Shown here: one piece after another, positions 1 through 64,000 of the stretch
How positions within the stretch are numbered: the first letter of the stretch is position 1
How the letters are laid out: each line of letters begins with the position of its first letter
Source of the DNA: Cloacibacterium normanense
GTDB lineage: Bacteria; Bacteroidota; Bacteroidia; Flavobacteriales; Weeksellaceae
Direction of reading: 5' to 3'
Length of the DNA: 64,000 nt
NCBI RefSeq assembly: GCF_002943105.1
Contig: NZ_PTPZ01000006.1
Span: forward strand, 1-64,000
The notes under the pieces: model-generated
Databases searched by the model: none
What the model saw: the letters and a program-made list of their open reading frames with translations, nothing else
What the model was told of the DNA's origin: nothing
Made by a program: the position numbers and the translations under genes

Positions 1-3000
1 AAAAATGAAAGGTATGATTCTATAAGAATCTTAGCGAGTAATCCTTTTTCATTCTTAGAAGGTGCATCATCAGGTTGGTTTATTCCTGAACAATATGGCA
101 TTACACCTTCAGAATTATTCTGTAAATCTGAATTTACAAGAGAGCATCTTTCTAATTTTGAAAATCTAACTACTGGAACTACTTTCTATCCTCCTGCACA
201 TTATCCTGCACATTTTATCAATGGAGCATACTACAATATTAAAGGAGATTTTTATCAAAGTTATGAAATGGATGAAGATGGTAATATAAAAGAAGTAGTT
301 AGTAAAGATGTAATGAAAGTTGATTTCCCAATAAATAATAATGTAAAATCTTTAGGATTTAGTAATGCTAACACATTAGTGATAACTCTCCCTCAAGAAA
401 GCGTTTGGGTAGAATTAGAATTAAATAGTTATTTACAAGATGGTGTAAGAATTGAGTGTAAAAAAATCATTTTAGATGATTTGTCGGGAAATATTTTACA
501 CGAAGAAGTAATAGCGCCTGATAAAACTTTATATACTAGGGCAGAAATTCTCAATAAAAAAATAGTTATAGAAAGTCCTAAAAATGCAAATGGAGAGTAT
601 GATTTAAGTAAAGCATTTTCTAAAATTGAGATTACCCCACAAAGTTCAAGTTTAACTACTATTGAACTTATAAAAGCAGAAATGAATCAAATTGTAGAAC
701 GTGCTAATCTTAATACAAATGGAGAAATCGCAGGAGCTGATTTAGATAGATATGAATTTTTAGATAATGAACTAAAAAAATTAAAAGATAAACTATGTGT
801 TAATATTAATTCTGTAAATATAAACGTATCACAAGCAAAATTTGCATCTATACAAGGAATTAATACTTCTAATTGTACTGAATTAGAGTTTTCTGCATGG
901 GGCTATGGTTATAAAGGTGGTGCTCAAACGTTAATTGGAAACCCAAGATTAATTAACACTCAGGCTGAGTTAAACCTTTTATATTCATCTTTTATAACTG
1001 AAAATGGAGACTCATATTTTACTCCTCAAATTGATTTTACAAATAGATCTGTCTTATTGTTAGATAGCGCAATGATATATCTTTATGATCCATCAGTAAT
1101 TTCATCAAATCAAATCACAATTAATCTGAATAAGCTTATTAGAAGAGCTGATGGAGCTATAGATGTCTGTTACGATTATTCATATGATTATCTTTTAAAT
1201 GAAATGCCTCTAGAAGGAATTCCTACTAGAATTTATGTCTTTGAAACTGAAAAAATAGAAGATGGATCATTGCTATTAAGAAATTATGATTGTAATTGTA
1301 TAGGTAATTCAGATTCTTTGTGTAAGGAAATGATTCCTCAGCTTTTAGAGTATGGCAGAAATTCAAGCCAAAATGCAATTATTAAAATTATTAATTCAAA
1401 AGAAGAATATTATAGTGATTATGACATATATGGAAATTTACAGTATAATGTAAAATATTTTGACATTGATCCCGAAACTTTTTTTGATAATAATTCAATT
1501 ATTTTGATTAATGATGTCTTATTAAGTGTTTTAGAAACTAATAAACCGAATTTTACCAAAGTAATTTTTAGTAGGGAATCCATTGACTCACTTAATGGTA
1601 CATTAAATATTTGTTATGATAAAAATACTGACGGCAGTGAAGATGGATATTATCTTTTAGCGATTAATAAAATCAATATCCCTGTAAATTTTGTTTTAAA
1701 TCAAAAGTGTAGTTGCAATGATAGCCCACCACCTACAGAAACCTGTAGAAACTTACCATTTAGAAATCTCATATTTAATTTAGATTGCAGACATGAAAAT
1801 TATTTTGCTAAAGTAATTAATAATCAATCGGAGTTTAATTTAGAATATGGAGTGCCAGTAGCAGGCCCTACAATTGATTTCAGCAGTAAATCGGTTATTC
1901 TCATCAGTTTTGGTATTCATATATCAGGAGAGCCTAAATATTTTGTTAATAAAGTTGTAAAAACTGATGGTAAAGTTAATGTTTGTTATACAAATGTGAG
2001 AGATTGTAACTATGAATCAGAGCAAGTAGAAATGTTGAGCTACCCATATATTTTGCTTGAAACTGATAAATTACCAGATGATTTTCCTATTGAATTAAAT
2101 ACAAATTGTAATTGTTCTGACACCAATAACATAGTTTATAATATTTGTGATTTTGCCGATGTTATTCATGAAGAACTATTAAGTAATATTAATTACAATC
2201 TATCTTTTGATGATAACAGAGAACATTTTGATTATTTCATGTTAAGGATATCAGAATATGATGAATTGACTGATAATTTATATGTAATTATGGATAAATT
2301 TGATTGGTCTTCTCAATGGGATGATTCCTTCGGATCAACTCTTGAAACCGCATTATTCTCAATAAAAGGTTTTGTTAATGCACTTAAATCTTTAGGATGT
2401 TGTATTAAAGACGAATCTCAATATAGTTGTCACACATATTTGCAATATGTAAAATGGAAAACATTAGAAGATTACGAATATAATATAACCATACCTGGTA
2501 TTGACGCTGTAAAAGAAGATAATATGCAAGCAATAGATGCGCAAACTAAAATTGTACAGCCAATATGGAGACCAAATACTAAGTATTATATTAGATTTAA
2601 AGTAAGAGATGAAGTGGATAATAGTAAAGATCCTAATTCTGGTATATTCAACTATTATTATGGATTTAGAACGGTAGGTCCAGTTGGACATTTTCATAAA
2701 AAACATAAAGAATATTTACTAGATGAAACCAAAAAAGATTTGAATATAAATGATCCTAATAGATATAAAAAACCGGAAGAATTTACGATTACTTCTTTAG
2801 CTCCATACATAGATTATAGAAGATCTTATCCTAATGCAGATGGTAATATTCTTAATGCAAAACCATTATTCTATGGAAATGAGCAATGTAAAATCAATAT
2901 TTATTTTGACAGACCTTTTGCATATCATATGCTTAAAAAATGGGAAAAATATGGAGATTTACCTGAGTATAAAGGCGCAATGAATATTGTTATTAAAGAT

Positions 3001-3996
3001 CCCGTATCCGAAGACATAATCCCTTATCCTTTACCAGTAGAGTTAATTAATTTGGGAGAAATACCTAGACCATTAGATGATGGGAATTGGAAAGATGATA
3101 ATGATCCGAGAATGCCGCTTCAATTCAAAATTTTGAAAAAATTCATTGAATCTCAGGTTAAAAATAATCCAAATGTAAACTGCACTTTCCATACAGGAAA
3201 TCCAATAGCACCTAAATCACCTAAAGCATATTCTTATGAAGTAAAACTTACAAATCTAAAACCAAGTAAGCTATATACCGCAATGGTATATAATGCATTT
3301 GATGATAATGCAGATAATGAATTTAACGCACAAGTAGATTCTAGCGGAAATATAATTTATGAAGAGAATCAATTAGTACATCAGTATGTTTTTGCCACAT
3401 CTAGATATGCAAATTTTAGAAATCAAGTAATGAGTTACTGGTTAGAAAATAAAGATGAAAATGGTGTTGTAATTAGTAGAAAACAAGCGGTATTCAATAT
3501 AGATTTAGATCTTACAGATAGTCAGGTTAATAACGCTTATACTTTGGTTTCTGGTAGTAGCAATACACAAACAGAAATTCTTGCTAAACAATATATTGAT
3601 GAATTTGATAGAGTTTTAGAAGGAGTTTTAGGTATGAAACCACTAGATCCACCTACTTGTACAGACTTTGTTACCATTAGAAATAAAAATGGTGAAGCGA
3701 TTGCAATATTAATAAGAAATCCTGAACCATTTAACGATCCTAAAATTTCTAGAGAAGATATTGCTAATACAATACAAGTAATGAGAAACGGTACAGAGAA
3801 TATCAAGTTTAAAAAATTATTCTCCAAAGATTATTCTCAGGTACTTATAATGCATAAAACTAAAGTGATTGAGGAAAAATCTCTTGTATTTAAGTTCCTT
3901 TATAAAACTTGGAATCCAGAAAATAGAGAGTATGAAATAAATATAACTGATACAAATAGTACAGTGGTTACAGATTCTATTATTATCAACAATTAA
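1..3996 (+). CDS. Giant phage-tail-like cluster protein with three PrcB-like repeats (5' end missing)
   Basis: The frame is open from base 1, so the gene starts before the window; the first in-window ATG (268) is not the true start. At least 1331 codons are visible. Three imperfect repeats of about 130 residues (near bases 900-1310, 1330-1725 and 1740-2120) each contain a beta-rich IDF-x-SV-hydrophobic core and end in a C-x-C pair (DCNC, KCSC, NCNC). They resemble the C-terminal domain of PrcB-type proteins, which is my inference. Further on, a stretch with FKVRD and FRTVGPVGHFH looks like fibronectin-type or tail-protein material. No catalytic motif or membrane segment is evident. It lies 12 bp upstream of the 2416-residue gene in the same direction, so they are probably co-transcribed. 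Likely a structural or surface component of a tail-like particle; function not established. Confidence 0.75.
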   Translation, partial: KNERYDSIRILASNPFSFLEGASSGWFIPEQYGITPSELFCKSEFTREHLSNFENLTTGTTFYPPAHYPAHFINGAYYNIKGDFYQSYEMDEDGNIKEVVSKDVMKVDFPINNNVKSLGFSNANTLVITLPQESVWVELELNSYLQDGVRIECKKIILDDLSGNILHEEVIAPDKTLYTRAEILNKKIVIESPKNANGEYDLSKAFSKIEITPQSSSLTTIELIKAEMNQIVERANLNTNGEIAGADLDRYEFLDNELKKLKDKLCVNINSVNINVSQAKFASIQGINTSNCTELEFSAWGYGYKGGAQTLIGNPRLINTQAELNLLYSSFITENGDSYFTPQIDFTNRSVLLLDSAMIYLYDPSVISSNQITINLNKLIRRADGAIDVCYDYSYDYLLNEMPLEGIPTRIYVFETEKIEDGSLLLRNYDCNCIGNSDSLCKEMIPQLLEYGRNSSQNAIIKIINSKEEYYSDYDIYGNLQYNVKYFDIDPETFFDNNSIILINDVLLSVLETNKPNFTKVIFSRESIDSLNGTLNICYDKNTDGSEDGYYLLAINKINIPVNFVLNQKCSCNDSPPPTETCRNLPFRNLIFNLDCRHENYFAKVINNQSEFNLEYGVPVAGPTIDFSSKSVILISFGIHISGEPKYFVNKVVKTDGKVNVCYTNVRDCNYESEQVEMLSYPYILLETDKLPDDFPIELNTNCNCSDTNNIVYNICDFADVIHEELLSNINYNLSFDDNREHFDYFMLRISEYDELTDNLYVIMDKFDWSSQWDDSFGSTLETALFSIKGFVNALKSLGCCIKDESQYSCHTYLQYVKWKTLEDYEYNITIPGIDAVKEDNMQAIDAQTKIVQPIWRPNTKYYIRFKVRDEVDNSKDPNSGIFNYYYGFRTVGPVGHFHKKHKEYLLDETKKDLNINDPNRYKKPEEFTITSLAPYIDYRRSYPNADGNILNAKPLFYGNEQCKINIYFDRPFAYHMLKKWEKYGDLPEYKGAMNIVIKDPVSEDIIPYPLPVELINLGEIPRPLDDGNWKDDNDPRMPLQFKILKKFIESQVKNNPNVNCTFHTGNPIAPKSPKAYSYEVKLTNLKPSKLYTAMVYNAFDDNADNEFNAQVDSSGNIIYEENQLVHQYVFATSRYANFRNQVMSYWLENKDENGVVISRKQAVFNIDLDLTDSQVNNAYTLVSGSSNTQTEILAKQYIDEFDRVLEGVLGMKPLDPPTCTDFVTIRNKNGEAIAILIRNPEPFNDPKISREDIANTIQVMRNGTENIKFKKLFSKDYSQVLIMHKTKVIEEKSLVFKFLYKTWNPENREYEINITDTNSTVVTDSIIINN

Positions 3997-4008
3997 AAAA
4001 TTAAAAGG

Positions 4009-7000
4009 ATGTCATTTATTAAAAGATATAACAAGTCTAGCAATTATAAATATCTTTATTCTTGCAAATTTTTTGAACTTCCTTCTTATCCTGGAGGAGA
4101 TGGTGGTGAAAACAGAATTTTTTCAATAGGAAATATTTCTGGAAATGGTTTAATAACATGCTCAAATGAGAATGGAGATATATTGTGGGAGAAAAGTTAT
4201 TCTATTCAGAACTTTGGAGGGTTAACATTCCATAAAATAATCCAAAAAATAGTTCCAAATTATATTGGTGACCAATATTACTATTTTGTTTTGGGTTCAG
4301 TTTCTGGCATGTCTTATTCAAATAAATATATATTTAGTATAAATCCTAATAACGGGAATATTATATGGTGTAAACAAATAGGTAGTATAGATACTACAGA
4401 ACATGTTTTTATTTCTGCAAATAAAACAGATGTTGCTTCATTTTTCTTATGCACTTCTGATAAAAATCAACAAGACTTTAGACAAACTATTGTATCAGAA
4501 ATTTCAGTAGACGGTAACATGATTAATCAAAAATTACTAAATGATAGTAGTTTGATTATAAATGATTTTCAAGCATATGATGAAGGAGTAGTTTTAGGAG
4601 GTAGAATATTATATCAAAATCAAGAATTTGATACTTCAGTTGGAATAATTATTAATCTTAATACTGCATTAAGTATTACTGACTCATTTATACTGAATCC
4701 AACACAGATGAGTATTAGTAATAGTACTATTCATTCTGTTAAGTTTAGGAATAATATGTATATTGCATCTGGATATTCTGGTAGTACAAATAACCTGTTT
4801 ACATTTATATCCAATATAGGTGCCCAACAATATAAACTAAATACTTTAGCAAATTCTTCTGGTAGATCTTCACAAATAGAATATAATGAGTTAAATCAGC
4901 AAATATATCTTTTGTCTAAAACAAGTGATGAAAGTATTATATCTCTTATTGATGAAAATGGTGTAGGTAATATCTTATGGAATAAAAGAATAATCTTTAG
5001 TGACAATAGTTCAAAAATTTTATCATTAAGTTTTAATGATTATGAACAGTCTATTATGGCTGTTGGAGAAGATTATATCTCCAGCATAATTATAAACACA
5101 TCTTCTGACTTTAATTCGTGTAAAACAGTAGAAATAAGTAATAATGATTTTTATGAAGATAGAATAGATGTTTTAGGTTATGGTTTAGATATACTAAATT
5201 CTTCAATGAACCTATCAAGTATATTAGCTAACACCACATCTATCTTGGATGAAACGCAGCAAGATCTTTGTGTAGGAAATACTTCAGAATGTCCTATTAA
5301 TTTAGCATTAGTAATTGATGAATCAGGTTCTATTTCTTCTACGGAAGCAGCAGAAATTAAAAACGGATTATTAAGTTTTATAAATAACCAACTTAATGGA
5401 AATATAACACTCTCATTGATCGGAATGTCTAATTCTGATTCGGGAATTAGAACAGATCATATTTTGAGTAAAAACATTAAGGATTTTAAAATTAATTTTG
5501 AAAACTGGATTAATCAGTATAGAAATAGAAATGTAAATAGTGAATCAGATTATTGGAATTCAGGACTTGAAGAAGTAAAAAAATTACCAATACAAGATTT
5601 GGTTGTTATTATTACTGACGGGTGTCAAGTAAATCAAATAAGCACATTAAAAAGTAATTATCAATTTGTTAACTCTAATTCACATATTTTCGTATATGGC
5701 ATTTCTCAACTAAATAATTCTTATTATTATAACGGCTCTGAATTTACATATAATTTAGGCGAAGCTTTACAAGTTTATCTTAGTAGAAATTCTATAATTA
5801 AGACAAACACTAACAATATATTATCATCAGATTATTTGCCACTACAAAACTTTCAAGATTTGGGAAGTGCATTAAATGAATTAGCAAATGAACTAAATAT
5901 TGCACAAGTAGGTTGTATTGCAAATTTAGAAATAGTAGAGAATCATCTTACAATACCAACACTTTTTAATGGAATAACTATTAATGGAAATGCAGGAAGA
6001 ATTTCAATTAAAAATAAAAGTAGAATTCCATATAAATTAGCTAAAAACAGTAAAATCCACAAATCTAACGAAATAGGAGGCCTTATTTTTACTATCGATA
6101 GTGATGTAGATATAAATATTTTACCTCAAGAAGTAAAGGAAATAAATATAAGGATAACAGGAACTCCTAATTATGCTAAATCATACTCAGAGTTAATTTA
6201 TATTAATGATAGTATTAAAAATCCAAGTAGTTTTAAAATACAATTCGAAGTTAGACAGATAATTGACCCTAATGATCCAAAGACAAAACTCCAATCTCCA
6301 GAGTTTTTTATGCAGGCGGTAGGTTCTAATGGTGTAACTGAAACGAAAGGCGTGCATTTAAGATGGGAGTTTGGAGATGAATTTGGAGAAAATCATATTC
6401 CAAAAGGTAATTTAGCGACATCTACAAATTTTTATAATAGGCCAAATGATTTTGTAAACGTTTATAGGGCTCCATATAATAAAGTTCAGTATATAATTGA
6501 TTTTAGTAAAACGCCAGATTTTGTAAACCCATTAAAATATTATTGGATTTATAAATATGCTGATAATAGGAGCGTTTATGTATATTTCAAAAATAAAACT
6601 TTATTCAGAAATGCTTTGTCGCAAGTTTCACCTCAAACAAATCCTCTAGGATTTATCCAAGCATATGGTGGTATAATTGAAGTTGAAAATAAAGTAGATT
6701 TATTTTTTGGTGCGGAACTTGAGATTTCTAATAAAAATGAGAATTCTAGTTTACAATTAGAAGGTCTTTCTTTAGCAAAAAGGGACACTTATAATAGTAA
6801 AGTTTTATCTTATAGAAAATTATATAAATCAACAGATTTAAATACAGTTCCTTCTTTACGAATTGAAAATGGTAGAAGTTTGAGATTTAGAGTGAAGGAT
6901 TGTCAAGTAAGCAAAATCAGTTTTGAATATTATAAAGATTTTATTTCTAATTCTAATTCTATAGGATGGAGTAGAATAGGGAGCTATTCTCTTTCTTTAG

Positions 7001-10000
7001 ATGATAATTTAGTTTTTTCAAGATTAGAACCTAATACTAGTGATAATCGTGTACATGGAAGATGGAAAAAATACAATGATGACCACTATGTAAATATCAA
7101 TAATTATAAACATAAATGGAATGTAGATCCATCTGTAGAAGCTAATTCATGGGAAAGATCTATAAAGAAAACAGTTGAAAAATATATTGAGTTAAGTGAG
7201 ATTAAACCTAAAGCAAAAGAAGTTTTCAATTTTAATCAAGTAGAACCAAATGCTCAAAATGATGACGAAGGTGGCTACCAATCATATCCTGATGAAAATA
7301 GTGAGGTTTCAAATTTAGATTTACTGAAGTTGGCAGCATTAGATTTTCATGTTGCTAGAATGTTAGGCATGGGAACTATGGATATTAATCCGAATATTTT
7401 TGATGGGCAATATGTTTATATTGCTGAATATGATAAAAAAGAAAACCTTGCTAGTGCCAAAATATCAGGAGATGAGCTTACGGTAAAACAGTTGTCTATG
7501 TCTCTTCCAGTTTCTGTAAGTGAAGAAAGAAAACCTCTGTCAGTAGATATTTCAGAAATAAAATTTGGGTTACCAGCAGAAAATCCAGAAAAGTCTGATT
7601 TGTATGATGAAAATGGCTATACAAAAGATGGTAAAAAAAGAGTGATAAGTATTTATGCAAAAGAATCGTTCAAGTATGAAGTATATCCTCCATTTTTTGA
7701 TTCATTTAAAGAATTTGATGCCAGTAAATTTACAGTCCCAATTTATGCTGGGCTAGAACATAGACACTATGTAAATGCTCAAAATCCAATTATTTGGCAA
7801 TCTCCAGAATTATCACATGATTCTGAGTATTTTATATATGGTAGTGAAACAATAGGTGAAACCTTACCAATACTTCTTGCCGAAGAAAATAAGGCTTTAT
7901 ATGTTCATTTTCATAATTTAAAAGGTAAATATTTTTATGCAAGTTATGGTATAGATTGGTTCTCTAGAGCTTCTGATGTACCTAACAATCCATCATCTGA
8001 ACAGGTTAAAGTAGTAATAACTGATTTAAAGCCAGCAAACACACTTTTGCCTCCAACTGGTATAAATTGTCAATTAATAAAAGAGGAAAATCCTTTAATG
8101 TTTACATCTGTAAGTGAACAAGATAGATTGAAAACTATTCCTGAAAGCTCTGATAATACATTAGTTCGATTATTATTTGATTATAATGCAGAACAAGATA
8201 TAAAAATATATAATGTAGATTCAGAAAATGAGCCCGTTTTTCCTGATAACGAAGAAGTATTTGCGGATCAAATAGAAATTTTTTATAGAAGTTCAACTCC
8301 TAAAAGTATTACAGCAAAAGTAACATCTTTAACTGATTTACCTAATAATTTATTACTGATGCAAGTTTCAACCAATAGTTATACTATGGCTAGTACAGGA
8401 GAGGTTTATGAGTCAAAATATCCTAGTGGTACTAGTGCTACAAATTTCGTTGGTGGAATTTTCTTGATGAATCAACAAGCATATGTAATTGATAGTATAG
8501 AAGCAGGAACTAAAAATCTTAAATTTAATATATACAAAAAAGAAGCAAGTGATTTATTGCTTTCTGGTAAATACTCTGATTTAAGTGCTACATCACTAAA
8601 AAATAAATTGCTTTTAGAAATTACTCAGTTTACTAATGCAAGTAATACAGTTATAAGTGACGGAATGTTTGTGGCAACAGAAAATATGCAAACTCCTTCA
8701 AATTGGGGAATTAAAAATCCGAATCAACTAAAAGTGAAGCTAGGAAATGCAGATTGGGTAGTAAATAAAGAATTAATAACAATAACTTCTGAAGATGGCA
8801 ATACCCAAAAATTTATTGAGAAAACAAGAGGTTTTTGGAAAGAGGCTATAGTTACCGAATTTATGGAAGATCATGCATTAATAAATGATGAAGGTAAGTA
8901 TATTGATGAGGATGGAGCTATTGTATCTAATCCTGTTGTTAAAAAAATTCACAAAGGAATTTATAAAATTGAATTCAATAATTTTAAACTTCCTCAACAT
9001 GAGCAATTTAGCTCTAATGCTAAATCTGTAGAATGGTTTAATGGTTTTGTTAGATTATTCAAGATATCAGATATTAATAATGATGGTAAATATATAGCAC
9101 CAAGAACTTCACTTAAAGTTTTCAAAACAGAGAATATTGGTGATTCTACTAAGGATCTTATATTGTATGTAATTGATGAGAACTTTAAATTTGACTATAA
9201 AACAGGAACTGTACTTAATCCAAATCTAAACAGAGAATTTTTATTAGGAAATAATGTGTTAATTAATTACTATCCTTCTTATAGAGTTTACCTATACAGT
9301 GATATAAGTAATGATTTAACGAAATCTAAAGTTTATGGAGATAAAGATGTGAATTATTCTATTTTTGGTTTGAGATCTATAGATACTTTATATAAGGATA
9401 ATAACAATCTTTATTATGCATCTAGATTCTGTCCACCTTCTATTTTATTAGCGCAAAAAACCATTGTTCCACAAAGACCAAAACAGCCAAAAGGTGCATT
9501 GTACACTACGAGACCAGATTTTTATGGTAAGGCTACCTATACATTCCAAGTAGAGTTTGAGGATAATCCATTTGCAGTTCAATTCTATAGAGCAGATGAT
9601 AATACCTTATTAAATGCTTTATATAATACAGAAACTATAGAATATATTAATCGTGAACTTGAAATGCGAGGCGGGAAAAATGAAATTGCTTTTGCAGAAA
9701 GATGGCAAGATTTTTTAAATTATTCTGAGGATAAAATGGAATATGAACCACTACCTCATTTAGGAAAATGGGGTTGGGCATTGCCTCAGCCAGATAACAA
9801 AGAACTATTTGATAATATTAATTATTTTATTAAACAACATAATAGTTTCTACAAATTAACAGAAAGCGATAATAGGCTTTTAACAGAAGAAGATTATGGT
9901 GTATTGCCTTTTGATTCTGAAATTATTAAAATTATTTCAGGAATATTGGATAAACCAATATTCTTTAGAGATTTTGTAAAAGAGTATTTATATAGTGCAT

Positions 10001-11259
10001 TTTTGCCATTAACAGAAGTGCCAGTAGTTTATGATCAAATTTATGGGGGAGATTATGTTCCTACTAATAAAAAACAAAATTTAAGAGATAAAGATGGAGT
10101 ATTATTAAAGCCAAACAGCACACAAAAAGATGCTAATGGTTTTGTTATAAAAGCTGCAGGTGATGAATTTGAAATGGCTCCAATGATGAAAGGAATTAGT
10201 GATAAAAAAGTGTCATTTACAGATTTTACTATAGACGCTACTACTGACAGTTTTTATTTTTATGTTGCAAGAGAGATTGGCTCTGCAATGAAGTTTGGTG
10301 AATTTAGTCCAGTTATAGGTCCAGTAAAAGTAGTAGATGCTAATGCTCCAGAAGCGCCCAAAATTAATTCTGCTTTACCAGTCTTGGGTAACAGTGTTTT
10401 AGGAATTACCCCAAAAATAAAAATTGAAATTCATGCATATCCTGACGTTCAAAAAATCAAGAGAGTTAATTTATATAGAACAACAGAGAGAATAAATGCA
10501 CAAGCTATTATGCATATGGATTTAGTGAAAACAATTGATATTTCTAATTTTTCCTTAGAAGATTCTAATATTTGGACTATTTATGATGAATTTGATAGTT
10601 TTGACAAAGTACCTTATGGAGAAGCTATTTATTATAGAATAACAGTAGAAAAACGTATCGAATATGCAAAAGCCGACTATGTTTCTGGAGGCGAAAATCC
10701 TGAATTAGTTATTGATTATGTTCCTTCTCAACCATCTAAAATAATTTCTACCCTAATAGTTGAAAGCCAAAATCCAGAGTCTCCAACTCCTAAATTTGTT
10801 ACAGATGAAGTTTTGGAAAATGCATCAAGTATTAATTATGGAGGATTAACATGGGGGCATACTTTATATAGAGGAAAATATCATGTGTACAAAATGTCTG
10901 CACAAGGAAATTGGAGTGAAATTGCTAAACTAGAAATTAACCCTAGTAATCCTAATCAATTTACTCTTTATAGATTAGAAAATGGAAACTGGAATAAAAT
11001 AGAAGATTTACAAGCTAAAAGTAATGAAATATTTATTACATTAAGTCAATTAAATTTATTGCCATTAACAATTAAAGACTCTCAAGGTAATAGTATATAT
11101 CACCACTTTAAAGTTATAGCAGAAAATAATTCTAATATGTTAAGTTCACAAGAAAATATACTTACAATATTTAATAATGATAATGCAATTCAATTAGACG
11201 GAATATCTTCTGACGGAATTGACGGAATGATAACAGATCAAACATTTATAATTAGATAA
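4009..11259 (+). CDS. 2416-residue protein with beta-propeller-like N-terminus and VWA domain
   Basis: A very large protein without an obvious signal peptide. Residues 1-420 contain repeated W-x-K and GNI(I/L)W elements typical of PQQ/WD-like beta-propellers. Residues about 430-610 form a von Willebrand factor A domain with the metal-site motif DESGS (residues 437-441) and a later TDG. The rest is beta-rich; a segment near residue 780 (GVHLRWEFG...HIPKGN) recalls proteins seen beside tail-like injection clusters in Bacteroidota. It sits 12 bp after the preceding giant gene and 15 bp before the tail-fibre-like gene. I infer a structural or target-binding component of a contractile or tail-like particle. 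It could instead be an adhesin, but the lack of a signal peptide and of a T9SS tail argues against ordinary secretion. Codon and base use match its two neighbours. Confidence 0.75.
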   Translation: MSFIKRYNKSSNYKYLYSCKFFELPSYPGGDGGENRIFSIGNISGNGLITCSNENGDILWEKSYSIQNFGGLTFHKIIQKIVPNYIGDQYYYFVLGSVSGMSYSNKYIFSINPNNGNIIWCKQIGSIDTTEHVFISANKTDVASFFLCTSDKNQQDFRQTIVSEISVDGNMINQKLLNDSSLIINDFQAYDEGVVLGGRILYQNQEFDTSVGIIINLNTALSITDSFILNPTQMSISNSTIHSVKFRNNMYIASGYSGSTNNLFTFISNIGAQQYKLNTLANSSGRSSQIEYNELNQQIYLLSKTSDESIISLIDENGVGNILWNKRIIFSDNSSKILSLSFNDYEQSIMAVGEDYISSIIINTSSDFNSCKTVEISNNDFYEDRIDVLGYGLDILNSSMNLSSILANTTSILDETQQDLCVGNTSECPINLALVIDESGSISSTEAAEIKNGLLSFINNQLNGNITLSLIGMSNSDSGIRTDHILSKNIKDFKINFENWINQYRNRNVNSESDYWNSGLEEVKKLPIQDLVVIITDGCQVNQISTLKSNYQFVNSNSHIFVYGISQLNNSYYYNGSEFTYNLGEALQVYLSRNSIIKTNTNNILSSDYLPLQNFQDLGSALNELANELNIAQVGCIANLEIVENHLTIPTLFNGITINGNAGRISIKNKSRIPYKLAKNSKIHKSNEIGGLIFTIDSDVDINILPQEVKEINIRITGTPNYAKSYSELIYINDSIKNPSSFKIQFEVRQIIDPNDPKTKLQSPEFFMQAVGSNGVTETKGVHLRWEFGDEFGENHIPKGNLATSTNFYNRPNDFVNVYRAPYNKVQYIIDFSKTPDFVNPLKYYWIYKYADNRSVYVYFKNKTLFRNALSQVSPQTNPLGFIQAYGGIIEVENKVDLFFGAELEISNKNENSSLQLEGLSLAKRDTYNSKVLSYRKLYKSTDLNTVPSLRIENGRSLRFRVKDCQVSKISFEYYKDFISNSNSIGWSRIGSYSLSLDDNLVFSRLEPNTSDNRVHGRWKKYNDDHYVNINNYKHKWNVDPSVEANSWERSIKKTVEKYIELSEIKPKAKEVFNFNQVEPNAQNDDEGGYQSYPDENSEVSNLDLLKLAALDFHVARMLGMGTMDINPNIFDGQYVYIAEYDKKENLASAKISGDELTVKQLSMSLPVSVSEERKPLSVDISEIKFGLPAENPEKSDLYDENGYTKDGKKRVISIYAKESFKYEVYPPFFDSFKEFDASKFTVPIYAGLEHRHYVNAQNPIIWQSPELSHDSEYFIYGSETIGETLPILLAEENKALYVHFHNLKGKYFYASYGIDWFSRASDVPNNPSSEQVKVVITDLKPANTLLPPTGINCQLIKEENPLMFTSVSEQDRLKTIPESSDNTLVRLLFDYNAEQDIKIYNVDSENEPVFPDNEEVFADQIEIFYRSSTPKSITAKVTSLTDLPNNLLLMQVSTNSYTMASTGEVYESKYPSGTSATNFVGGIFLMNQQAYVIDSIEAGTKNLKFNIYKKEASDLLLSGKYSDLSATSLKNKLLLEITQFTNASNTVISDGMFVATENMQTPSNWGIKNPNQLKVKLGNADWVVNKELITITSEDGNTQKFIEKTRGFWKEAIVTEFMEDHALINDEGKYIDEDGAIVSNPVVKKIHKGIYKIEFNNFKLPQHEQFSSNAKSVEWFNGFVRLFKISDINNDGKYIAPRTSLKVFKTENIGDSTKDLILYVIDENFKFDYKTGTVLNPNLNREFLLGNNVLINYYPSYRVYLYSDISNDLTKSKVYGDKDVNYSIFGLRSIDTLYKDNNNLYYASRFCPPSILLAQKTIVPQRPKQPKGALYTTRPDFYGKATYTFQVEFEDNPFAVQFYRADDNTLLNALYNTETIEYINRELEMRGGKNEIAFAERWQDFLNYSEDKMEYEPLPHLGKWGWALPQPDNKELFDNINYFIKQHNSFYKLTESDNRLLTEEDYGVLPFDSEIIKIISGILDKPIFFRDFVKEYLYSAFLPLTEVPVVYDQIYGGDYVPTNKKQNLRDKDGVLLKPNSTQKDANGFVIKAAGDEFEMAPMMKGISDKKVSFTDFTIDATTDSFYFYVAREIGSAMKFGEFSPVIGPVKVVDANAPEAPKINSALPVLGNSVLGITPKIKIEIHAYPDVQKIKRVNLYRTTERINAQAIMHMDLVKTIDISNFSLEDSNIWTIYDEFDSFDKVPYGEAIYYRITVEKRIEYAKADYVSGGENPELVIDYVPSQPSKIISTLIVESQNPESPTPKFVTDEVLENASSINYGGLTWGHTLYRGKYHVYKMSAQGNWSEIAKLEINPSNPNQFTLYRLENGNWNKIEDLQAKSNEIFITLSQLNLLPLTIKDSQGNSIYHHFKVIAENNSNMLSSQENILTIFNNDNAIQLDGISSDGIDGMITDQTFIIR

Positions 11260-11274
11260 TAAAAAAATAATAAT

Positions 11275-12225
11275 ATGGCACAAAGAAGTAAAACTGTTTT
11301 AAAAACATATTTTGAAACAGGCAAAAGACCAACACAAGCACAATTTGGTGATTTAATAGATAGTTTAGCTGCTGAAAGACCTTTTAGAAATTATGTAGCA
11401 TTATTGAGTCAAACGAGTATTAATCATCCTACATCAAATATTTTAGAAAATAATACAGGAGAAGATTTCTTTTGGAGTAGAGAAAGTGCGGGAGTTTATA
11501 AAGTTTTGTTACCTACTAATATTTCAATCAATAATATTTTTATATCATTAAGTAACCAATTTAGGAACAATAATATTTTGGGTGCGTCAACTAAAATTGA
11601 ATCTACGCCAAATGGTAACTATTTATACATTAAGGGTATAAATGATGGTGAATTGTTTAATACTTCAATAGAAATCAGATTTTATTATACTAGTTTAGTT
11701 GATTCTACATCATTAGATATTGCTTTAGCAAGATATACTCCATATTTCAAAAAGAATGAATTAAGAAGAGATGGGAATTTACTGTTATCTCCATATAAAT
11801 TTTATAATTCGTATAATGGAGGTAATAGCAATATTTCAGGGATAAATAGTGCAGAACGAATTCTACTTTGGAAAAAAATGTCTGATGAATATATCATTTT
11901 ACCTGAAATATTTGATGGTAAGAAAAACCCTCATGCCTATAATTTAAGAACTAGACAGTTTAGTTGTGCTTATTCATATAAAAATAGTACGCTAAACCCT
12001 ATGTATAGTATTAATTATTTAAAAGATTGTGTTAAGCAAGCGAGAAGAAGTGGGGCTACAGAATGTGTTATTGATTTAGGAAGTGATCTATCTAAAATCA
12101 ATGTTAATAAAATAACATTAAAACAAGTTCTAATTGATTTATTTGCTGATAGAGGAATGAATAGAGTGACTCTTATAGTTAATGGGCAAGTAAACCATTA
12201 TACTATATCAGAATTAAGTGTTTAA
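11275..12225 (+). CDS. Tail-fibre/collar-like structural protein
   Basis: A 316-residue protein. The first 35 residues contain KTYFETGKRPTQAQFGDLID, a pattern common at the start of tail-associated or fibre-like proteins in Bacteroidota prophages and injection-system loci. The remainder is beta-rich with no membrane segment. The last 40 residues (VNKITLKQVLIDLFADRGMN) look like a small helical domain. It follows the 2416-residue gene by 15 bp in the same direction. I infer a role in the distal part of a phage-tail-like particle, perhaps target contact. The family name is uncertain, but the N-terminal motif and the context agree. Confidence 0.65.
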   Translation: MAQRSKTVLKTYFETGKRPTQAQFGDLIDSLAAERPFRNYVALLSQTSINHPTSNILENNTGEDFFWSRESAGVYKVLLPTNISINNIFISLSNQFRNNNILGASTKIESTPNGNYLYIKGINDGELFNTSIEIRFYYTSLVDSTSLDIALARYTPYFKKNELRRDGNLLLSPYKFYNSYNGGNSNISGINSAERILLWKKMSDEYIILPEIFDGKKNPHAYNLRTRQFSCAYSYKNSTLNPMYSINYLKDCVKQARRSGATECVIDLGSDLSKINVNKITLKQVLIDLFADRGMNRVTLIVNGQVNHYTISELSV

Positions 12226-12340
12226 AAAAAAAGATCATCGAATCCCTCAATTGAGTTCATCGACAATCCTAGGGTCTGTTTTGATTGCTCAAATAGACAT
12301 GACAAATGTAAAACAAAAAAAATAAATATCCAAATAAAAA

Positions 12341-13168
12341 ATGCAAATATTAAAATTTAAATCAAAAAATGCATCTGTTTATTTGTTAGAAGAGATTCTA
12401 AACAATATAGGATACAAAGTAATAATAAGTGACTATTTTGGGCTAGATACTCATAATGCAGTCATAGATTTTCAGAAAAAAAATAAACTTGTTGCAGATG
12501 GAATTGTTGGTGTGAAAACTTGGACAGTACTATTAAAAACAAATGAAGTAGTACTAAATCAAAAAACAAAATTTCTTTCAGAAAAAGATTTAATAGATTT
12601 CTCCAAAAAATTTAATCTTGAGCTAGCTGCAGTAAAAGCTGTAAACGAAATAGAAAGTTCAGGAAAAGGATTTTTACTAAATGGCGAGCCAAAAATTTTA
12701 TTTGAAGGACACGTGTTTTGGAATGAATTATTGAAAAGAGGGATTGATCCAGAAGATTATAATAAAAATAATCCGGATATTTTATATCCAAAATGGACTA
12801 AAAAATACTATTTAGGAGGTGAAAAAGAATATAAAAGGCTCGCTAAAGCAATAGGACTATCTAATGATGATAATTTTAGAGAGGCAGCATTATGTTCTGC
12901 ATCGTGGGGTAGTTTTCAAATTATGGGATATCATTTCTCCAAATTAGGTTATAAAACTATCGATGAGTTTGTCTCAAAAATGAAATTAAGTGAAGCTGAG
13001 CATCTTAATGCCTTTGGACTATTCTTAGAAAAGTATGATATTCTAAAATACCTTCGAACTAAAGAATGGGCAAAATTTGCAAAGAATTATAATGGAATTA
13101 GTTATTCTATTAATCAATATGATAAAAAATTAGAAAAGGCCTACAATAAATACAAAAAATTATTATGA
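12341..13168 (+). CDS. N-acetylmuramidase (endolysin-like) with peptidoglycan-binding domain
   Basis: A 275-residue protein without a signal peptide. Residues 10-65 form a PG_binding_1 domain (AVIDFQKKN...DGIVGVKTW). Residues 85-270 match the N-acetylmuramidase family that includes phage endolysins, which cleaves the glycan strand of peptidoglycan. The likely catalytic glutamate lies in NEIESSGKGF (E103 or E105), followed by FEGH and by CSASWGSFQIMG, which are typical of the family. Its stop overlaps the start of the next gene (ATGA at 13165), so the two are translationally coupled. The cytoplasmic form and the pairing with a small lipoprotein suggest a lysis cassette releasing phage-tail-like particles. 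Confidence 0.85.
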   Translation: MQILKFKSKNASVYLLEEILNNIGYKVIISDYFGLDTHNAVIDFQKKNKLVADGIVGVKTWTVLLKTNEVVLNQKTKFLSEKDLIDFSKKFNLELAAVKAVNEIESSGKGFLLNGEPKILFEGHVFWNELLKRGIDPEDYNKNNPDILYPKWTKKYYLGGEKEYKRLAKAIGLSNDDNFREAALCSASWGSFQIMGYHFSKLGYKTIDEFVSKMKLSEAEHLNAFGLFLEKYDILKYLRTKEWAKFAKNYNGISYSINQYDKKLEKAYNKYKKLL

Positions 13169-13617
13169 AAAAATATTTAAGTATTTTAATTTTTCCAATT
13201 ATTTTTTCCTGCAATAGTTTAAGAACTGCAACTTTTGATCAAACTGCCTATCAGAAAACAGTTGAAATAAAAGTAGAAGCAGACAAACTTATTGATATTT
13301 CTAAAGAAGATTATTCTTTACACGAAAAGGATATAGAAAATTTAAAAAATCAAGTAGCTTTCATTCTAGAGTATGAAAAAAATAGGCCTAATAATGAAAT
13401 TAGTTATACAATGTGGGAACTAATGAATAATAAGGATAAAAGTTTATTGATGGGTTATTTTGAACTTTGGAAAAAGAATAAAACACTATCAAGCTCCTTT
13501 TCTGAAGAAGCCAAAAAACAAATAGATGAAGCTTTTTCAATTCTATTGAAATACGAATCATCTAAAACTAAAGAAAATGAAGCAAATCTTTTAGATATTA
13601 TTAATATGAAAAAATAA
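13165..13617 (+). CDS. Small lipoprotein in lysis-like cassette
   Basis: A 150-residue protein with a lipoprotein signal, hydrophobic residues 4-15 then FSC with the lipidation cysteine at about residue 16. The mature part is helical and charged. It overlaps the muramidase gene by 4 bp. By position it could be an outer-membrane lysis component analogous to phage spanin lipoproteins; this rests on context only, since I do not recognise the sequence. No catalytic motif is visible. Confidence 0.65.
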   Translation: MKKYLSILIFPIIFSCNSLRTATFDQTAYQKTVEIKVEADKLIDISKEDYSLHEKDIENLKNQVAFILEYEKNRPNNEISYTMWELMNNKDKSLLMGYFELWKKNKTLSSSFSEEAKKQIDEAFSILLKYESSKTKENEANLLDIINMKK

Positions 13618-13622
13618 AACTA

Positions 13623-13946
13623 ATGAATATAGATGAAATTTTAAAACAAATTAAAAATGAACTCACCCAACTTTTTGCAGATAATTTTAAGAACTTATCT
13701 AACGAATCTAAAAAAGATTTGAATAAATTTTTAAGTGAGAGTGAAGAAAAATTGAAAAGATGGTCTGTTTTATTATTGGAAGGAAAAATAACAAAAGAAG
13801 AATTTGAGTGGTTGGTGAAAAGTCAAAAAGACATACTTTTTTTAACATCACTAAAAGAAGCTGGTATTTCAAAAATTAAATTATCAAATTTCAAAAATCA
13901 AGTAATAAGTACAATCATAAAAACTGTTTTAACCTCAATTATATAG
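13623..13946 (+). CDS. Small protein with amphipathic C-terminus, lysis-like cassette
   Basis: A 107-residue protein starting 5 bp after the lipoprotein gene. It is highly charged and helical through residues 1-85 and ends in a more hydrophobic segment (STIIKTVLTSII). There is no signal peptide. The family is not recognised. Position and size would fit an accessory lysis, regulatory or particle-assembly protein. It is the last gene before a perfect 21-bp hairpin, so it ends the transcription unit. Confidence 0.6.
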   Translation: MNIDEILKQIKNELTQLFADNFKNLSNESKKDLNKFLSESEEKLKRWSVLLLEGKITKEEFEWLVKSQKDILFLTSLKEAGISKIKLSNFKNQVISTIIKTVLTSII

Positions 13947-13965
13947 TTTTTCATTAGCTTTTCAA

Positions 13966-14021
13966 TTTAAAAATCATCTTAAAAAAAGTGTTCTTATCCA
14001 TTTTTTAAGATGATTTTTAAA
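13966..14021 (+). terminator. Perfect 21-bp hairpin terminator
   Basis: Arms 13966-13986 and 14001-14021 are exact reverse complements with a 14-base loop. The arms start and end in A and T runs, so the hairpin can act as a terminator from either side. It lies 20 bp after the last gene of the tail-like cluster. Confidence 0.75.
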
Positions 14022-14240
14022 TTTATTTCTTCTTTATATAAATTAAAAAAAGATTAAGATTGTAGAATTTAGGAAAACTTAAATAATATCATGATTAAGT
14101 TAGATGTTTTTTATTGTGAATTCAAAAATTGAAATTTAATAAACAGTAGGTATCTATCATTTATAACTAGTTTTAAATTTCTTTAGAGTAGTAATAAATA
14201 TGCATGTGTGAAAATTTTAAAGAAAATAGCATAATTAAAC

Positions 14241-14600
14241 CTGCACATAATAGATACATTCTATTTCTAAACCTATATAAAACATGCATAGGTACAACAA
14301 GAACTTGTGTGATTTTTGAATTTATTCATCATAAACCTGCGTAAAAATGTTATTGGAAACTTCATCAAAATTCACCCCACACAAAAAAGACACATTCTGC
14401 TCCTAAAACTGTATAAAATATATACAGATAAAACAAGAACCTGTGTAATTTTTACACATTTTCTACATATATCTGTGTCAAAAATTATAAGGCACTTCAT
14501 CAAATTCTACCTGCGTAAAAAAGATACATTCTATTCCTAAAACTATATATATTTTATCATAAGTACAACAAGAACCTGCGTAACTTCTATACGTCTTATT
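14241..14600. repeat. Tandem repeat, about 135-bp unit, 2.7 copies
   Basis: The block GATACATTCTATTCCTAAAA (with variants) starts at 14253, 14389 and 14523, giving periods of 136 and 134 bases. Each is followed by a CTRTATAAAA-like stretch and then ACAAGAACYTGYGTRA. A second shared block, ACTTCATCAAA, is at 14359 and 14494. The shorter motif CCTGYGTAA recurs at 14336, 14440, 14510 and 14575 and resembles an iteron. Confidence 0.75.
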
Positions 14601-14739
14601 TATATACCTGCATATAAAATACGCAGGCTCAAAAAACTTTTCTCATTATTTTTTTTTCAAAGCAATAAATTTCTAAAATATTTCATTATCAATATCATAC
14701 AACCTTTTTCGGAGCTCTTAAAAAAATTACCTTTAGTTT

Positions 14740-14800
14740 GGCAAGATGTGTCTTTGTACCCACAAACTTTTCAAGTTTTGCGTCCAAAGACTCTCTTGCC
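14740..14800. repeat. Imperfect inverted repeat, 16-17 bp arms
   Basis: GGCAAGATGTGTCTTTG (14740-14756) is nearly the reverse complement of CAAAGACTCTCTTGCC (14785-14800). A smaller nested inverted repeat (ACAAACTT / AAGTTTTG) lies between them. The element could form a cruciform or an RNA structure. It could be a dispersed intergenic repeat or part of a transfer origin; the sequence alone does not decide. Confidence 0.5.
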
Positions 14801-14913
14801 TTTTTTGCAAAAAGGGGAAAAAACTGCGGAACCTTGTTTTTTGTTGAAATAGAACTAGATATAATAGAAAATAAAAAAAGGTATTTTTTTCGTTAATGAC
14901 TAAAAAATAAACA

Positions 14914-15273
14914 TCAATTAATTTTATAGTTAGAAACTACTAGGCCTAAAATAAAATCAACAAATTTTTGTTTGGCAGTTTCTCTATTGATGATTTTATT
15001 TTGGTATTTGTAAGAATTTAACACCTTTATTATTTCTTTGTAAGTAAGGAAAGTATCTCCTTTTAATTTTACTCGACCATTTCCTTTTTTGGTATTTATA
15101 ATTTCATCATTTAAAGTTCTAACTTTGAATATAACAAAATCTGGAGACAGAGTTAAAGCCATAGATTTAGGATATCTTTCTACAATATTAACTTTGAAAA
15201 AATCAAATATAATGTTGTGAAAAATAATATTAGCACCAGCTCCTTGTTTGTTGAGTTCAAGTTTATAATTCAT
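14914..15273 (-). CDS. Hypothetical protein, 119 residues
   Basis: This is the only reading frame of reasonable length in this stretch. It begins at an ATG (complement of 15271-15273). The protein is basic, with no signal peptide or membrane segment. A KGDTFLTYKEIIKVLNSYKYQ region looks helical. The family is not recognised. It is isolated between repeat-rich intergenic stretches and opposite in direction to both neighbours. It might be a small regulator or a decayed gene; confidence is limited. Confidence 0.45.
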   Translation of the reverse strand: MNYKLELNKQGAGANIIFHNIIFDFFKVNIVERYPKSMALTLSPDFVIFKVRTLNDEIINTKKGNGRVKLKGDTFLTYKEIIKVLNSYKYQNKIINRETAKQKFVDFILGLVVSNYKIN

Positions 15274-15661
15274 AAATTGAAATTTCCATTTTTAATAAAG
15301 ATGAAATTTGAGTAAAAATAATAATTCTGCATAATTAAAAAAAAGAATGTAGAAAAAGCAATGTATGTGTTTCATTATGTTAAAAATATTTTTGCTTTTC
15401 TAAAATAGCAACTTCACTACTTTGAGAAAGTAAAAACAGAGATACTTTTGCCCTTTCTTATGAGAAGGGATAAAGTTTCGGAATTTTTTTATTTCGTTGA
15501 AATCGGATTTAATTTTCCAGATTAGTCCAAAATATTCTTTTTTAATCTTTAGAGAATCCAGATTAATCCAAACTATTCTTATTTAGCCCAAACCCTTTGA
15601 ATACTATTGTTTTAAAGATTTTTAACGCTCAATTTTGCCTCAGAATTTTAATCAAAAAGAG
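15274..15661. other. Intergenic region with iteron-like repeats
   Basis: About 390 bases without a gene. It holds the second copy of the diverged 65-bp repeat (about 15436-15510) and two near-identical 23-mers. As the region just upstream of the secreted protein and mobilisation genes, it is a candidate for a promoter or transfer origin. No canonical promoter is clear. Confidence 0.5.
15517..15580. repeat. Iteron-like 23-bp direct repeat
   Basis: CCAGATTARTCCAAAMTATT followed by CTT occurs at 15517-15539 and 15558-15580, matching at 21 of 23 positions with a 41-base period. A shorter relative (TTAGCCCAAACC) follows at about 15583. Spacing and position suggest a protein-binding array, but no binding protein is known. 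Confidence 0.55.
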
Positions 15662-16456
15662 ATGAAAAAATCGAGCTATCTTTTATTCGTATTATCTACA
15701 ACTTTCATTTACGGACAAGTCGGGATTAACACCCAAACTCCAGAGACTACTTTAGAAGTTGTAGGAAAGCCAAACGATATTAGTCATTATGATGGAATTA
15801 TTCCACCACGTATTACAGGAAATCAATTAGCAGCCAAAACGTATTCATCTGCTAAACAAGGAGCAGTGGTTTATGCAACATCCACTCCTTCTAATTTGAC
15901 AGGTCAGGTTAAAAATATTACCGAAGCAGCCCCTTATTATTTTGACGGAACCTTATGGCAGTCTTTTTCAAAAGAGATAGCTCCTATTGAATACTATATC
16001 TTATTAACATTAAATTCAAACAGCACAGCTGGACTAACAGCAACTTCGGTATGGTCTGCACCAGTGAACTATTGGGGAAATACCAATACATATCTGACTG
16101 CCTCAAAATCCTATACCATCGGAACCAAAAATTTCGGAGGATTAAAGGGAGCTATAACATTCAGAAAAATTCAAGGTATTGTCAATGTTCATTTTCAAAT
16201 CTACAGATCCTCAGATTCTGCCCCCATCACTGGAGATGCTTTTATTAGCATTGCTAATATATACAGCGATATAGGCTATATTCCAAATCAGATTGCTCTA
16301 CTGCATACCGAAAATTCTACGCAGTATTTTCCTGCCTTACTCGAAAATTATGCCATACAAATTCCGCAGACATCTTTAAATTCAATGTCCACCTCTTACT
16401 ATACTTATGGAGAAGTTCAGGGATACTCCAACTGGAGAAAATCTTATTTGCCATAG
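15662..16456 (+). CDS. Secreted hypothetical surface protein
   Basis: A TTG at 15635 would extend the frame, but ATG 15662 is preferred because it is preceded by AAAAAGAG and directly yields a typical signal peptide (MKKSSYLLFVLSTTFIYGQ). The mature part begins VGINTQTPETTLEVVG, a start common in flavobacterial surface proteins of the tail-fibre-like or shufflon-like hypothetical class. The 264-residue protein is beta-rich, without catalytic motifs or a T9SS tail. It ends 28 bp before the mobilisation gene, same strand. It may be host-derived or element cargo; its function is unknown. Confidence 0.7.
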   Translation: MKKSSYLLFVLSTTFIYGQVGINTQTPETTLEVVGKPNDISHYDGIIPPRITGNQLAAKTYSSAKQGAVVYATSTPSNLTGQVKNITEAAPYYFDGTLWQSFSKEIAPIEYYILLTLNSNSTAGLTATSVWSAPVNYWGNTNTYLTASKSYTIGTKNFGGLKGAITFRKIQGIVNVHFQIYRSSDSAPITGDAFISIANIYSDIGYIPNQIALLHTENSTQYFPALLENYAIQIPQTSLNSMSTSYYTYGEVQGYSNWRKSYLP

Positions 16457-16484
16457 AAAATAGCTACAGAGAGTTTGATAAAAA

Positions 16485-16823
16485 ATGGAAAAAAGAGACT
16501 ATATAAAAATTAGGATATCCATAACAAGAAAACAACACTGGAAAAGAATATGCAAAGAAAAAAACATCACCCTAACCAACTTAATCACGGCATCGGTTGA
16601 AAACAGAATTCTAGAAGATGAAAGGAAAAAGATATTGGAGTTCATTGAAAAACAAGACAACATCTTCATAAAAATTGAAACCAACATCAATCAGATTGCC
16701 AGAATTGCAAACGCTCAAAAATTTATCAGCAGTAAGGAATTAAATTATTTCCAAAGCCAACTGAAAGCCATCACTGAACTGAAAGAAAAGCAGAATGAAA
16801 TTTTTCAAAAATCTACTCCTTAA
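16485..16823 (+). CDS. Relaxosome accessory protein, MobC-like
   Basis: A 112-residue basic protein. The N-terminus (YIKIRISITRKQHWKRICKEKN) resembles a ribbon-helix-helix DNA-binding segment. The C-terminal half is helical with INQIARIANAQ, the pattern typical of MobC-type mobilisation proteins. Its stop is 6 bp before the relaxase ATG, as usual for accessory-relaxase pairs. It is expected to bind the transfer origin and help the relaxase nick DNA. The assignment is based on motif and neighbour. Confidence 0.75.
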   Translation: MEKRDYIKIRISITRKQHWKRICKEKNITLTNLITASVENRILEDERKKILEFIEKQDNIFIKIETNINQIARIANAQKFISSKELNYFQSQLKAITELKEKQNEIFQKSTP

Positions 16824-16829
16824 TTGCTG

Positions 16830-18302
16830 ATGATAGTTAAGATTTTAGGCTCAGCAAGTTCCAATTTTCACGGAGTACAGTATAACGATAAAAAAGTAGA
16901 AAAAGGGACTGGCGAGTTGATGCTGATGAAAAATTTTCCTTCATTCATTAATGAAAAAAGCAGTCAGGAAGCAGTCAGAAATTACCTCAAATCTATTTCA
17001 AAAAATGAAAAAGTAAAGAAACCTCAATTCCACGCTGTGATTTCCACAAAATTTCAACAGCACAGCAAAGAAGAATTGACAAAAGTTGCAGAAGATTTTA
17101 TGCAAGAAATGGGTTACGGAAATCAGCCATTTATTGTGGTTTTTCATAACGATACCGAAAACAATCATGTGCATATTGTTTCTACGAGAGTTAATAAATC
17201 GACTGGGAAAAAGCTCAATGACAGTTACGAAAAACTGAAAGCCCAAAAGGCGATGATTAATATAAAAGAAAGGATTTATGATAAAAGTAACGAAGAAATC
17301 ATCAACAACCTTTTGAATTACAAAATGAGTTCGTTGAAGCAGCTAGAAATCTTGATGGAAAGAAACGGATTCAAGTTGGTAAAGAACAAAAATGATGAAA
17401 ACGCTTTAGATATTCTGAAAAACGGAGTTCGAGAGAAAACGATTTATGGAAATCAACTCATTTTCAGCAATGTTAAAAATGACAATAGAGGAAAGCAAAT
17501 CAAGGCTATATTGAATAAATATAAAGAGGTCTATTCTAACAAGGTTTTCAAAGCGGAAGACCGAAGACATTTAGAAAAAATGCTTCCTGAAGAAAAGCAA
17601 AAGGAAAATTGGAAGCCAAAGATTGAATTTGAAAGCGAGCTTCAGAAAAAGCTCAGAGAGGTGTTTGGAATCGATGTGGTTTTTCATCATAAAGACGAAC
17701 TCCACCCTTTTGGTTATACTTTAATTGACCATAAAACTGGAACGATTTATAAAGGAAGCGAAATTCTGAAAATGAATAATTTGTTTGAATTTACTTCCGA
17801 AGTCATGGACAAGAAACTATTTGAAAGCTTAAAGGATTACAATTTATCAGATGAAATTTCTAAACAAGTATTGATAGAATATCTGAAACACCAGAATCTT
17901 GAAAATGTACCAAAAGACTTTATGCTTTTTGAGAACAAGAAAAGAAAAAACAAGGAAGTATTCAATATGGTGAAAAATGAGATAAGAAAGTATCTCAAAA
18001 CACAAAACAATAATAGTGTTAAAATTATAAAATCGGAAGAAGGAATCTATTACGCAGTTCATACCAAGTTGCATTATATAGGAGAACTTCAATCATTAAT
18101 TGGAGAAAAGGAATATCAAAAATTTCTAAATCCAAATCAAGCCAACGAAACCAGAATAGTAAACCAGACTGAAAGTAATGAAGCAAAAGAATTATCAAGA
18201 GCAATAAATGAAATGCTGATTGAATGGACAAAACATTCAGGAACATCAAAAGACCCTGCGGAAGAAGAACTCAGAAAAAGAAAAAAAAGAAAGAAATTAT
18301 GA
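16830..18302 (+). CDS. Relaxase / mobilisation nuclease (MobA/VirD2-like)
   Basis: ATG 16830 is chosen over the in-frame TTG at 16824. The relaxase domain occupies about residues 1-160. Motif III is NNHVHIVSTRV, with H113 and H115 as metal-binding histidines. The N-terminal tyrosine is probably Y18 in FHGVQYN, although other tyrosines are near. The family nicks the transfer origin and leads the single strand through the secretion channel. Residues 160-490 are charged and helical, ending in a very basic KRKKRKKL. The stop overlaps the next start (ATGA, 18299-18302). Confidence 0.85.
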   Translation: MIVKILGSASSNFHGVQYNDKKVEKGTGELMLMKNFPSFINEKSSQEAVRNYLKSISKNEKVKKPQFHAVISTKFQQHSKEELTKVAEDFMQEMGYGNQPFIVVFHNDTENNHVHIVSTRVNKSTGKKLNDSYEKLKAQKAMINIKERIYDKSNEEIINNLLNYKMSSLKQLEILMERNGFKLVKNKNDENALDILKNGVREKTIYGNQLIFSNVKNDNRGKQIKAILNKYKEVYSNKVFKAEDRRHLEKMLPEEKQKENWKPKIEFESELQKKLREVFGIDVVFHHKDELHPFGYTLIDHKTGTIYKGSEILKMNNLFEFTSEVMDKKLFESLKDYNLSDEISKQVLIEYLKHQNLENVPKDFMLFENKKRKNKEVFNMVKNEIRKYLKTQNNNSVKIIKSEEGIYYAVHTKLHYIGELQSLIGEKEYQKFLNPNQANETRIVNQTESNEAKELSRAINEMLIEWTKHSGTSKDPAEEELRKRKKRKKL

Positions 18303-18949
18303 TTATCACATTTGCCACACAAAAAGGAGGAACAGGAAAAACGACACTTGCCATTGCATTTGCTAATTACATTTCTGGGCTATCAGAAAGGAAAATTAAG
18401 GTCTATGATTTCGATTTTCAAAAATCCTTCTACTACAAATGGAAAGAAGACGAACAGTCAGACCTTCCAAAATTGTATGAGGTAGAAACCATTGGTGAAG
18501 ATGAAGAGCAACCATTTTCTGACTTTGAAACCCTCATTAATCTAAAAGAAAGTGAAGAAATTAATCTTTTTGATTTGGCAGGAACACTCGATCAGAAATA
18601 CAGTGACTTGCTGATTTACAGTGATTTTATCATCATTCCTTTTGAATACTCCGATGTATCGGTAAAATCGACTTTGGTATTCAAAAATCTGTTGTGTTTA
18701 TTGGAAAGCGAAGCAGAACGAATATTTATCAGATCCAAATACGACAAAGGCTACAAATACCCTAACCAAAAGGAAATGGACGAAGAAATTTCAAAATATG
18801 GAACACTCATTGAAAATCCTGTATTCAAAAGAAACTGCCTTCAAACCATAGATACCAGAAAGCTAACCTACGAACAAAAGTACGCCGTAAAAAGGCCCTT
18901 TAATGAAATTATTGACCAAATAAACAGCATTTTAAAAATAACACTTTAA
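18299..18949 (+). CDS. traA: ParA/MinD-like ATPase of conjugation module (TraA-like)
   Basis: The start at 18299 gives MIITFATQKGGTGKTT, so the deviant Walker A motif (residues 9-16) sits at the usual distance from the N-terminus; an upstream in-frame ATG (18224) lies inside the relaxase gene. Walker B-like residues are in INLFDLAGT. The 216-residue length is typical of ParA-like proteins at the head of Bacteroidota tra operons. It may position the transfer machinery or DNA. The 4-bp overlap with the relaxase implies coupled translation. Confidence 0.8.
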   Translation: MIITFATQKGGTGKTTLAIAFANYISGLSERKIKVYDFDFQKSFYYKWKEDEQSDLPKLYEVETIGEDEEQPFSDFETLINLKESEEINLFDLAGTLDQKYSDLLIYSDFIIIPFEYSDVSVKSTLVFKNLLCLLESEAERIFIRSKYDKGYKYPNQKEMDEEISKYGTLIENPVFKRNCLQTIDTRKLTYEQKYAVKRPFNEIIDQINSILKITL

Positions 18950-18961
18950 ATAAAAATACAA

Positions 18962-19498
18962 ATGTTAAAATACTCATTCATTCTATTAGCAGTCTATTTT
19001 CTGTATTATGCTGGAAACGTAGTTTACGACCTTTTTTTGAAAAAAGAGAAAACAGTACATACCGATGATACAGAAGAATTTTCACTTGCTGATTTTGCAC
19101 AGTCAGAGAGCCTTCCTCCAAGTTCAGTCGGAATTGAAGATGTAGAAAATATTCGCACTCCAAAATCCTTTTTGAAAAGTGAAATCCCGACAGCTCAAGC
19201 TCAAAACACTTTTGAAGAAAATCCCGATTTGGAAGAATTAAGAAGAAGATTTGAATCCGAACAAGACTTGGATGGTTTTGATGACGTGGAAAAACCAATA
19301 AAAAATGTAACTGAAAATACAGAATCTATTCAATCAAAAAATAACGAAAATCATCAAAACCAGATTCAAGAAGAACAAGGTTTATCCATTCAAAAATCAA
19401 ACAGAAACAAATGGTATCAATTGCTTAATCTGGCAGAAACCAGTGTGCAGATGATTTCCCATAATGACGGATATAAGATATATCATTCCATTATGTAA
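18962..19498 (+). CDS. Single-pass membrane protein of conjugation module
   Basis: A 178-residue protein with one N-terminal membrane helix (FILLAVYFLYYAGNVVYDLF). A long acidic, low-complexity segment and a short C-terminal part (SNRNKWYQLLNLAETSVQM) follow. It starts 13 bp after the ParA-like gene. Its position matches the small poorly conserved genes between traA and traE in Bacteroidota elements; the specific family is not identified. It probably sits in the inner membrane with the acidic tail in the periplasm or cytoplasm. Confidence 0.65.
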   Translation: MLKYSFILLAVYFLYYAGNVVYDLFLKKEKTVHTDDTEEFSLADFAQSESLPPSSVGIEDVENIRTPKSFLKSEIPTAQAQNTFEENPDLEELRRRFESEQDLDGFDDVEKPIKNVTENTESIQSKNNENHQNQIQEEQGLSIQKSNRNKWYQLLNLAETSVQMISHNDGYKIYHSIM

Positions 19499-19620
19499 TC
19501 CTTATCCATAAAAATATTTAAAACATTCAAAAACAACGCATTAAAAATCCGTTGCAGGATATTTTTTGCTTTAAACTTAAAAATTAATTCAATATTAACC
19601 TTTAAAAAACCTTATGTGTT

Positions 19621-19941
19621 ATGAATCAAAAATTCAAAAAAAACCAAATGATGAAAAAAGTATTCACTGCTTTCATTTTACTTTTAGCCATTACTCCAGC
19701 CTTTGCACAAGGAGGTGCAACAGCCATCTCCAATGCAGCAAGTGATATCAAAGATTACTGGGACCCGATCAAGCTGATTTTGAAAGCAGTCGGCGGATTG
19801 GTAGGTTTCATTGGTGGTCTTCGAGTGTACAACAAGTGGACGAATGGAGACCAAGATGTCAACAAAGAAATCCTCGGTTATGGAGGCGCAATGATTTTCC
19901 TTATTGTAGTTCCAGAATTTGTCACTGCATTCTTTGCCTAA
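19621..19941 (+). CDS. traE: TraE, DUF4134 inner-membrane protein
   Basis: A 106-residue protein. After a basic start it has a signal-like segment ending PAFAQGG, then two membrane helices (KLILKAVGGLVGFIGGLRV and GGAMIFLIVVPEFVTAFF). A short soluble loop with YNKWTNGDQDVNKEI lies between them, as in the TraE/DUF4134 family. The overall layout resembles VirB2-type pilins. It is followed at once by traF. A 122-bp AT-rich gap upstream may hold a promoter, but no canonical one is seen. Confidence 0.85.
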   Translation: MNQKFKKNQMMKKVFTAFILLLAITPAFAQGGATAISNAASDIKDYWDPIKLILKAVGGLVGFIGGLRVYNKWTNGDQDVNKEILGYGGAMIFLIVVPEFVTAFFA

Positions 19942-19942
19942 A

Positions 19943-20257
19943 ATGGGATTTTACCTTTACAAGGGGCTTAAAAAACCCCTTGTATTTTTCGGACTCAAAG
20001 GGAAATACATTTTTTATGCAGTTGGTGTCATCGGAGGCGGTGTCATTGCGGCATTAGTATTATCCAAATTCGGTTTACTAGGTTCTTTATTAGGATTGGC
20101 AGTTACTGCAGGAGGTGTTTATCTCATCTTCAAAAGACAGGATAAGTATGGTTTGTACGACAAAACCAAAAATTTCAATCAGATATTCATTTTTCCCAAA
20201 AGGTTAAAACATAAAAAAATTTTACAACATGGCATCAACAAAAAAACAAGCATTTGA
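19943..20257 (+). CDS. traF: TraF, DUF4133 inner-membrane protein
   Basis: ATG 19943 gives MGFYLYKGLKKPLVFFGLKG, the usual N-terminus for the family. Two membrane helices follow (YIFYAVGVIGGGVIAALVL and LLGSLLGLAVTAGGVYLIF), a VirB3-like layout. The 104-residue length is normal. It overlaps traG by 29 bp, so translation is likely coupled. It is thought to assemble with the TraG ATPase at the inner membrane. Confidence 0.85.
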   Translation: MGFYLYKGLKKPLVFFGLKGKYIFYAVGVIGGGVIAALVLSKFGLLGSLLGLAVTAGGVYLIFKRQDKYGLYDKTKNFNQIFIFPKRLKHKKILQHGINKKTSI

Positions 20258-23200
20258 TATTCCATTTATCGGCTACGATTATGGAAAAGATTTCAATTGG
20301 GATTTTGATGTTCTTTTCGGACAGTATGGAAACCCTATTATCGGGATTAAGATAAAAAATATGGTTAAGCAATATTCGGCAGATCCTGATAACTATCTCA
20401 ATTTTCATACCATTTTGAATCAAGTTGTTTCGATTATTGGAGAAGGAAGAATTGTTCAGAAACTCGATATTTTTTCAAAAAAGAAATATACGGCTGAACC
20501 ATCTAACCAGTTTCTTCAGCAAAAATATTCAGAGCATTTTGATGGACGACTTTTCAAAACCATTGAAACGGTATTGGTGTTTACCGATATTGTGGATGAC
20601 AAACTGAAAAAGAAAAACAGGCAGTACCACCACTCGGAAAAAGGCTACAAAGAACTTCGAGATAAATGCCAGAAAGTTTTTATGCTTTTGAAACAAAGCG
20701 ATTGCGAACCTCAATTTTTGTTGGAGAAAGATTTTGAATATTATATTTCTGGAGTTTTGTCGATGAATTTTTCAGAGGTACCAACTTTTGATAATATCAA
20801 AAGCACCAACGAATATCTGAAAATAGGCAAAAGATTTGTCAAAAATATATCTTATGTCGATGTAGAAAACATTGATTTGCCTTCTGAAATCGAGCCTTAT
20901 TCTATTTTAGGAGGAAACGGAGCTGCATCAGAAACAGCCGTCGATAATTTTACCTTCATCAACGAACTGGAAGACTATGAAACGATTGTTTACAATCAGA
21001 TTATTACGATTCCGCTACAAGCACCACAGCAAAGAGAATTAGACAAGAAAAAGAAAAAGCACGAAGGAGCAGCCAATAACTCTCCATCCAATGCCATCAT
21101 TGCAGAAGAAATTCAAACCCTACTTCATAATATCGCTATAGATGGACAACTCGTTGTGAATGCCCATTTCTCTATTTTGTTTTCAACAAATACTTTGGAA
21201 GAAATGGAGGGGACACAGTCCCTGATTGAAAACAAGCTTTTTACCAAAGGAATTATTGTTTCCAAAAATGCTTACAACCAGTTGGAACTCTTTCGAGCAG
21301 CCATTCCAGGAAATGGAACAGAATTGAGGGAGTATGATTTATTTATGACGACAAGCGAAGCAGCCGTGTGTTTTTTTTTTAAAGAAAGTTACCCCATGAA
21401 CGAAGAATCGAACTTCTATCTAAGATTTACCGATAGACAAGGTGTTCCACTAAAAGTAGATCCTTCGGATTTACCGATGAAAACAGGAAGAATCAACAAC
21501 AGAAACAAGTTTGTTTTAGGACCCAGCGGGTCAGGCAAAAGTTTTTTAATGAATAATATCATAGAACAATATCTGACGTACAATTATGATGTAGTCATTG
21601 TGGATACAGGAGATTCCTATTCAGGAACCTGTAAATATAAGGGAGGAAGATATATTCAGTACACCGAAGAAAAACCCATTACCATGAATCCCTTTCTGAT
21701 GAATAAAGAAGAGTTCAATATTGAAAAAATTGAGTTTTTAACCAATTTAATATTCTTGATTTGGCAAGGTCCCGATGCGATGATGTCATCCGCACAAAAA
21801 TCCATATTGGACAATGTGTTGATGTCTTATTATCACCAGTATTTCAATTCGGGAACTCCGTGGTATGAGAATAAAACTTCAGAAGAGCTCATTCTCTATT
21901 TAAGCAAATATAATATTCACGAAGAAGATCTATTTACAGAATATGAGAATGAAGCTAAAGGAAAACGCAATTATTATGATATTCTAGGAATTGCATTCGA
22001 TGCTAAGTCTGATGAGATCAAGGAAGCCTTCCGAAGATTGGCTATCGAATATCATCCCGATAAAAACCTGAACAATCCCGATTATGACAGCGAAAAATTT
22101 TACAAAGTCTATGAGGCTTATGAAACCTTAAATGACGAAGAAAAGCGAAAAATTTATAACGAAACACAATTGATTCTTATCAAATCTAATGAAATCATTA
22201 GACAACCTAAATCTGCAGAAGAATGGAACGAATCCTTTAGAAAAGCCATCATCAAAAAAATTAAGGAACTCGAAGAAAAGTTAGTAGCAAAAGAACTTTC
22301 TTTCAATGGATTCTATGAGTATTGCGACCGGTTCCTACCGGTTTACTTAAACAATAAAAAGCACAAAATCAACGAAAAAGAATTCAACCTGCGTACTTTT
22401 TTATTTGTTCTGAAAGACTTTTATAAAGGCGGAAGATATGGAAACACCTTAAATAATAAAGCAGACGAGAGTTTATTTGAAGAACCATTCATTGTTTTTG
22501 AAATCGATAATGTAAAAGATAATCCCAAATTGTTTCCTATTGTAACACTCATTATTATGGATACCTTCATTCAGAAAATGAGATTAAGAAAAGACCGCAG
22601 AAAAGCTTTAATCATAGAAGAAGCGTGGAAAGCCATTGCAAGTAAACTGATGGGAGGATATATTCTCTATCTCTACAAAACGGTTAGAAAATTTTGGGGA
22701 GAGGCTGTCGTGGTAACTCAAGAACTCGATGATATTATTGGAAATGCTGTAGTAAAAGACTCCATCATCAACAATTCTGATACGTTCATTTTGTTGGATC
22801 AAACCAAATTCAAGGACAATTTTGACCGTATTGCTGCTTTACTTTCACTCAATAAAGTGGAACAGAATAAGATTTTCACCATTAATAATTTGAACAACAA
22901 GTTTGGAAGAAGCCGCTTTAAGGAATTTTATCTGAAACGAGGAAACAAAGGAGAAGTTTACGGGAATGAAGTTTCAATAGAGCAGTACCTGACCTATACC
23001 ACTGAAAAACCAGAAAAGTCGGCAGTAGAGTATTATGTACACAAATATGGAAGTTATGATGAAGCATTGCACCGTATTGTTAATGATTTAAAAAATTTCG
23101 GCGACGGTCTTGAAAATTTGGTATCACTGGTCAATCTCTACAGGAATCCTATGGATGAAAAAATTGTTTCCTATTACGGAATAATGAAGAAAATACTCAA

Positions 23201-23303
23201 AGGAAAGAATGTGTTCAAAATCATTTCTCAGGAAATGGAAGATCAAAATATTAGTTTTTCAGAATTAATCAATCAAAAACAAGAGTTATATGAAAAAGTT
23301 TAG
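20229..23303 (+). CDS. traG: TraG, VirB4-family ATPase with inserted DnaJ J-domain
   Basis: The cytoplasmic ATPase that powers the type IV secretion channel. Walker A is GPSGSGKS (residues 431-438) and Walker B is KALIIEEAWK (792-801); WGEAVVVTQELDDI and the C-terminal YTTEKPEKSAVEYYV are standard TraG features. Residues about 581-646 form a complete J-domain: NYYDILGI, helix II AFRRLAIEY, the loop motif HPD (609-611), and helix III YKVYEAYETLNDEEKRKIY. It lies between Walker A and Walker B, and a charged helical segment follows before the TraG sequence resumes at about ELSFNGFYEY. The total of 1024 residues is longer than the roughly 830 known for CTnDOT-type TraG. The open frame is uninterrupted. 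Confidence 0.9.
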   Translation: MASTKKQAFDIPFIGYDYGKDFNWDFDVLFGQYGNPIIGIKIKNMVKQYSADPDNYLNFHTILNQVVSIIGEGRIVQKLDIFSKKKYTAEPSNQFLQQKYSEHFDGRLFKTIETVLVFTDIVDDKLKKKNRQYHHSEKGYKELRDKCQKVFMLLKQSDCEPQFLLEKDFEYYISGVLSMNFSEVPTFDNIKSTNEYLKIGKRFVKNISYVDVENIDLPSEIEPYSILGGNGAASETAVDNFTFINELEDYETIVYNQIITIPLQAPQQRELDKKKKKHEGAANNSPSNAIIAEEIQTLLHNIAIDGQLVVNAHFSILFSTNTLEEMEGTQSLIENKLFTKGIIVSKNAYNQLELFRAAIPGNGTELREYDLFMTTSEAAVCFFFKESYPMNEESNFYLRFTDRQGVPLKVDPSDLPMKTGRINNRNKFVLGPSGSGKSFLMNNIIEQYLTYNYDVVIVDTGDSYSGTCKYKGGRYIQYTEEKPITMNPFLMNKEEFNIEKIEFLTNLIFLIWQGPDAMMSSAQKSILDNVLMSYYHQYFNSGTPWYENKTSEELILYLSKYNIHEEDLFTEYENEAKGKRNYYDILGIAFDAKSDEIKEAFRRLAIEYHPDKNLNNPDYDSEKFYKVYEAYETLNDEEKRKIYNETQLILIKSNEIIRQPKSAEEWNESFRKAIIKKIKELEEKLVAKELSFNGFYEYCDRFLPVYLNNKKHKINEKEFNLRTFLFVLKDFYKGGRYGNTLNNKADESLFEEPFIVFEIDNVKDNPKLFPIVTLIIMDTFIQKMRLRKDRRKALIIEEAWKAIASKLMGGYILYLYKTVRKFWGEAVVVTQELDDIIGNAVVKDSIINNSDTFILLDQTKFKDNFDRIAALLSLNKVEQNKIFTINNLNNKFGRSRFKEFYLKRGNKGEVYGNEVSIEQYLTYTTEKPEKSAVEYYVHKYGSYDEALHRIVNDLKNFGDGLENLVSLVNLYRNPMDEKIVSYYGIMKKILKGKNVFKIISQEMEDQNISFSELINQKQELYEKV

Positions 23304-23958
23304 TCTAAAAATAGTAATACTATTATTCTCTTTTTGGGGAATGTTGAGCTTTTCCCAAAATACTTACATCGACCCGACTGTAACGGCTGCTATGATTTTG
23401 TATTCAGAAAATTTGAAAGCCAAACAAAATGAAGTCATTGACGAAACCTCCAAATTGAAAGATGCACAAGCATGGGTAGGAACTCAAATGGTAGCAGCCA
23501 ATGAAATTCAAAACAAAATACTGAAGGGGCTGAAAGAAGTTTCAGGAACATTACAAAACGGAATTCAGGTACAGCAGATTTATTCTGAGCTGAATAAATG
23601 CTACAATTATTCGTCAGAGGTTGTTCAGTTAGCCTCTGCGCATCCGCAGTATGCCATATTCGGAGTGAAAGCATCGCAGAAGACCTATGAGCAAAGCCTG
23701 AAAATCGTAACGGATGTGTCTGATGTTCTTGCCTCTGGAGAGCTCAATTTGGCAACCGCAGGAGACCGATATAAAATCCTGCATAATATTTCAGAGAATT
23801 TAAAAAATCTAAAACTGTGGCTTTTGGCAATCAAGTTAAGATTGGAAAAAGTCAATCGTTTGGGATTCTGGAATTTCATCAATCCATTTGCAGGCTACAT
23901 CAATACCGATAAAGGCATTGTGGAAAACATAATGACCAAGTATAAGCGAAATTTTTAA
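23290..23958 (+). CDS. Secreted plasmid-transfer protein, C-terminal signature family copy 1
   Basis: A 222-residue protein with a signal peptide (VILLFSFWGMLSFSQ). The mature part is all-helical: SENLKAKQNEVIDETSKL, then a central helix bundle, then FINPFAGYINTDKGIVENIM. It resembles the secreted plasmid-transfer proteins of non-CTnDOT Bacteroidota conjugation modules. The gene overlaps traG by 14 bp. The C-terminal D-K-x-I-V signature recurs in the next three genes, and the whole protein is clearly related to the third. It probably acts in the periplasm as a channel component (TrbJ/VirB5-like by position). Confidence 0.75.
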   Translation: MKKFSLKIVILLFSFWGMLSFSQNTYIDPTVTAAMILYSENLKAKQNEVIDETSKLKDAQAWVGTQMVAANEIQNKILKGLKEVSGTLQNGIQVQQIYSELNKCYNYSSEVVQLASAHPQYAIFGVKASQKTYEQSLKIVTDVSDVLASGELNLATAGDRYKILHNISENLKNLKLWLLAIKLRLEKVNRLGFWNFINPFAGYINTDKGIVENIMTKYKRNF

Positions 23959-23969
23959 GAAATCACAAG

Positions 23970-24653
23970 ATGAAAAAGATTTTTCAAATTCTGTTAATTC
24001 CTACCATCTATCTTATTATTACTTCTTCCAGTGGTGGTTCTACGCCAGCTTGGCAAAAAGAAAATGTATCATTCCCTATGATGAATATCGAAATCAATGC
24101 CACCATGAAAGAGCATAACCGACAAATAGCCATGAGGCAAAAACAAACAGACAATGCTACCATAGAAACCGCCAATAGAACTCAATGGAACAACTTTAAA
24201 GATAAGGTAACCAAAGTTCAAGACAGATTGAGAATTGTGTCATTTGCTATTCAGGCAATTCCTACGGGAATAGCGATGAGTAGAGAAGTTAATAAAATCA
24301 CTCAAAACCAGACAGACATTATTAACGAAATCAATACAGCGCCTTATTCCATTATTGCAGTATTGCCTTCCCAAGTACAGTTTGTGGACGATTTGCAAAT
24401 GGTAACGAGGCTCATCATGGGGATTGTTATTTCTTATGGTGCTATCAACCAGATGGAAAAGTCGGAACGTAAAATTTTATTGGATTACTCTTTGGGAGAA
24501 GTCAAAACATTAAGCAGAAACTCTACACATATGCTCTTAAAGATTAGAGATATCAAAGCCAAAGTATTACGCAACAAAAGAGCTTTTCAATATTACGTGA
24601 ATAGAGATAAACAAGTGGTAGAAAACATCATGAAAAATATTAAATCTTTTTAA
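23970..24653 (+). CDS. Secreted or membrane transfer protein, C-terminal signature copy 2
   Basis: A 227-residue helical protein with an N-terminal hydrophobic segment (FQILLIPTIYLIITSSSGG). A second hydrophobic stretch (VTRLIMGIVISYGAI) could be a membrane segment. The C-terminus YYVNRDKQVVENIMKNIKSF matches the signature of its neighbours. It starts 11 bp after copy 1. Predicted periplasmic or inner-membrane channel component; the exact family is not identified. Confidence 0.7.
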   Translation: MKKIFQILLIPTIYLIITSSSGGSTPAWQKENVSFPMMNIEINATMKEHNRQIAMRQKQTDNATIETANRTQWNNFKDKVTKVQDRLRIVSFAIQAIPTGIAMSREVNKITQNQTDIINEINTAPYSIIAVLPSQVQFVDDLQMVTRLIMGIVISYGAINQMEKSERKILLDYSLGEVKTLSRNSTHMLLKIRDIKAKVLRNKRAFQYYVNRDKQVVENIMKNIKSF

Positions 24654-24655
24654 AG

Positions 24656-24730
24656 ATGAAATCGAAGATTATCTCCTTTCAGTCGATGAATACATTTCGC
24701 GAATACCTTAATAAGAAAATAATAAAGTAA
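24656..24730 (+). CDS. Possible 24-residue coupling micro-ORF
   Basis: An ATG 2 bases after the previous stop opens a 24-codon frame whose TAA shares one base with the next gene's ATG (TAATG at 24728-24732). The peptide (starts MKSKIISFQSMNTF) has no recognisable features. It might couple translation across an otherwise 76-bp gap. It could equally be chance. Confidence 0.3.
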   Translation: MKSKIISFQSMNTFREYLNKKIIK

Positions 24731-25398
24731 TGAGCAAAAAAATAGTAATTTTTGGATTATTGACATTTTTTGGAATTTTAATCAAAAGCCAACAGATTGT
24801 ATTCAATGACAAGCTTTTTGCGCAAATGACGAAAGATCATGCGGTAAGAATGGGAAGCGAACAAACATTTTTAAATTCTTATGAAAAGCAAAAACAGTTG
24901 TATGACGATATTAAAAACAAAACTGCTCAAGTAATTGCCATTCAAGAATACATTTATCAGCAACTCAAAAATGTCAATTCAGCGCTTACTCAAAGCAAAA
25001 AACTCATGTATCTCTATCAGTATTTAGGGAAGGTTGTGACGAACTCCAACAGAATGTTGGATTTATCAGCACAACACCCTGAATATGCCGTGTTAGTTTC
25101 CAAATACTATGTAGAAATCGGAAATCAAACCATGAAGCTTAAACAGGAAGTTACTCAAGATATTCTCAATGAAAATAAAGATTTCTTAATGGATGCTAGT
25201 GATAGAGAAATGCTCATTGAAAAAGTCTTTACAAGAGTAAGAAACATCAATGGGAACATTCTATACATCATTTTAAGATTAGAGAACGCCAACAAAATCC
25301 CTTATCTGTATCAAGTTCCCAAGCTTCGGAACTACATCAATATTGACAGGGCGATTGTCGGAGATATTATCACAAAATATAAATACATCTTTAATTAA
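24730..25398 (+). CDS. Secreted plasmid-transfer protein, C-terminal signature copy 3
   Basis: A 222-residue protein with a signal peptide (FGLLTFFGILIKSQQ) and an all-helical mature part. It is parallel to copy 1 along its length: both have 222 residues, AQHPEYAVL against AHPQYAIF, and YINIDRAIVGDIITKYKYIF against YINTDKGIVENIMTKYKRNF. A duplicated, diverged gene pair separated by copy 2 is the simplest reading. Predicted periplasmic component of the transfer channel. Confidence 0.75.
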   Translation: MSKKIVIFGLLTFFGILIKSQQIVFNDKLFAQMTKDHAVRMGSEQTFLNSYEKQKQLYDDIKNKTAQVIAIQEYIYQQLKNVNSALTQSKKLMYLYQYLGKVVTNSNRMLDLSAQHPEYAVLVSKYYVEIGNQTMKLKQEVTQDILNENKDFLMDASDREMLIEKVFTRVRNINGNILYIILRLENANKIPYLYQVPKLRNYINIDRAIVGDIITKYKYIFN

Positions 25399-25416
25399 AA
25401 ACAAATAGATAAACAG

Positions 25417-26244
25417 ATGAAAAATATAGTTAAAAAAGGAAAATTTTTCCTCTTACTATTTATTGCGACTTCAGCATTTGGACAAAGTATAAAGAAATTG
25501 AACGATCCCTCCATTGTAGCCCAACACAAAAGAATGACTTTTGAAAGCTGGGGAGATTGGCGACCTTATCCGAAATATTTTTTAGGCATTCAGACCAATT
25601 TTGCCTATGCTACAGTTTGGGGAATGTGGGCACCGAGTATCAATAGAGCCTATAAGAATGGTGAAGATATTCGACCATTAAAACCAAACGGAGAACAAAA
25701 TTTAAGATTAGCCCAGTTAAAACTTCAGGAAGAAGAAGCAAAAAAAATCAAAGCCGCTTCTGATACGATTTACAAAAGATGTGTTCAGGATTTTGCGCAT
25801 TGGACTTCTGCCACCGTTGATGCCGATCCGCTATGGCTTTTATACTATAAGAGGATGCTGAAACCCATTACTGAATTTCCCAACACCCCTCAAAATTTTA
25901 TAGAATGGAGACTGAAAGATCAGCAAACATATGAAACGCTCAATACCACAGGCACATTAAAAAGATGGCAGGAAGAATTGGATCTTATTAAAGAAAAATA
26001 TGCCATGTCCCGAAGTATGGATATGCCCAGAGGAAAACGCTTCCTGATGTACCATGAAACACTCATCAAATGGAGAAATTTTGTTCAGGAATTAAAGAAG
26101 TACAATGACAGGACTACACTTCTATTAGATTATAAAAATATTTTTAAAAACCATTTATCTACTGCTTTACCCAACCAATGGACACCTGCTTCAGATAAAC
26201 AAATTGTTCATAACACCATGCAACAATATAAACACCGATTTTAG
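25417..26244 (+). CDS. Secreted transfer protein, C-terminal signature copy 4
   Basis: A 275-residue protein with a signal peptide ending ATSAFGQ. The early part is rich in aromatic residues (FESWGDWRPYPKYFLGIQ, FAYATVWGMWAP). It is then helical, ending in ASDKQIVHNTMQQYKHRF, which fits the shared signature. The family is present in related flavobacterial conjugation modules but lacks a known role. It is followed by traJ with a 2-bp gap. Predicted periplasmic. Confidence 0.7.
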   Translation: MKNIVKKGKFFLLLFIATSAFGQSIKKLNDPSIVAQHKRMTFESWGDWRPYPKYFLGIQTNFAYATVWGMWAPSINRAYKNGEDIRPLKPNGEQNLRLAQLKLQEEEAKKIKAASDTIYKRCVQDFAHWTSATVDADPLWLLYYKRMLKPITEFPNTPQNFIEWRLKDQQTYETLNTTGTLKRWQEELDLIKEKYAMSRSMDMPRGKRFLMYHETLIKWRNFVQELKKYNDRTTLLLDYKNIFKNHLSTALPNQWTPASDKQIVHNTMQQYKHRF

Positions 26245-26246
26245 AA

Positions 26247-27494
26247 ATGAATAAAAAACTCACCTTATTATTTTGTCTTTTGGCAATAGTATTGCCAATT
26301 ATGGGATTTTCCCAAACAGACAGCGATTACAGCAGTCTGCTCCAATTTTTAAAAGGCGACGGCGCTTTCGAAAAATGGTTTATGGAAATCTTTACCAAAT
26401 TGGATAACAGTGTACAAGATAGTGCTCAAGGTTCTGCCTTGGTAGGAAAAGCCATTGGAGGATTAGGAGCCTTGATGTATCTCGGATATATGGGCTGGCA
26501 AATGGCGGCTGGAGACAGAGAATGGGAAATTACTCCCATGCTAAAACCAATTCTGATTGGATTTACGCTTGTTTATTGGTCAGGATTTGTCAATCTGATA
26601 CAAGCCCCTTTTGAAGCCATAGCTCAACCAGGAATTGCCATCTTCAGTGACATTGAATCTGAAGTCAATGATTTACGAGTGCAAAGGTTCAAAAAGCAAC
26701 AGCAACTATTAGATGCCGTCATCAAACTCAATGCGGAAGAAGATGCCAAACAGGAAGTCATCAACAACACCAGTCAAAACGCTGATGATTCTTGGTTTGA
26801 TGTAAGTGAAGGATTAGACAAATTGATACAACCCATCAAAGAATGGCAGATTAGAATGCAGTTCCAAATGCAAAAATTAGTCGCTGAAGTCATTGAATTT
26901 GTCTGTCTTTCCATCTTGAGAATTTGTGTGTATCTTATTTTCTTCATCCAAAAAATTTGGGCATATATCCTTATTATTTTAGGACCTATTGCGGTTGGAA
27001 TGGCACTAGTTCCAGGATTTGAAAATTCCTTGTACAGCTGGGTGTCTAAATTTATCAATATCAATCTCTACACTTTTGTGGCTTATACGATTATCAATAT
27101 CGGACAGCAATTGATTGCTTCTGGCTATACCATGGAAATAGAACGATATGACACCCTTCTATCCAACGGAACCATCACCAACCTAGATGCTCTGATGATC
27201 TATGTAAGTAATTCGGGAATGATTTATAACCAATTGTTTACCTGCGTTGCCTATATCGTTACGGGAATTGGAGTTCTGATGACACCCACCATTGCCGATA
27301 CCATTGTTACTGCAGGAGGAGCTGGAGCGATGACCAAGATGAAAAGTGCTGTAGGAAAAATGACGAGCAGTGCCAAAACAGCAATATTAACTGCAAAAAC
27401 AGGAGGAGCTTCTATCGCATCATCCGCTGCAAAAAGTGCAGCAGCAGGTTCAGCATCAGGAAGAGTTCAAGAAGCCATGAAAAAAGGAAAGTAA
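26247..27494 (+). CDS. traJ: TraJ, VirB6-like polytopic membrane protein
   Basis: A 415-residue protein with a cleavable N-terminal hydrophobic segment ending GFSQ and about six membrane segments. These include GGLGALMYLGYMGWQMAAG, MLKPILIGFTLVYWSGF, YILIILGPIAVGMALVPGF, and two near residues 280-355. A charged loop at about 140-200 and an Ala/Ser/Lys-rich C-terminus follow the TraJ pattern. It is the inner-membrane core channel subunit. It ends 86 bp before traK, and that gap carries a heptanucleotide repeat. Confidence 0.85.
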   Translation: MNKKLTLLFCLLAIVLPIMGFSQTDSDYSSLLQFLKGDGAFEKWFMEIFTKLDNSVQDSAQGSALVGKAIGGLGALMYLGYMGWQMAAGDREWEITPMLKPILIGFTLVYWSGFVNLIQAPFEAIAQPGIAIFSDIESEVNDLRVQRFKKQQQLLDAVIKLNAEEDAKQEVINNTSQNADDSWFDVSEGLDKLIQPIKEWQIRMQFQMQKLVAEVIEFVCLSILRICVYLIFFIQKIWAYILIILGPIAVGMALVPGFENSLYSWVSKFININLYTFVAYTIINIGQQLIASGYTMEIERYDTLLSNGTITNLDALMIYVSNSGMIYNQLFTCVAYIVTGIGVLMTPTIADTIVTAGGAGAMTKMKSAVGKMTSSAKTAILTAKTGGASIASSAAKSAAAGSASGRVQEAMKKGK

Positions 27495-27507
27495 ATATAA
27501 TCATCAA

Positions 27508-27574
27508 ACCGACAACCGACAACCGATAACCGACAACTATCAACTATCAACAATCAACCAACAACCAACAACTA
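27508..27574. repeat. Heptanucleotide tandem repeat between traJ and traK
   Basis: The unit ACCGACA and close variants (ACCGATA, ACTATCA, ACAATCA, ACCAACA) is repeated about 9.5 times with an exact 7-base period. It lies wholly between the traJ stop and the traK ATG. All units lack G in the second half and keep CA or TA at the end. A 7-base unit is prone to slippage and would alter leader length. Confidence 0.8.
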
Positions 27575-27580
27575 AAAAAA

Positions 27581-28195
27581 ATGCTTATTAAAAATATAGA
27601 ACAAAGAATTAAAATTAACAAGGTGGTTTCCATCTCTGCCATTGTGTTTGCGGTCTTCATCGTTATAGCAGGTTTCTTCTTTGCATACAGAATAATTGAA
27701 GATTCCAGAAAATCCATTTATATTTTAGATAATGGAGTTCCTGTACTGGCAAAGCAAACCGATGTTTTACTCAACAGACCTGTAGAATACAAAGCGCAGA
27801 TTGAGCTTTTCCATCGATTGTTTTTTACGCTAGCTCCAGATGATGCTTATATCAAGGATAATATCCAAAAATCATTATATCTCATTGATGACAGTGGAAA
27901 AAAAGAATACACCAATCTGAAAGAAAAAGGCTTTTACAATCAAATTATTGCCTCTAGTTCAATGGTCAGTATTCACGCAGATTCTATTACAATTAATATG
28001 GAGCAGAAGAAGTTTGCTTTTTTCGGAAAGCAGATGATTACCAGAAAATCTTCCGTCATTACAAGAAAACTCATTACTGAAGGTTATTTTGATGACATTA
28101 TCCGAAGTCCTAATAATCCTCATGGCGTAATGCTTAAAAACTGGCGAATCCTAGATAACGAAGAAATCTCTAACCAAACCAAAAATTCGTACTAA
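27581..28195 (+). CDS. traK: TraK, VirB8-like bitopic protein
   Basis: A 204-residue protein. It has a short cytoplasmic N-terminus, one membrane helix (residues 16-38, SISAIVFAVFIVIAGFFFAYRII) and a periplasmic domain with the TraK motifs AQIELFHRLFFTLAPDD and MLKNWRILDN. It is the periplasmic assembly factor of the transfer channel. It follows the 7-bp repeat and precedes traL by 2 bp. Confidence 0.88.
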   Translation: MLIKNIEQRIKINKVVSISAIVFAVFIVIAGFFFAYRIIEDSRKSIYILDNGVPVLAKQTDVLLNRPVEYKAQIELFHRLFFTLAPDDAYIKDNIQKSLYLIDDSGKKEYTNLKEKGFYNQIIASSSMVSIHADSITINMEQKKFAFFGKQMITRKSSVITRKLITEGYFDDIIRSPNNPHGVMLKNWRILDNEEISNQTKNSY

Positions 28196-28197
28196 AA

Positions 28198-28551
28198 ATG
28201 AATACTACACTAACACAAACTGGACAAAAATGGCTGAATTGGGCAAGTCAACAACCGAAAAAATTCTTCATCTATTCGATGGTATTTTTATCGGTTTCCT
28301 TTATTGGCTCTCTCATTCAAGGCATCTTTTTCCCTTCAGATAATGCTTTTAAAATAAAGCCTCCGATTTTGTATTCCAAAAGTAAAATGGAACAAAATAC
28401 CACCATAAATAATGAAAAAGAAATGAGAAAAATAGTGGATGAACTTAAATCACTGAAAGTGAAAAGCGAACATAAAGAATTACAAAAAGAAGACAGCTTA
28501 CGAATTGACTACTTGTTTAACCAATACCAAAAATTGCGAAATGGCCGGTAG
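28198..28551 (+). CDS. traL: TraL-like small membrane protein (DUF3989-like)
   Basis: A 117-residue protein with one membrane helix (FFIYSMVFLSVSFIGSLIQGIFF) and a charged coiled-coil-like C-terminus. Size, layout and place between traK and traM fit TraL. A 14-codon frame beginning at 28541, overlapping the end of this gene, stops immediately before the traM ATG (28586) and may help translational coupling. Confidence 0.75.
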   Translation: MNTTLTQTGQKWLNWASQQPKKFFIYSMVFLSVSFIGSLIQGIFFPSDNAFKIKPPILYSKSKMEQNTTINNEKEMRKIVDELKSLKVKSEHKELQKEDSLRIDYLFNQYQKLRNGR

Positions 28552-28585
28552 CACCGGAGGCAATTTATCTAAAAATCAAAAATAA

Positions 28586-29803
28586 ATGAAAAAAATTGAC
28601 TTCAAACAGAGAAAATATGTTTTGCCACTTTTAGCATTGCCGTTTCTGCTGCTATTTGTATATGTAGGAGCACAGTTTACCAAAGAAGACACATCGGAAA
28701 AAGATCAACCTAAAGAATTGTCACTTTCACTCGGTGAAACACAGGATTCTATTATGACGAAGAATGATGCGTATGATGCATTTTTCAAAAAAGATGACAA
28801 CAGAACCATGTTGGAAGGTTTGGACAAAGAAGAAGACAGCTTATACAACTATGATGACCAATTATCACTAGCTCAAAAAAGAAAAATCGATTCATTAAAA
28901 GCCGTTTCTTCAAGACAAAATCAATATCGTGAAAAAGGAAATCCATCTTCTTATTATAGCCCTAATTCATCTCAGAGAGAAGATAAAGATTACCAAAGGT
29001 CTTCTGAAATTATCAGGATGCTGAATGCCAAATCTTACGGAAAGCAAGAAAATGGATTTGATTCAGAAAGTCAGAAAGCTCCTTCCAAAAATGAGCCACA
29101 AGATCCCGTAAAATATCTGAAACAGCAAATGCTGGTGATGGATTCTTTAGAAAAAGCACGAGACCCAGAGTATCAAAGCAAACTAGCAGCTGAACAGAGA
29201 CTCAAAACCAGTAAAGAAAAAATGGACGAGTTTCTTAATTCTACTTTCAATGTTAGCAAATCAGGTATTAATAACGATTTCAATGCTTTTTACAAAGAAA
29301 AAGAAAACAGCTTTATCAAAGCCGTGATTGATGAAAACAATAAAGGCTTTCTAGGAAGCAGGATTAGATTTCGACTGTTGGAGGACATCTTCATAAGCAA
29401 CAGAAAAATAAGCAAAGGTTCCATTTTATATGGACAGATTTCGGGATTTTCAATGCAAAGAGTTGATCTTACAATTGTATCCGTATTTACGAAAGGAGAA
29501 ATTTTTCCTGTCAATCTTTCAATCTATGATGTGGATGGAATGAAAGGATTGTATGTACCCCAAAGTGTTTTCAGAGATATGATAAGAGAAATGGGAAGCA
29601 ATTCTGTACAAGGAACTCAAATGGATATGGGCGGACAAGGATTTTTTACCAGTCTTGGTTCTAAATTATTTACATCCACTTCCAAATCTCTTGCCAACCT
29701 GATTAAAACCAACAAAGCCAAATTGAAGTACAATTCTTACGTATTTCTGATTGACGAAAAACAACTCAAAGATTCACAAAACCAACAAAAAAATAAAAAA
29801 TGA
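28586..29803 (+). CDS. traM: TraM, VirB10-like channel protein
   Basis: A 405-residue protein with an N-terminal membrane helix (YVLPLLALPFLLLFVYVGA) and a long charged, flexible periplasmic linker (residues 35-230) that spans the envelope. The C-terminal TraM domain contains GFLGSRIRFRLLEDIFI, ISKGSILYGQISGF and DMGGQGFFTSLGSKLF. It is the energy-coupling core of the outer-membrane complex. It overlaps traN by 4 bp (ATGA at 29800). Confidence 0.88.
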   Translation: MKKIDFKQRKYVLPLLALPFLLLFVYVGAQFTKEDTSEKDQPKELSLSLGETQDSIMTKNDAYDAFFKKDDNRTMLEGLDKEEDSLYNYDDQLSLAQKRKIDSLKAVSSRQNQYREKGNPSSYYSPNSSQREDKDYQRSSEIIRMLNAKSYGKQENGFDSESQKAPSKNEPQDPVKYLKQQMLVMDSLEKARDPEYQSKLAAEQRLKTSKEKMDEFLNSTFNVSKSGINNDFNAFYKEKENSFIKAVIDENNKGFLGSRIRFRLLEDIFISNRKISKGSILYGQISGFSMQRVDLTIVSVFTKGEIFPVNLSIYDVDGMKGLYVPQSVFRDMIREMGSNSVQGTQMDMGGQGFFTSLGSKLFTSTSKSLANLIKTNKAKLKYNSYVFLIDEKQLKDSQNQQKNKK

Positions 29804-30669
29804 AAACGATATTATATAGTCTGTTACTATTTACAGCTCAATTTTTAACCGCACAAACGGCAACCAAAGAACAAATTATTTCGGATTTACCCGAAATAGA
29901 AATTACAGAAGGAATTAATTTACACATTATTTCACCTGAACCGATTCAGTACGTTGATTTATCTACTAAAAAACTTACGGGAGATTTACCGACCACCAAT
30001 ATTGCCAGAATTAAAATTACGGACAGTCCCGAATCTAATGAGACAGAAAAAATAAAAAAGCAGACAACTTTTACTAGTGGACAAAACATTGGAGTTATAA
30101 GTGTTGTTGGACAATCATTTATTGCTCAGTACAAAGCAGTTTACAGAAATTCCGAAAACTTAAATACGGTTACCAATATTCATATTCAGCCCGAAAATAT
30201 GCAACCTATTGAGTTTGATAAAATGGTGTTTTCTAATCTTGAATTGAGAAAGTTTGCAATGGATATTATTCAGAAAAGCTCAGAAAAAAATCCAATCAGA
30301 GAAGAGAAAAATCTGAAACTCAATATTCAGTTGAACAATGTGTATGTAATGAGTGATTATATTTTTTTGGATATGACTTTTAAGAACAATTCAAATCTGA
30401 GTTATGATATTGAAGACTTGAAATTTTCCATAGAAGACAAAAAAATATATAAAGCCACCAACAATCAAAGTATTGAGATGACTCCCATTTTTCAACTGAA
30501 TCCACAAAAACACTTCCGTAAAAATTTCAGAAATATTTATGTCTTCAAAAAATTCACCTTTCCAAACAGTAAAGTAATGATGGTACGATTAATTGAAGAA
30601 CAACTTTCAGGAAGAACCATCGAAATGAAAGTGAACTATTCAGATATTCTTAAAGCTGATACATTCTAG
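29800..30669 (+). CDS. traN: TraN, VirB9-like (DUF4138) periplasmic protein
   Basis: A 289-residue protein with a signal peptide (TILYSLLLFTAQFLTAQ). The domain is beta-rich: TEGINLHIISPEPIQYVDLST, then LKLNIQLNNVYVMSDYIFLDMTFKNNSNLSYDI, as in TraN/DUF4138. It partners TraM in the outer-membrane core complex. It overlaps the traM stop and is followed after 58 bp by the coupling protein gene. Confidence 0.88.
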   Translation: MKTILYSLLLFTAQFLTAQTATKEQIISDLPEIEITEGINLHIISPEPIQYVDLSTKKLTGDLPTTNIARIKITDSPESNETEKIKKQTTFTSGQNIGVISVVGQSFIAQYKAVYRNSENLNTVTNIHIQPENMQPIEFDKMVFSNLELRKFAMDIIQKSSEKNPIREEKNLKLNIQLNNVYVMSDYIFLDMTFKNNSNLSYDIEDLKFSIEDKKIYKATNNQSIEMTPIFQLNPQKHFRKNFRNIYVFKKFTFPNSKVMMVRLIEEQLSGRTIEMKVNYSDILKADTF

Positions 30670-30727
30670 AGGCAGTGTCTCTTCCAATTTTTTAATCTTT
30701 TATTCCCTTAATTTTTTAATTCAAGAA

Positions 30728-32719
30728 ATGCAAGAGCAACAACATCAAATCAAGATTTACGGTTTCCTACAGAAGGCAGTGTATGCTGTCGTGGCATTAG
30801 ATTGTGCATCGCTTTTTTATCTTCATGCCAATATTCCAGTTGTATCCTATTTATTGAAAAACTTCTCAAAGCTGAGTTTTATTTACCCTCCTATCAATGC
30901 CAAGTTTGCCACATTGATTTTGATAGGATTGGTAGCTGTTGGAACGAAAGCCAAAAAAAAGAAAGACTTAAATATTTCTACAGAGATTGTGGTTCCAATG
31001 GTATTAGGATTAATCATGATTTTTTCATCTCTGATTGTGCAGAATGAAGCTGGAAATGTAAAACTCCCCAAAATATTTCCAGGCTTTAATCTCTATCAGG
31101 TCATATATGCAATTCTTTCATTTTTGGGAGCAGTCATTCTTCAGATGGGAGCTGACAGCATTTCAAAATTGATGCAGCAAAAGATGGGAAAAGACCGATG
31201 GAACGTCGAGGAAGAATCTTTTGACCAAAATCAGGAACTGATAAAGTCAGACACTAATATCAACATTCCTTATTTATTTAGATACAAAGGAAAAAGCAAT
31301 AAAGGTTGGATTAATCTGAATCCTTTTCGTGGAACAATGGTGATTGGAACACCTGGCTCTGGAAAATCTTTCGGCGTGATTAATCCAGCTATCCGACAGA
31401 TGATTGCCAAAGGTTTTTGTCTTTGCATTTATGATTTTAAATTTCCCGATTTGGCACAGATTGCATACTACCATTACCTGCTGAAAAAAAGCAAAGATTC
31501 GGATTATAATTACAGCTTTCATGTAATTAACTTAAATGAAGTCGAAAAATCAAGGAGAGTCAATCCATTTCATAAAAAATACATCCAAACTTTGGCGGAA
31601 GCCCAGGAAATGGCAGAATCAATGGTTTCCTCATTGCAAAAAGGTGGTTCGAGTTCGGGAGGCGGTTCTGAAGCATTTTTCACTCAATCTGCTATTAATT
31701 TTCTGGCTTCCTGCATTTACTTTTTTGCAAAACTAGAGAACGGAAAATATTCAGACTTGCCTCATATTCTTTCTTTTATGAATAGAAGCTATAAGGAAAT
31801 TTTTGACACATTATTTACAAATGAAGAAATTGGTTCCTTGCTTTCGCCTTTCAAAACGGCTTATGACAATAAAGCTTTTGACCAATTGGAAGGACAAGTC
31901 GGAACGCTCAAAATTTTCCTTTCCCGATTGACAACTAAAGAAAGCTTTTGGGTGTTTTCGGGGGATGAAGTGGAACTGAAAATAACAGACAGAGAAAATC
32001 CATCCATCATTATTCTGGCATCCGACCCAGGAACACAAGATATTAATTCGGCATTATATTCTGCTGTTCTGAATCGTACGTTACGCTTAGTCAATTCCAA
32101 ACATAATATGCCTGGAGCAATTATCGCTGATGAGTTTCCTACTATATACATCCACAAAATTGATAATGTAGTTGCGACTGCAAGAAGCAATAGGGTTGCT
32201 GTTCTGCTAGGACTTCAGGAAATACCGCAATTACGTCAGTTCTATAAAAAAGAAGTGGCTGATACTATTTCAGCTATTGTGGGGAATATACTTTCTGGTT
32301 CGGCAAGAGATAAAAACACTTTGGAATGGCTTGAAAAACTATTTGGGAAAATCAAGCAGAAATCTTTTTCTCAATCTATTTCCCAACAAGGAACTACAAC
32401 TAGCATCAACGAAAAGATGGATTTCATGATTCCTGCGGGAAAAATAGCAGCTTTAAGAACAGGAGAAATGGTAGGAATGATTGCGCAAGGAGAAGAGAAC
32501 GATACCGATGAATACAAGACATCTGCAATTAACGGGAAAATCAATTTGGATATGAAAGCCATTAATCAAGAAGAACAAAACTACGTTCCGATGCCAATTT
32601 ATTATTCTTTTATAGACAAAGCTGGAAACAATCGTAAAGAAGATGTTCTGATGACCAACTTTAGAAAAATTAATAAAGAGGTGGAACTTATAGTCAATGA
32701 AAATATAAAAACAACATAA
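30728..32719 (+). CDS. Type IV coupling protein (VirD4/TraD-like)
   Basis: A 663-residue protein. It has four N-terminal membrane segments within residues 10-150, a Walker A motif GTPGSGKS (207-214) and Walker B at AIIADEFPTIY. RSNRVAVLLGLQEIPQLRQFY follows, the sensor and arginine-containing region of the family. It links the relaxase-DNA complex to the secretion channel. In Bacteroides elements the equivalent is called MobC or TraG-like. It is separate from the TraG/VirB4 ATPase upstream. The M23 peptidase gene starts directly after its stop. Confidence 0.9.
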   Translation: MQEQQHQIKIYGFLQKAVYAVVALDCASLFYLHANIPVVSYLLKNFSKLSFIYPPINAKFATLILIGLVAVGTKAKKKKDLNISTEIVVPMVLGLIMIFSSLIVQNEAGNVKLPKIFPGFNLYQVIYAILSFLGAVILQMGADSISKLMQQKMGKDRWNVEEESFDQNQELIKSDTNINIPYLFRYKGKSNKGWINLNPFRGTMVIGTPGSGKSFGVINPAIRQMIAKGFCLCIYDFKFPDLAQIAYYHYLLKKSKDSDYNYSFHVINLNEVEKSRRVNPFHKKYIQTLAEAQEMAESMVSSLQKGGSSSGGGSEAFFTQSAINFLASCIYFFAKLENGKYSDLPHILSFMNRSYKEIFDTLFTNEEIGSLLSPFKTAYDNKAFDQLEGQVGTLKIFLSRLTTKESFWVFSGDEVELKITDRENPSIIILASDPGTQDINSALYSAVLNRTLRLVNSKHNMPGAIIADEFPTIYIHKIDNVVATARSNRVAVLLGLQEIPQLRQFYKKEVADTISAIVGNILSGSARDKNTLEWLEKLFGKIKQKSFSQSISQQGTTTSINEKMDFMIPAGKIAALRTGEMVGMIAQGEENDTDEYKTSAINGKINLDMKAINQEEQNYVPMPIYYSFIDKAGNNRKEDVLMTNFRKINKEVELIVNENIKTT

Positions 32720-33559
32720 ATGATAACCATAAAAAAATATTTTATAGCAGTATTGATATTGTCTTTTCATATTCTAGTTTTAGGACAATTTAATACCCTG
32801 ACATATACATTACCAAAGAAAATTGATAATCTAAAAGTAATAGAGCAAGTGAAAGAAACGGACAATCATAAGCCAAAAAAAAATAAAAAGTCGTTGAAAG
32901 AGATTTTTAACATGGTCAAAAAAACAAACCTGAAAAAAGAATTGGATTCTCTGAAAACATTACTTAAAGAAAAATCATCAACTCACAATAAAAAATGGAA
33001 TACGCAAAAATTACAGGATTCCTTGATTCTAGTTGTTCAAAATAAAATGCTTGATCAAATTAAAAATAATAAAAATCAATTGTCTCAATACAGTTTTGCA
33101 AATGAAGCACGAGATATGAATTATTTAAAAATTGTAATGCCATTAAATAATGAAATCTCTGTCACATCACCTTATGGAATAAGGACTCATCCGATTTTTG
33201 GAGCATCTAAATTTCATAATGGAATTGACTTGATTGCGAATTATGAAAATGTCTATTCGGTTCTGGACGGGAAAGTCACTGAAACAGGTTGGGACAATAA
33301 TGGTGGTGGAAATTACATCAAAATTAAACACTTTGACCGTTATGAGACTGCCTATCTCCATCTTTCAGAAATTTATTATAGTGTCGGAGAGTTTGTAAAA
33401 GCAGGTTTTATCATCGCTAAAAGCGGAAGTTCTGGAAATTCAACTGGACCGCATTTGCACTTTTCTGTAAAAGAATTCGGCAAAAACATCAATCCTACTC
33501 ATTTTTTAAATGACCTTATAAAAGTAAACCAATTAATAACTACCAATTATGCAAAATGA
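32720..33559 (+). CDS. M23-family peptidoglycan peptidase of transfer module
   Basis: A 279-residue protein with a signal peptide (FIAVLILSFHILVLG). Residues 30-125 are charged and helical. The LytM/M23 domain follows with VTSPYGIRTHP, the zinc ligands of HNGID, and HLHFS. The family cleaves peptide cross-links in peptidoglycan; here it would open the wall for channel assembly. All metal ligands look intact. The next gene starts inside its last 11 bases. Confidence 0.88.
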   Translation: MITIKKYFIAVLILSFHILVLGQFNTLTYTLPKKIDNLKVIEQVKETDNHKPKKNKKSLKEIFNMVKKTNLKKELDSLKTLLKEKSSTHNKKWNTQKLQDSLILVVQNKMLDQIKNNKNQLSQYSFANEARDMNYLKIVMPLNNEISVTSPYGIRTHPIFGASKFHNGIDLIANYENVYSVLDGKVTETGWDNNGGGNYIKIKHFDRYETAYLHLSEIYYSVGEFVKAGFIIAKSGSSGNSTGPHLHFSVKEFGKNINPTHFLNDLIKVNQLITTNYAK

Positions 33560-34271
33560 AAATTTACCAACCGAAGAACTGAAAAAGTTCGGGATAATCA
33601 ATGAAGACTTATCATTCTCAAAAAAACTAAAAGCAGATGATATTCAGAAATTCCTACAAGGTTATACTATTGTGGCTGACAACGAAAACAATAGGGCTAC
33701 TTTTCAACTCACCGAAAATAACACTAAGCTAAAAGTTATTTTTTTGGAAAGAGATAAAAACCTATCAGAAATACTGGATAAGAGTAAAGAAAAAATTCAG
33801 TATTCTGAAACAAGATCACAATACTATGTTAATGATAATAGGCATTCTGCTCAATTGGGATTTTCAAAACAGGCATTTGTTTTTGACAAGGAAACAAATA
33901 CCATAAAAGAAATGGATTTGATCAAGAATGCTCATGAACTTACAAAAATCGTTTCGGAAAGAAAAAATCAAGAAGAAATCAATCAATATAAGTTGGAGCT
34001 AGAAAAATTAAAAAGTTTTTTACAAGAAAAAATAGGGTTGTATCCAGAAATCGCTAAGAAAATTACAAACGATTTGAATATTGTTTCTCGAGAAATTGAT
34101 ACTGTAAACAGTATTACGCTAGATGAAAAACAAATTGCAAAAGAAAATAATTCTAAGGTTCAGCTGAATGTAAATGACAAAGATATGTATGAAGATTCCA
34201 ACCGAAATCGTGAGGAACAAGAAGAGCTACAGTCGGAAGAACAAAAAAAATCACGAAAATTTAGAAGATAG
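33549..34271 (+). CDS. Accessory conjugation-region protein, DUF3945/DUF4099-like
   Basis: A 240-residue cytoplasmic protein. Its N-terminus (NLPTEELKKFGI...LKADDIQKFLQGY) is like the DUF4099/DUF3945-type proteins that accompany topoisomerase or transfer genes in Bacteroidota elements. The C-terminal half is charged and coiled-coil-like, ending in a basic KSRKFRR. The family assignment is tentative. It overlaps the peptidase gene by 11 bp. Confidence 0.6.
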   Translation: MQNENLPTEELKKFGIINEDLSFSKKLKADDIQKFLQGYTIVADNENNRATFQLTENNTKLKVIFLERDKNLSEILDKSKEKIQYSETRSQYYVNDNRHSAQLGFSKQAFVFDKETNTIKEMDLIKNAHELTKIVSERKNQEEINQYKLELEKLKSFLQEKIGLYPEIAKKITNDLNIVSREIDTVNSITLDEKQIAKENNSKVQLNVNDKDMYEDSNRNREEQEELQSEEQKKSRKFRR

Positions 34272-34324
34272 ATCAAAAATTTATCATTAGAATATTAATC
34301 AATAACATTTAAACCCCAAAAATT

Positions 34325-35077
34325 ATGGAAACACAGAAAGAATTCGACCAAGTAGAGTATCTAAAAAATCAATTAAAATACCTTGGTTTTGGAGAAGGAG
34401 AGAAACTCCACAAAGATTTAGAAAAAGGTATCAAATCCAAAAATCAACAATTTGAAGTCAAGACGACTTCTGACAAAGCATTATCTGGAAATAAGGCAGA
34501 TTTTACTTTGAAATTCAACAAAACAGATGGTGGAGGTATTTTTCTTAATTCGTACTGCGCAAAATTGACGAACGAAAAGAAGGAGGAGATTTCTCATAAT
34601 TTCCCCGTGAACCGAGAAAATACCTTTACCGCAAAAGAAGCTATTAATCTTTTGGAAGGAAGAAGTGTGAAAATTGAGTTTCATAACCCTAAAAGTGAGC
34701 AGAAGGAAATTGCTTTTGTACAGTTAAATTTTGATGAGCCTAAAACAGAAAAAGGAAACTATCTATTTCAAAATTTTTATAAAAATTATGGTGTTGAGAC
34801 CGACAAAATAGTAGAAAAATCCAACCTTATTTTTGATAAGCCTGAGTATAAAGAAAATACTATTAAATCTTTGGAAAAGGGAAATATTGTTAAGGTGAAA
34901 TTTGAGCAGGATGATAAGGTTATTGAAGGAAAAGCCATCCTTAATCCTCAAAACAGAAATCTAAAGCTGTATGATTCTGATATGAATAGAATCAATACCA
35001 ACAAACCTTTGGAAGGTATCGAACAAGACAATAAACACGAAAAAAGCAATGTGAAGGAGCAAAGTATTAAACGATAA
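34325..35077 (+). CDS. Accessory conjugation-region protein
   Basis: A 250-residue soluble protein. Residues 1-120 form a compact alpha/beta region (DQVEYLKNQLKYLGFGEG, FTLKFNKTDGGGIFLNSYC). The C-terminal part includes LEKGNIVKVKFEQDDKVIEGKAILNPQ, a small beta domain like those repeated in mobile-element accessory proteins. Its function is not known. It is preceded by a 53-bp gap and followed by a terminator hairpin, so it closes the main transfer operon. Confidence 0.6.
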   Translation: METQKEFDQVEYLKNQLKYLGFGEGEKLHKDLEKGIKSKNQQFEVKTTSDKALSGNKADFTLKFNKTDGGGIFLNSYCAKLTNEKKEEISHNFPVNRENTFTAKEAINLLEGRSVKIEFHNPKSEQKEIAFVQLNFDEPKTEKGNYLFQNFYKNYGVETDKIVEKSNLIFDKPEYKENTIKSLEKGNIVKVKFEQDDKVIEGKAILNPQNRNLKLYDSDMNRINTNKPLEGIEQDNKHEKSNVKEQSIKR

Positions 35078-35097
35078 ATAATTCCTTAAACTAATTT

Positions 35098-35132
35098 AAA
35101 AGCGGTAGGTCTTCAGATTTGCCGTTTTTTTT
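35098..35132 (+). terminator. Rho-independent terminator after transfer operon
   Basis: Stem AAAAGCGGTAGGT (35098-35110) pairs, with some G-U pairs, with ATTTGCCGTTTTT (35117-35129) around a CTTCAG loop and is followed by T residues. It lies 21 bp downstream of the last accessory gene. Confidence 0.6.
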
Positions 35133-35144
35133 AATCTATAAAAA

Positions 35145-35822
35145 ATGAAAAAAAAATTAACATTCCCATTTTTTCTTCTGCTTTTTGTTTTGAATTCTTG
35201 TCACAAAGAAATAAAGGCAGAAAAAGGAGGTATCGACATCATTTCCAACGTTTATTTTGATGCTTCCAAAGGATTAAATAAAATGCAAACCTTCCATATT
35301 TCTAGACTCAACTATCAAAATGATTCACTTATAGAATTAGTTTCTGATAATGAATTTCCAGAAATAATAACAGACACTTATTTCATAAAAGATACTGTTT
35401 ACTACAATTTGAATAATAATACTTCATCAGTTTTTTCGGAAATACAAAAACAGCAAAAACCAACTTCGGTATATGCCAAAACTGTAGGAGCTGTTTTTAC
35501 AAAAACCACACTTCTCAATTACAGAAACCGCAGAAAATTGAGTGATACTATACTTTTCAAAAAGAATTACAAACGCTTTGAAATCAATTCGCCTTGGAAT
35601 TATACCCGATATTATATTTATCCATCTGATACGATTTTGCCTTATTCAATATACAAAGAAGTTGGTAAAGATTATCATGGTAGAATTGAAAGGATCGATT
35701 CATATGATAAAAAGAACGACATCTTTGTATCCCTTCAATTAATTCCCAGAAAAAATTGGGATGATACAGCAAAAGAAATTTTTGAGTTTAACCAGTTTGT
35801 AAAAAACCGAAAAAGTGAGTGA
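35145..35822 (+). CDS. Putative lipoprotein
   Basis: A 225-residue protein with a lipoprotein signal (FPFFLLLFVLNSC, cysteine at about residue 19). The mature part is beta-rich (TYFIKDTVYYNLNNNTSSVF, RYYIYPSDTILPYSIYKEVG). No known family is recognised. The stop overlaps the GTG start of the methylase-helicase by 8 bp. Surface lipoproteins in conjugative elements may mediate entry exclusion or mating contact; this is only a possibility here. Confidence 0.6.
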   Translation: MKKKLTFPFFLLLFVLNSCHKEIKAEKGGIDIISNVYFDASKGLNKMQTFHISRLNYQNDSLIELVSDNEFPEIITDTYFIKDTVYYNLNNNTSSVFSEIQKQQKPTSVYAKTVGAVFTKTTLLNYRNRRKLSDTILFKKNYKRFEINSPWNYTRYYIYPSDTILPYSIYKEVGKDYHGRIERIDSYDKKNDIFVSLQLIPRKNWDDTAKEIFEFNQFVKNRKSE

Positions 35823-38800
35823 TAAAGAACTTTTGAATCCTTTTTTTGAGGATATTACCGTTGAACAAGGAACTAAAAACGAGTTGATTGTCTTTAAAAA
35901 TCATAAAGACAAAGAATCATTTTTAGAACTTTTGAAGTTGAATAATCAAAGCAACAATAGAACTCTAGTAACGCTCAATGCCGATGAATATTCTAAAAGA
36001 TTTATTAACCGATTTCAAAACTATGAAGGTAAAATATTTCTTTGTCTGGAGGGGGATAGAACAGGAAATATGCATACTCTCAACATTCTTACGGAATTTA
36101 AAAACAAAAATATTAAGGATATCAGAACATTGTATGGGATTTCTGAAAATGCCAATCTTAATTTGGAGGAATATTTAAAAAATAAACTTCAATCTAATGA
36201 TATAAATGTTACTTTAGTCGAACCAAAAAAAACACTAAATGAAAGAGATTACAATAAATCAAAAGGAATTCCCAATACTCAGCACTTGGGATCCGAATCT
36301 ATTGGAAGAGATATTGGAAAACTTAGCAAAAACAGCCAATCCGAACAAATTGGAAATCACCCAAGCGGACAAAGATTGGGCAGCAACGATGCTAGAAATG
36401 GACTTGCAGACACAATCTGGAAGCATTTGGTCGGATACAGAGAACGAGAACGAGAAAGAGAAAGAGGATACGATGGTGGTCCACAACAAAATGATGATGA
36501 AAAAAATGAAAGAAGAGAAAATTCCTTGGGAGGAATCATATCCAGGAGAACTGTATCCCATAGAACAGAAAAAACATTAAGTCCTAATTCTACAAATAAT
36601 GAGGAATTAGACTTACTCATATCAAAATATAAAGGTCAGAAACTGACCAATGAACAAGTTGCAGAAGTAGTTTCTGTAGCTTGTTTTGTTTCTAATAATC
36701 AAAAAGTTTTTCTGAAAGAAAATCTCAAAATCACTGAGGATTTAAAAGAAATTTGTAACCAGTTCAAAAGTGGTGGAACTACAAAGGAAGGCAGAGGGAT
36801 TTTAGACGAATATTACACCGACGATAAAATCGTAAATACAGTTCGAAATTTAATCAGAGATCAAATTATTAATCAAAAAGAAATTTCAGTTTTAGAACCA
36901 AGTGTTGGAACGGGTAATTTTCTTTATGCTACAAAAGATTTAGCACTAAAATCTATTATTACTGCTTTTGAAATCAACGAAACTACGGCTAAAATTGCAA
37001 AAATTCTGCATCCCGAAGCAGATATTAATCTTCGTTCATTTGAAACCGAATTTATTGATGAAAAAGGAATTAAAAAAGAAGAATATTTACTTTATGACTT
37101 AGTAATTGGAAACCCTCCTTATGGTGAACATCGCGGCTTATATAAAGGTTTGGGGGAAGAGTCCAAAATTTCAAAATACGAAGATTATTTTGTAAAACGT
37201 TCTTTAGATTCTTTAAGAGCAGATGGGATTTTGGCTATGGTGCTTCCTTCAGGTTGGCTGAATAGACAAAAGGATTTGCAAAATGCGAATATCGTAGAAG
37301 GTTTTCGTTTGCCAAACGGAGCTTTTGCAGGAACTCAAATAGGAACGGATATTATTATTCTCAAAAAAAGTATTCATAAAATTTCTACTGATATTTCGAA
37401 CTATTTTGAAGTTAATCCTTCAAGGATTTTAGGAGAAATAAGGGAAAAAACTAATCGTTTCGGACGTTTAGAAAATTATGTTCATGGAAGTTTAGAAGAG
37501 GCTTTATCAAAAATTCAAAATTTTAAAAACAAAAAGGAAACCGCAAGAATTGGAAATCTTTTCGAAGATTTATTTTTAGAAAATACCGAACAAAAAATTG
37601 ATGAAAAATTTGAAACAAAAATTGAAACTAAAACAGAGAATGAAAAGCAATCCATCGAAAAAGAGTTTGATTTAGCTCAAGTTAAAATTGAAACGGTACT
37701 TTCTCAACTCAATAATATCAAATTTAAATCGCCTACAATTGTTTCAGAGATAAGAAAATATGAAAGATTTCTCGAAGACTTAATAGCAAAACCGACTTTG
37801 TTTTCAGAAGAAAATTTAAAAGAGATTATTGAAAAAAGTGATAGAATAATTTCTATTCACAATAACAAAAAGGAGAATGAGTATAAAATTCAAACCAAAC
37901 CTGAACTCAAGAAAGGAATTTTAAAATATCAGTTTTCCAAACGAGATGAAATCGTCAATACTTCTTTACAAAATAGTTCTGATATTACCAAAGAACAAAT
38001 TGAAGCTTTCAGAGATACCTCTTATGAAGGAACACTCAATAATCATGAAAAACATTCTCGATTTGCAAATTATATTGATGGTAAATGGGTTCATGATTTT
38101 TATTATGCTGAAGGGAATATCTATAAAAAATTAGAACAACTTGAAAAAGATTTTTCGGTTAAAAATGCCAATGGAGAAATGATAAATCAATATGTAAAAC
38201 AAAAATCTTTATTAGAAAGTGTACTCCCTAAAACAAAATCTTTAGACGAAATTTTCATCAGTCCTAATCATGAGTTTGTACATAAATTTGATTTAGGGAT
38301 AATAGATAAAGATCGATGGAATCCGAATACAAGACAAATGGAATCCATTACAGAAAATTACAATCTTGCGGAAAAATTCAAAGATTTTGTTGGGACTTTA
38401 TCCAGTGAGGCTTTTGCGGGTTCATCGGCTTGGGAAGTGCGAAGTTTTGTAAATAATGAAACAGTCACTGGAAGTGATAAAGAAAGAAATGCTTTGGTCA
38501 GAGAAAGAAGAAAAGCTGCTGCGAATGATTTGTTTTACAAATTTGTTCGGGAAGAATTAAACGATGATATCAGAAATCGTTTCGTGAAAGAATTTAATAG
38601 AAATTACAACAATATACATGTTCCGGATTATTCTAAATTTCCACTATTCTCAAAAATTCATCAAAATTTCAAAGGAAAAGAATTAAAACTAACCGAAGTT
38701 CAAAAAGCTGGAATTGGACGACAAACCACCAAAGGAGTAGGGCTTTTGGCGCACGAGGTTGGCTTTGGGAAAACATTGTCTGGTATTCTTTCAATGCATG

Positions 38801-40968
38801 AAGCTATGGAAAGAGGAAATGCTAAAAGACCAATCATTATTGTGCCCAATGATAGTATATTGAAACAATGGGTGGAAACGATTTTTGAAACAATTCCGAA
38901 TGCAAAAGTGAATGTTCTTGGCAATCTTGGTAAGGATTACGACCTGTCAAAATTTCATAATAATGACGGGGAAATTACCATTGTTACTTACGAAGGGTTT
39001 AATAATATTGGCTTTTCAGAAAATATTACTCAAAATCTTGCTTCAAAGTTTTCCTATATTTCTGAAAACGAATTAAAAAGTCTAAATTCCATTAGTGAAA
39101 GAGATTTTCAAAAGGAACTTGAAAAAGTGAAAGAAACAGAGGGAAAAATGAAGCGTGGGAAAATCTATGATTGGGAAGATTTCGGTTTTGATCATCTCAC
39201 TTATGATGAAGTTCACAACGCAAATCATATTGTTGGAAAAGTTAAAATCGAAGACCGCAGATTTGCATCAGACTTCAGAAGCCAAAATCAACAAACTTCA
39301 AAATTGGGAATCAATACTTGGATGGCTGCACAATACATTCAAGATAAAAACGATGGCAGAAATGTTACTCTTCTTTCAGCAACGCCTTTTACCAATAAAC
39401 CTTTAGAATATTACTCAATCCTTTCATTAATTGCCAATAAACGTTTGGAAGAATCGGGATATTTCAATGTGAATACTTTCTTTGAAACCTTTATGGAGGC
39501 AGACAATGATATGGAGATTGATGCAAAAGGTGATGTGAAATTTAAAGCCAATGTCCGAAGGTTTAAGAATAATTCTTTGTTTCAACAACTTCTATCTGAA
39601 TTTATTGACATTAAAGGAGAAGAAGACAATCCAGAATTAAAACGCCCCAATAAAATCAATAAAGAATATAAAATTGAACAAAATGACTTAACGAAAGAGC
39701 AATACGAAATACTCAATGAAAGTTTTAATGAAACTCAGAAAGGAGCAATTCTTACCCATATTCTTAATGCACGACTAATTGCTATTTCTCCATATCTATC
39801 ACCTTGTTATGATGGTCAAAATCCTTCCTTAAAAGAGTTTGTTGAAAATTCTCCGAAACTGAAGCAAATGATGGATTTAATCCAACAGAACAAAAAAGAC
39901 ATTCCTGAATCTGGACAAATTATTTATTCTGAATTGGCAGTAGCGGAATTTCCAAAACTCAAAGAATATCTTATTCAAGAAATTGGTTACAAACCAGAAG
40001 AAATCGGAATTATCACAGGAGCAACAAATAAAAATCAAAGAATAGCGATTCAAAATGACTTTAACGATGGAAAAATAAAAATAGTTATTGGAAGTGAGGC
40101 TATTCAGGAAGGGATGAATCTTCAGGAAAATACGACGGATATTTATATGCTTTCATTACCTTACAATTTCACATCATTACGACAAGTGGAGGGGCGAGCG
40201 TGGCGACAAGGAAATAAAAATGAAAATGTGCGGATCAATTTTATGCTTACTAACGATAGTATTGATGTTTTTATGCTTCAAAAGTTACAATCAAAACAAG
40301 CAAGATATTTAGAAGCCATGAAGAAAGGAGCCGATGTTTTGGATGTTTCTGATATCAGTACTCAAGAATTAAAAACCGCAATTATCACTAATCCTGAAAC
40401 TAGAGCGAATATTGAAATTGAATTAATGAAAAAGAGAATCGAAAATGAGAAAAATAAGCATCTCGCCGACATTGCTTTTGTTTTGAGAAAGCATCAAGAT
40501 TTTTTAAAAGTACAAGAAGATGTTACCAAAGCTCAGAATAATTATAATAGGATCCTTGGCTATTCAAAAGAAGAAGGTGATAATGCTGAATATTGGAAAA
40601 ACCAGTTACCGTTTTATCAAAAGACAATAAATTTAGCTAAAGAAAAAGTAAAAGAGGAAGTTGAGCATTTATTGCAAAAAGGAATCAATGTTACTGAAAT
40701 TGAAAACAAGAAATTAGTAACCGAAAATAAAATTGAAGAATTGGATAAGAAGTTGCAGGATTTGTCCAATTTAAGAGAGGATTTGCTTTCTAAATACAGA
40801 TTTGAAAAGGAGGAGCAATTAAAAAATAGAGAGAGTGAGGACTATGTAGGAGAGAGAAAGGCAGAAAACTCTGAATTATTTAATGCTTCACAATTAGGAA
40901 TGATTGAAAAACAAAGCAATGCAATTTCTTTTGAAGATAAACAAAAATCTAATGTAATGAGAAGGTAA
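35815..40968 (+). CDS. DNA methylase-helicase fusion, anti-restriction (DarB)-like
   Basis: A GTG start gives 1717 residues. Residues 1-120 look Toprim-like (KIFLCLEGDRTGN). A low-complexity linker includes alternating R-E residues (about 209-218). The N6-adenine methyltransferase has SAM motif LEPSVGTGNF (about 360-369) and catalytic NPPY (433-436). An SF2 helicase follows: GFGKT (983-987), DEVH (1131-1134), LLSATPFTNKP, and VEGRAWRQG near 1455-1466. The C-terminus is coiled coil. Such fusions occur in phages and conjugative elements, and the phage P1 DarB protein protects incoming DNA from restriction. By analogy this would guard the transferred DNA, but replication or defence roles are possible. 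All motifs look intact. Confidence 0.8.
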   Translation: MSDKELLNPFFEDITVEQGTKNELIVFKNHKDKESFLELLKLNNQSNNRTLVTLNADEYSKRFINRFQNYEGKIFLCLEGDRTGNMHTLNILTEFKNKNIKDIRTLYGISENANLNLEEYLKNKLQSNDINVTLVEPKKTLNERDYNKSKGIPNTQHLGSESIGRDIGKLSKNSQSEQIGNHPSGQRLGSNDARNGLADTIWKHLVGYRERERERERGYDGGPQQNDDEKNERRENSLGGIISRRTVSHRTEKTLSPNSTNNEELDLLISKYKGQKLTNEQVAEVVSVACFVSNNQKVFLKENLKITEDLKEICNQFKSGGTTKEGRGILDEYYTDDKIVNTVRNLIRDQIINQKEISVLEPSVGTGNFLYATKDLALKSIITAFEINETTAKIAKILHPEADINLRSFETEFIDEKGIKKEEYLLYDLVIGNPPYGEHRGLYKGLGEESKISKYEDYFVKRSLDSLRADGILAMVLPSGWLNRQKDLQNANIVEGFRLPNGAFAGTQIGTDIIILKKSIHKISTDISNYFEVNPSRILGEIREKTNRFGRLENYVHGSLEEALSKIQNFKNKKETARIGNLFEDLFLENTEQKIDEKFETKIETKTENEKQSIEKEFDLAQVKIETVLSQLNNIKFKSPTIVSEIRKYERFLEDLIAKPTLFSEENLKEIIEKSDRIISIHNNKKENEYKIQTKPELKKGILKYQFSKRDEIVNTSLQNSSDITKEQIEAFRDTSYEGTLNNHEKHSRFANYIDGKWVHDFYYAEGNIYKKLEQLEKDFSVKNANGEMINQYVKQKSLLESVLPKTKSLDEIFISPNHEFVHKFDLGIIDKDRWNPNTRQMESITENYNLAEKFKDFVGTLSSEAFAGSSAWEVRSFVNNETVTGSDKERNALVRERRKAAANDLFYKFVREELNDDIRNRFVKEFNRNYNNIHVPDYSKFPLFSKIHQNFKGKELKLTEVQKAGIGRQTTKGVGLLAHEVGFGKTLSGILSMHEAMERGNAKRPIIIVPNDSILKQWVETIFETIPNAKVNVLGNLGKDYDLSKFHNNDGEITIVTYEGFNNIGFSENITQNLASKFSYISENELKSLNSISERDFQKELEKVKETEGKMKRGKIYDWEDFGFDHLTYDEVHNANHIVGKVKIEDRRFASDFRSQNQQTSKLGINTWMAAQYIQDKNDGRNVTLLSATPFTNKPLEYYSILSLIANKRLEESGYFNVNTFFETFMEADNDMEIDAKGDVKFKANVRRFKNNSLFQQLLSEFIDIKGEEDNPELKRPNKINKEYKIEQNDLTKEQYEILNESFNETQKGAILTHILNARLIAISPYLSPCYDGQNPSLKEFVENSPKLKQMMDLIQQNKKDIPESGQIIYSELAVAEFPKLKEYLIQEIGYKPEEIGIITGATNKNQRIAIQNDFNDGKIKIVIGSEAIQEGMNLQENTTDIYMLSLPYNFTSLRQVEGRAWRQGNKNENVRINFMLTNDSIDVFMLQKLQSKQARYLEAMKKGADVLDVSDISTQELKTAIITNPETRANIEIELMKKRIENEKNKHLADIAFVLRKHQDFLKVQEDVTKAQNNYNRILGYSKEEGDNAEYWKNQLPFYQKTINLAKEKVKEEVEHLLQKGINVTEIENKKLVTENKIEELDKKLQDLSNLREDLLSKYRFEKEEQLKNRESEDYVGERKAENSELFNASQLGMIEKQSNAISFEDKQKSNVMRR
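36439..36470 (+). repeat. In-frame GARAAM microsatellite encoding R-E repeats
   Basis: AGAGAACGAGAACGAGAAAG continues into AGAAAGAGG: a hexanucleotide-like repeat in the linker between the Toprim-like and methylase parts. In the gene frame it encodes alternating arginine and glutamate; in other frames it lacks stops, which explains the long spurious frames here. Confidence 0.7.
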
Positions 40969-41131
40969 TTATTTATATTTCTCTAAAGAAATTAGTAATA
41001 CTGAAATTATAGATTGTATCATTATTTATCCTACTCTTAATAAAGATATTGAGCTAAAATTTTCTGAAATAAAATCTTATCAGAATATCTATAAAATGGG
41101 TATTTGTTTACCAATAAAAAACAGCGTTTAA
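40964..41131 (+). pseudogene. Orphan 3' coding fragment, possibly McrC-like nuclease
   Basis: A 55-codon open stretch in the +1 frame relative to the methylase-helicase end, with no start codon of its own. It encodes a plausible protein C-terminus: LYFSKEISNTEIIDCIIIYP, then a lysine- and isoleucine-rich tail. The IIIYP followed by KFSEIKSYQNIYKMGICLPI looks like the C-terminal strand-rich part of McrC-type restriction subunits, but the match is weak. It sits at the junction between conjugation genes and defence cargo, suggesting a deletion or insertion cut off the rest. Confidence 0.4.
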
Positions 41132-41132
41132 T

Positions 41133-44100
41133 TTAAATGCAATAATTAGCAAGCTCTATAAATCTACAAAATGGGTTTGCTAATTTAATTTGTTCGGGTG
41201 ATTTACAATCAGGTTCAAATATCCTTGGATTTCCTACTATAATAAACATTGCCTTAGCTCTTGAAACAGCTACATTCAACCTATTCGGACTATATAAAAA
41301 TTCCATTCCTCGCGGAGCATCTTCAGGTGATGAGCTTGCTATACTATAAATAACTACGGGTGCTTCTTGTCCTTGGAATTTATCTACAGTACCCATCTGA
41401 ATATGTGGTAATCGCTTTTGCATTTCAAAAACATTACTGTTGTAAGGTGTGATTATTTTTATATCACTAGCAACTAAAACTTTTTTTTTGTTTTTTTCAT
41501 CATACCAAAAAACATCACCCTTTGTAAGTTCTTGAACAATTTTTTCAATTGCATTAATTTCTTCTAATGACATATTGCTATTACCTTCATGGGCAACTGA
41601 TTTATAAAATAACCCAGAACCAATAAATTGTGTATTTCCTTCAATCCTTTGATTTTCTCTTCCTTTCTCTGAATGTAATCTCGATTCATAAAACATTTCA
41701 GAATCAAATAAACAAATATTAGGATGCATTCTCCAGGTACTAGATAAAAATATTCCCTTATCAATAGGGATGGTTTTCTTCCCCTCTAACAAATGTTCCA
41801 AAGCAGATACTTCAGTCCCTTCAGGATGAACACCTTTAATAGGTTGTTTCAATTGTTGATGATCACCAAGTAAAATAACATTTTTACTTGCATGTGAAAC
41901 TACTAGAGTGTCAATCAAAGCAAATTGACCTGCTTCATCTATAAATAAATAATCTAAAGTATCTTTCAACTTTTCACTACACCACATAAAACTAGTTCCA
42001 GCTACTATATGGTAATTTTGAAGATTAGCTACAATTGTATCTACGTTTTTGGCAATATCCCATGGATAATCTCCTTCATCTGTTGAAGAACCTTTATAAA
42101 TTATCTTCAAATCAAAGGTTTCTTTGTCTGCTAGATGTTTTATTTTTTCAAGTAAATTGATAATTACTTTATGGCTAAGTGCTGTAATTCCAATACGTTT
42201 GCCTTTCTTAATCAAATCAAAAATCATATGACTTCCAGTATAGCTTTTTCCTGCTCCTGGTGGTCCTTGTATTGGTAAGTAACTAGAATCTAATTTAGTA
42301 GCCCAATCAATACTCTTTTCCAATAAAATGTCTGTATCAATTAGTGGTTGTGTAAGTTGAGGCAACTTATTTAATAATAAATCTCTTGTAACTTTGTAGC
42401 TAGGTAATTCATTTTCAAAACCATTAGCAACAATCCATTCGGCAAAACGAATTAAATTTTCCTCTTTATCTTTGGTACTGAACTGCTCAAACTTGATTAT
42501 GGTAAATGGATGGTTATCTTTGATGCTTGGTCCTTTCTTAAGCTTAAGAATTCCATTTAATTCATCAATTTCATTAATTTCTCCTGCATTTCCTCCATTC
42601 TCATTCTTTATTTGATTTCCCGGTTTTAGTTCACTTTCTTGACTAGGAAATCTATAAGTATCGACAAAACTTCTCTTGACAGGAACGCTTTCACCTGTAA
42701 ATTGTAAGTAAGTTATAGCGGTTTTTTCATCTAATAACTCATCAGGTTCTAATTCCATAATTCTGTAATACTCCCACCAAAATGATTTTTGTTCTCTTCT
42801 ATACCAATCCAACATATTAGCCAAAATAAATCTTGCTTGTTGTTCTTTGGTTCGTTCAGTTACATCGAGTGGAATTTCATGCATCAAAGCCTCATAAATA
42901 GGCGTGATGCGTTCCAAATGAGCAGTAACATGTTCAGGTTCTTCAATATCATTTGATATTGGCCTTGGTATATCACTTCCCTTTGATATCAATAATGCTC
43001 TTTCTTTTTCTAACCATTGATGCAAATGCAATGTAGAAAAGCAATCATCTTGATTATAAAGCTGAATAGCTTGTTTCATCTCTTCTGTAATCAATTCAAA
43101 TTTTTTACTTTCCAATAAAAATTCAAAATCAGCTTTAAATTTAGATAGAGTTCTTAATTCCATTTCTCTTACGAATCCATGATACTTTTCTAAATCTTTT
43201 AATGAATATCTTTCAACTCCAGCTCTAATGGATTGTTTTAAAATTCTATGTAAATCAATAAAACAATTGGTTCGTAATAAAATATCAATTTCATTTTCCT
43301 TTGTAGCATATTTACCCATCATTCGTTTCAAGGCTATAGTTTCATAAGGAGCAAAATGATAAACATGTAAACCTGAATATTCACTTTTTTTATCAAAAAC
43401 AAAATCAATAAACTGCTCCAGTGCTATTTTTTCTTCTTCCATATTGGAAACCCAAATGCAATGATATTTTCCTTGAAATACCCAGCCAAATAAATACTCT
43501 AGTCCTGATGGTTCCACTAATGGGTCACCTTCAAAATCTAAATAAATATCTCCATCAGTTGGTTCAGCTAAATTGTAAAATCCAGTAGTTTCCTTTAATT
43601 CTATAACTTCATAAATTGGTTTTTGTAAACTTCTAGTTTCATTTTGAATCCTAGCTTGTTCTCTTAATTTTGTAAATGTTTCTTTTGAACCTTTATTTGG
43701 TTTAAAAGGAATAGGTAATGGCATTTCTGACATAGCTTGTAATGTAGTCACTCCATGAAGTTTTACCTCTTTAATCTGAGAAGTACCCATTCCTGCAATG
43801 AAACTCAAATGGTCATCTTTTCTTCTAATGCTATTACAATATTCCCACCAATTACAAATATCACAATGAGAACAAGGTTCTGGATAAGTTTCCACTGGTG
43901 TTGCAATAGCAGTTTCTAATCGTTTTTTAATTAACCGTAAATAAGAAATGTAATCATTTACACGATATACAATTTCACTTTCAGGTGTTCTCACACGCAT
44001 ATTTTCAGGCAGAACTCCTTGAATTTCTTCTATCATTTCAGAATAAAGAGCAATTTGTAATATGGTTCCTGCTCTTGTTTCTGTTGAAAGTTTTGTATCA

Positions 44101-44489
44101 ATTACTTCATAAGACCAATCACCTAAATTACTAGATTTATTTACTTTTACTAGAAAATCAGCCCATCCTTGCCATTTTTCATTACTTAATCTTGCTTGGT
44201 AGATGTAATCAGCTCCTTGATGCATAGCTTCAATAGTCTTTTGCCTAGCATTTTCTACTTCTTGATCTATTTTGACAATTGAGAAACCTTTAGATTCTAA
44301 TTCATTTAAAAAAGAATTTTCAAAATCAATTCCTCTTTCTCTTAAAACATCTAAAACTTTATTATTACTAATTGGCTTTTCCTTTAAACCTTCAACAACA
44401 TCATAATTAAGATTAGTTAAGTGCTTACAATGAATATGATTAGATAAATCAGAAGCAGAAAAAATGATTTGAATATGTGCTTTTCTCAC
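41133..44489 (-). CDS. RecB-like nuclease / SF1 helicase fusion (TM0106-type)
   Basis: An 1118-residue protein. Residues 1-200 form a RecB-like PD-(D/E)XK nuclease (GWADFLVKV, YEVIDTKLS, LQIALYS). Four cysteines (CSHCDICNWWEYC, about 205-217) may bind an Fe-S cluster. Residues about 310-500 form an RNase H-like exonuclease (DIYLDFEGDP). The C-terminal SF1 helicase has GPPGAGKS (742-749), LFIDEAGQ, GDHQQLKQP and VDKFQGQE plus AVSRAK. The architecture matches TM0106 and Dna2-like proteins for DNA repair or defence. It stands alone on the minus strand beside toxin-antitoxin genes, which favours a defence role. All three modules look intact. Confidence 0.85.
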   Translation of the reverse strand: MRKAHIQIIFSASDLSNHIHCKHLTNLNYDVVEGLKEKPISNNKVLDVLRERGIDFENSFLNELESKGFSIVKIDQEVENARQKTIEAMHQGADYIYQARLSNEKWQGWADFLVKVNKSSNLGDWSYEVIDTKLSTETRAGTILQIALYSEMIEEIQGVLPENMRVRTPESEIVYRVNDYISYLRLIKKRLETAIATPVETYPEPCSHCDICNWWEYCNSIRRKDDHLSFIAGMGTSQIKEVKLHGVTTLQAMSEMPLPIPFKPNKGSKETFTKLREQARIQNETRSLQKPIYEVIELKETTGFYNLAEPTDGDIYLDFEGDPLVEPSGLEYLFGWVFQGKYHCIWVSNMEEEKIALEQFIDFVFDKKSEYSGLHVYHFAPYETIALKRMMGKYATKENEIDILLRTNCFIDLHRILKQSIRAGVERYSLKDLEKYHGFVREMELRTLSKFKADFEFLLESKKFELITEEMKQAIQLYNQDDCFSTLHLHQWLEKERALLISKGSDIPRPISNDIEEPEHVTAHLERITPIYEALMHEIPLDVTERTKEQQARFILANMLDWYRREQKSFWWEYYRIMELEPDELLDEKTAITYLQFTGESVPVKRSFVDTYRFPSQESELKPGNQIKNENGGNAGEINEIDELNGILKLKKGPSIKDNHPFTIIKFEQFSTKDKEENLIRFAEWIVANGFENELPSYKVTRDLLLNKLPQLTQPLIDTDILLEKSIDWATKLDSSYLPIQGPPGAGKSYTGSHMIFDLIKKGKRIGITALSHKVIINLLEKIKHLADKETFDLKIIYKGSSTDEGDYPWDIAKNVDTIVANLQNYHIVAGTSFMWCSEKLKDTLDYLFIDEAGQFALIDTLVVSHASKNVILLGDHQQLKQPIKGVHPEGTEVSALEHLLEGKKTIPIDKGIFLSSTWRMHPNICLFDSEMFYESRLHSEKGRENQRIEGNTQFIGSGLFYKSVAHEGNSNMSLEEINAIEKIVQELTKGDVFWYDEKNKKKVLVASDIKIITPYNSNVFEMQKRLPHIQMGTVDKFQGQEAPVVIYSIASSSPEDAPRGMEFLYSPNRLNVAVSRAKAMFIIVGNPRIFEPDCKSPEQIKLANPFCRFIELANYCI

Positions 44490-44550
44490 TGCAAAAAAGA
44501 TTAAATGATTAGAATAAACAAAAACTATAATTTTAAATTAAGTCATTTCT

Positions 44551-44558
44551 CAAATGTA
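44551..44558 (-). promoter_or_regulatory. -7 promoter element (TACATTTG) for the nuclease-helicase gene
   Basis: On the minus strand TACATTTG matches the Bacteroidota -7 consensus TAnnTTTG. It lies 61 bp upstream of the start. No TTTG at the ideal 19-base spacing was seen, so it is a candidate only. Confidence 0.4.
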
Positions 44559-44661
44559 AGAATTTAAAGCAAATAAAAGTAATTTGTTTTGAAAGTAAAT
44601 TGTTAAATTTTAAAATACCACGACACAAACTGTTAGCGAAAATTAAATAGAGTTTTGTGTG

Positions 44662-44692
44662 TTTGTACTCCTATTAATTTTTCGTACATTTG
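44662..44692 (+). promoter_or_regulatory. Bacteroidota promoter for hipBA
   Basis: TTTG (44662-44665), exactly 19 bases, then TACATTTG (44685-44692) is a full match to the Bacteroidota -33/-7 consensus. It is 51 bp upstream of the hipB ATG. Confidence 0.75.
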
Positions 44693-44697
44693 TAATA

Positions 44698-44715
44698 CAA
44701 TAATATTAATTATTG
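44698..44715 (+). promoter_or_regulatory. Candidate HipB operator
   Basis: Perfect inverted repeat CAATAAT-ATTA-ATTATTG placed where transcription should begin, just after the -7 element. HipB-type antitoxins bind palindromes overlapping their promoter, so this is the natural autoregulation site. Confidence 0.55.
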
Positions 44716-44743
44716 CAACATAATTTATTTAAATACCAGTATT

Positions 44744-45049
44744 ATGTTATTTATTTCTTCTTCAAAAGCGCAAAAAAAAATAGCTGAAAATGTACGTGAA
44801 AGAAGATTACAAATGGATCTTACACAAGAAGGTTTAGCGGAGAGATCAGGTGTGCCTTTGTCCACATTGAGGAAATTTGAACAAAAAGGAAATATTTCTT
44901 TAGAATCATTTTTAAAATTACTTTCTGTAATAGGCGGTTTAGAGGAAGTAATAAACGCTTTAAAGCCTAACATACCAAATTTTAAATCCATTGATGATGT
45001 TCTAAAAACAGAGGCAGAAATCATTAAAAAAAGGGGCAGAAAAAAATGA
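44744..45049 (+). CDS. hipB: HipB-like antitoxin (XRE-family HTH)
   Basis: A 101-residue protein with an XRE helix-turn-helix at residues 10-65 (RRLQMDLTQEGLAERSGVPL, then LRKFEQKG). The C-terminus ends in a basic KKRGRKK. HipB neutralises HipA and represses the operon. The stop overlaps the hipA ATG (ATGA at 45046), the usual coupling. The first residues MLFISSSK are atypical, so translation may begin slightly downstream, but this is the only upstream ATG that fits. Confidence 0.85.
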   Translation: MLFISSSKAQKKIAENVRERRLQMDLTQEGLAERSGVPLSTLRKFEQKGNISLESFLKLLSVIGGLEEVINALKPNIPNFKSIDDVLKTEAEIIKKRGRKK

Positions 45050-46275
45050 AAACAGCTATCAAAGAAATAAAAGTAGGATTAGATTTTGGCTCTGGAATTC
45101 AACCTGTTGGGAGATTGGCAATACGAAATGGTATTATCTATTTTGAGTACGACAATGATTTTTTGCAGACAGAATTAGAAATATCACCCATCAAACTTCC
45201 TTTGCAGCGAGGTGTGATAGGGCTTCCAAGAGATCCATTTGAAGGTTTAGCAGGCGTTTTCAATGATAGTTTGCCCGATGGTTGGGGGAGATTGCTTTTT
45301 GATCGTATGCTTCGTTACGAAGGTATTTTACCATCAGAAGTTACTCTCCTTGATCGTTTGGCTCACGTAGGTTTACATGGATTGGGCGCTTTGGTTTATG
45401 AGCCAGATGAAAGCCCAAATTTTGATGATGAAATAATTGATTTAGATGTATTAGCTTCACAAACAAAAGAAGTTTTAGAAGGAGGATCTGATGAAGTTAT
45501 TGCAGAACTTTTAGCATTGAATGGTTCTTCTGCGGGAGCAATGCCAAAAGCTTTAATTGGCGTAGATAAAGAAAGAAAAAACATCTCGTATGGAGCTCAT
45601 CATTTAAGCGATGGTTTTGAACCTTGGATGGTGAAATTCCCGAACTCACAAGATGGCAATGATTCTGGTGCGATTGAATATGTATATGCTTTAATGGCTA
45701 CAGAAGCAGGAATTGCAATGCCAAATGTTCATTTATTTTCTTCACAAAAAGGAAATGGTTACTTTGCAGTCAAACGTTTTGACAGAGAAGGAAATGAACG
45801 CCTTCATATGCATACCGTGAGCGGATTGATTCACAGTAATTTTAGATTTCCATCTCTTGATTATGAAGATTTATTGTCTTTGACAAGTTATTTAACCAAA
45901 GATATTCGAGAGGTGGAAAAAATGTTTCGATTAGCTGTTTTCAATGTCATGGCACATAATCAGGATGACCATGCAAAGAATTTTTCGTTTTTGATGAATG
46001 AATTGGGCGAATGGAAATTATCTCCAGCTTATGACCTTACCTTTTCAAACGGACCTGGTGGCGAACAAAGTACTATGGTATTGGGTGAGGGTAGAAATAT
46101 AACCCTACAACATCTTTTAAAATTAGGTACAGAAGCTCAACTTTCAAAAAATTTCATAGAGAGTGTTATTGATCAAACACGTTCTGCAATTGGTAAATGG
46201 ACGGATTTAGCTAAATATTATGGTGTTAGCGATTCAAATATCAATTTTATTAATCGTAGTATTTCAAAATGGTGA
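45046..46275 (+). CDS. hipA: HipA-like serine/threonine kinase toxin
   Basis: A 409-residue protein with a typical HipA layout: N-terminal couple_hipA region (FEGLAGVFNDSLPDGWGRLL), a Ser-rich activation/P-loop segment (NGSSAGAMPKAL), the catalytic motif HNQDDHAKN (D307, D308, H309), and metal-binding D330 in AYDLTFS. HipA kinases phosphorylate and inhibit a glutamyl-tRNA synthetase in E. coli and cause growth arrest; targets in other families differ. All key residues are present, so the toxin is probably active unless held by HipB. Confidence 0.88.
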   Translation: MKTAIKEIKVGLDFGSGIQPVGRLAIRNGIIYFEYDNDFLQTELEISPIKLPLQRGVIGLPRDPFEGLAGVFNDSLPDGWGRLLFDRMLRYEGILPSEVTLLDRLAHVGLHGLGALVYEPDESPNFDDEIIDLDVLASQTKEVLEGGSDEVIAELLALNGSSAGAMPKALIGVDKERKNISYGAHHLSDGFEPWMVKFPNSQDGNDSGAIEYVYALMATEAGIAMPNVHLFSSQKGNGYFAVKRFDREGNERLHMHTVSGLIHSNFRFPSLDYEDLLSLTSYLTKDIREVEKMFRLAVFNVMAHNQDDHAKNFSFLMNELGEWKLSPAYDLTFSNGPGGEQSTMVLGEGRNITLQHLLKLGTEAQLSKNFIESVIDQTRSAIGKWTDLAKYYGVSDSNINFINRSISKW

Positions 46276-46297
46276 AAATTTCAAAAAACCATTTTAT

Positions 46298-46370
46298 AAA
46301 TGTACCCTTTTGTACACCTCAATACACTTGAAAATGCCATCAATAAAAGAAAGTTAAGATTGTGTATTGG
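46298..46370. repeat. Flanking repeat, left copy
   Basis: Starts AAATGTACCCTTTTGTACAC and continues with a sequence clearly related to the copy at 49621-49695: AAAATGCC against AATATGCT, AATAAAAG against AATAAAGG, AGATTGTGTAT against AGATTCTGTAT. The TGTAC/GTACA core is itself palindromic. Here it is also the start of a 42-codon open stretch, so it may be a duplicated gene 5' end rather than a recombination site. Confidence 0.5.
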
Positions 46371-46751
46371 GGCACTTGGTTTATTTTCCAAATTGCAAGT
46401 GAAAGAACTTTTGGAATCTCTGGTTTAAGAGCAAGTAAATCTGAATTAGAAAGACATCATTTATTTCCAAAAGCTTGGTTGATGCGTAATGGAGTTACCG
46501 AACAAAGAAATTATAATCAAATTGCCAATTTTGCTTTAGTAAAATGGAATGATAATATTGTAATTAGCTATAAATAACCCAAAGTTTACTTGCCAATTTA
46601 TGCAAAAAGACTCGATGATAACGAATTAAAAAAGATGCGTTTTTGGTATGCTTTACCTGAGAATTGGCAAGAAATGAATTATCGTGATTTTCTTCCTGAA
46701 AGGAGAAAGTTAATTTCTAAAGTTGTTGAAGAGGCCTATAAAAAATTATAA
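46362..46751 (+). pseudogene. Decayed HNH (GmrSD/DUF262-like) gene with in-frame stop
   Basis: The frame encodes LERHHLFPKAWL, then NYNQIANFALVKW, matching the HNH/DUF1524-type C-terminal domain of GmrSD-like restriction enzymes. It hits TAA at 46575-46577 and then continues in the same frame for 58 more codons (KVYLPIYAKRLDDNE...WYALPENWQEM...YKKL) to a second stop at 46751. No start of a full-length gene is seen. The N-terminal DUF262 part is missing and an unrelated frame lies upstream, so at least one truncation and one nonsense change have occurred. Confidence 0.7.
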
Positions 46752-46761
46752 AACATCTAAG

Positions 46762-47886
46762 ATGGATAACAATATTAAAATTTCTCGAAAAGAACTTTAT
46801 GATAAGGTTTGGGCTACTCCAATGACTCAATTAGCTAAAGAGTTTAACTTATCAGATAATGGTCTGCGAAAAATTTGTATTAAATATGTTATTCCTTTAC
46901 CGCCAGTTGGTTACTGGCAAAAACTTCAATACGGTAAAAAAGTTGTTAAACCAGACCTGCCTGAAGTAGAGGAAGAAAATGAGATTAATATTCACGTTGA
47001 TTCTCTAAAAGAAAATATTTATTCTGAGAATTCAATTAGAAGAATTGTTACCGCAGAAATAAGAAGTAATTCAGCTCTGATTTTGAAAGTAAATGATAGG
47101 TTAAGTAATTCTGATGATATTGTAATTAAAACACAATCTAACCTTGAAAAGAAAAAATTATCAGAATCCTATGAAAGAGTAAAAGGAACAATTAGTACAG
47201 ATCGAGGATTACCTAGCATTGTAGTTTCTCCAAAAAATGTATCGCGTTCATTGAGAATTTTGAATAATCTTATTAAGAATTTTAAAGTTTTAGGTTATAA
47301 AATTTTCTTGAATGATGAGGGCTTAAATATTGTTGCTTATGATGACGATAAAATGCTAATCTACATTCGGGAAAAAAGCAAAGTTTTGTTAACTCCAAAT
47401 CGATGGGGAGGAAACGACAGAGATTTAATTGCTAATGGTAAATTAGCAGTAAAAGTTGGACGGTTTGGTACTTTTGAGTTTGTTGATACAGATAAGAATC
47501 TAATAGAAGACCAAATCGAAAAAATCCTTATCAAAGTTGAAACTGAGTTTCGCGAAATGGATGAAAGAAGAAAACTTTGGAAGGCTGAGCATGAGAGACA
47601 AGAAAAGTGTAGAAAGATAGAGGAAGCCAAACAAGAGTTGAAAGATAATGAGCTTAAAAAATTCATTGGATTTTTTAATGATGCTCATCGTTGGAAGAAG
47701 TTTACCGTTCTTAAAGAGTATTTTGAGCATGTGAAGAATATAAATCCTGACGATTTGGAGTGGATCCAATGGGCAGAAAAGAAATTAGATTGGTATAATC
47801 CCGCTAAAAATGAATTTGATGATTTGTTAGATCATGTGGATAAGGATACTTTAGAGGATACTTCTAAGAAGAAATGGAAATGGTAA
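46762..47886 (+). CDS. HTH protein of a widespread uncharacterised family
   Basis: ATG 46762 is preferred over 46723, which lies inside the decayed HNH gene. The product has 374 residues. The N-terminus ISRKELYDKVWATPMTQLAK continues into a helix-turn-helix and ends IPLPPVGYWQKLQYGKK; this start is shared by many uncharacterised proteins in proteobacteria and Bacteroidota. The middle is beta-rich and the C-terminus is charged and helical. Found here among defence genes; DNA binding is likely, but the function is unknown. Confidence 0.7.
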   Translation: MDNNIKISRKELYDKVWATPMTQLAKEFNLSDNGLRKICIKYVIPLPPVGYWQKLQYGKKVVKPDLPEVEEENEINIHVDSLKENIYSENSIRRIVTAEIRSNSALILKVNDRLSNSDDIVIKTQSNLEKKKLSESYERVKGTISTDRGLPSIVVSPKNVSRSLRILNNLIKNFKVLGYKIFLNDEGLNIVAYDDDKMLIYIREKSKVLLTPNRWGGNDRDLIANGKLAVKVGRFGTFEFVDTDKNLIEDQIEKILIKVETEFREMDERRKLWKAEHERQEKCRKIEEAKQELKDNELKKFIGFFNDAHRWKKFTVLKEYFEHVKNINPDDLEWIQWAEKKLDWYNPAKNEFDDLLDHVDKDTLEDTSKKKWKW

Positions 47887-47890
47887 TTAT

Positions 47891-47929
47891 CCATACTCAC
47901 TAAATTTGGTGCAAATTTAGTGAGTATGG
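47891..47929. promoter_or_regulatory. Perfect 18-bp inverted repeat upstream of the AbiE pair
   Basis: CCATACTCACTAAATTTG (47891-47908) and its exact reverse complement (47912-47929) are separated by three bases. No T run follows, so an operator is more likely than a terminator. Its inner ACTAAATTTG recurs in the second palindrome. Confidence 0.7.
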
Positions 47930-47952
47930 AGTGAAAATACAAATGATGAGTG

Positions 47953-47987
47953 TTTTGTCGCAAATATTTACTAAATTTGCGACAAAA
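47953..47987. promoter_or_regulatory. Second inverted repeat, likely AbiEi operator/promoter
   Basis: TTTTGTCGCAAAT (47953-47965) pairs exactly with ATTTGCGACAAAA (47975-47987) around a 9-base centre. TAAATTTG (47972-47979) inside it fits the Bacteroidota -7 element, so a bound repressor would block the polymerase. AbiEi proteins are known to repress by binding inverted repeats upstream of their operon. Confidence 0.65.
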
Positions 47988-48003
47988 TAAATAAACATAT
48001 TGA

Positions 48004-48615
48004 ATGGAAAGTATTGACAGTAAAATACTTGAAAAAATAAAAAAAGCGAAGAGGGGTTCGCTTTTTTATACTGAAGATTTCTTATCATTTGGTAATTATA
48101 AAGCAGTATCTAAAGCATTAGAACGTTTGGTGAATACCAATGAAATTTCAAGAGTTTCCAGAGGAATTTTTGCGGTTTTGGAAAAAGATCCAATTATTGG
48201 TGAAGTGTATCCTAGTACAGAAGAAATAGCAGAATCTATTCGAAAAAGAGATAAAGCAAGGTTAATTCCTACAGGAGTTTTAGCACTTAATGCTTTAGGT
48301 CTTTCCACTCAGATTCCCATGAATTTAGTTTATTTAACAGATGGTTCAGCAAGAACAATTAAATTAGGAAAACGAAGTGTTGTATTTAAAAAGGCGAGTC
48401 CAAAAAATTTAGCTGTTATTGGGAGCATCAGCGGTCTTGCTATACAGGCACTTAAGGAAATAGGAAAGGATAACATAACAGAACAAGAGTTAGAAATCAT
48501 TATTAAACATCTTAAAAAAGAAGAGCCTTATCGTTTAGAGCACGACATAAAATTGGCTCCAGAATGGATACGAATTATCATGAGAAAAGCATTGCCTAAG
48601 AAAAATGAAAAATAA
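48004..48615 (+). CDS. abiEi: AbiEi-type antitoxin/repressor (DUF6088-like)
   Basis: A 203-residue protein. It has an N-terminal winged helix (KRGSLFYTEDFLSFGNYKAV, then ERLVNTNEISRVSRGIFAV) and a C-terminal domain (RLIPTGVLALNALGLSTQIP, then TDGSARTIKLGKRSVVF) typical of the AbiEi/DUF6088 family. It acts as antitoxin and as transcriptional repressor of the pair. It overlaps the toxin gene by 11 bp. Two palindromes upstream fit its autoregulation. Confidence 0.85.
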   Translation: MESIDSKILEKIKKAKRGSLFYTEDFLSFGNYKAVSKALERLVNTNEISRVSRGIFAVLEKDPIIGEVYPSTEEIAESIRKRDKARLIPTGVLALNALGLSTQIPMNLVYLTDGSARTIKLGKRSVVFKKASPKNLAVIGSISGLAIQALKEIGKDNITEQELEIIIKHLKKEEPYRLEHDIKLAPEWIRIIMRKALPKKNEK

Positions 48616-49621
48616 ATTTCTAGAACTTCCAAAAGAAACCCGAATTAACATCTTCAACAGAGTTGCTGATCAATTGGGTATTACTCCTTTTGCAGCCGAA
48701 AAAGATTGGTGGGTTACAAGAACCTTATCGATCATTTTTGAAATGGAAAATGTTGCCCCTCACTTAGTATTTAAAGGAGGTACATCATTAAGTAAGGCTT
48801 GGAATTTAATAGAGAGATTTTCAGAAGATGTTGATTTGGCTATTGATAGGGCATATTTAGGATTTGATGAAATCCCGAAACGAAAAACCAATTTGCGTAA
48901 AAAATCTGGAAAATTCATTTCAGAAGAGTTCTTTCCCGATTTAAAAGAACGATTTTTATCAAAGGGGATAGGAGAAAATGTGAATTTTACATTAGAACCA
49001 GCTCAATCATCCGATCAGGATCCAAGGATTATCAATATATTTTATCCCAATATTATTGAGCTTACAGGATATATGAATCCTAGAGTTCAGATCGAAATTG
49101 GTTGTAGATCTTTGATTGAACCGTATTCTGATAGATTAATTTCCTCATTGGTAGATACTCAATTTAGAGAAGTTGATTTTATTGAAAAACCATTTTTTGT
49201 TCCTTCAGTAAATCCAGAACGAACATTTTTAGAAAAAATATTTCTTTTGCATGAAGAATTTCAAAAATCTCAGGAGAAAATTAGAGTAGATCGTTTGAGC
49301 AGACATTTATATGACTTGTATATGCTTTACAATTCTGAATTTAAAGATAAAGCCCTAAATGATGAAGCCTTGTACCGTGAAATAGTACAACATAGGTTAG
49401 AATTTAATAGAGTTGCAGATGTTGATTATTCATTACACAGTTCTCAAACCATAAATCCAATTCCACCAGACACAATAATTAAAAAGTGGGAACAAGATTA
49501 TGAAACCATGAGATTGGAAATGCTTTACAGCGAAAATCGACCTACTTTTTCTGAAATTATCGAGACATTACAAAAATTAAAATCAGAAATCAATAATTTA
49601 AATTGGACAATTGAAGTTTAA
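48605..49621 (+). CDS. abiEii: AbiEii-type nucleotidyltransferase toxin
   Basis: A 338-residue protein of the AbiEii/AbiGii family. Nucleotidyltransferase motifs are GGTSLSKA (58-65) and SEDVDLAI with D75 and D77. A helical C-terminal region includes RLSRHLYDLYML. AbiEii toxins block phage multiplication and bacterial growth when not countered by AbiEi. The gene is intact, and the last base of its stop is the first base of the right flanking repeat. Confidence 0.85.
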   Translation: MKNKFLELPKETRINIFNRVADQLGITPFAAEKDWWVTRTLSIIFEMENVAPHLVFKGGTSLSKAWNLIERFSEDVDLAIDRAYLGFDEIPKRKTNLRKKSGKFISEEFFPDLKERFLSKGIGENVNFTLEPAQSSDQDPRIINIFYPNIIELTGYMNPRVQIEIGCRSLIEPYSDRLISSLVDTQFREVDFIEKPFFVPSVNPERTFLEKIFLLHEEFQKSQEKIRVDRLSRHLYDLYMLYNSEFKDKALNDEALYREIVQHRLEFNRVADVDYSLHSSQTINPIPPDTIIKKWEQDYETMRLEMLYSENRPTFSEIIETLQKLKSEINNLNWTIEV

Positions 49622-49695
49622 AATGTACTACTTTTGTACACCTAATAACCTTTAATATGCTTTAAATAAAGGCTTTTTTAGATTCTGTATCGGAA
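49621..49695. repeat. Flanking repeat, right copy
   Basis: AAATGTACTACTTTTGTACA begins a 75-base stretch homologous to 46298-46370. The reading frame seen in the left copy is broken here by a stop, so this copy is either degenerate or never coding. It marks the right edge of the HNH remnant-HTH-AbiE block. Confidence 0.5.
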
Positions 49696-49793
49696 AGTAA
49701 TAAAATTACTCATCAGAAGCATAATAAAAATCATCAATAGAATAAAAATTATTTTTTTATTTTAGCATGACTTTAACTAATAACCTTATCTGA

Positions 49794-52700
49794 ATGAAAA
49801 AAAGTTTATTTTTTCTCTTATTAAGTACATTACTTTATTCTCAAAACATAAATTTTACTTGGATTCAAGGTACAAATCAAACTGAACAAACTGCAGAAAT
49901 TGGTTTATATGGACTAGACTCTGATGAAAACTGGCCAGGTATTCAAAGAGATATGTCTTATGTAGTAGACAAAGAGGGATTATTTTGGATGTTTGGCGGA
50001 TACAGTGAGGGTAGCTATAGCAGTATATTATGGAGCTACAATAAGCAAAACAATAATTTTACGTTTAAAAAAGGCAGACCTTATAATGATTCTAACGGTT
50101 TTGATAAAGGAATCAACGTAGAGAGTTATCGCAATATGCCTTCTGGAGTTTCACTATCTTCATTTTGGACTTCAAATAATAATTTATATAAATTTGGAGG
50201 GATTACTAGCTCTTTAACAGCGAGCAATGATTTCTGGAAATTTAATATTGCAACCAATAATTGGATTAAAATATCTGAACCTACTAATGATGGAGCTGGG
50301 CATTTTGGAACGAAAGGCGTAGAAGACATTGCAAATATACCTCCTGCTTTAATTAATACAACAACTTGGACCGATGAACAAGGGAACCTATATCTTTTTG
50401 GAGGAAGAACAGGCCTTAGTAATAGATCTAATACTGTAGAATATGATACATTATGGAAATATAATATTTCTACGAAGATGTGGAGTTGGATTGGAGGAAG
50501 TGATCAACCTAATGCTACTGGTAATTATAATACATTAGGTCAGGAGCATTCATTAAACTCACCAGGTGCAAGGTATGGTTCATGTTCATTTAAAGATTCT
50601 CAAGGTAACATATATATTTATGGAGGTTTTTTTAATGGTAAATCTCAATATTATTTATTAAATGATCTTTGGAAGCTTAATATGAATACTGGACAATGGA
50701 CTTGGTTAAAAGGTAGTCTAACTAGTAAAGAAAGTATTGTAAGTGACATTGGAGTAGAAGATCCAAATAATTTACCCAATACATTAGACTGGAGTTTGGA
50801 CAATCCAAAACCTAATCATTGGGTAGATAATAGCGGTGATTTTTGGATATTTGTAAATCAATACATGTGGAGATACAGAATATCTACAAATTCATGGGCT
50901 GTAATGAAACAAAAAAAAATTATTACCGATGATGATAAAAAACCAATTTATGGAACAATAAATGTAGAAGATCCAAAAAACTTTCCAGGAACTATTAATG
51001 GATCAGCTTGTTGGATTGGAAATGACGGGAACTTGTATCAGTTTAAAGGTAGTAAAAACATTGATGCTATATGGAAGTACAATATCCAAACCAACAATTG
51101 GGTTTGGATTAAAGGTGTAGATAGTAACATTAATTCTGTTAATAAAAATACGTATCAAAAGCTTGCAGGACTATTAGAAAGTGAAAATACACCAGGCGGA
51201 ACCTTAGATTTTGGCGCTAAATGGACTGATGAAGATGGAAATCTTTGGCTTTATGGGGTTCTAGGTTCATTCCATAAAGGATTTTCCCTATATGTGTATC
51301 GATCAGATGATTTATGGAAGTTTGATATTTCTCAAAAAAAATGGCAATGGATTAAAGGAAACTATTTTTCTTTCTACAATTTTTCTAATTATAATTCTTT
51401 AGATTATGGGGTGTTAAATGTTGAAGACAAGAGAAATTCTCCAGGATCTCGTAATGAAGCGTTTTCATGGATAGATAAAAATGGAAATCTATGGCTTTTT
51501 GGCGGCAATTATGGCAGCTTTGATAATCAATTGCATCAGGACTTATGGATGTATAACAGAAAAACTAATAATTGGGTATGGAAAGGGGGCAAACAAAAAA
51601 ATGATGAACCATTTGCTAATTATGGAACGTTAGGCGTTTCTTCTATTACTAATATTCCTGGAGCTAGAAGAGATGGCAAGAGTTGGGTAGACCAAGAAGG
51701 AAATTTTTATCTCTATGGCGGCTATGGCTTTGATGAGAAGTCTTCTCAAAGAGGTTATCTAAATGATGTATGGAAATATGATATAACACTTAATCAATGG
51801 GTTTGGTTAAGTGGAGATAAAATAATCAACAGCACCAACAGTAAAGATTATCCTATTGCCAAGGAAGAAAGTGGCATAGGATGGCAAGATGAAAATAAAA
51901 ATTTTTGGTATTATTTTTCTGGTATTATGTGGAAATATCAAACCAATAATAATACATGGACGAAAGTAAGGAGTTCAATACCTTTTACGGCTCTTAATTA
52001 TGGAAATATTGGAGTAGAAAACGACACTAATTTTCCGGGAAACAGAGCCAATGCATTTACATGGACTGGAAAAAATGGTGACTTATGGTTTTTGGGAGGA
52101 AAGGACAGCTATTCTAAACTAGATTTATGGAGATATAATATTAATACAAATAATTGGACTTGGATGTATGGTCCTAAATCTTCATTACCAAAAAATTATG
52201 GTCAAATAAATGTTTCTTCGCCCACAAATCTTCCTCCTCATAGGTATAATTCTGCAACTTGGAATGATCAGTTAGGAAACTTATATTTCTTCGGAGGTGA
52301 TTTATATAATGATGTTTGGCGAATAAATTTTAATAATTACGCACCTAATTTATTTACTGTTACTGCACAAGATGAAACTTGTGATACCAAAAATAATGGA
52401 GCAATATTAATTACTTCTAAAGAAAATTATACTTACAGCTATTCATTAAATGGAAGTAATTGGGTGTCTTTTAATTCATCTGTCACGCTCAATAACCTGA
52501 ATGGCGGCACATATAATCTATGCATTAAATTATCAAATGATACGCAGTATTGTTATGTAGTAAATATCGGAAAACCTGAAAATTTAAAGGGAAAAATTGA
52601 ACTATCTGGAAGGCTTGCTAAAGTTCAGATACAGTCAGGTACAGCACCTTTTACCATTACTTATGGAAAAAAAAATATTACGGTTTACAGTAAAGGAAGC

Positions 52701-53030
52701 TATGATTTAATTCTAGATAATTTTGCAGATAATATTGTATTAGAATCGTCCAAATCATGTGAAGGGAAAATTATTAAAGAATTAATTACTACCCAAAATG
52801 ATATCGTAATATTTCCAAATCCTACGAGTGATTTGATAAATATTGTTAACCATTTAAATGAAAAGGTACACCTAGCTCTATACTCACAAAATGGTCAACT
52901 GATTATGGAAGATGATATCAAAGAAAATCACTCCAAAACTATTTCTATCAAAAAACAACCTTCAGGGACATACCTTCTAGTGTTGGAATCCGAAAATAGA
53001 AAAATGATTAAAAAAATTATTAAGCAATGA
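49794..53030 (+). CDS. Kelch/galactose-oxidase-type repeat protein, T9SS-secreted
   Basis: A 1078-residue protein with a signal peptide (MKKSLFFLLLSTLLYSQN). It contains about twelve Kelch-like blades of the pattern GVEDxxNxPG...W.D..GNLWLFGG...DLWKYNxxTNxWxW. A short domain rich in beta strands follows near 870-990, then a type A T9SS sorting tail (VIFPNPTSDLINI to IIKQ). Likely an exported surface or extracellular propeller protein, possibly binding glycans; no catalytic copper ligands were identified. It overlaps the next gene by 4 bp. Confidence 0.8.
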   Translation: MKKSLFFLLLSTLLYSQNINFTWIQGTNQTEQTAEIGLYGLDSDENWPGIQRDMSYVVDKEGLFWMFGGYSEGSYSSILWSYNKQNNNFTFKKGRPYNDSNGFDKGINVESYRNMPSGVSLSSFWTSNNNLYKFGGITSSLTASNDFWKFNIATNNWIKISEPTNDGAGHFGTKGVEDIANIPPALINTTTWTDEQGNLYLFGGRTGLSNRSNTVEYDTLWKYNISTKMWSWIGGSDQPNATGNYNTLGQEHSLNSPGARYGSCSFKDSQGNIYIYGGFFNGKSQYYLLNDLWKLNMNTGQWTWLKGSLTSKESIVSDIGVEDPNNLPNTLDWSLDNPKPNHWVDNSGDFWIFVNQYMWRYRISTNSWAVMKQKKIITDDDKKPIYGTINVEDPKNFPGTINGSACWIGNDGNLYQFKGSKNIDAIWKYNIQTNNWVWIKGVDSNINSVNKNTYQKLAGLLESENTPGGTLDFGAKWTDEDGNLWLYGVLGSFHKGFSLYVYRSDDLWKFDISQKKWQWIKGNYFSFYNFSNYNSLDYGVLNVEDKRNSPGSRNEAFSWIDKNGNLWLFGGNYGSFDNQLHQDLWMYNRKTNNWVWKGGKQKNDEPFANYGTLGVSSITNIPGARRDGKSWVDQEGNFYLYGGYGFDEKSSQRGYLNDVWKYDITLNQWVWLSGDKIINSTNSKDYPIAKEESGIGWQDENKNFWYYFSGIMWKYQTNNNTWTKVRSSIPFTALNYGNIGVENDTNFPGNRANAFTWTGKNGDLWFLGGKDSYSKLDLWRYNINTNNWTWMYGPKSSLPKNYGQINVSSPTNLPPHRYNSATWNDQLGNLYFFGGDLYNDVWRINFNNYAPNLFTVTAQDETCDTKNNGAILITSKENYTYSYSLNGSNWVSFNSSVTLNNLNGGTYNLCIKLSNDTQYCYVVNIGKPENLKGKIELSGRLAKVQIQSGTAPFTITYGKKNITVYSKGSYDLILDNFADNIVLESSKSCEGKIIKELITTQNDIVIFPNPTSDLINIVNHLNEKVHLALYSQNGQLIMEDDIKENHSKTISIKKQPSGTYLLVLESENRKMIKKIIKQ

Positions 53031-53701
53031 AAAACAATACTTCTATAATTATTATTTTTTTTTGTCTTTTTTTCTTAATAGCTTGTAGCGATAATAGAGA
53101 AGAAAATACTCCCAAAAAATTAGTAACAGCTACCACTTTACTGCTACCATCTGATAAACAAATCTGTATGGAAATGCCTATTACATTCTCTTGGAAAAGC
53201 GTAACAAATGCAACCAGTTACAACTTAACCGTAAATAAAGTAGAGAACGGTAAAGAAACTACTGTTTTTACAGAATCTACGTCAAATACAAACTATTCAT
53301 TTAATAATCTTGAAAAAGGAATATTGTATAAATGGAAAGTGGAAACTATAGGCCCTCAAAATTCTATGATGAGCAGTACTTTTCAGTTTCAAACAGAATC
53401 TTTAGCCATAACAAATCATACCCCATTTGCTCCAGAACTTATAAGTCCTACACTTGGAAGTACTATAGTTGATAATTCTGTGAGTTGGAAGTGTGAAGAT
53501 TTAGACAATGATCCTCTTACTTATGATCTCTATTTAGGTACAGATATTAACAATTTAAGGTTAACAGAATCAAATCTTACATCAACTAATTATAAGTTTA
53601 AAGAATTAGTAGCCAACACAAAATATTATTGGAAAATTATAGCAAAAGATAATCACTCTAATGTGTCCGTTGGTCAAGTATGGAGTTTTATAACCTCTTA
53701 A
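53027..53701 (+). CDS. Lipoprotein with two fibronectin-III-like domains
   Basis: A 224-residue protein with a lipoprotein signal (IIIIFFCLFFLIAC). Two Fn3-like domains each have W at strand C and YxWKVET or YYWKIIA near the end (residues about 40-120 and 135-224). It probably displays at the cell surface or anchors the Kelch-type partner, with which its start codon overlaps (ATGA at 53027). Confidence 0.75.
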   Translation: MKNNTSIIIIFFCLFFLIACSDNREENTPKKLVTATTLLLPSDKQICMEMPITFSWKSVTNATSYNLTVNKVENGKETTVFTESTSNTNYSFNNLEKGILYKWKVETIGPQNSMMSSTFQFQTESLAITNHTPFAPELISPTLGSTIVDNSVSWKCEDLDNDPLTYDLYLGTDINNLRLTESNLTSTNYKFKELVANTKYYWKIIAKDNHSNVSVGQVWSFITS

Positions 53702-54619
53702 ATAGCATTGAAAATAAAACAAATATTGTTTTTTCAAATCTGCAAAATATGAAATAGGTTATATAGTTATGAAGTGATGATTTGAAAATTTGCTTTTTTT
53801 CGTTTTAATAAAATGAAATGTCAAAGATTGCAAATCCTCGACATCTGACATCTTAGACCAAATATCATATTCTAATTAAATAACAAATACGAATATAAAA
53901 ATGATAGACTTTATTTTTGACTTTTTTCGGATTATTTATCAGACTTACTTTTGTGTATAAGTTTGATTTAAAAAAAATGAATGCAAATAACTCTCCTGAA
54001 GAAAGTCATATAAACACAATAGCAGGATTACTTTTGATACCTATCGTAATTATTATAGGAGTTATCCTGTTTTTTATAGAAAAATAAAGAATAGCTCTCT
54101 GAATATTTAACATCATTTGAGATAAATAAAAAGCCATTTTTAAACAGTCCCAAAAATTTAAAATTTTTTTTTAATATTTTCATGCTATATTTTTAGTGGT
54201 TTTAAAATTCATTTTGAATAAATTTATAGAAAATCATAGTGTTTTTTGATATTATATTTAATCTATTTGTTTTAAATTTTACTTCAGAAAATTTTGTTAA
54301 AATAGCATTACAATCATTAATCTATAATTTTAAGTAGATATAAAGTTTTTTTCTGTTAACATTTTTATATTCTATTTCTTGGTAAAGCTCAATTTTTACT
54401 TTTCTTTTAATTAAAATTGTTTTGATTACCGTTTTAAAAAAATCTTTTTTTTGATTTTTTATTACTGATAGTCAGTCATTTAATTTTTAAATTATAATTG
54501 TATAGTAAATGTATATATAGCTAAATTTTATCTATATCTTATTTAAATATTAAATTTAGGATAAGAAAAATTGAAGAAAATTTTTCAGTTCAGATTATAG
54601 GTAAGATAAGCTATTTACT
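53702..54619. other. Long AT-rich intergenic region before the glucan operon
   Basis: About 920 bases. The only coding candidate is the 36-residue frame at 53977-54087. The rest is very AT-rich with poly-T runs; no clear operator or full promoter was recognised. The operon's control region presumably lies in its last 200 bases. Confidence 0.55.
53977..54087 (+). CDS. Possible 36-residue single-pass membrane peptide
   Basis: ATG follows an A run. The peptide has a polar start (NANNSPEESH) and one hydrophobic helix (IAGLLLIPIVIIIGVILFF) ending EK. A TACTTTTG -7-like box lies 23 bp upstream (53946-53953). The membrane segment and box support a real small gene, but no homologue is recognised. 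Confidence 0.45.
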   Translation: MNANNSPEESHINTIAGLLLIPIVIIIGVILFFIEK

Positions 54620-57600
54620 ATGAAAAAAATTGCATTAGTTTTTATTTGTTTGATGACTCAACTCTTGTATTCCCAAAGTGCGAATGTAAAAATTGAAAAT
54701 CAAGCGGATGGTCAAAAACTTTTAGTTGACGGAAAACCATTGATGATTAATGGTATGAATTGGGATTATTATCCTATAGGAACCAACTATAACTATTCGC
54801 TGTGGAATCAAAAAGATGATTTCATTAAAACAGCACTCGACAGTCAAATGTCACTTCTCAAAAACATGGGTGTAAATGCCATCAGAGTTTACACTGGCAT
54901 TCCAGCCAAATGGATTACCTACATTTATGAAAATTACGGAATCTACACCATGCTTAATCATTCTTTTGGCAGATATGGACTTACCGTAAATGGAACTTGG
55001 ATTCCGAATACAGATTACGCCAATCCCGCAACCAGAGCGTTACTCCTCAAAGAAGTAAAACAACTTAGTCAACAATACAAAAACACACCAGGATTGCTTC
55101 TTTATCTTTTAGGAAATGAGAATAACTATGGTTTGTTTTGGGATGGTGCAGAAACAGAAAATATTCCTGTAGCCGAAAGAAAATCTACGCATAGAGCAGA
55201 AGCCATGTATAAACTCTTTAACGAAGCTGCTCTAGAAATGAAATCAGTAGACCAAAACCATCCTATAGCCATGTGTAATGGTGATTTATTATTTCTAGAC
55301 ATTATTGCTAAAGAATGTAAAGATATAGACATCTATGGAACCAATATGTACAGAGGCGTTTCTTTCGGAGATGCGTTTTTACGTGTTAAAAATGAATTCG
55401 GAAAACCATTACTATTTACAGAATTTGGAGCCGATGCTTTCAATGAACTTACGGGTAAAGAAGATCAAGATGCCCAAACTTATTATTTACTAGGAAACTG
55501 GCAAGAAATTTATGAAAATGCAGCAGGAATGGGAAAAGCTGGTAACAGTATTGGTGGTTTTACTTTTCAGTTCAGTGATGGATGGTGGAAATACAAACAA
55601 AATGAAAATTTAGAAGTTCATGATGCTAATGCTTCTTGGAGTAACGGTGGTTACATAAAAGATTATGCAAAAGGCGAGAATAACATGAACGAAGAATGGT
55701 TTGGCATCAGTGCAAAAGGAACTCCAGATGCTAATGGATTGTATCAAGAATTTCCACGTTCTGCATATTACGCTTTGAAACAAGCTCATCAATTTAATCC
55801 TTATGACAGCTCATCATTGGTGAATTCTAACACCGTTAAAAACCATTTTAACCAAATTAATATTGCAGACGCTCAACTTAGAGCTAGAGGCGACCAAGCT
55901 GCCTTAAAAGCAGAAAGCAGTGACAAACTAAAAATAAGCAATTTAAGAGCTGATTTTAACACGTATAATACTGGTGGTAGCCTTATCACTACTCCAAAAG
56001 ATAAAACTGATGGATATAATTCTTACCCAAATCAACAAGGATTTGATCATACCCAATCGTATTACATTGGTGTAGAAGCGAATCCTACTTCTAATATGAG
56101 AGCCAATGTGAATGTAAATATTTTAGGAAATGTAGCCGAAAATCCTATTGACCAAATCTTTTATGAAAACAGAGGTAGAAGCGTAGAAGTTCTAAATGCA
56201 GATGGTACCACTACCCAAATGAAAGATCTGAACCGCGTACAAATATATAGCGCGAGTTATCATTGGAATCATAAATGGTTTGACTTAGACGGATTCTACA
56301 GAACAGGTCATTATCATTGGGGTTACGAAGGTGATATTTTTGGATTGTATCCAGAAGCCAATTACGGTCCTAATATTGATATTTATAATGGTGAAGCACC
56401 TTTCGGATTTGAATTTGCAGGTAAAAAAGCCATCAATGGATTAAAAATCGCTTTCGGTCCAGAATTATGGTGGGGCGCAAACCCAGCTGTTTTGGTTAAA
56501 TATTCCAAAAAAGTAGGAAAATTTGATCTAACGGGAGTTTTCCATGAAGATTTAGACCAAAGAGGCACTACTCAGAGTTCATTTGCCATTCCGCAACCAC
56601 AAACGAGAAGAGCTACACTTGCTGTTCAAAGAAAATTTGGAAAATTGGGCATTGATTTAGGCGGAATTTGGGCTGGTCAACCTTTAAACGGTAGAACCTT
56701 CCAAGTTTACAGAGATGGAAACGTTTATCAAGACCAAATTAACGACCAAGACAATTGGGGAGGAAAAGTAAAATTTACTTATGCAGGCGGAAGATTTAAT
56801 TGGTATGCACAAGGTGCAGCAATGGGATTGGTTGCTAATGGTGGAGCAGATAATACTCAAACGTTCACCGGTTGGAGATTAAAAGACAGTGGAAGTGGTA
56901 ACCAATATAATTTCTTGACTGGTTTTACTTTCAATATCGGAAATTTACAGATTGCGCCTAATTTCTTATGGCAAAAACCAATCGAAGGACCCGTTCCTTT
57001 TGGCGCTCCTGCTCCAGGAAGACCTAGAAATATTTTAGAAGATCCATTTGTAGTAAGAGCCAACAGAGAACAAACTGCAGGAGAAATTTTATTCACGTAT
57101 GATCCTACACCCGCTACTTGGATGTACAGTTGGGACAGTGACAAAACCGAAGATGCTAAGTTTGCCATCAGTGCAGGATTTGTTTACAGACATTTACCAA
57201 CTACACAAGACGCTGCCATCGGAATTTTACCAGACGGCAGAACCACTTTTGCTTTCCCTGGTGCTGCTCCAGCAAAAGATCTTTGGGAAGTGAACACGAG
57301 AATCGTTTCTAAACTCACTAATGATTTTGGAATTATTGCCAATATTTATGGAGGAACCGCTCAAGCCAATGGTAGCGATACTAGAACTGTAGAAAGAGTA
57401 GGACTAGACCTAAGAACGATTTATAAAAAAGTGAAATTTATTTCTGCTGTTAAATTCAATGATTGGGGACCTTACGATTATCATAGAGATTACAACTTAA
57501 CTTTCCCAATGCAATTAATCGGTGATTTATCTTTTGAAATCGGCAAACCAGAATGGTGGATTTTGCCGGGAACTAGAATTGGTATTCGTGGAACTTATAG

Positions 57601-57748
57601 AACTTTAGACCAATATTCTCCTAGATATGCACCTACTTATACCATAGATGCCGCTGGAAATTGGGTAGCAGATCCTACTGCAATTGGTTTCCCAAATGGA
57701 AACGAGTGGGAAATCAGAACGTATATTCAAATCAACATAGGCAAATAA
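54620..57748 (+). CDS. Clan GH-A glycosidase fused to predicted outer-membrane beta-barrel
   Basis: A 1042-residue protein with a signal peptide (LVFICLMTQLLYSQS). Residues 20-400 form a TIM-barrel glycosidase of GH2/GH5-like type: GMNWDYYP, the acid/base E167 in LGNENN, and the nucleophile E268 in TEFGAD. Residues about 440-1042 consist of repeated amphipathic beta strands with aromatic ends (WFDLDGFYRTGHYHW, KFAISAGFVYRH, FGIIANIYGG, WEIRTYIQINIG), as in outer-membrane barrels. There is no T9SS tail. It would therefore carry the enzyme at the cell surface. It starts the glucan operon; the substrate is probably a beta-glucan, given GH16 downstream. Confidence 0.8.
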   Translation: MKKIALVFICLMTQLLYSQSANVKIENQADGQKLLVDGKPLMINGMNWDYYPIGTNYNYSLWNQKDDFIKTALDSQMSLLKNMGVNAIRVYTGIPAKWITYIYENYGIYTMLNHSFGRYGLTVNGTWIPNTDYANPATRALLLKEVKQLSQQYKNTPGLLLYLLGNENNYGLFWDGAETENIPVAERKSTHRAEAMYKLFNEAALEMKSVDQNHPIAMCNGDLLFLDIIAKECKDIDIYGTNMYRGVSFGDAFLRVKNEFGKPLLFTEFGADAFNELTGKEDQDAQTYYLLGNWQEIYENAAGMGKAGNSIGGFTFQFSDGWWKYKQNENLEVHDANASWSNGGYIKDYAKGENNMNEEWFGISAKGTPDANGLYQEFPRSAYYALKQAHQFNPYDSSSLVNSNTVKNHFNQINIADAQLRARGDQAALKAESSDKLKISNLRADFNTYNTGGSLITTPKDKTDGYNSYPNQQGFDHTQSYYIGVEANPTSNMRANVNVNILGNVAENPIDQIFYENRGRSVEVLNADGTTTQMKDLNRVQIYSASYHWNHKWFDLDGFYRTGHYHWGYEGDIFGLYPEANYGPNIDIYNGEAPFGFEFAGKKAINGLKIAFGPELWWGANPAVLVKYSKKVGKFDLTGVFHEDLDQRGTTQSSFAIPQPQTRRATLAVQRKFGKLGIDLGGIWAGQPLNGRTFQVYRDGNVYQDQINDQDNWGGKVKFTYAGGRFNWYAQGAAMGLVANGGADNTQTFTGWRLKDSGSGNQYNFLTGFTFNIGNLQIAPNFLWQKPIEGPVPFGAPAPGRPRNILEDPFVVRANREQTAGEILFTYDPTPATWMYSWDSDKTEDAKFAISAGFVYRHLPTTQDAAIGILPDGRTTFAFPGAAPAKDLWEVNTRIVSKLTNDFGIIANIYGGTAQANGSDTRTVERVGLDLRTIYKKVKFISAVKFNDWGPYDYHRDYNLTFPMQLIGDLSFEIGKPEWWILPGTRIGIRGTYRTLDQYSPRYAPTYTIDAAGNWVADPTAIGFPNGNEWEIRTYIQINIGK

Positions 57749-57758
57749 TTTTATCAAA

Positions 57759-59642
57759 ATGAAAAATATATTTAAACATAAATTCATTAAGCCATTTTTA
57801 GGAATTTCTTTGCTGCTTGCATTGGGCTGTCAAAGAGATCTAAATGACCTAGAACCTGCTAGTTATTCTAAAAATCCAGATGTTTTCTTAGACACTTTTA
57901 GTGCAGGACTTAACTATGCCGCATTTGGCGGTTCAGATGTTAAAGCTTTCGATGTAGATACTCAAGTGAAGTATTCTGGAACTACCTCTATGAAAATTGC
58001 TGTTCCTGATTATGGAAGTCCAGAAGGAGCTTATGCTGGTGGAACTTTTTTCACTTCTGTAGGAAGAGATTTATCCGATTACAATGCCTTAACATTTTGG
58101 GTTAAAGCCACTCAATCTGCTAATATAGACGTTTTAGGTTTTGGTAATGATTTAGGCGAAAATAAATATCAAGTTTCGCTTTCTGGAGTTGCCGTGAACA
58201 CGAATTGGAAGAAAGTTATTATTCCTATTCCAGATGCTGCGAAACTAAAAATGGAAAGAGGAATGTTCTTCTATTCCGAAGGACCAGAAAACAATAAAGG
58301 TTACACTTTTTGGATTGACGAAGTAAAGTTTGAAAAAATAGGAACTATTTCTTATCAATCTGCAACAGTTTTAAATGGAGAAAACAAAACGGTGACTTCA
58401 TTTGTAGGCGTAAAAAATGTATTAGATGGTTTAACTGCTCAGTTTAGTATGCCTAATGGAACTACACAAGCAGTTAACCTTACGCCTTATTATTTCAATT
58501 TTGCGAGTTCTAATCCTAGTGTAGCCACTGTAGATGGAGTAGGTAATGTGAATACCATAGCAGCAGGAAACTCTATCATTACCGCTTCTTTGGGAAATAA
58601 TGTTGCTAAAGGAAGTCTTACCATTAATTCTAGTGGTGCCTATACGCATGCTCCAACTCCAACCCAAGATGCTTCTAAAGTTATTTCTTTGTTTAGTGAC
58701 AAATATTCTAATGTTCCCGTAGATTATTATAATGGTTATTGGGCACCATATCAAACAACTCTCTCTTCAGATTTTGTGGTAGAAGGAGACCATGTACTAA
58801 ATTATACTAATTTCAACTTTGTAGGCATGCAAATGAGTTCACCTCCAGTGAATGCAACCTTTATGTCACATTTGCATTTAGATATTTATTTACCAAATGC
58901 AATGCCAGCTGGAGCTAATTTTAAAATACAAGTTTTAGATTTCGGTGCCAATGGAGTTTATGGAGGAAATGATGACAAAACAGGCGAAACAACTATTACA
59001 GCTCCTACTTTACAAGGTCAAAAATGGGTGAGCCTAAATATTCCAATAACTGCGTTTGCTGGACTTACTTCTAAAGCACATATTGGTCAAGTAATTTTTG
59101 TAGGAACGAATATTTCTGGATTCTATGCAGATAATATTTATTTTTACAATGACGGAAGTATCATTACCCCAACTCCTACAGTAGCAGCACCAACACCTAC
59201 TCATGCAGCTAATACTGTATTGTCAATTTTTAGTGATGCTTATACCAATGTTACAGGCACAAATTTTAATCCTAATTGGGGACAAGCTACCCAAGTGTCA
59301 CAAGTATCAGTCTCTGGTAATAATACTCTAAAATACGCCGGACTCAACTATCAAGGAACACAGTTTGGTAGTAATCTTAATGTATCTTCTTATGGGTATT
59401 TACACATTGATTATTATTCTTCTAATTCTACTGCCCTTAATTTTTATTTAATCAGTTCAGGACCTGTAGAAAAAGCGTATTCTCTGTCTGTTCCTACAAG
59501 TTTGGGAACTAATAATAATGGTTGGAAAAGCATTGATATTCCATTGTCAGCCTTTTCACCTGTAGCGCTTAATAATCTTATTCAGTTTAAAGTAGATGGA
59601 AACGGAGATGTTTTCTTTGATAATATTTATTTCCACAATTAA
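57759..59642 (+). CDS. Multidomain glycan-binding lipoprotein (SusE-like role)
   Basis: A 627-residue protein with a lipoprotein signal (LGISLLLALGC, cysteine at about 24). A first jelly-roll-like domain (residues 40-195, ending WIDEVKFEK) is followed by an Ig-like BIG2 domain (about 210-300, SSNPSVATVDG). Two copies of a module follow, starting APTPT...V.S.FSD.Y.NV and ending ADNIYFYN and FDNIYFHN. These modules are shared with the T9SS protein downstream. Likely binds glucan at the cell surface. Starts 10 bp after the glycosidase. Confidence 0.75.
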   Translation: MKNIFKHKFIKPFLGISLLLALGCQRDLNDLEPASYSKNPDVFLDTFSAGLNYAAFGGSDVKAFDVDTQVKYSGTTSMKIAVPDYGSPEGAYAGGTFFTSVGRDLSDYNALTFWVKATQSANIDVLGFGNDLGENKYQVSLSGVAVNTNWKKVIIPIPDAAKLKMERGMFFYSEGPENNKGYTFWIDEVKFEKIGTISYQSATVLNGENKTVTSFVGVKNVLDGLTAQFSMPNGTTQAVNLTPYYFNFASSNPSVATVDGVGNVNTIAAGNSIITASLGNNVAKGSLTINSSGAYTHAPTPTQDASKVISLFSDKYSNVPVDYYNGYWAPYQTTLSSDFVVEGDHVLNYTNFNFVGMQMSSPPVNATFMSHLHLDIYLPNAMPAGANFKIQVLDFGANGVYGGNDDKTGETTITAPTLQGQKWVSLNIPITAFAGLTSKAHIGQVIFVGTNISGFYADNIYFYNDGSIITPTPTVAAPTPTHAANTVLSIFSDAYTNVTGTNFNPNWGQATQVSQVSVSGNNTLKYAGLNYQGTQFGSNLNVSSYGYLHIDYYSSNSTALNFYLISSGPVEKAYSLSVPTSLGTNNNGWKSIDIPLSAFSPVALNNLIQFKVDGNGDVFFDNIYFHN

Positions 59643-59671
59643 AATGATTCCTAATTTTTAAATTAAAATTT

Positions 59672-60517
59672 ATGAAATTTTTCGAAATCAAAAATATTCA
59701 AAAAGTAATTCTTACCAGTAGTTTAGGACTTTTTTTACTACCACTTATAAGTTGTGAAGAAGAAGCTGTACAAAATTTACCTACCCGAAATTGGGAACTT
59801 GTATGGAGCGACGAATTCGAAGGTAATGCAGGAACTTTACCAGACGCAAGTAAATGGACTTATGACATCGGAACAGGTACGAATGGTTGGGGAAACCAAG
59901 AATTAGAATATTACACCAAAAGAACTGATAATGTAAAACTTGATGGCACAGGAAATCTAGTCATTACCGCCAAAAAAGAAAATTATTCTGGTTCTGCTTT
60001 TACTTCTGCAAGAATTAAAACTCAAGGTTTATTTTCTCAGACCTATGGTAAAATAGAAGCCAGAATTAAAACACCTTATGGACCTGGAATTTGGCCAGCA
60101 TTTTGGATGCTCGGAGATGACATAGGCACTGTTGGTTGGCCACAATCTGGAGAAATAGACATCATGGAACTTAAAGGTAATATTCCAAATGTGGTCTACG
60201 GAACTTTACATGGTCCTGGCTATTCTGGTGGTGCTGCCAAAACCAAATCTTATGGTTTGCAAAATTCTAGATTTGACCAAGATTTTCATGTATTCGGTAT
60301 CGAATGGAAAGAAAACCAAATTGACTTTTTTGTAGATGGCTTTCTTTACCAGAGAGTTACTCCAAAAGATGTTACTGGAGAATGGGTCTACAATAATCCT
60401 TTTTTCTTAATTCTTAATGTAGCAGTTGGAGGGAATTTCGTGGGTTTTCCAACCGATGGAACTTCCTTTCCACAGAATATGTACATCGATTATGTACGTG
60501 TATACAAGGCTAAGTAA
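59672..60517 (+). CDS. GH16 beta-glucanase (laminarinase-type) lipoprotein
   Basis: A 281-residue protein with a lipoprotein signal (LGLFLLPLISC). The GH16 domain fills the rest: LVWSDEF, GNQELEYYT, IWPAFWML and the catalytic GEIDIMEL, with E161 nucleophile, D163 and E166 acid/base. YIDYVRVYK closes it, as in laminarinases that cut beta-1,3-glucans. All catalytic residues are intact. The gene lies 29 bp after the binding lipoprotein. Confidence 0.92.
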   Translation: MKFFEIKNIQKVILTSSLGLFLLPLISCEEEAVQNLPTRNWELVWSDEFEGNAGTLPDASKWTYDIGTGTNGWGNQELEYYTKRTDNVKLDGTGNLVITAKKENYSGSAFTSARIKTQGLFSQTYGKIEARIKTPYGPGIWPAFWMLGDDIGTVGWPQSGEIDIMELKGNIPNVVYGTLHGPGYSGGAAKTKSYGLQNSRFDQDFHVFGIEWKENQIDFFVDGFLYQRVTPKDVTGEWVYNNPFFLILNVAVGGNFVGFPTDGTSFPQNMYIDYVRVYKAK

Positions 60518-60549
60518 ATTTATTAATAATAACCAAAAAATTTTTAATT

Positions 60550-62097
60550 ATGAAAAAAATATCTATTTTTTTGATGTTTTTGCTATCAGTGTTGGTTTTT
60601 TCGCAGCCTAGCACTAATGCTCCAACCCCTACTCATGCATCTACAGATGTAATATCTATTTTTAGTGATACATATACAAATGTTGCCACTAATTATAATC
60701 CATATTGGGGTCAATCGGGCACAGTTAATACCAATTTTGAAGCAGTTTCTGGTTCAGGAAATAAAATTTTAGTTTATTCTAATTTTAATTATCAAGGGAC
60801 CGAAGTTTCAACCCAAAATGCTTCTGCAATGGAATATTTGCATATAGATGTTTGGACCAATAATGCTACCGTTCTTAAAGTTTCTCCTATTAATAATGGA
60901 ACTGGGACAAATGAAAAATTAGTAGAAGTAACACTTGTCAATGGGGGATGGAGCAGTGTAGATATTCCTAAAAGTTCTTTTACAGGAATGACATGGGATT
61001 CAGTATTTCAATTCAAATTTGATGCACAATCAGGAACTACACCATGTACTGTATATTTAGACAATATTTATTTCTGGAAAACAGGCACTACGGCTTCTGC
61101 GGATGCTACTTTGAGTGATCTAAAAATTGATGGTGCTACCATTACAGGATTTAATGGAAGTGCAACCACTTATAACTATGGTGTTCCGGGAGGAAATCCT
61201 ATTCCGCAGATTACAGCAGCTACAACTACTAATTCATCAGCTACAATAACTAGTATAACTCAAGCAAGTGCTATACCAGGAAATGCTACTGTATTGGTAA
61301 CTGCAGCAGATGGAACAACAACTAAAACATATACGATTTCTTATTTTTATAATTCGCCAGCTACTGCAGCTCCTACACCAAGTCATTCTAATGTGGTGTC
61401 TTTATATAGCGGAGCCTACTCCAATATAAATGTTGACACATGGAATACAGGATGGAGCCAAGCATCTTATTCTGAAGTCAATATTGCTGGTAATGCCACA
61501 AAAAAATATACAAGTCTAGGATTTAATGGAGTAGAAACTACAAGTAATCCAATAAATGCAGGAGGAATGTCTTATTTACATATGGATGTTTGGACTCCAA
61601 ATATTACCACCCTTGGCTTGAAACTTGTAAGTTTCTTAGGAGATGGATATGGAGGTGCTAATGGTGATTCTGAAGGTAATGTAAATGTAAATTTAACTGC
61701 TGGTCAGTGGAACCAATTGCATATTCCATTGTCAGACTTTACTGCTGCAGGATTAAGTAGCCTTAATGATTTACAACAATTTATTTTCACTAGTACTCCT
61801 TTTGGTAGCGGAATTTTGTTTATAGATAATGTATATTTTACTGCAGAAACATTAGGAGTTAAAGATATTAAAGCTAAAGAAAACTTTAGAGTCTATCCTA
61901 ATCCTGTTCGTTCTGGTGAAATGATTAACGCTAATATAAATGTAAAAAGTTTAGAGATATATAATTTAGTAGGGCAGAAGGTTAAAACCGTTACAGGTAA
62001 AACAATTAGTACTGATGGCTTATCTAAAGGAATTTATCTTATAAAAGCAACGAAAGATAACGGCGAAGTTTTAACTTCTAAACTTATCGTTAACTAA
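60550..62097 (+). CDS. T9SS-secreted glycan-binding protein with duplicated modules
   Basis: A 515-residue protein with a signal peptide (IFLMFLLSVLVFSQ). Module 1 (about 24-175, NAPTPTH...ISIFSDTYTNV...YLDNIYFW) and module 2 (about 275-430, AAPTPSH...SLYSGAYSNI...FIDNVYF) are separated by a cadherin-like domain (ATLSDLKIDGATITGF). A type A sorting tail (FRVYPNPVRSGE to LIVN) ends it. Likely a surface or released glucan-binding protein without an enzyme domain. It is the last gene of the operon. Confidence 0.78.
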   Translation: MKKISIFLMFLLSVLVFSQPSTNAPTPTHASTDVISIFSDTYTNVATNYNPYWGQSGTVNTNFEAVSGSGNKILVYSNFNYQGTEVSTQNASAMEYLHIDVWTNNATVLKVSPINNGTGTNEKLVEVTLVNGGWSSVDIPKSSFTGMTWDSVFQFKFDAQSGTTPCTVYLDNIYFWKTGTTASADATLSDLKIDGATITGFNGSATTYNYGVPGGNPIPQITAATTTNSSATITSITQASAIPGNATVLVTAADGTTTKTYTISYFYNSPATAAPTPSHSNVVSLYSGAYSNINVDTWNTGWSQASYSEVNIAGNATKKYTSLGFNGVETTSNPINAGGMSYLHMDVWTPNITTLGLKLVSFLGDGYGGANGDSEGNVNVNLTAGQWNQLHIPLSDFTAAGLSSLNDLQQFIFTSTPFGSGILFIDNVYFTAETLGVKDIKAKENFRVYPNPVRSGEMINANINVKSLEIYNLVGQKVKTVTGKTISTDGLSKGIYLIKATKDNGEVLTSKLIVN

Positions 62098-62120
62098 AGT
62101 TTTATTTCATGATGTATTTT

Positions 62121-62152
62121 AACGCTCGTTTTTATTAACGAGCGTTTTTTTT
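62121..62152 (+). terminator. Strong terminator of the glucan operon
   Basis: AACGCTCGTT (62121-62130) and AACGAGCGTT (62137-62146) are exact reverse complements with a 6-base loop, followed by T residues to 62152. Confidence 0.9.
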
Positions 62153-62163
62153 ATAAAAAGTCG

Positions 62164-62171
62164 TATATTTG
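62164..62171 (+). promoter_or_regulatory. -7 promoter element of the regulator gene
   Basis: TATATTTG matches TAnnTTTG and lies 9 bp upstream of the ATG at 62181, implying a very short leader. No TTTG at the -33 position is seen; the terminator hairpin occupies that place. Confidence 0.5.
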
Positions 62172-62180
62172 AAATACTTC

Positions 62181-64000
62181 ATGTACAAGAGATACTTCAC
62201 ATATTTTTTATTTCTTATTTCTATTTTTTCTGGGGGACAAGTCATCGCAGAAAAAGGGATTCCTTTTATTAAAAATTATCTTCCTGAAGATTATGGAAAC
62301 CACGGTAAAATCTGGGAAATAAAGTCCGCACAGAATGGTCTCGTTTACATGGCTTCTGAAAACGGTTTATTAGAATTTGACGGTAAAAAATGGAACCGTT
62401 TCCGAGATTACAAAGGATACACTCGTTCGCTTTTTTTAGCCAATGATTCTACTATTTATACCGGTGCAGACATGGATTTTGGGATTTGGAGAAAAAATAA
62501 ATTCCAAAAATTTGATTATCAATCGCTTTATCCTTACAACAGAAAAATCGGTGGCGTAAATGAAGAGTTCTGGGGAACTTACGCTTATCAAAATCAAATT
62601 GTTTTTGTTTCTCATCAGAACTTATATCAATATTCCAACAAGAAAATCACCAAAATTCCTGCTCCTGTTCGTTTTTTTGAAAGTTTTCAAGTAAAAGGCA
62701 GAATCTTTTTAGCCGATGAGAAAAAAGGTCTTTATGAATATGTGAATAACCAATTGGAGCTCTTGTTTTCTTATCCAAATGATAAAAATTTAGAAATTTC
62801 AGGGATTTATATTGAGCAAAACGGTACCATTATTATCGTGACGAGAAGTTCTGGAATTTACACCTTCCAAAACGGAAAATTACAAACAGTTACTCTAGAA
62901 ATCAGTTCAGAAATTATCAAAAATAAGGTTTTTAGTTTTACCTATTTTGACGAAAAATATTGGGCTTTTGGTACGATTCTCAATGGTTTATATATTACTG
63001 ACCATCAAGGAAAAATCATTCAGCATCTCAATAAAGACAAGGGAATGCCCAATAATACCATCCTCAGTTTGCATTATCAAAAAAATGGAAAAATATGGAT
63101 GGGATTAGATTATGGGTTATCTTATTCTGATATCAAAAACAACGTTACTTACTTTTATAACACCAATACCAATTTCGGAACAGGTTACACCGCTGCTTTA
63201 GATGGAGATTCTTTTTATTTAGGCACTAATCAAGGACTTTATAGTGCTTCTTGGAACGCCATGAATAACAGCAAAGACGCCAATCCTTTCCGCATTATTA
63301 ATGGAGCAGAAGGACAAGTTTGGACTTTGCAAAAAGTAGGCAATATCATTCTCTTCGGTCATGACAGCGGTTTATTTGAAATAGAAAATGGTCAACTGAA
63401 TAAAATCTACAATGAACCAGGCGTTATGAGCATTTTGTCTTATAGCGATGACATTTTACTTACCGGAAATTACAACGGAATTTCTATTTTCAAAAAAGAA
63501 GGCAACTCATGGAAATTCGTCAAAAAAATGAAGGTAATTCTTGGCGCCATTAATCAAATTGTGAAGGAAAACAATCGTACACTCTGGGTAAATATCCCCA
63601 ATTACGGGTTTATACGATTTGTGATGGATGCTCAGTTTAATCCTATCACCAAAACCATTATTAATCCTAAAAAATTTAAAGGATATTTCCCTTATCTTTT
63701 CAAAGATCATTTGGGAATTCATATTCTTACCAATAAATCAGAATATTTATATAGTAATTCTACCCAACAGTTTAAATTGATAAAAAAACAAGTTCATCTA
63801 AAAAACATTAATAATAGATTTACGGGATTTTATCTTCCTCTTGCACTTAATTCAGAATACGGTTTTTACTCCATTCATAATGGTTTTGCCCTTGAAAAAA
63901 CAATAAAACAAAAACAAAATTATCCTTTTTATTCAGAGTTGCTTTTCAGAAAAAGTCAAGCTTTTAACAATCAAGAAACTAAAGATTTATATCGTGGTTC
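62181..64000 (+). CDS. Sensor-regulator with two-component-type beta-propeller (3' end missing)
   Basis: Open from ATG 62181 to the window end (606 codons). It has a signal-type N-terminus (YFTYFLFLISIFSGGQVIA). It then carries repeated propeller blades: NGLVYMASENGLLEFDGKKW, NGKIWMGLDYGLSYSD, and DDILLTGNYNGISIF. This is the periplasmic sensor layout of Bacteroidota hybrid two-component or triple-tyrosine/LuxR-type regulators of polysaccharide use. Its place directly after the glucan operon suggests it senses glucan fragments and controls that operon. The membrane, kinase or DNA-binding parts lie beyond the window. Confidence 0.75.
   Translation, partial: MYKRYFTYFLFLISIFSGGQVIAEKGIPFIKNYLPEDYGNHGKIWEIKSAQNGLVYMASENGLLEFDGKKWNRFRDYKGYTRSLFLANDSTIYTGADMDFGIWRKNKFQKFDYQSLYPYNRKIGGVNEEFWGTYAYQNQIVFVSHQNLYQYSNKKITKIPAPVRFFESFQVKGRIFLADEKKGLYEYVNNQLELLFSYPNDKNLEISGIYIEQNGTIIIVTRSSGIYTFQNGKLQTVTLEISSEIIKNKVFSFTYFDEKYWAFGTILNGLYITDHQGKIIQHLNKDKGMPNNTILSLHYQKNGKIWMGLDYGLSYSDIKNNVTYFYNTNTNFGTGYTAALDGDSFYLGTNQGLYSASWNAMNNSKDANPFRIINGAEGQVWTLQKVGNIILFGHDSGLFEIENGQLNKIYNEPGVMSILSYSDDILLTGNYNGISIFKKEGNSWKFVKKMKVILGAINQIVKENNRTLWVNIPNYGFIRFVMDAQFNPITKTIINPKKFKGYFPYLFKDHLGIHILTNKSEYLYSNSTQQFKLIKKQVHLKNINNRFTGFYLPLALNSEYGFYSIHNGFALEKTIKQKQNYPFYSELLFRKSQAFNNQETKDLYRG

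Follow-up and report, generated by a model that had tools for sequence, protein, structure and literature searches.

The open reading frame at positions 54620-57748 (+ strand) of the window, the 64,000-nucleotide stretch of DNA analyzed here, encodes a fusion protein of 1042 amino acids in which a signal peptide and a clan GH-A glycosidase domain are followed by a C-terminal outer-membrane β-barrel. The fusion recurs in many Bacteroidota and heads a conserved β-1,3-glucan operon, in which a CBM-like lipoprotein, a GH16 enzyme and often GH149, GH17, GH30, and MFS_2 proteins follow. On the balance of the evidence, we lean toward viewing the protein as a channel through which β-1,3-glucan fragments cross the outer membrane, which carries a retaining GH-A glycosidase at its periplasmic mouth and does the work of SusC/SusD where that pair is absent. 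Polysaccharide uptake in Bacteroidota is usually equated with SusC/SusD, and the term CAZyme cluster is used for operons that lack this pair. The fusion, located at the head of many SusCD-less β-glucan operons, is a concrete candidate for a route across the outer membrane and points to a polysaccharide entry route that has been overlooked in Bacteroidota. If this is true, SusC/D gene counts underestimate the number of glucan users. The fusion is divided into the following parts:

54620-54676, + strand: Sec signal peptide without a lipobox (residues 1-19, with the cleavage site assigned by eye)
54677-55819, + strand: clan GH-A catalytic domain (approximately residues 20-400; from Pfam, PDB sequence search, VIA-align, and invariance)
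55790-55927, + strand: helical linker (residues 391-436, with helices 403-411 and 415-433 in AF2)
55928-57745, + strand: outer-membrane β-barrel (residues 437-1042, 22 strands by our count; from AF2, amphipathicity, and fold searches)

When the barrel half was searched against a single genome of each species, at least 558 encoding stretches were obtained, of which the best 80 by barrel identity were examined. The frame is complete in 78 of these 80 loci and contains both halves in every case, and the other 2 are cut at contig ends. A chance or misassembled fusion is ruled out by these 78 frames, in which the homologue search suggested by the initial annotation also finds the same architecture throughout. 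Among 395 genomes of the class, 17 encode the full-length fusion, 1 (G063) encodes the GH-A half alone, and 9 give weak matches only. The barrel is matched in 35 of 395 genomes of the phylum; 33 of the 36 matches lie within frames of 1028-1084 residues (3 of these with one stop) and 3 are fragments, so that no intact stand-alone barrel is present among them. The family of G315 was represented by 249 genomes, of which 56 have the GH-A domain, in 49 cases as part of a frame of 1033-1096 residues. The other seven comprise two barrel-less genomes (G648 and G915), two in which the frame is gapped or interrupted (G829 and G787), and three with shorter frames (G774, G788, and G869; at contig ends for G774 and one G788 copy; in G869, the matches start at contig ends). 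In addition to the 80 species-scan loci, the stretches examined include 10 of the 18 strong class matches and 40 for 40 of the 56 family genomes.

The N-terminus of the fusion (MKKIALVFICLMTQLLYSQ) contains its only Cys residue at position 10, away from the cleavage site. A lipobox regular expression applied to 98 anchor proteins gave three matches; two are false by eye, and the third is L097, a barrel-less relative described below. The T9SS sorting domain PF18962 is absent from the fusion and present in two of its neighbors in the same Pfam scan, which represents a single tail type. The TIM domain begins shortly past the signal peptide. Pfam Glyco_hydro_2_C (PF02836) matches residues 32-281 (E = 1.8e-7, 31.1 bits versus a cut-off of 21) and is found at E ≤ 0.01 in 23 of 25 members of the fusion family. 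The N-terminal sandwich and the Ig-like domains of GH2 are absent from the fusion at E values up to 1 in Pfam, where PF02836 alone was reported. The LLGNEN and LLFTEFG motifs, which contain E167 and E268, respectively, have aligned counterparts in GH158(Pro) (9oro), and both N166-E167 and E268 are invariant in all 76 aligned sequences, i.e., the window protein and 75 of the 80 loci. The initial annotation had described a clan GH-A domain with these two glutamates, and the Pfam score over the cut-off, the GH158 alignment, and the invariance bear this out. Judging from the alignment, E167 probably serves as the acid/base and E268 as the nucleophile, and the combination of a TIM barrel, an Asn-Glu acid/base, and a Glu nucleophile is that predicted for a retaining clan GH-A enzyme.

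In a Foldseek search with the full-length model, the GH-A domain is nearest to the endo-β-1,3-glucanases of GH157 (E = 1.5e-12) and GH158 (E = 2.4e-12). VIA-align, which covered residues 15-414 of this model, gave a Z-score of 27.1 for GH157 LaGH157 (rmsd = 3.2, 310 residues) and one of 26.1 for GH158(Pro); GH2 and GH5 enzymes followed closely. Sequence profile matches of the domain are weak (6pal, E = 3.6e-7; 9oro, E = 1.1e-4). The GH157 (LaGH157) and GH158 (BuGH158 and GH158(Pro)) enzymes share the clan GH-A fold and the aligned catalytic glutamates with the fusion, whereas their solved structures have no barrel and are 12-23% identical to the fusion in structural alignments.

Sequence comparison alone does not recognize the barrel half. 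Pfam gave no match for residues 421-1042 of the window protein, and in 25 family barrels it gave five unrelated families, none of them in more than two members (best E = 0.032); likewise, no solved structure was recognized by sequence search with the barrel half (best E = 1.5). AF2 predicts long strands between residues 437 and 1040 in the full-length protein (pLDDT = 76.5, pTM = 0.63), and the same long strands appear when residues 391-1042 are modeled alone (pLDDT = 72.2, pTM = 0.70). The figure of 22 strands is our own grouping of the AF2 strands, from which short hairpins within loops are excluded, and matches in both models the 22-strand barrel of TonB-dependent receptors. The exact number is best taken as approximate because the AF2 confidence is moderate overall and low in the barrel loops and because TM-scores to any single barrel are low (0.16-0.34 by query length among the Foldseek matches listed). 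The difference in hydrophobicity between the inward and outward faces of the strands is 3.77, compared with 2.34 ± 0.25 in 2000 within-strand shuffles (maximum, 3.15); none of the shuffles reaches the observed value, which rules out a chance hydrophobic pattern. Of 342 Foldseek matches of the barrel model at E ≤ 0.001, all 50 listed are outer-membrane barrels or complexes containing one, including BtuB, MOMP, OprC, FepA, LptD, and OmpF. In VIA-align, which mainly covered residues 50-507 of the barrel model, the best match is AlgE (Z-score = 16.8, rmsd = 4.5, 276 residues), and further matches are MOMP, Occ porins, Wzi, Fiu, FimD, chitoporin, BT1762-1763 (Z-score = 13.5), and LamB. The initial annotation had read the approximately 600 C-terminal residues as a membrane barrel and had named tandem soluble β-sandwich domains as the outcome that would speak against it; the two AF2 models, the amphipathic strands, the listed Foldseek matches, and VIA-align agree on a barrel, and the structure modeling and fold searches rule out sandwich domains.

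Within the family, taken without a control family for comparison, the mean conservation is 0.82 for lumen-facing positions, 0.80 for the loops, and 0.72 for lipid-facing positions, as expected of a selective channel. The linker is on average the least conserved region (0.59, versus 0.74-0.80 for turns, strands, the GH domain, and loops). The suggestion that the barrel is also a pore for the released sugar is plausible; sugar would then pass through the conserved lumen.

The fusion gene is followed in the window by four genes of the same strand:

57759-59642, + strand: CBM-like lipoprotein (with CQRDLNDLE following its lipobox; matched weakly by CBM30/CBM11 and Big_2)
59672-60517, + strand: GH16 lipoprotein, laminarinase-type by family (SCEEEAVQ; Glyco_hydro_16, E = 4.9e-26)
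60550-62097, + strand: accessory protein of CBM-like repeats that ends in a T9SS tail (Por_Secre_tail, E = 1.2e-9)
62169-63998, + strand: propeller/Y_Y_Y regulator, which continues to 64883 on the contig

The CBM-like lipoprotein gene is the next gene in all 122 fused loci that show one, and a relative of it is present in all 80 species-scan loci. GH16 was found in 75 of these 80 loci, and the other 5 stretches stop just past the CBM gene. The lipobox expression matches 58 of 97 relatives of the CBM-like lipoprotein and 51 of 80 GH16 relatives. We propose that the former is a surface glucan binder and that the latter, from its sequence family, may be a surface endo-glucanase. The repeats of the T9SS-tailed protein resemble those of the CBM-like lipoprotein, and a relative of the propeller regulator occurs in 37 of the 80 stretches. 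Among 98 anchored loci, many of which have limited flank, two further downstream clusters recur: a protein of approximately 1157 residues (68 loci), which is a GH149 β-1,3-oligoglucan phosphorylase (E = 0 to 6hq6), and one of approximately 504 residues (53 loci), which is a GH30 enzyme. In relatives, GH17 and MFS_2 proteins are encoded around GH149 and GH30, and GH3 is also among the operon matches. The operon in the window is shorter and consists of the fusion and the four genes listed above. Elsewhere in the same genome, three GH30 genes on contig 12 are separated by approximately 1 to 11 kb from one that is SusD-like, and a search for GH149 in this genome, run without a positive control, gave no match. 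The kelch and fn3 genes upstream of the fusion (49794-53701) were rejected as parts of the module; kelch is found in 2 and fn3 in 0 of the 80 loci.

This gene content also bears on the direction of transport. An enzyme that remodels or transglycosylates glucan, fused to a barrel that passes glucan outward, would be in keeping with the weak matches to the GH72 glucanosyltransferase model in 6 of 25 family members and with the alginate exporter AlgE in the top VIA-align rows for the barrel. The operons nevertheless look degradative, with GH16, GH17, GH30, GH3, the GH149 phosphorylase, MFS_2, and the propeller regulator, and there is no glycosyltransferase among the operon proteins scanned with Pfam; we consider outward passage very improbable.

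The absence of SusC and SusD from the operon, stated in the initial annotation, was confirmed by a Pfam scan of the listed frames past 44 kb in the window, which gave neither. SusD-like genes are present elsewhere in the genome (eight matches, seven over the cut-off). Upstream sequence of 6 kb or more was available for 97 fused loci; 87 of these have no SusD nearby, and 10 have both SusC and SusD. The relatives that lack the barrel are the following:

L097 (genome G063): barrel-less relative of 433 residues
L219 (genome G648): barrel-less relative of 472 residues
L222 (genome G915): barrel-less relative of 692 residues, with a GH16 domain where the barrel would be

All three barrel-less operons encode a plugged SusC and a SusD (the SusC of G915 is on the adjoining stretch L240). 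SusD is thus present in 3/3 barrel-less loci, which differs from the fused loci with a Fisher p value of 0.0018 when kinship is ignored; for the genome-search loci alone, the counts are 3/3 versus 9/41 (p = 0.017, kinship again ignored). The BLAST searches behind these counts used two queries each for SusC and SusD, and the SusD counts were unchanged when eight loci of each kind from the same genome as the window were added as queries; in this repeat, L102 showed a TonB-dependent receptor without SusD. Neither a barrel match in the genomes G063, G648, and G915 nor a relative of the CBM lipoprotein in the three barrel-less stretches was found. L220 (G774), whose frame stops at the contig end, and L221 (G829), whose barrel contains a large internal gap, were rejected as barrel-less and excluded from the 3/3 count, although both bear this label in the GH-A tree. 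This quick tree is unrooted and contains 65 rows, from which 15 rows that failed the trimming motif and every second remaining barrel-only row were excluded. L097, L219, and L222 stand at separate places in it on end branches of 1.13, 0.49, and 0.53 (median, 0.14); next to L222 is a SusCD-bearing fused row (98*), and L097 is placed with little certainty. In three lineages, the SusC/SusD pair seems to take the place of the barrel, which makes the channel idea testable. On this unrooted tree, the direction of the change, loss of the barrel rather than gain, is presumed. The adjacency in 122/122 loci and the lack of a CBM-lipoprotein relative in the three barrel-less stretches suggest that the barrel and the CBM lipoprotein form a unit that can be absent given SusCD.

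A strict replacement of SusCD by the barrel was softened in view of the 10 fused loci with SusC and SusD beside them; since 10/97 fused loci, or 9/41 genome-search loci, hold both, barrel and pair cannot be treated as plain alternatives. These ten loci, together with the SusD-like proteins elsewhere in the genome, one of them near the three GH30 genes, would also suit a barrel that is a mere anchor or scaffold near SusC-type transporters or the CBM/GH16 lipoproteins, the sugar entering otherwise. A barrel of 600 residues in which the lumen and loops are more conserved than the lipid face is, however, beyond the needs of an anchor; moreover, SusD is not nearby in 87/97 loci, and, among the relatives found, the barrel is missing solely where SusC and SusD are present. 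We therefore judge an anchor to be improbable and retain the channel as the preferred reading.

In the usual build of outer-membrane proteins, the strand number is even, the short turns are periplasmic, and the long loops are outside. In the barrel model, the face opposite the N-terminus has long loops (11 loops; mean length, 26.8 residues), and the N-terminal face has short turns (10 turns; mean length, 5.0 residues). With an even strand count and long loops opposite the N-terminus, the GH-A enzyme should sit in the periplasm. Of the barrel-less relatives, L219 and L222 have a plain signal peptide and no T9SS tail by eye or in the Pfam scan. L097 has a lipoprotein signal (CAKKSS) with no acidic residues after the Cys; the SusD, GH16, and other lipoproteins of the barrel-less loci have acidic residues soon past their own Cys, and an acidic stretch at this position is a surface mark in Bacteroidota.

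The initial annotation had instead taken the barrel to display the enzyme on the cell surface, which appears doubtful. Here, the GH-A domain would be passed outward as in a classical autotransporter, helix 415-433 would occupy the lumen, and the enzyme would act on polymer outside the cell. Type Va autotransporters have the order passenger, helix, and C-terminal barrel, which the fusion shares; helices 403-411 and 415-433 are present in both AF2 models, and the GH16 and CBM partners appear to be surface-exposed. However, the barrel has approximately 22 strands rather than the 12 of type Va, no Pfam autotransporter match was found in the fusion, and the linker is poorly conserved. The passenger would be a folded TIM barrel, which is unusual for an autotransporter, and the barrel-less relatives bear periplasmic-type signals. 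PlpD of Pseudomonas aeruginosa, which like the fusion has an N-terminal enzyme and a C-terminal outer-membrane barrel in one chain, was formerly read as surface display as well, and its enzyme is reported to be kept in the periplasm (PMC11116518). Unlike the fusion, PlpD has a patatin-like, non-glycosidase enzyme, POTRA, and a 16-strand Omp85 barrel; Pfam gave no POTRA or Omp85 match in the fusion, with its approximately 22 strands. Surface display is therefore unlikely, and the parity and loop side of the modeled strands, the signals of the barrel-less relatives, and the PlpD precedent favor a GH-A domain that would hang in the periplasm at the inner mouth of the barrel.

In the proposed mechanism, the GH16 and CBM lipoproteins at the surface would bind and cut glucan, the fragments would cross the large, selective barrel without a TonB plug, and the GH-A domain would shorten or trim them at the barrel exit. 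Such trimming could result in one-way uptake without TonB, and in many relatives the breakdown would be completed by GH30, GH17, MFS_2, and GH149 partners, periplasmic and cytoplasmic. A more specific reading, which we put forward tentatively, is that the fusion is a TonB-independent importer with a plug-free 22-strand barrel, in which cutting by the periplasmic glycosidase drives one-way uptake, the CBM lipoprotein takes the place of SusD, and the whole has been swapped with SusCD more than once in evolution; such an importer would give Bacteroidota another means of glycan import beside SusCD. The fusion resembles SusC/SusD importers in its similar strand number, an adjoining gene for a surface-type lipoprotein, and its position in a polysaccharide operon, whereas it has an N-terminal glycosidase and no plug, CarboxypepD domain, or SusD-fold partner. 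The plug (PF07715) is absent from the fusion and the 25 family barrels, and the same library detects it in the SusC proteins of L097, L219, and L240.

A glycosidase fused to an outer-membrane barrel was not found in the open-access literature searched. Enzyme-barrel fusions and glycan import barrels are known; the glycosidase-barrel combination with its operon role appears to be undescribed in that literature. Formosa FORMB_24740 (MFS-GH17) is likewise a glycosidase-transporter fusion in laminarin use with a proposed coupling of cutting and transport, but it joins a 12-helix MFS transporter to GH17 and has no outer-membrane barrel; its authors reported that they knew of such a transporter-CAZyme fusion from no other bacteria (PMC6246565). 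GH149 CAZyme clusters are known with and without susCD pairs, and those without share the enzyme set of the fusion operons (GH149, GH17/GH16, and GH30/GH3); the portion of this account at hand mentions neither a glycosidase-barrel fusion nor the crossing of the outer membrane (PMC5827456). Finally, a GH2 protein is reported in a laminarin locus with GH16 and GH149 (PMC13188888) and in another with GH17 and CBM proteins (PMC11345257), in both cases with no barrel mentioned in the text retrieved, and these GH2 proteins may be the fusion protein.

Upstream of the gene for the glycosidase-barrel fusion, the window carries a Kelch-repeat gene and an fn3-domain gene, which are not kept next to the fusion in relatives (80 loci compared), and two gene pairs that, by eye, look like toxin-antitoxin pairs of the HipB/HipA and AbiEi/AbiEii types.

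44744-46275 and 48004-49621, two gene pairs, putative toxin-antitoxin (labelled by eye)
49794-53701, Kelch-repeat protein with a T9SS tail and fn3-domain lipoprotein, upstream of the fusion

Among the related loci, the fusion gene of L221 (genome G829; positions 3166-5678) is split over two frames and the mid-barrel part is absent, which reflects either a broken gene or an assembly fault. In L222 (genome G915; 8382-10457), a barrel-less GH-A relative bears a C-terminal GH16 domain in place of the barrel. Two tandem GH16 relatives were observed in L054 (13677-15379), and a GH149-type gene spread over two frames in L014 (14720-18151).
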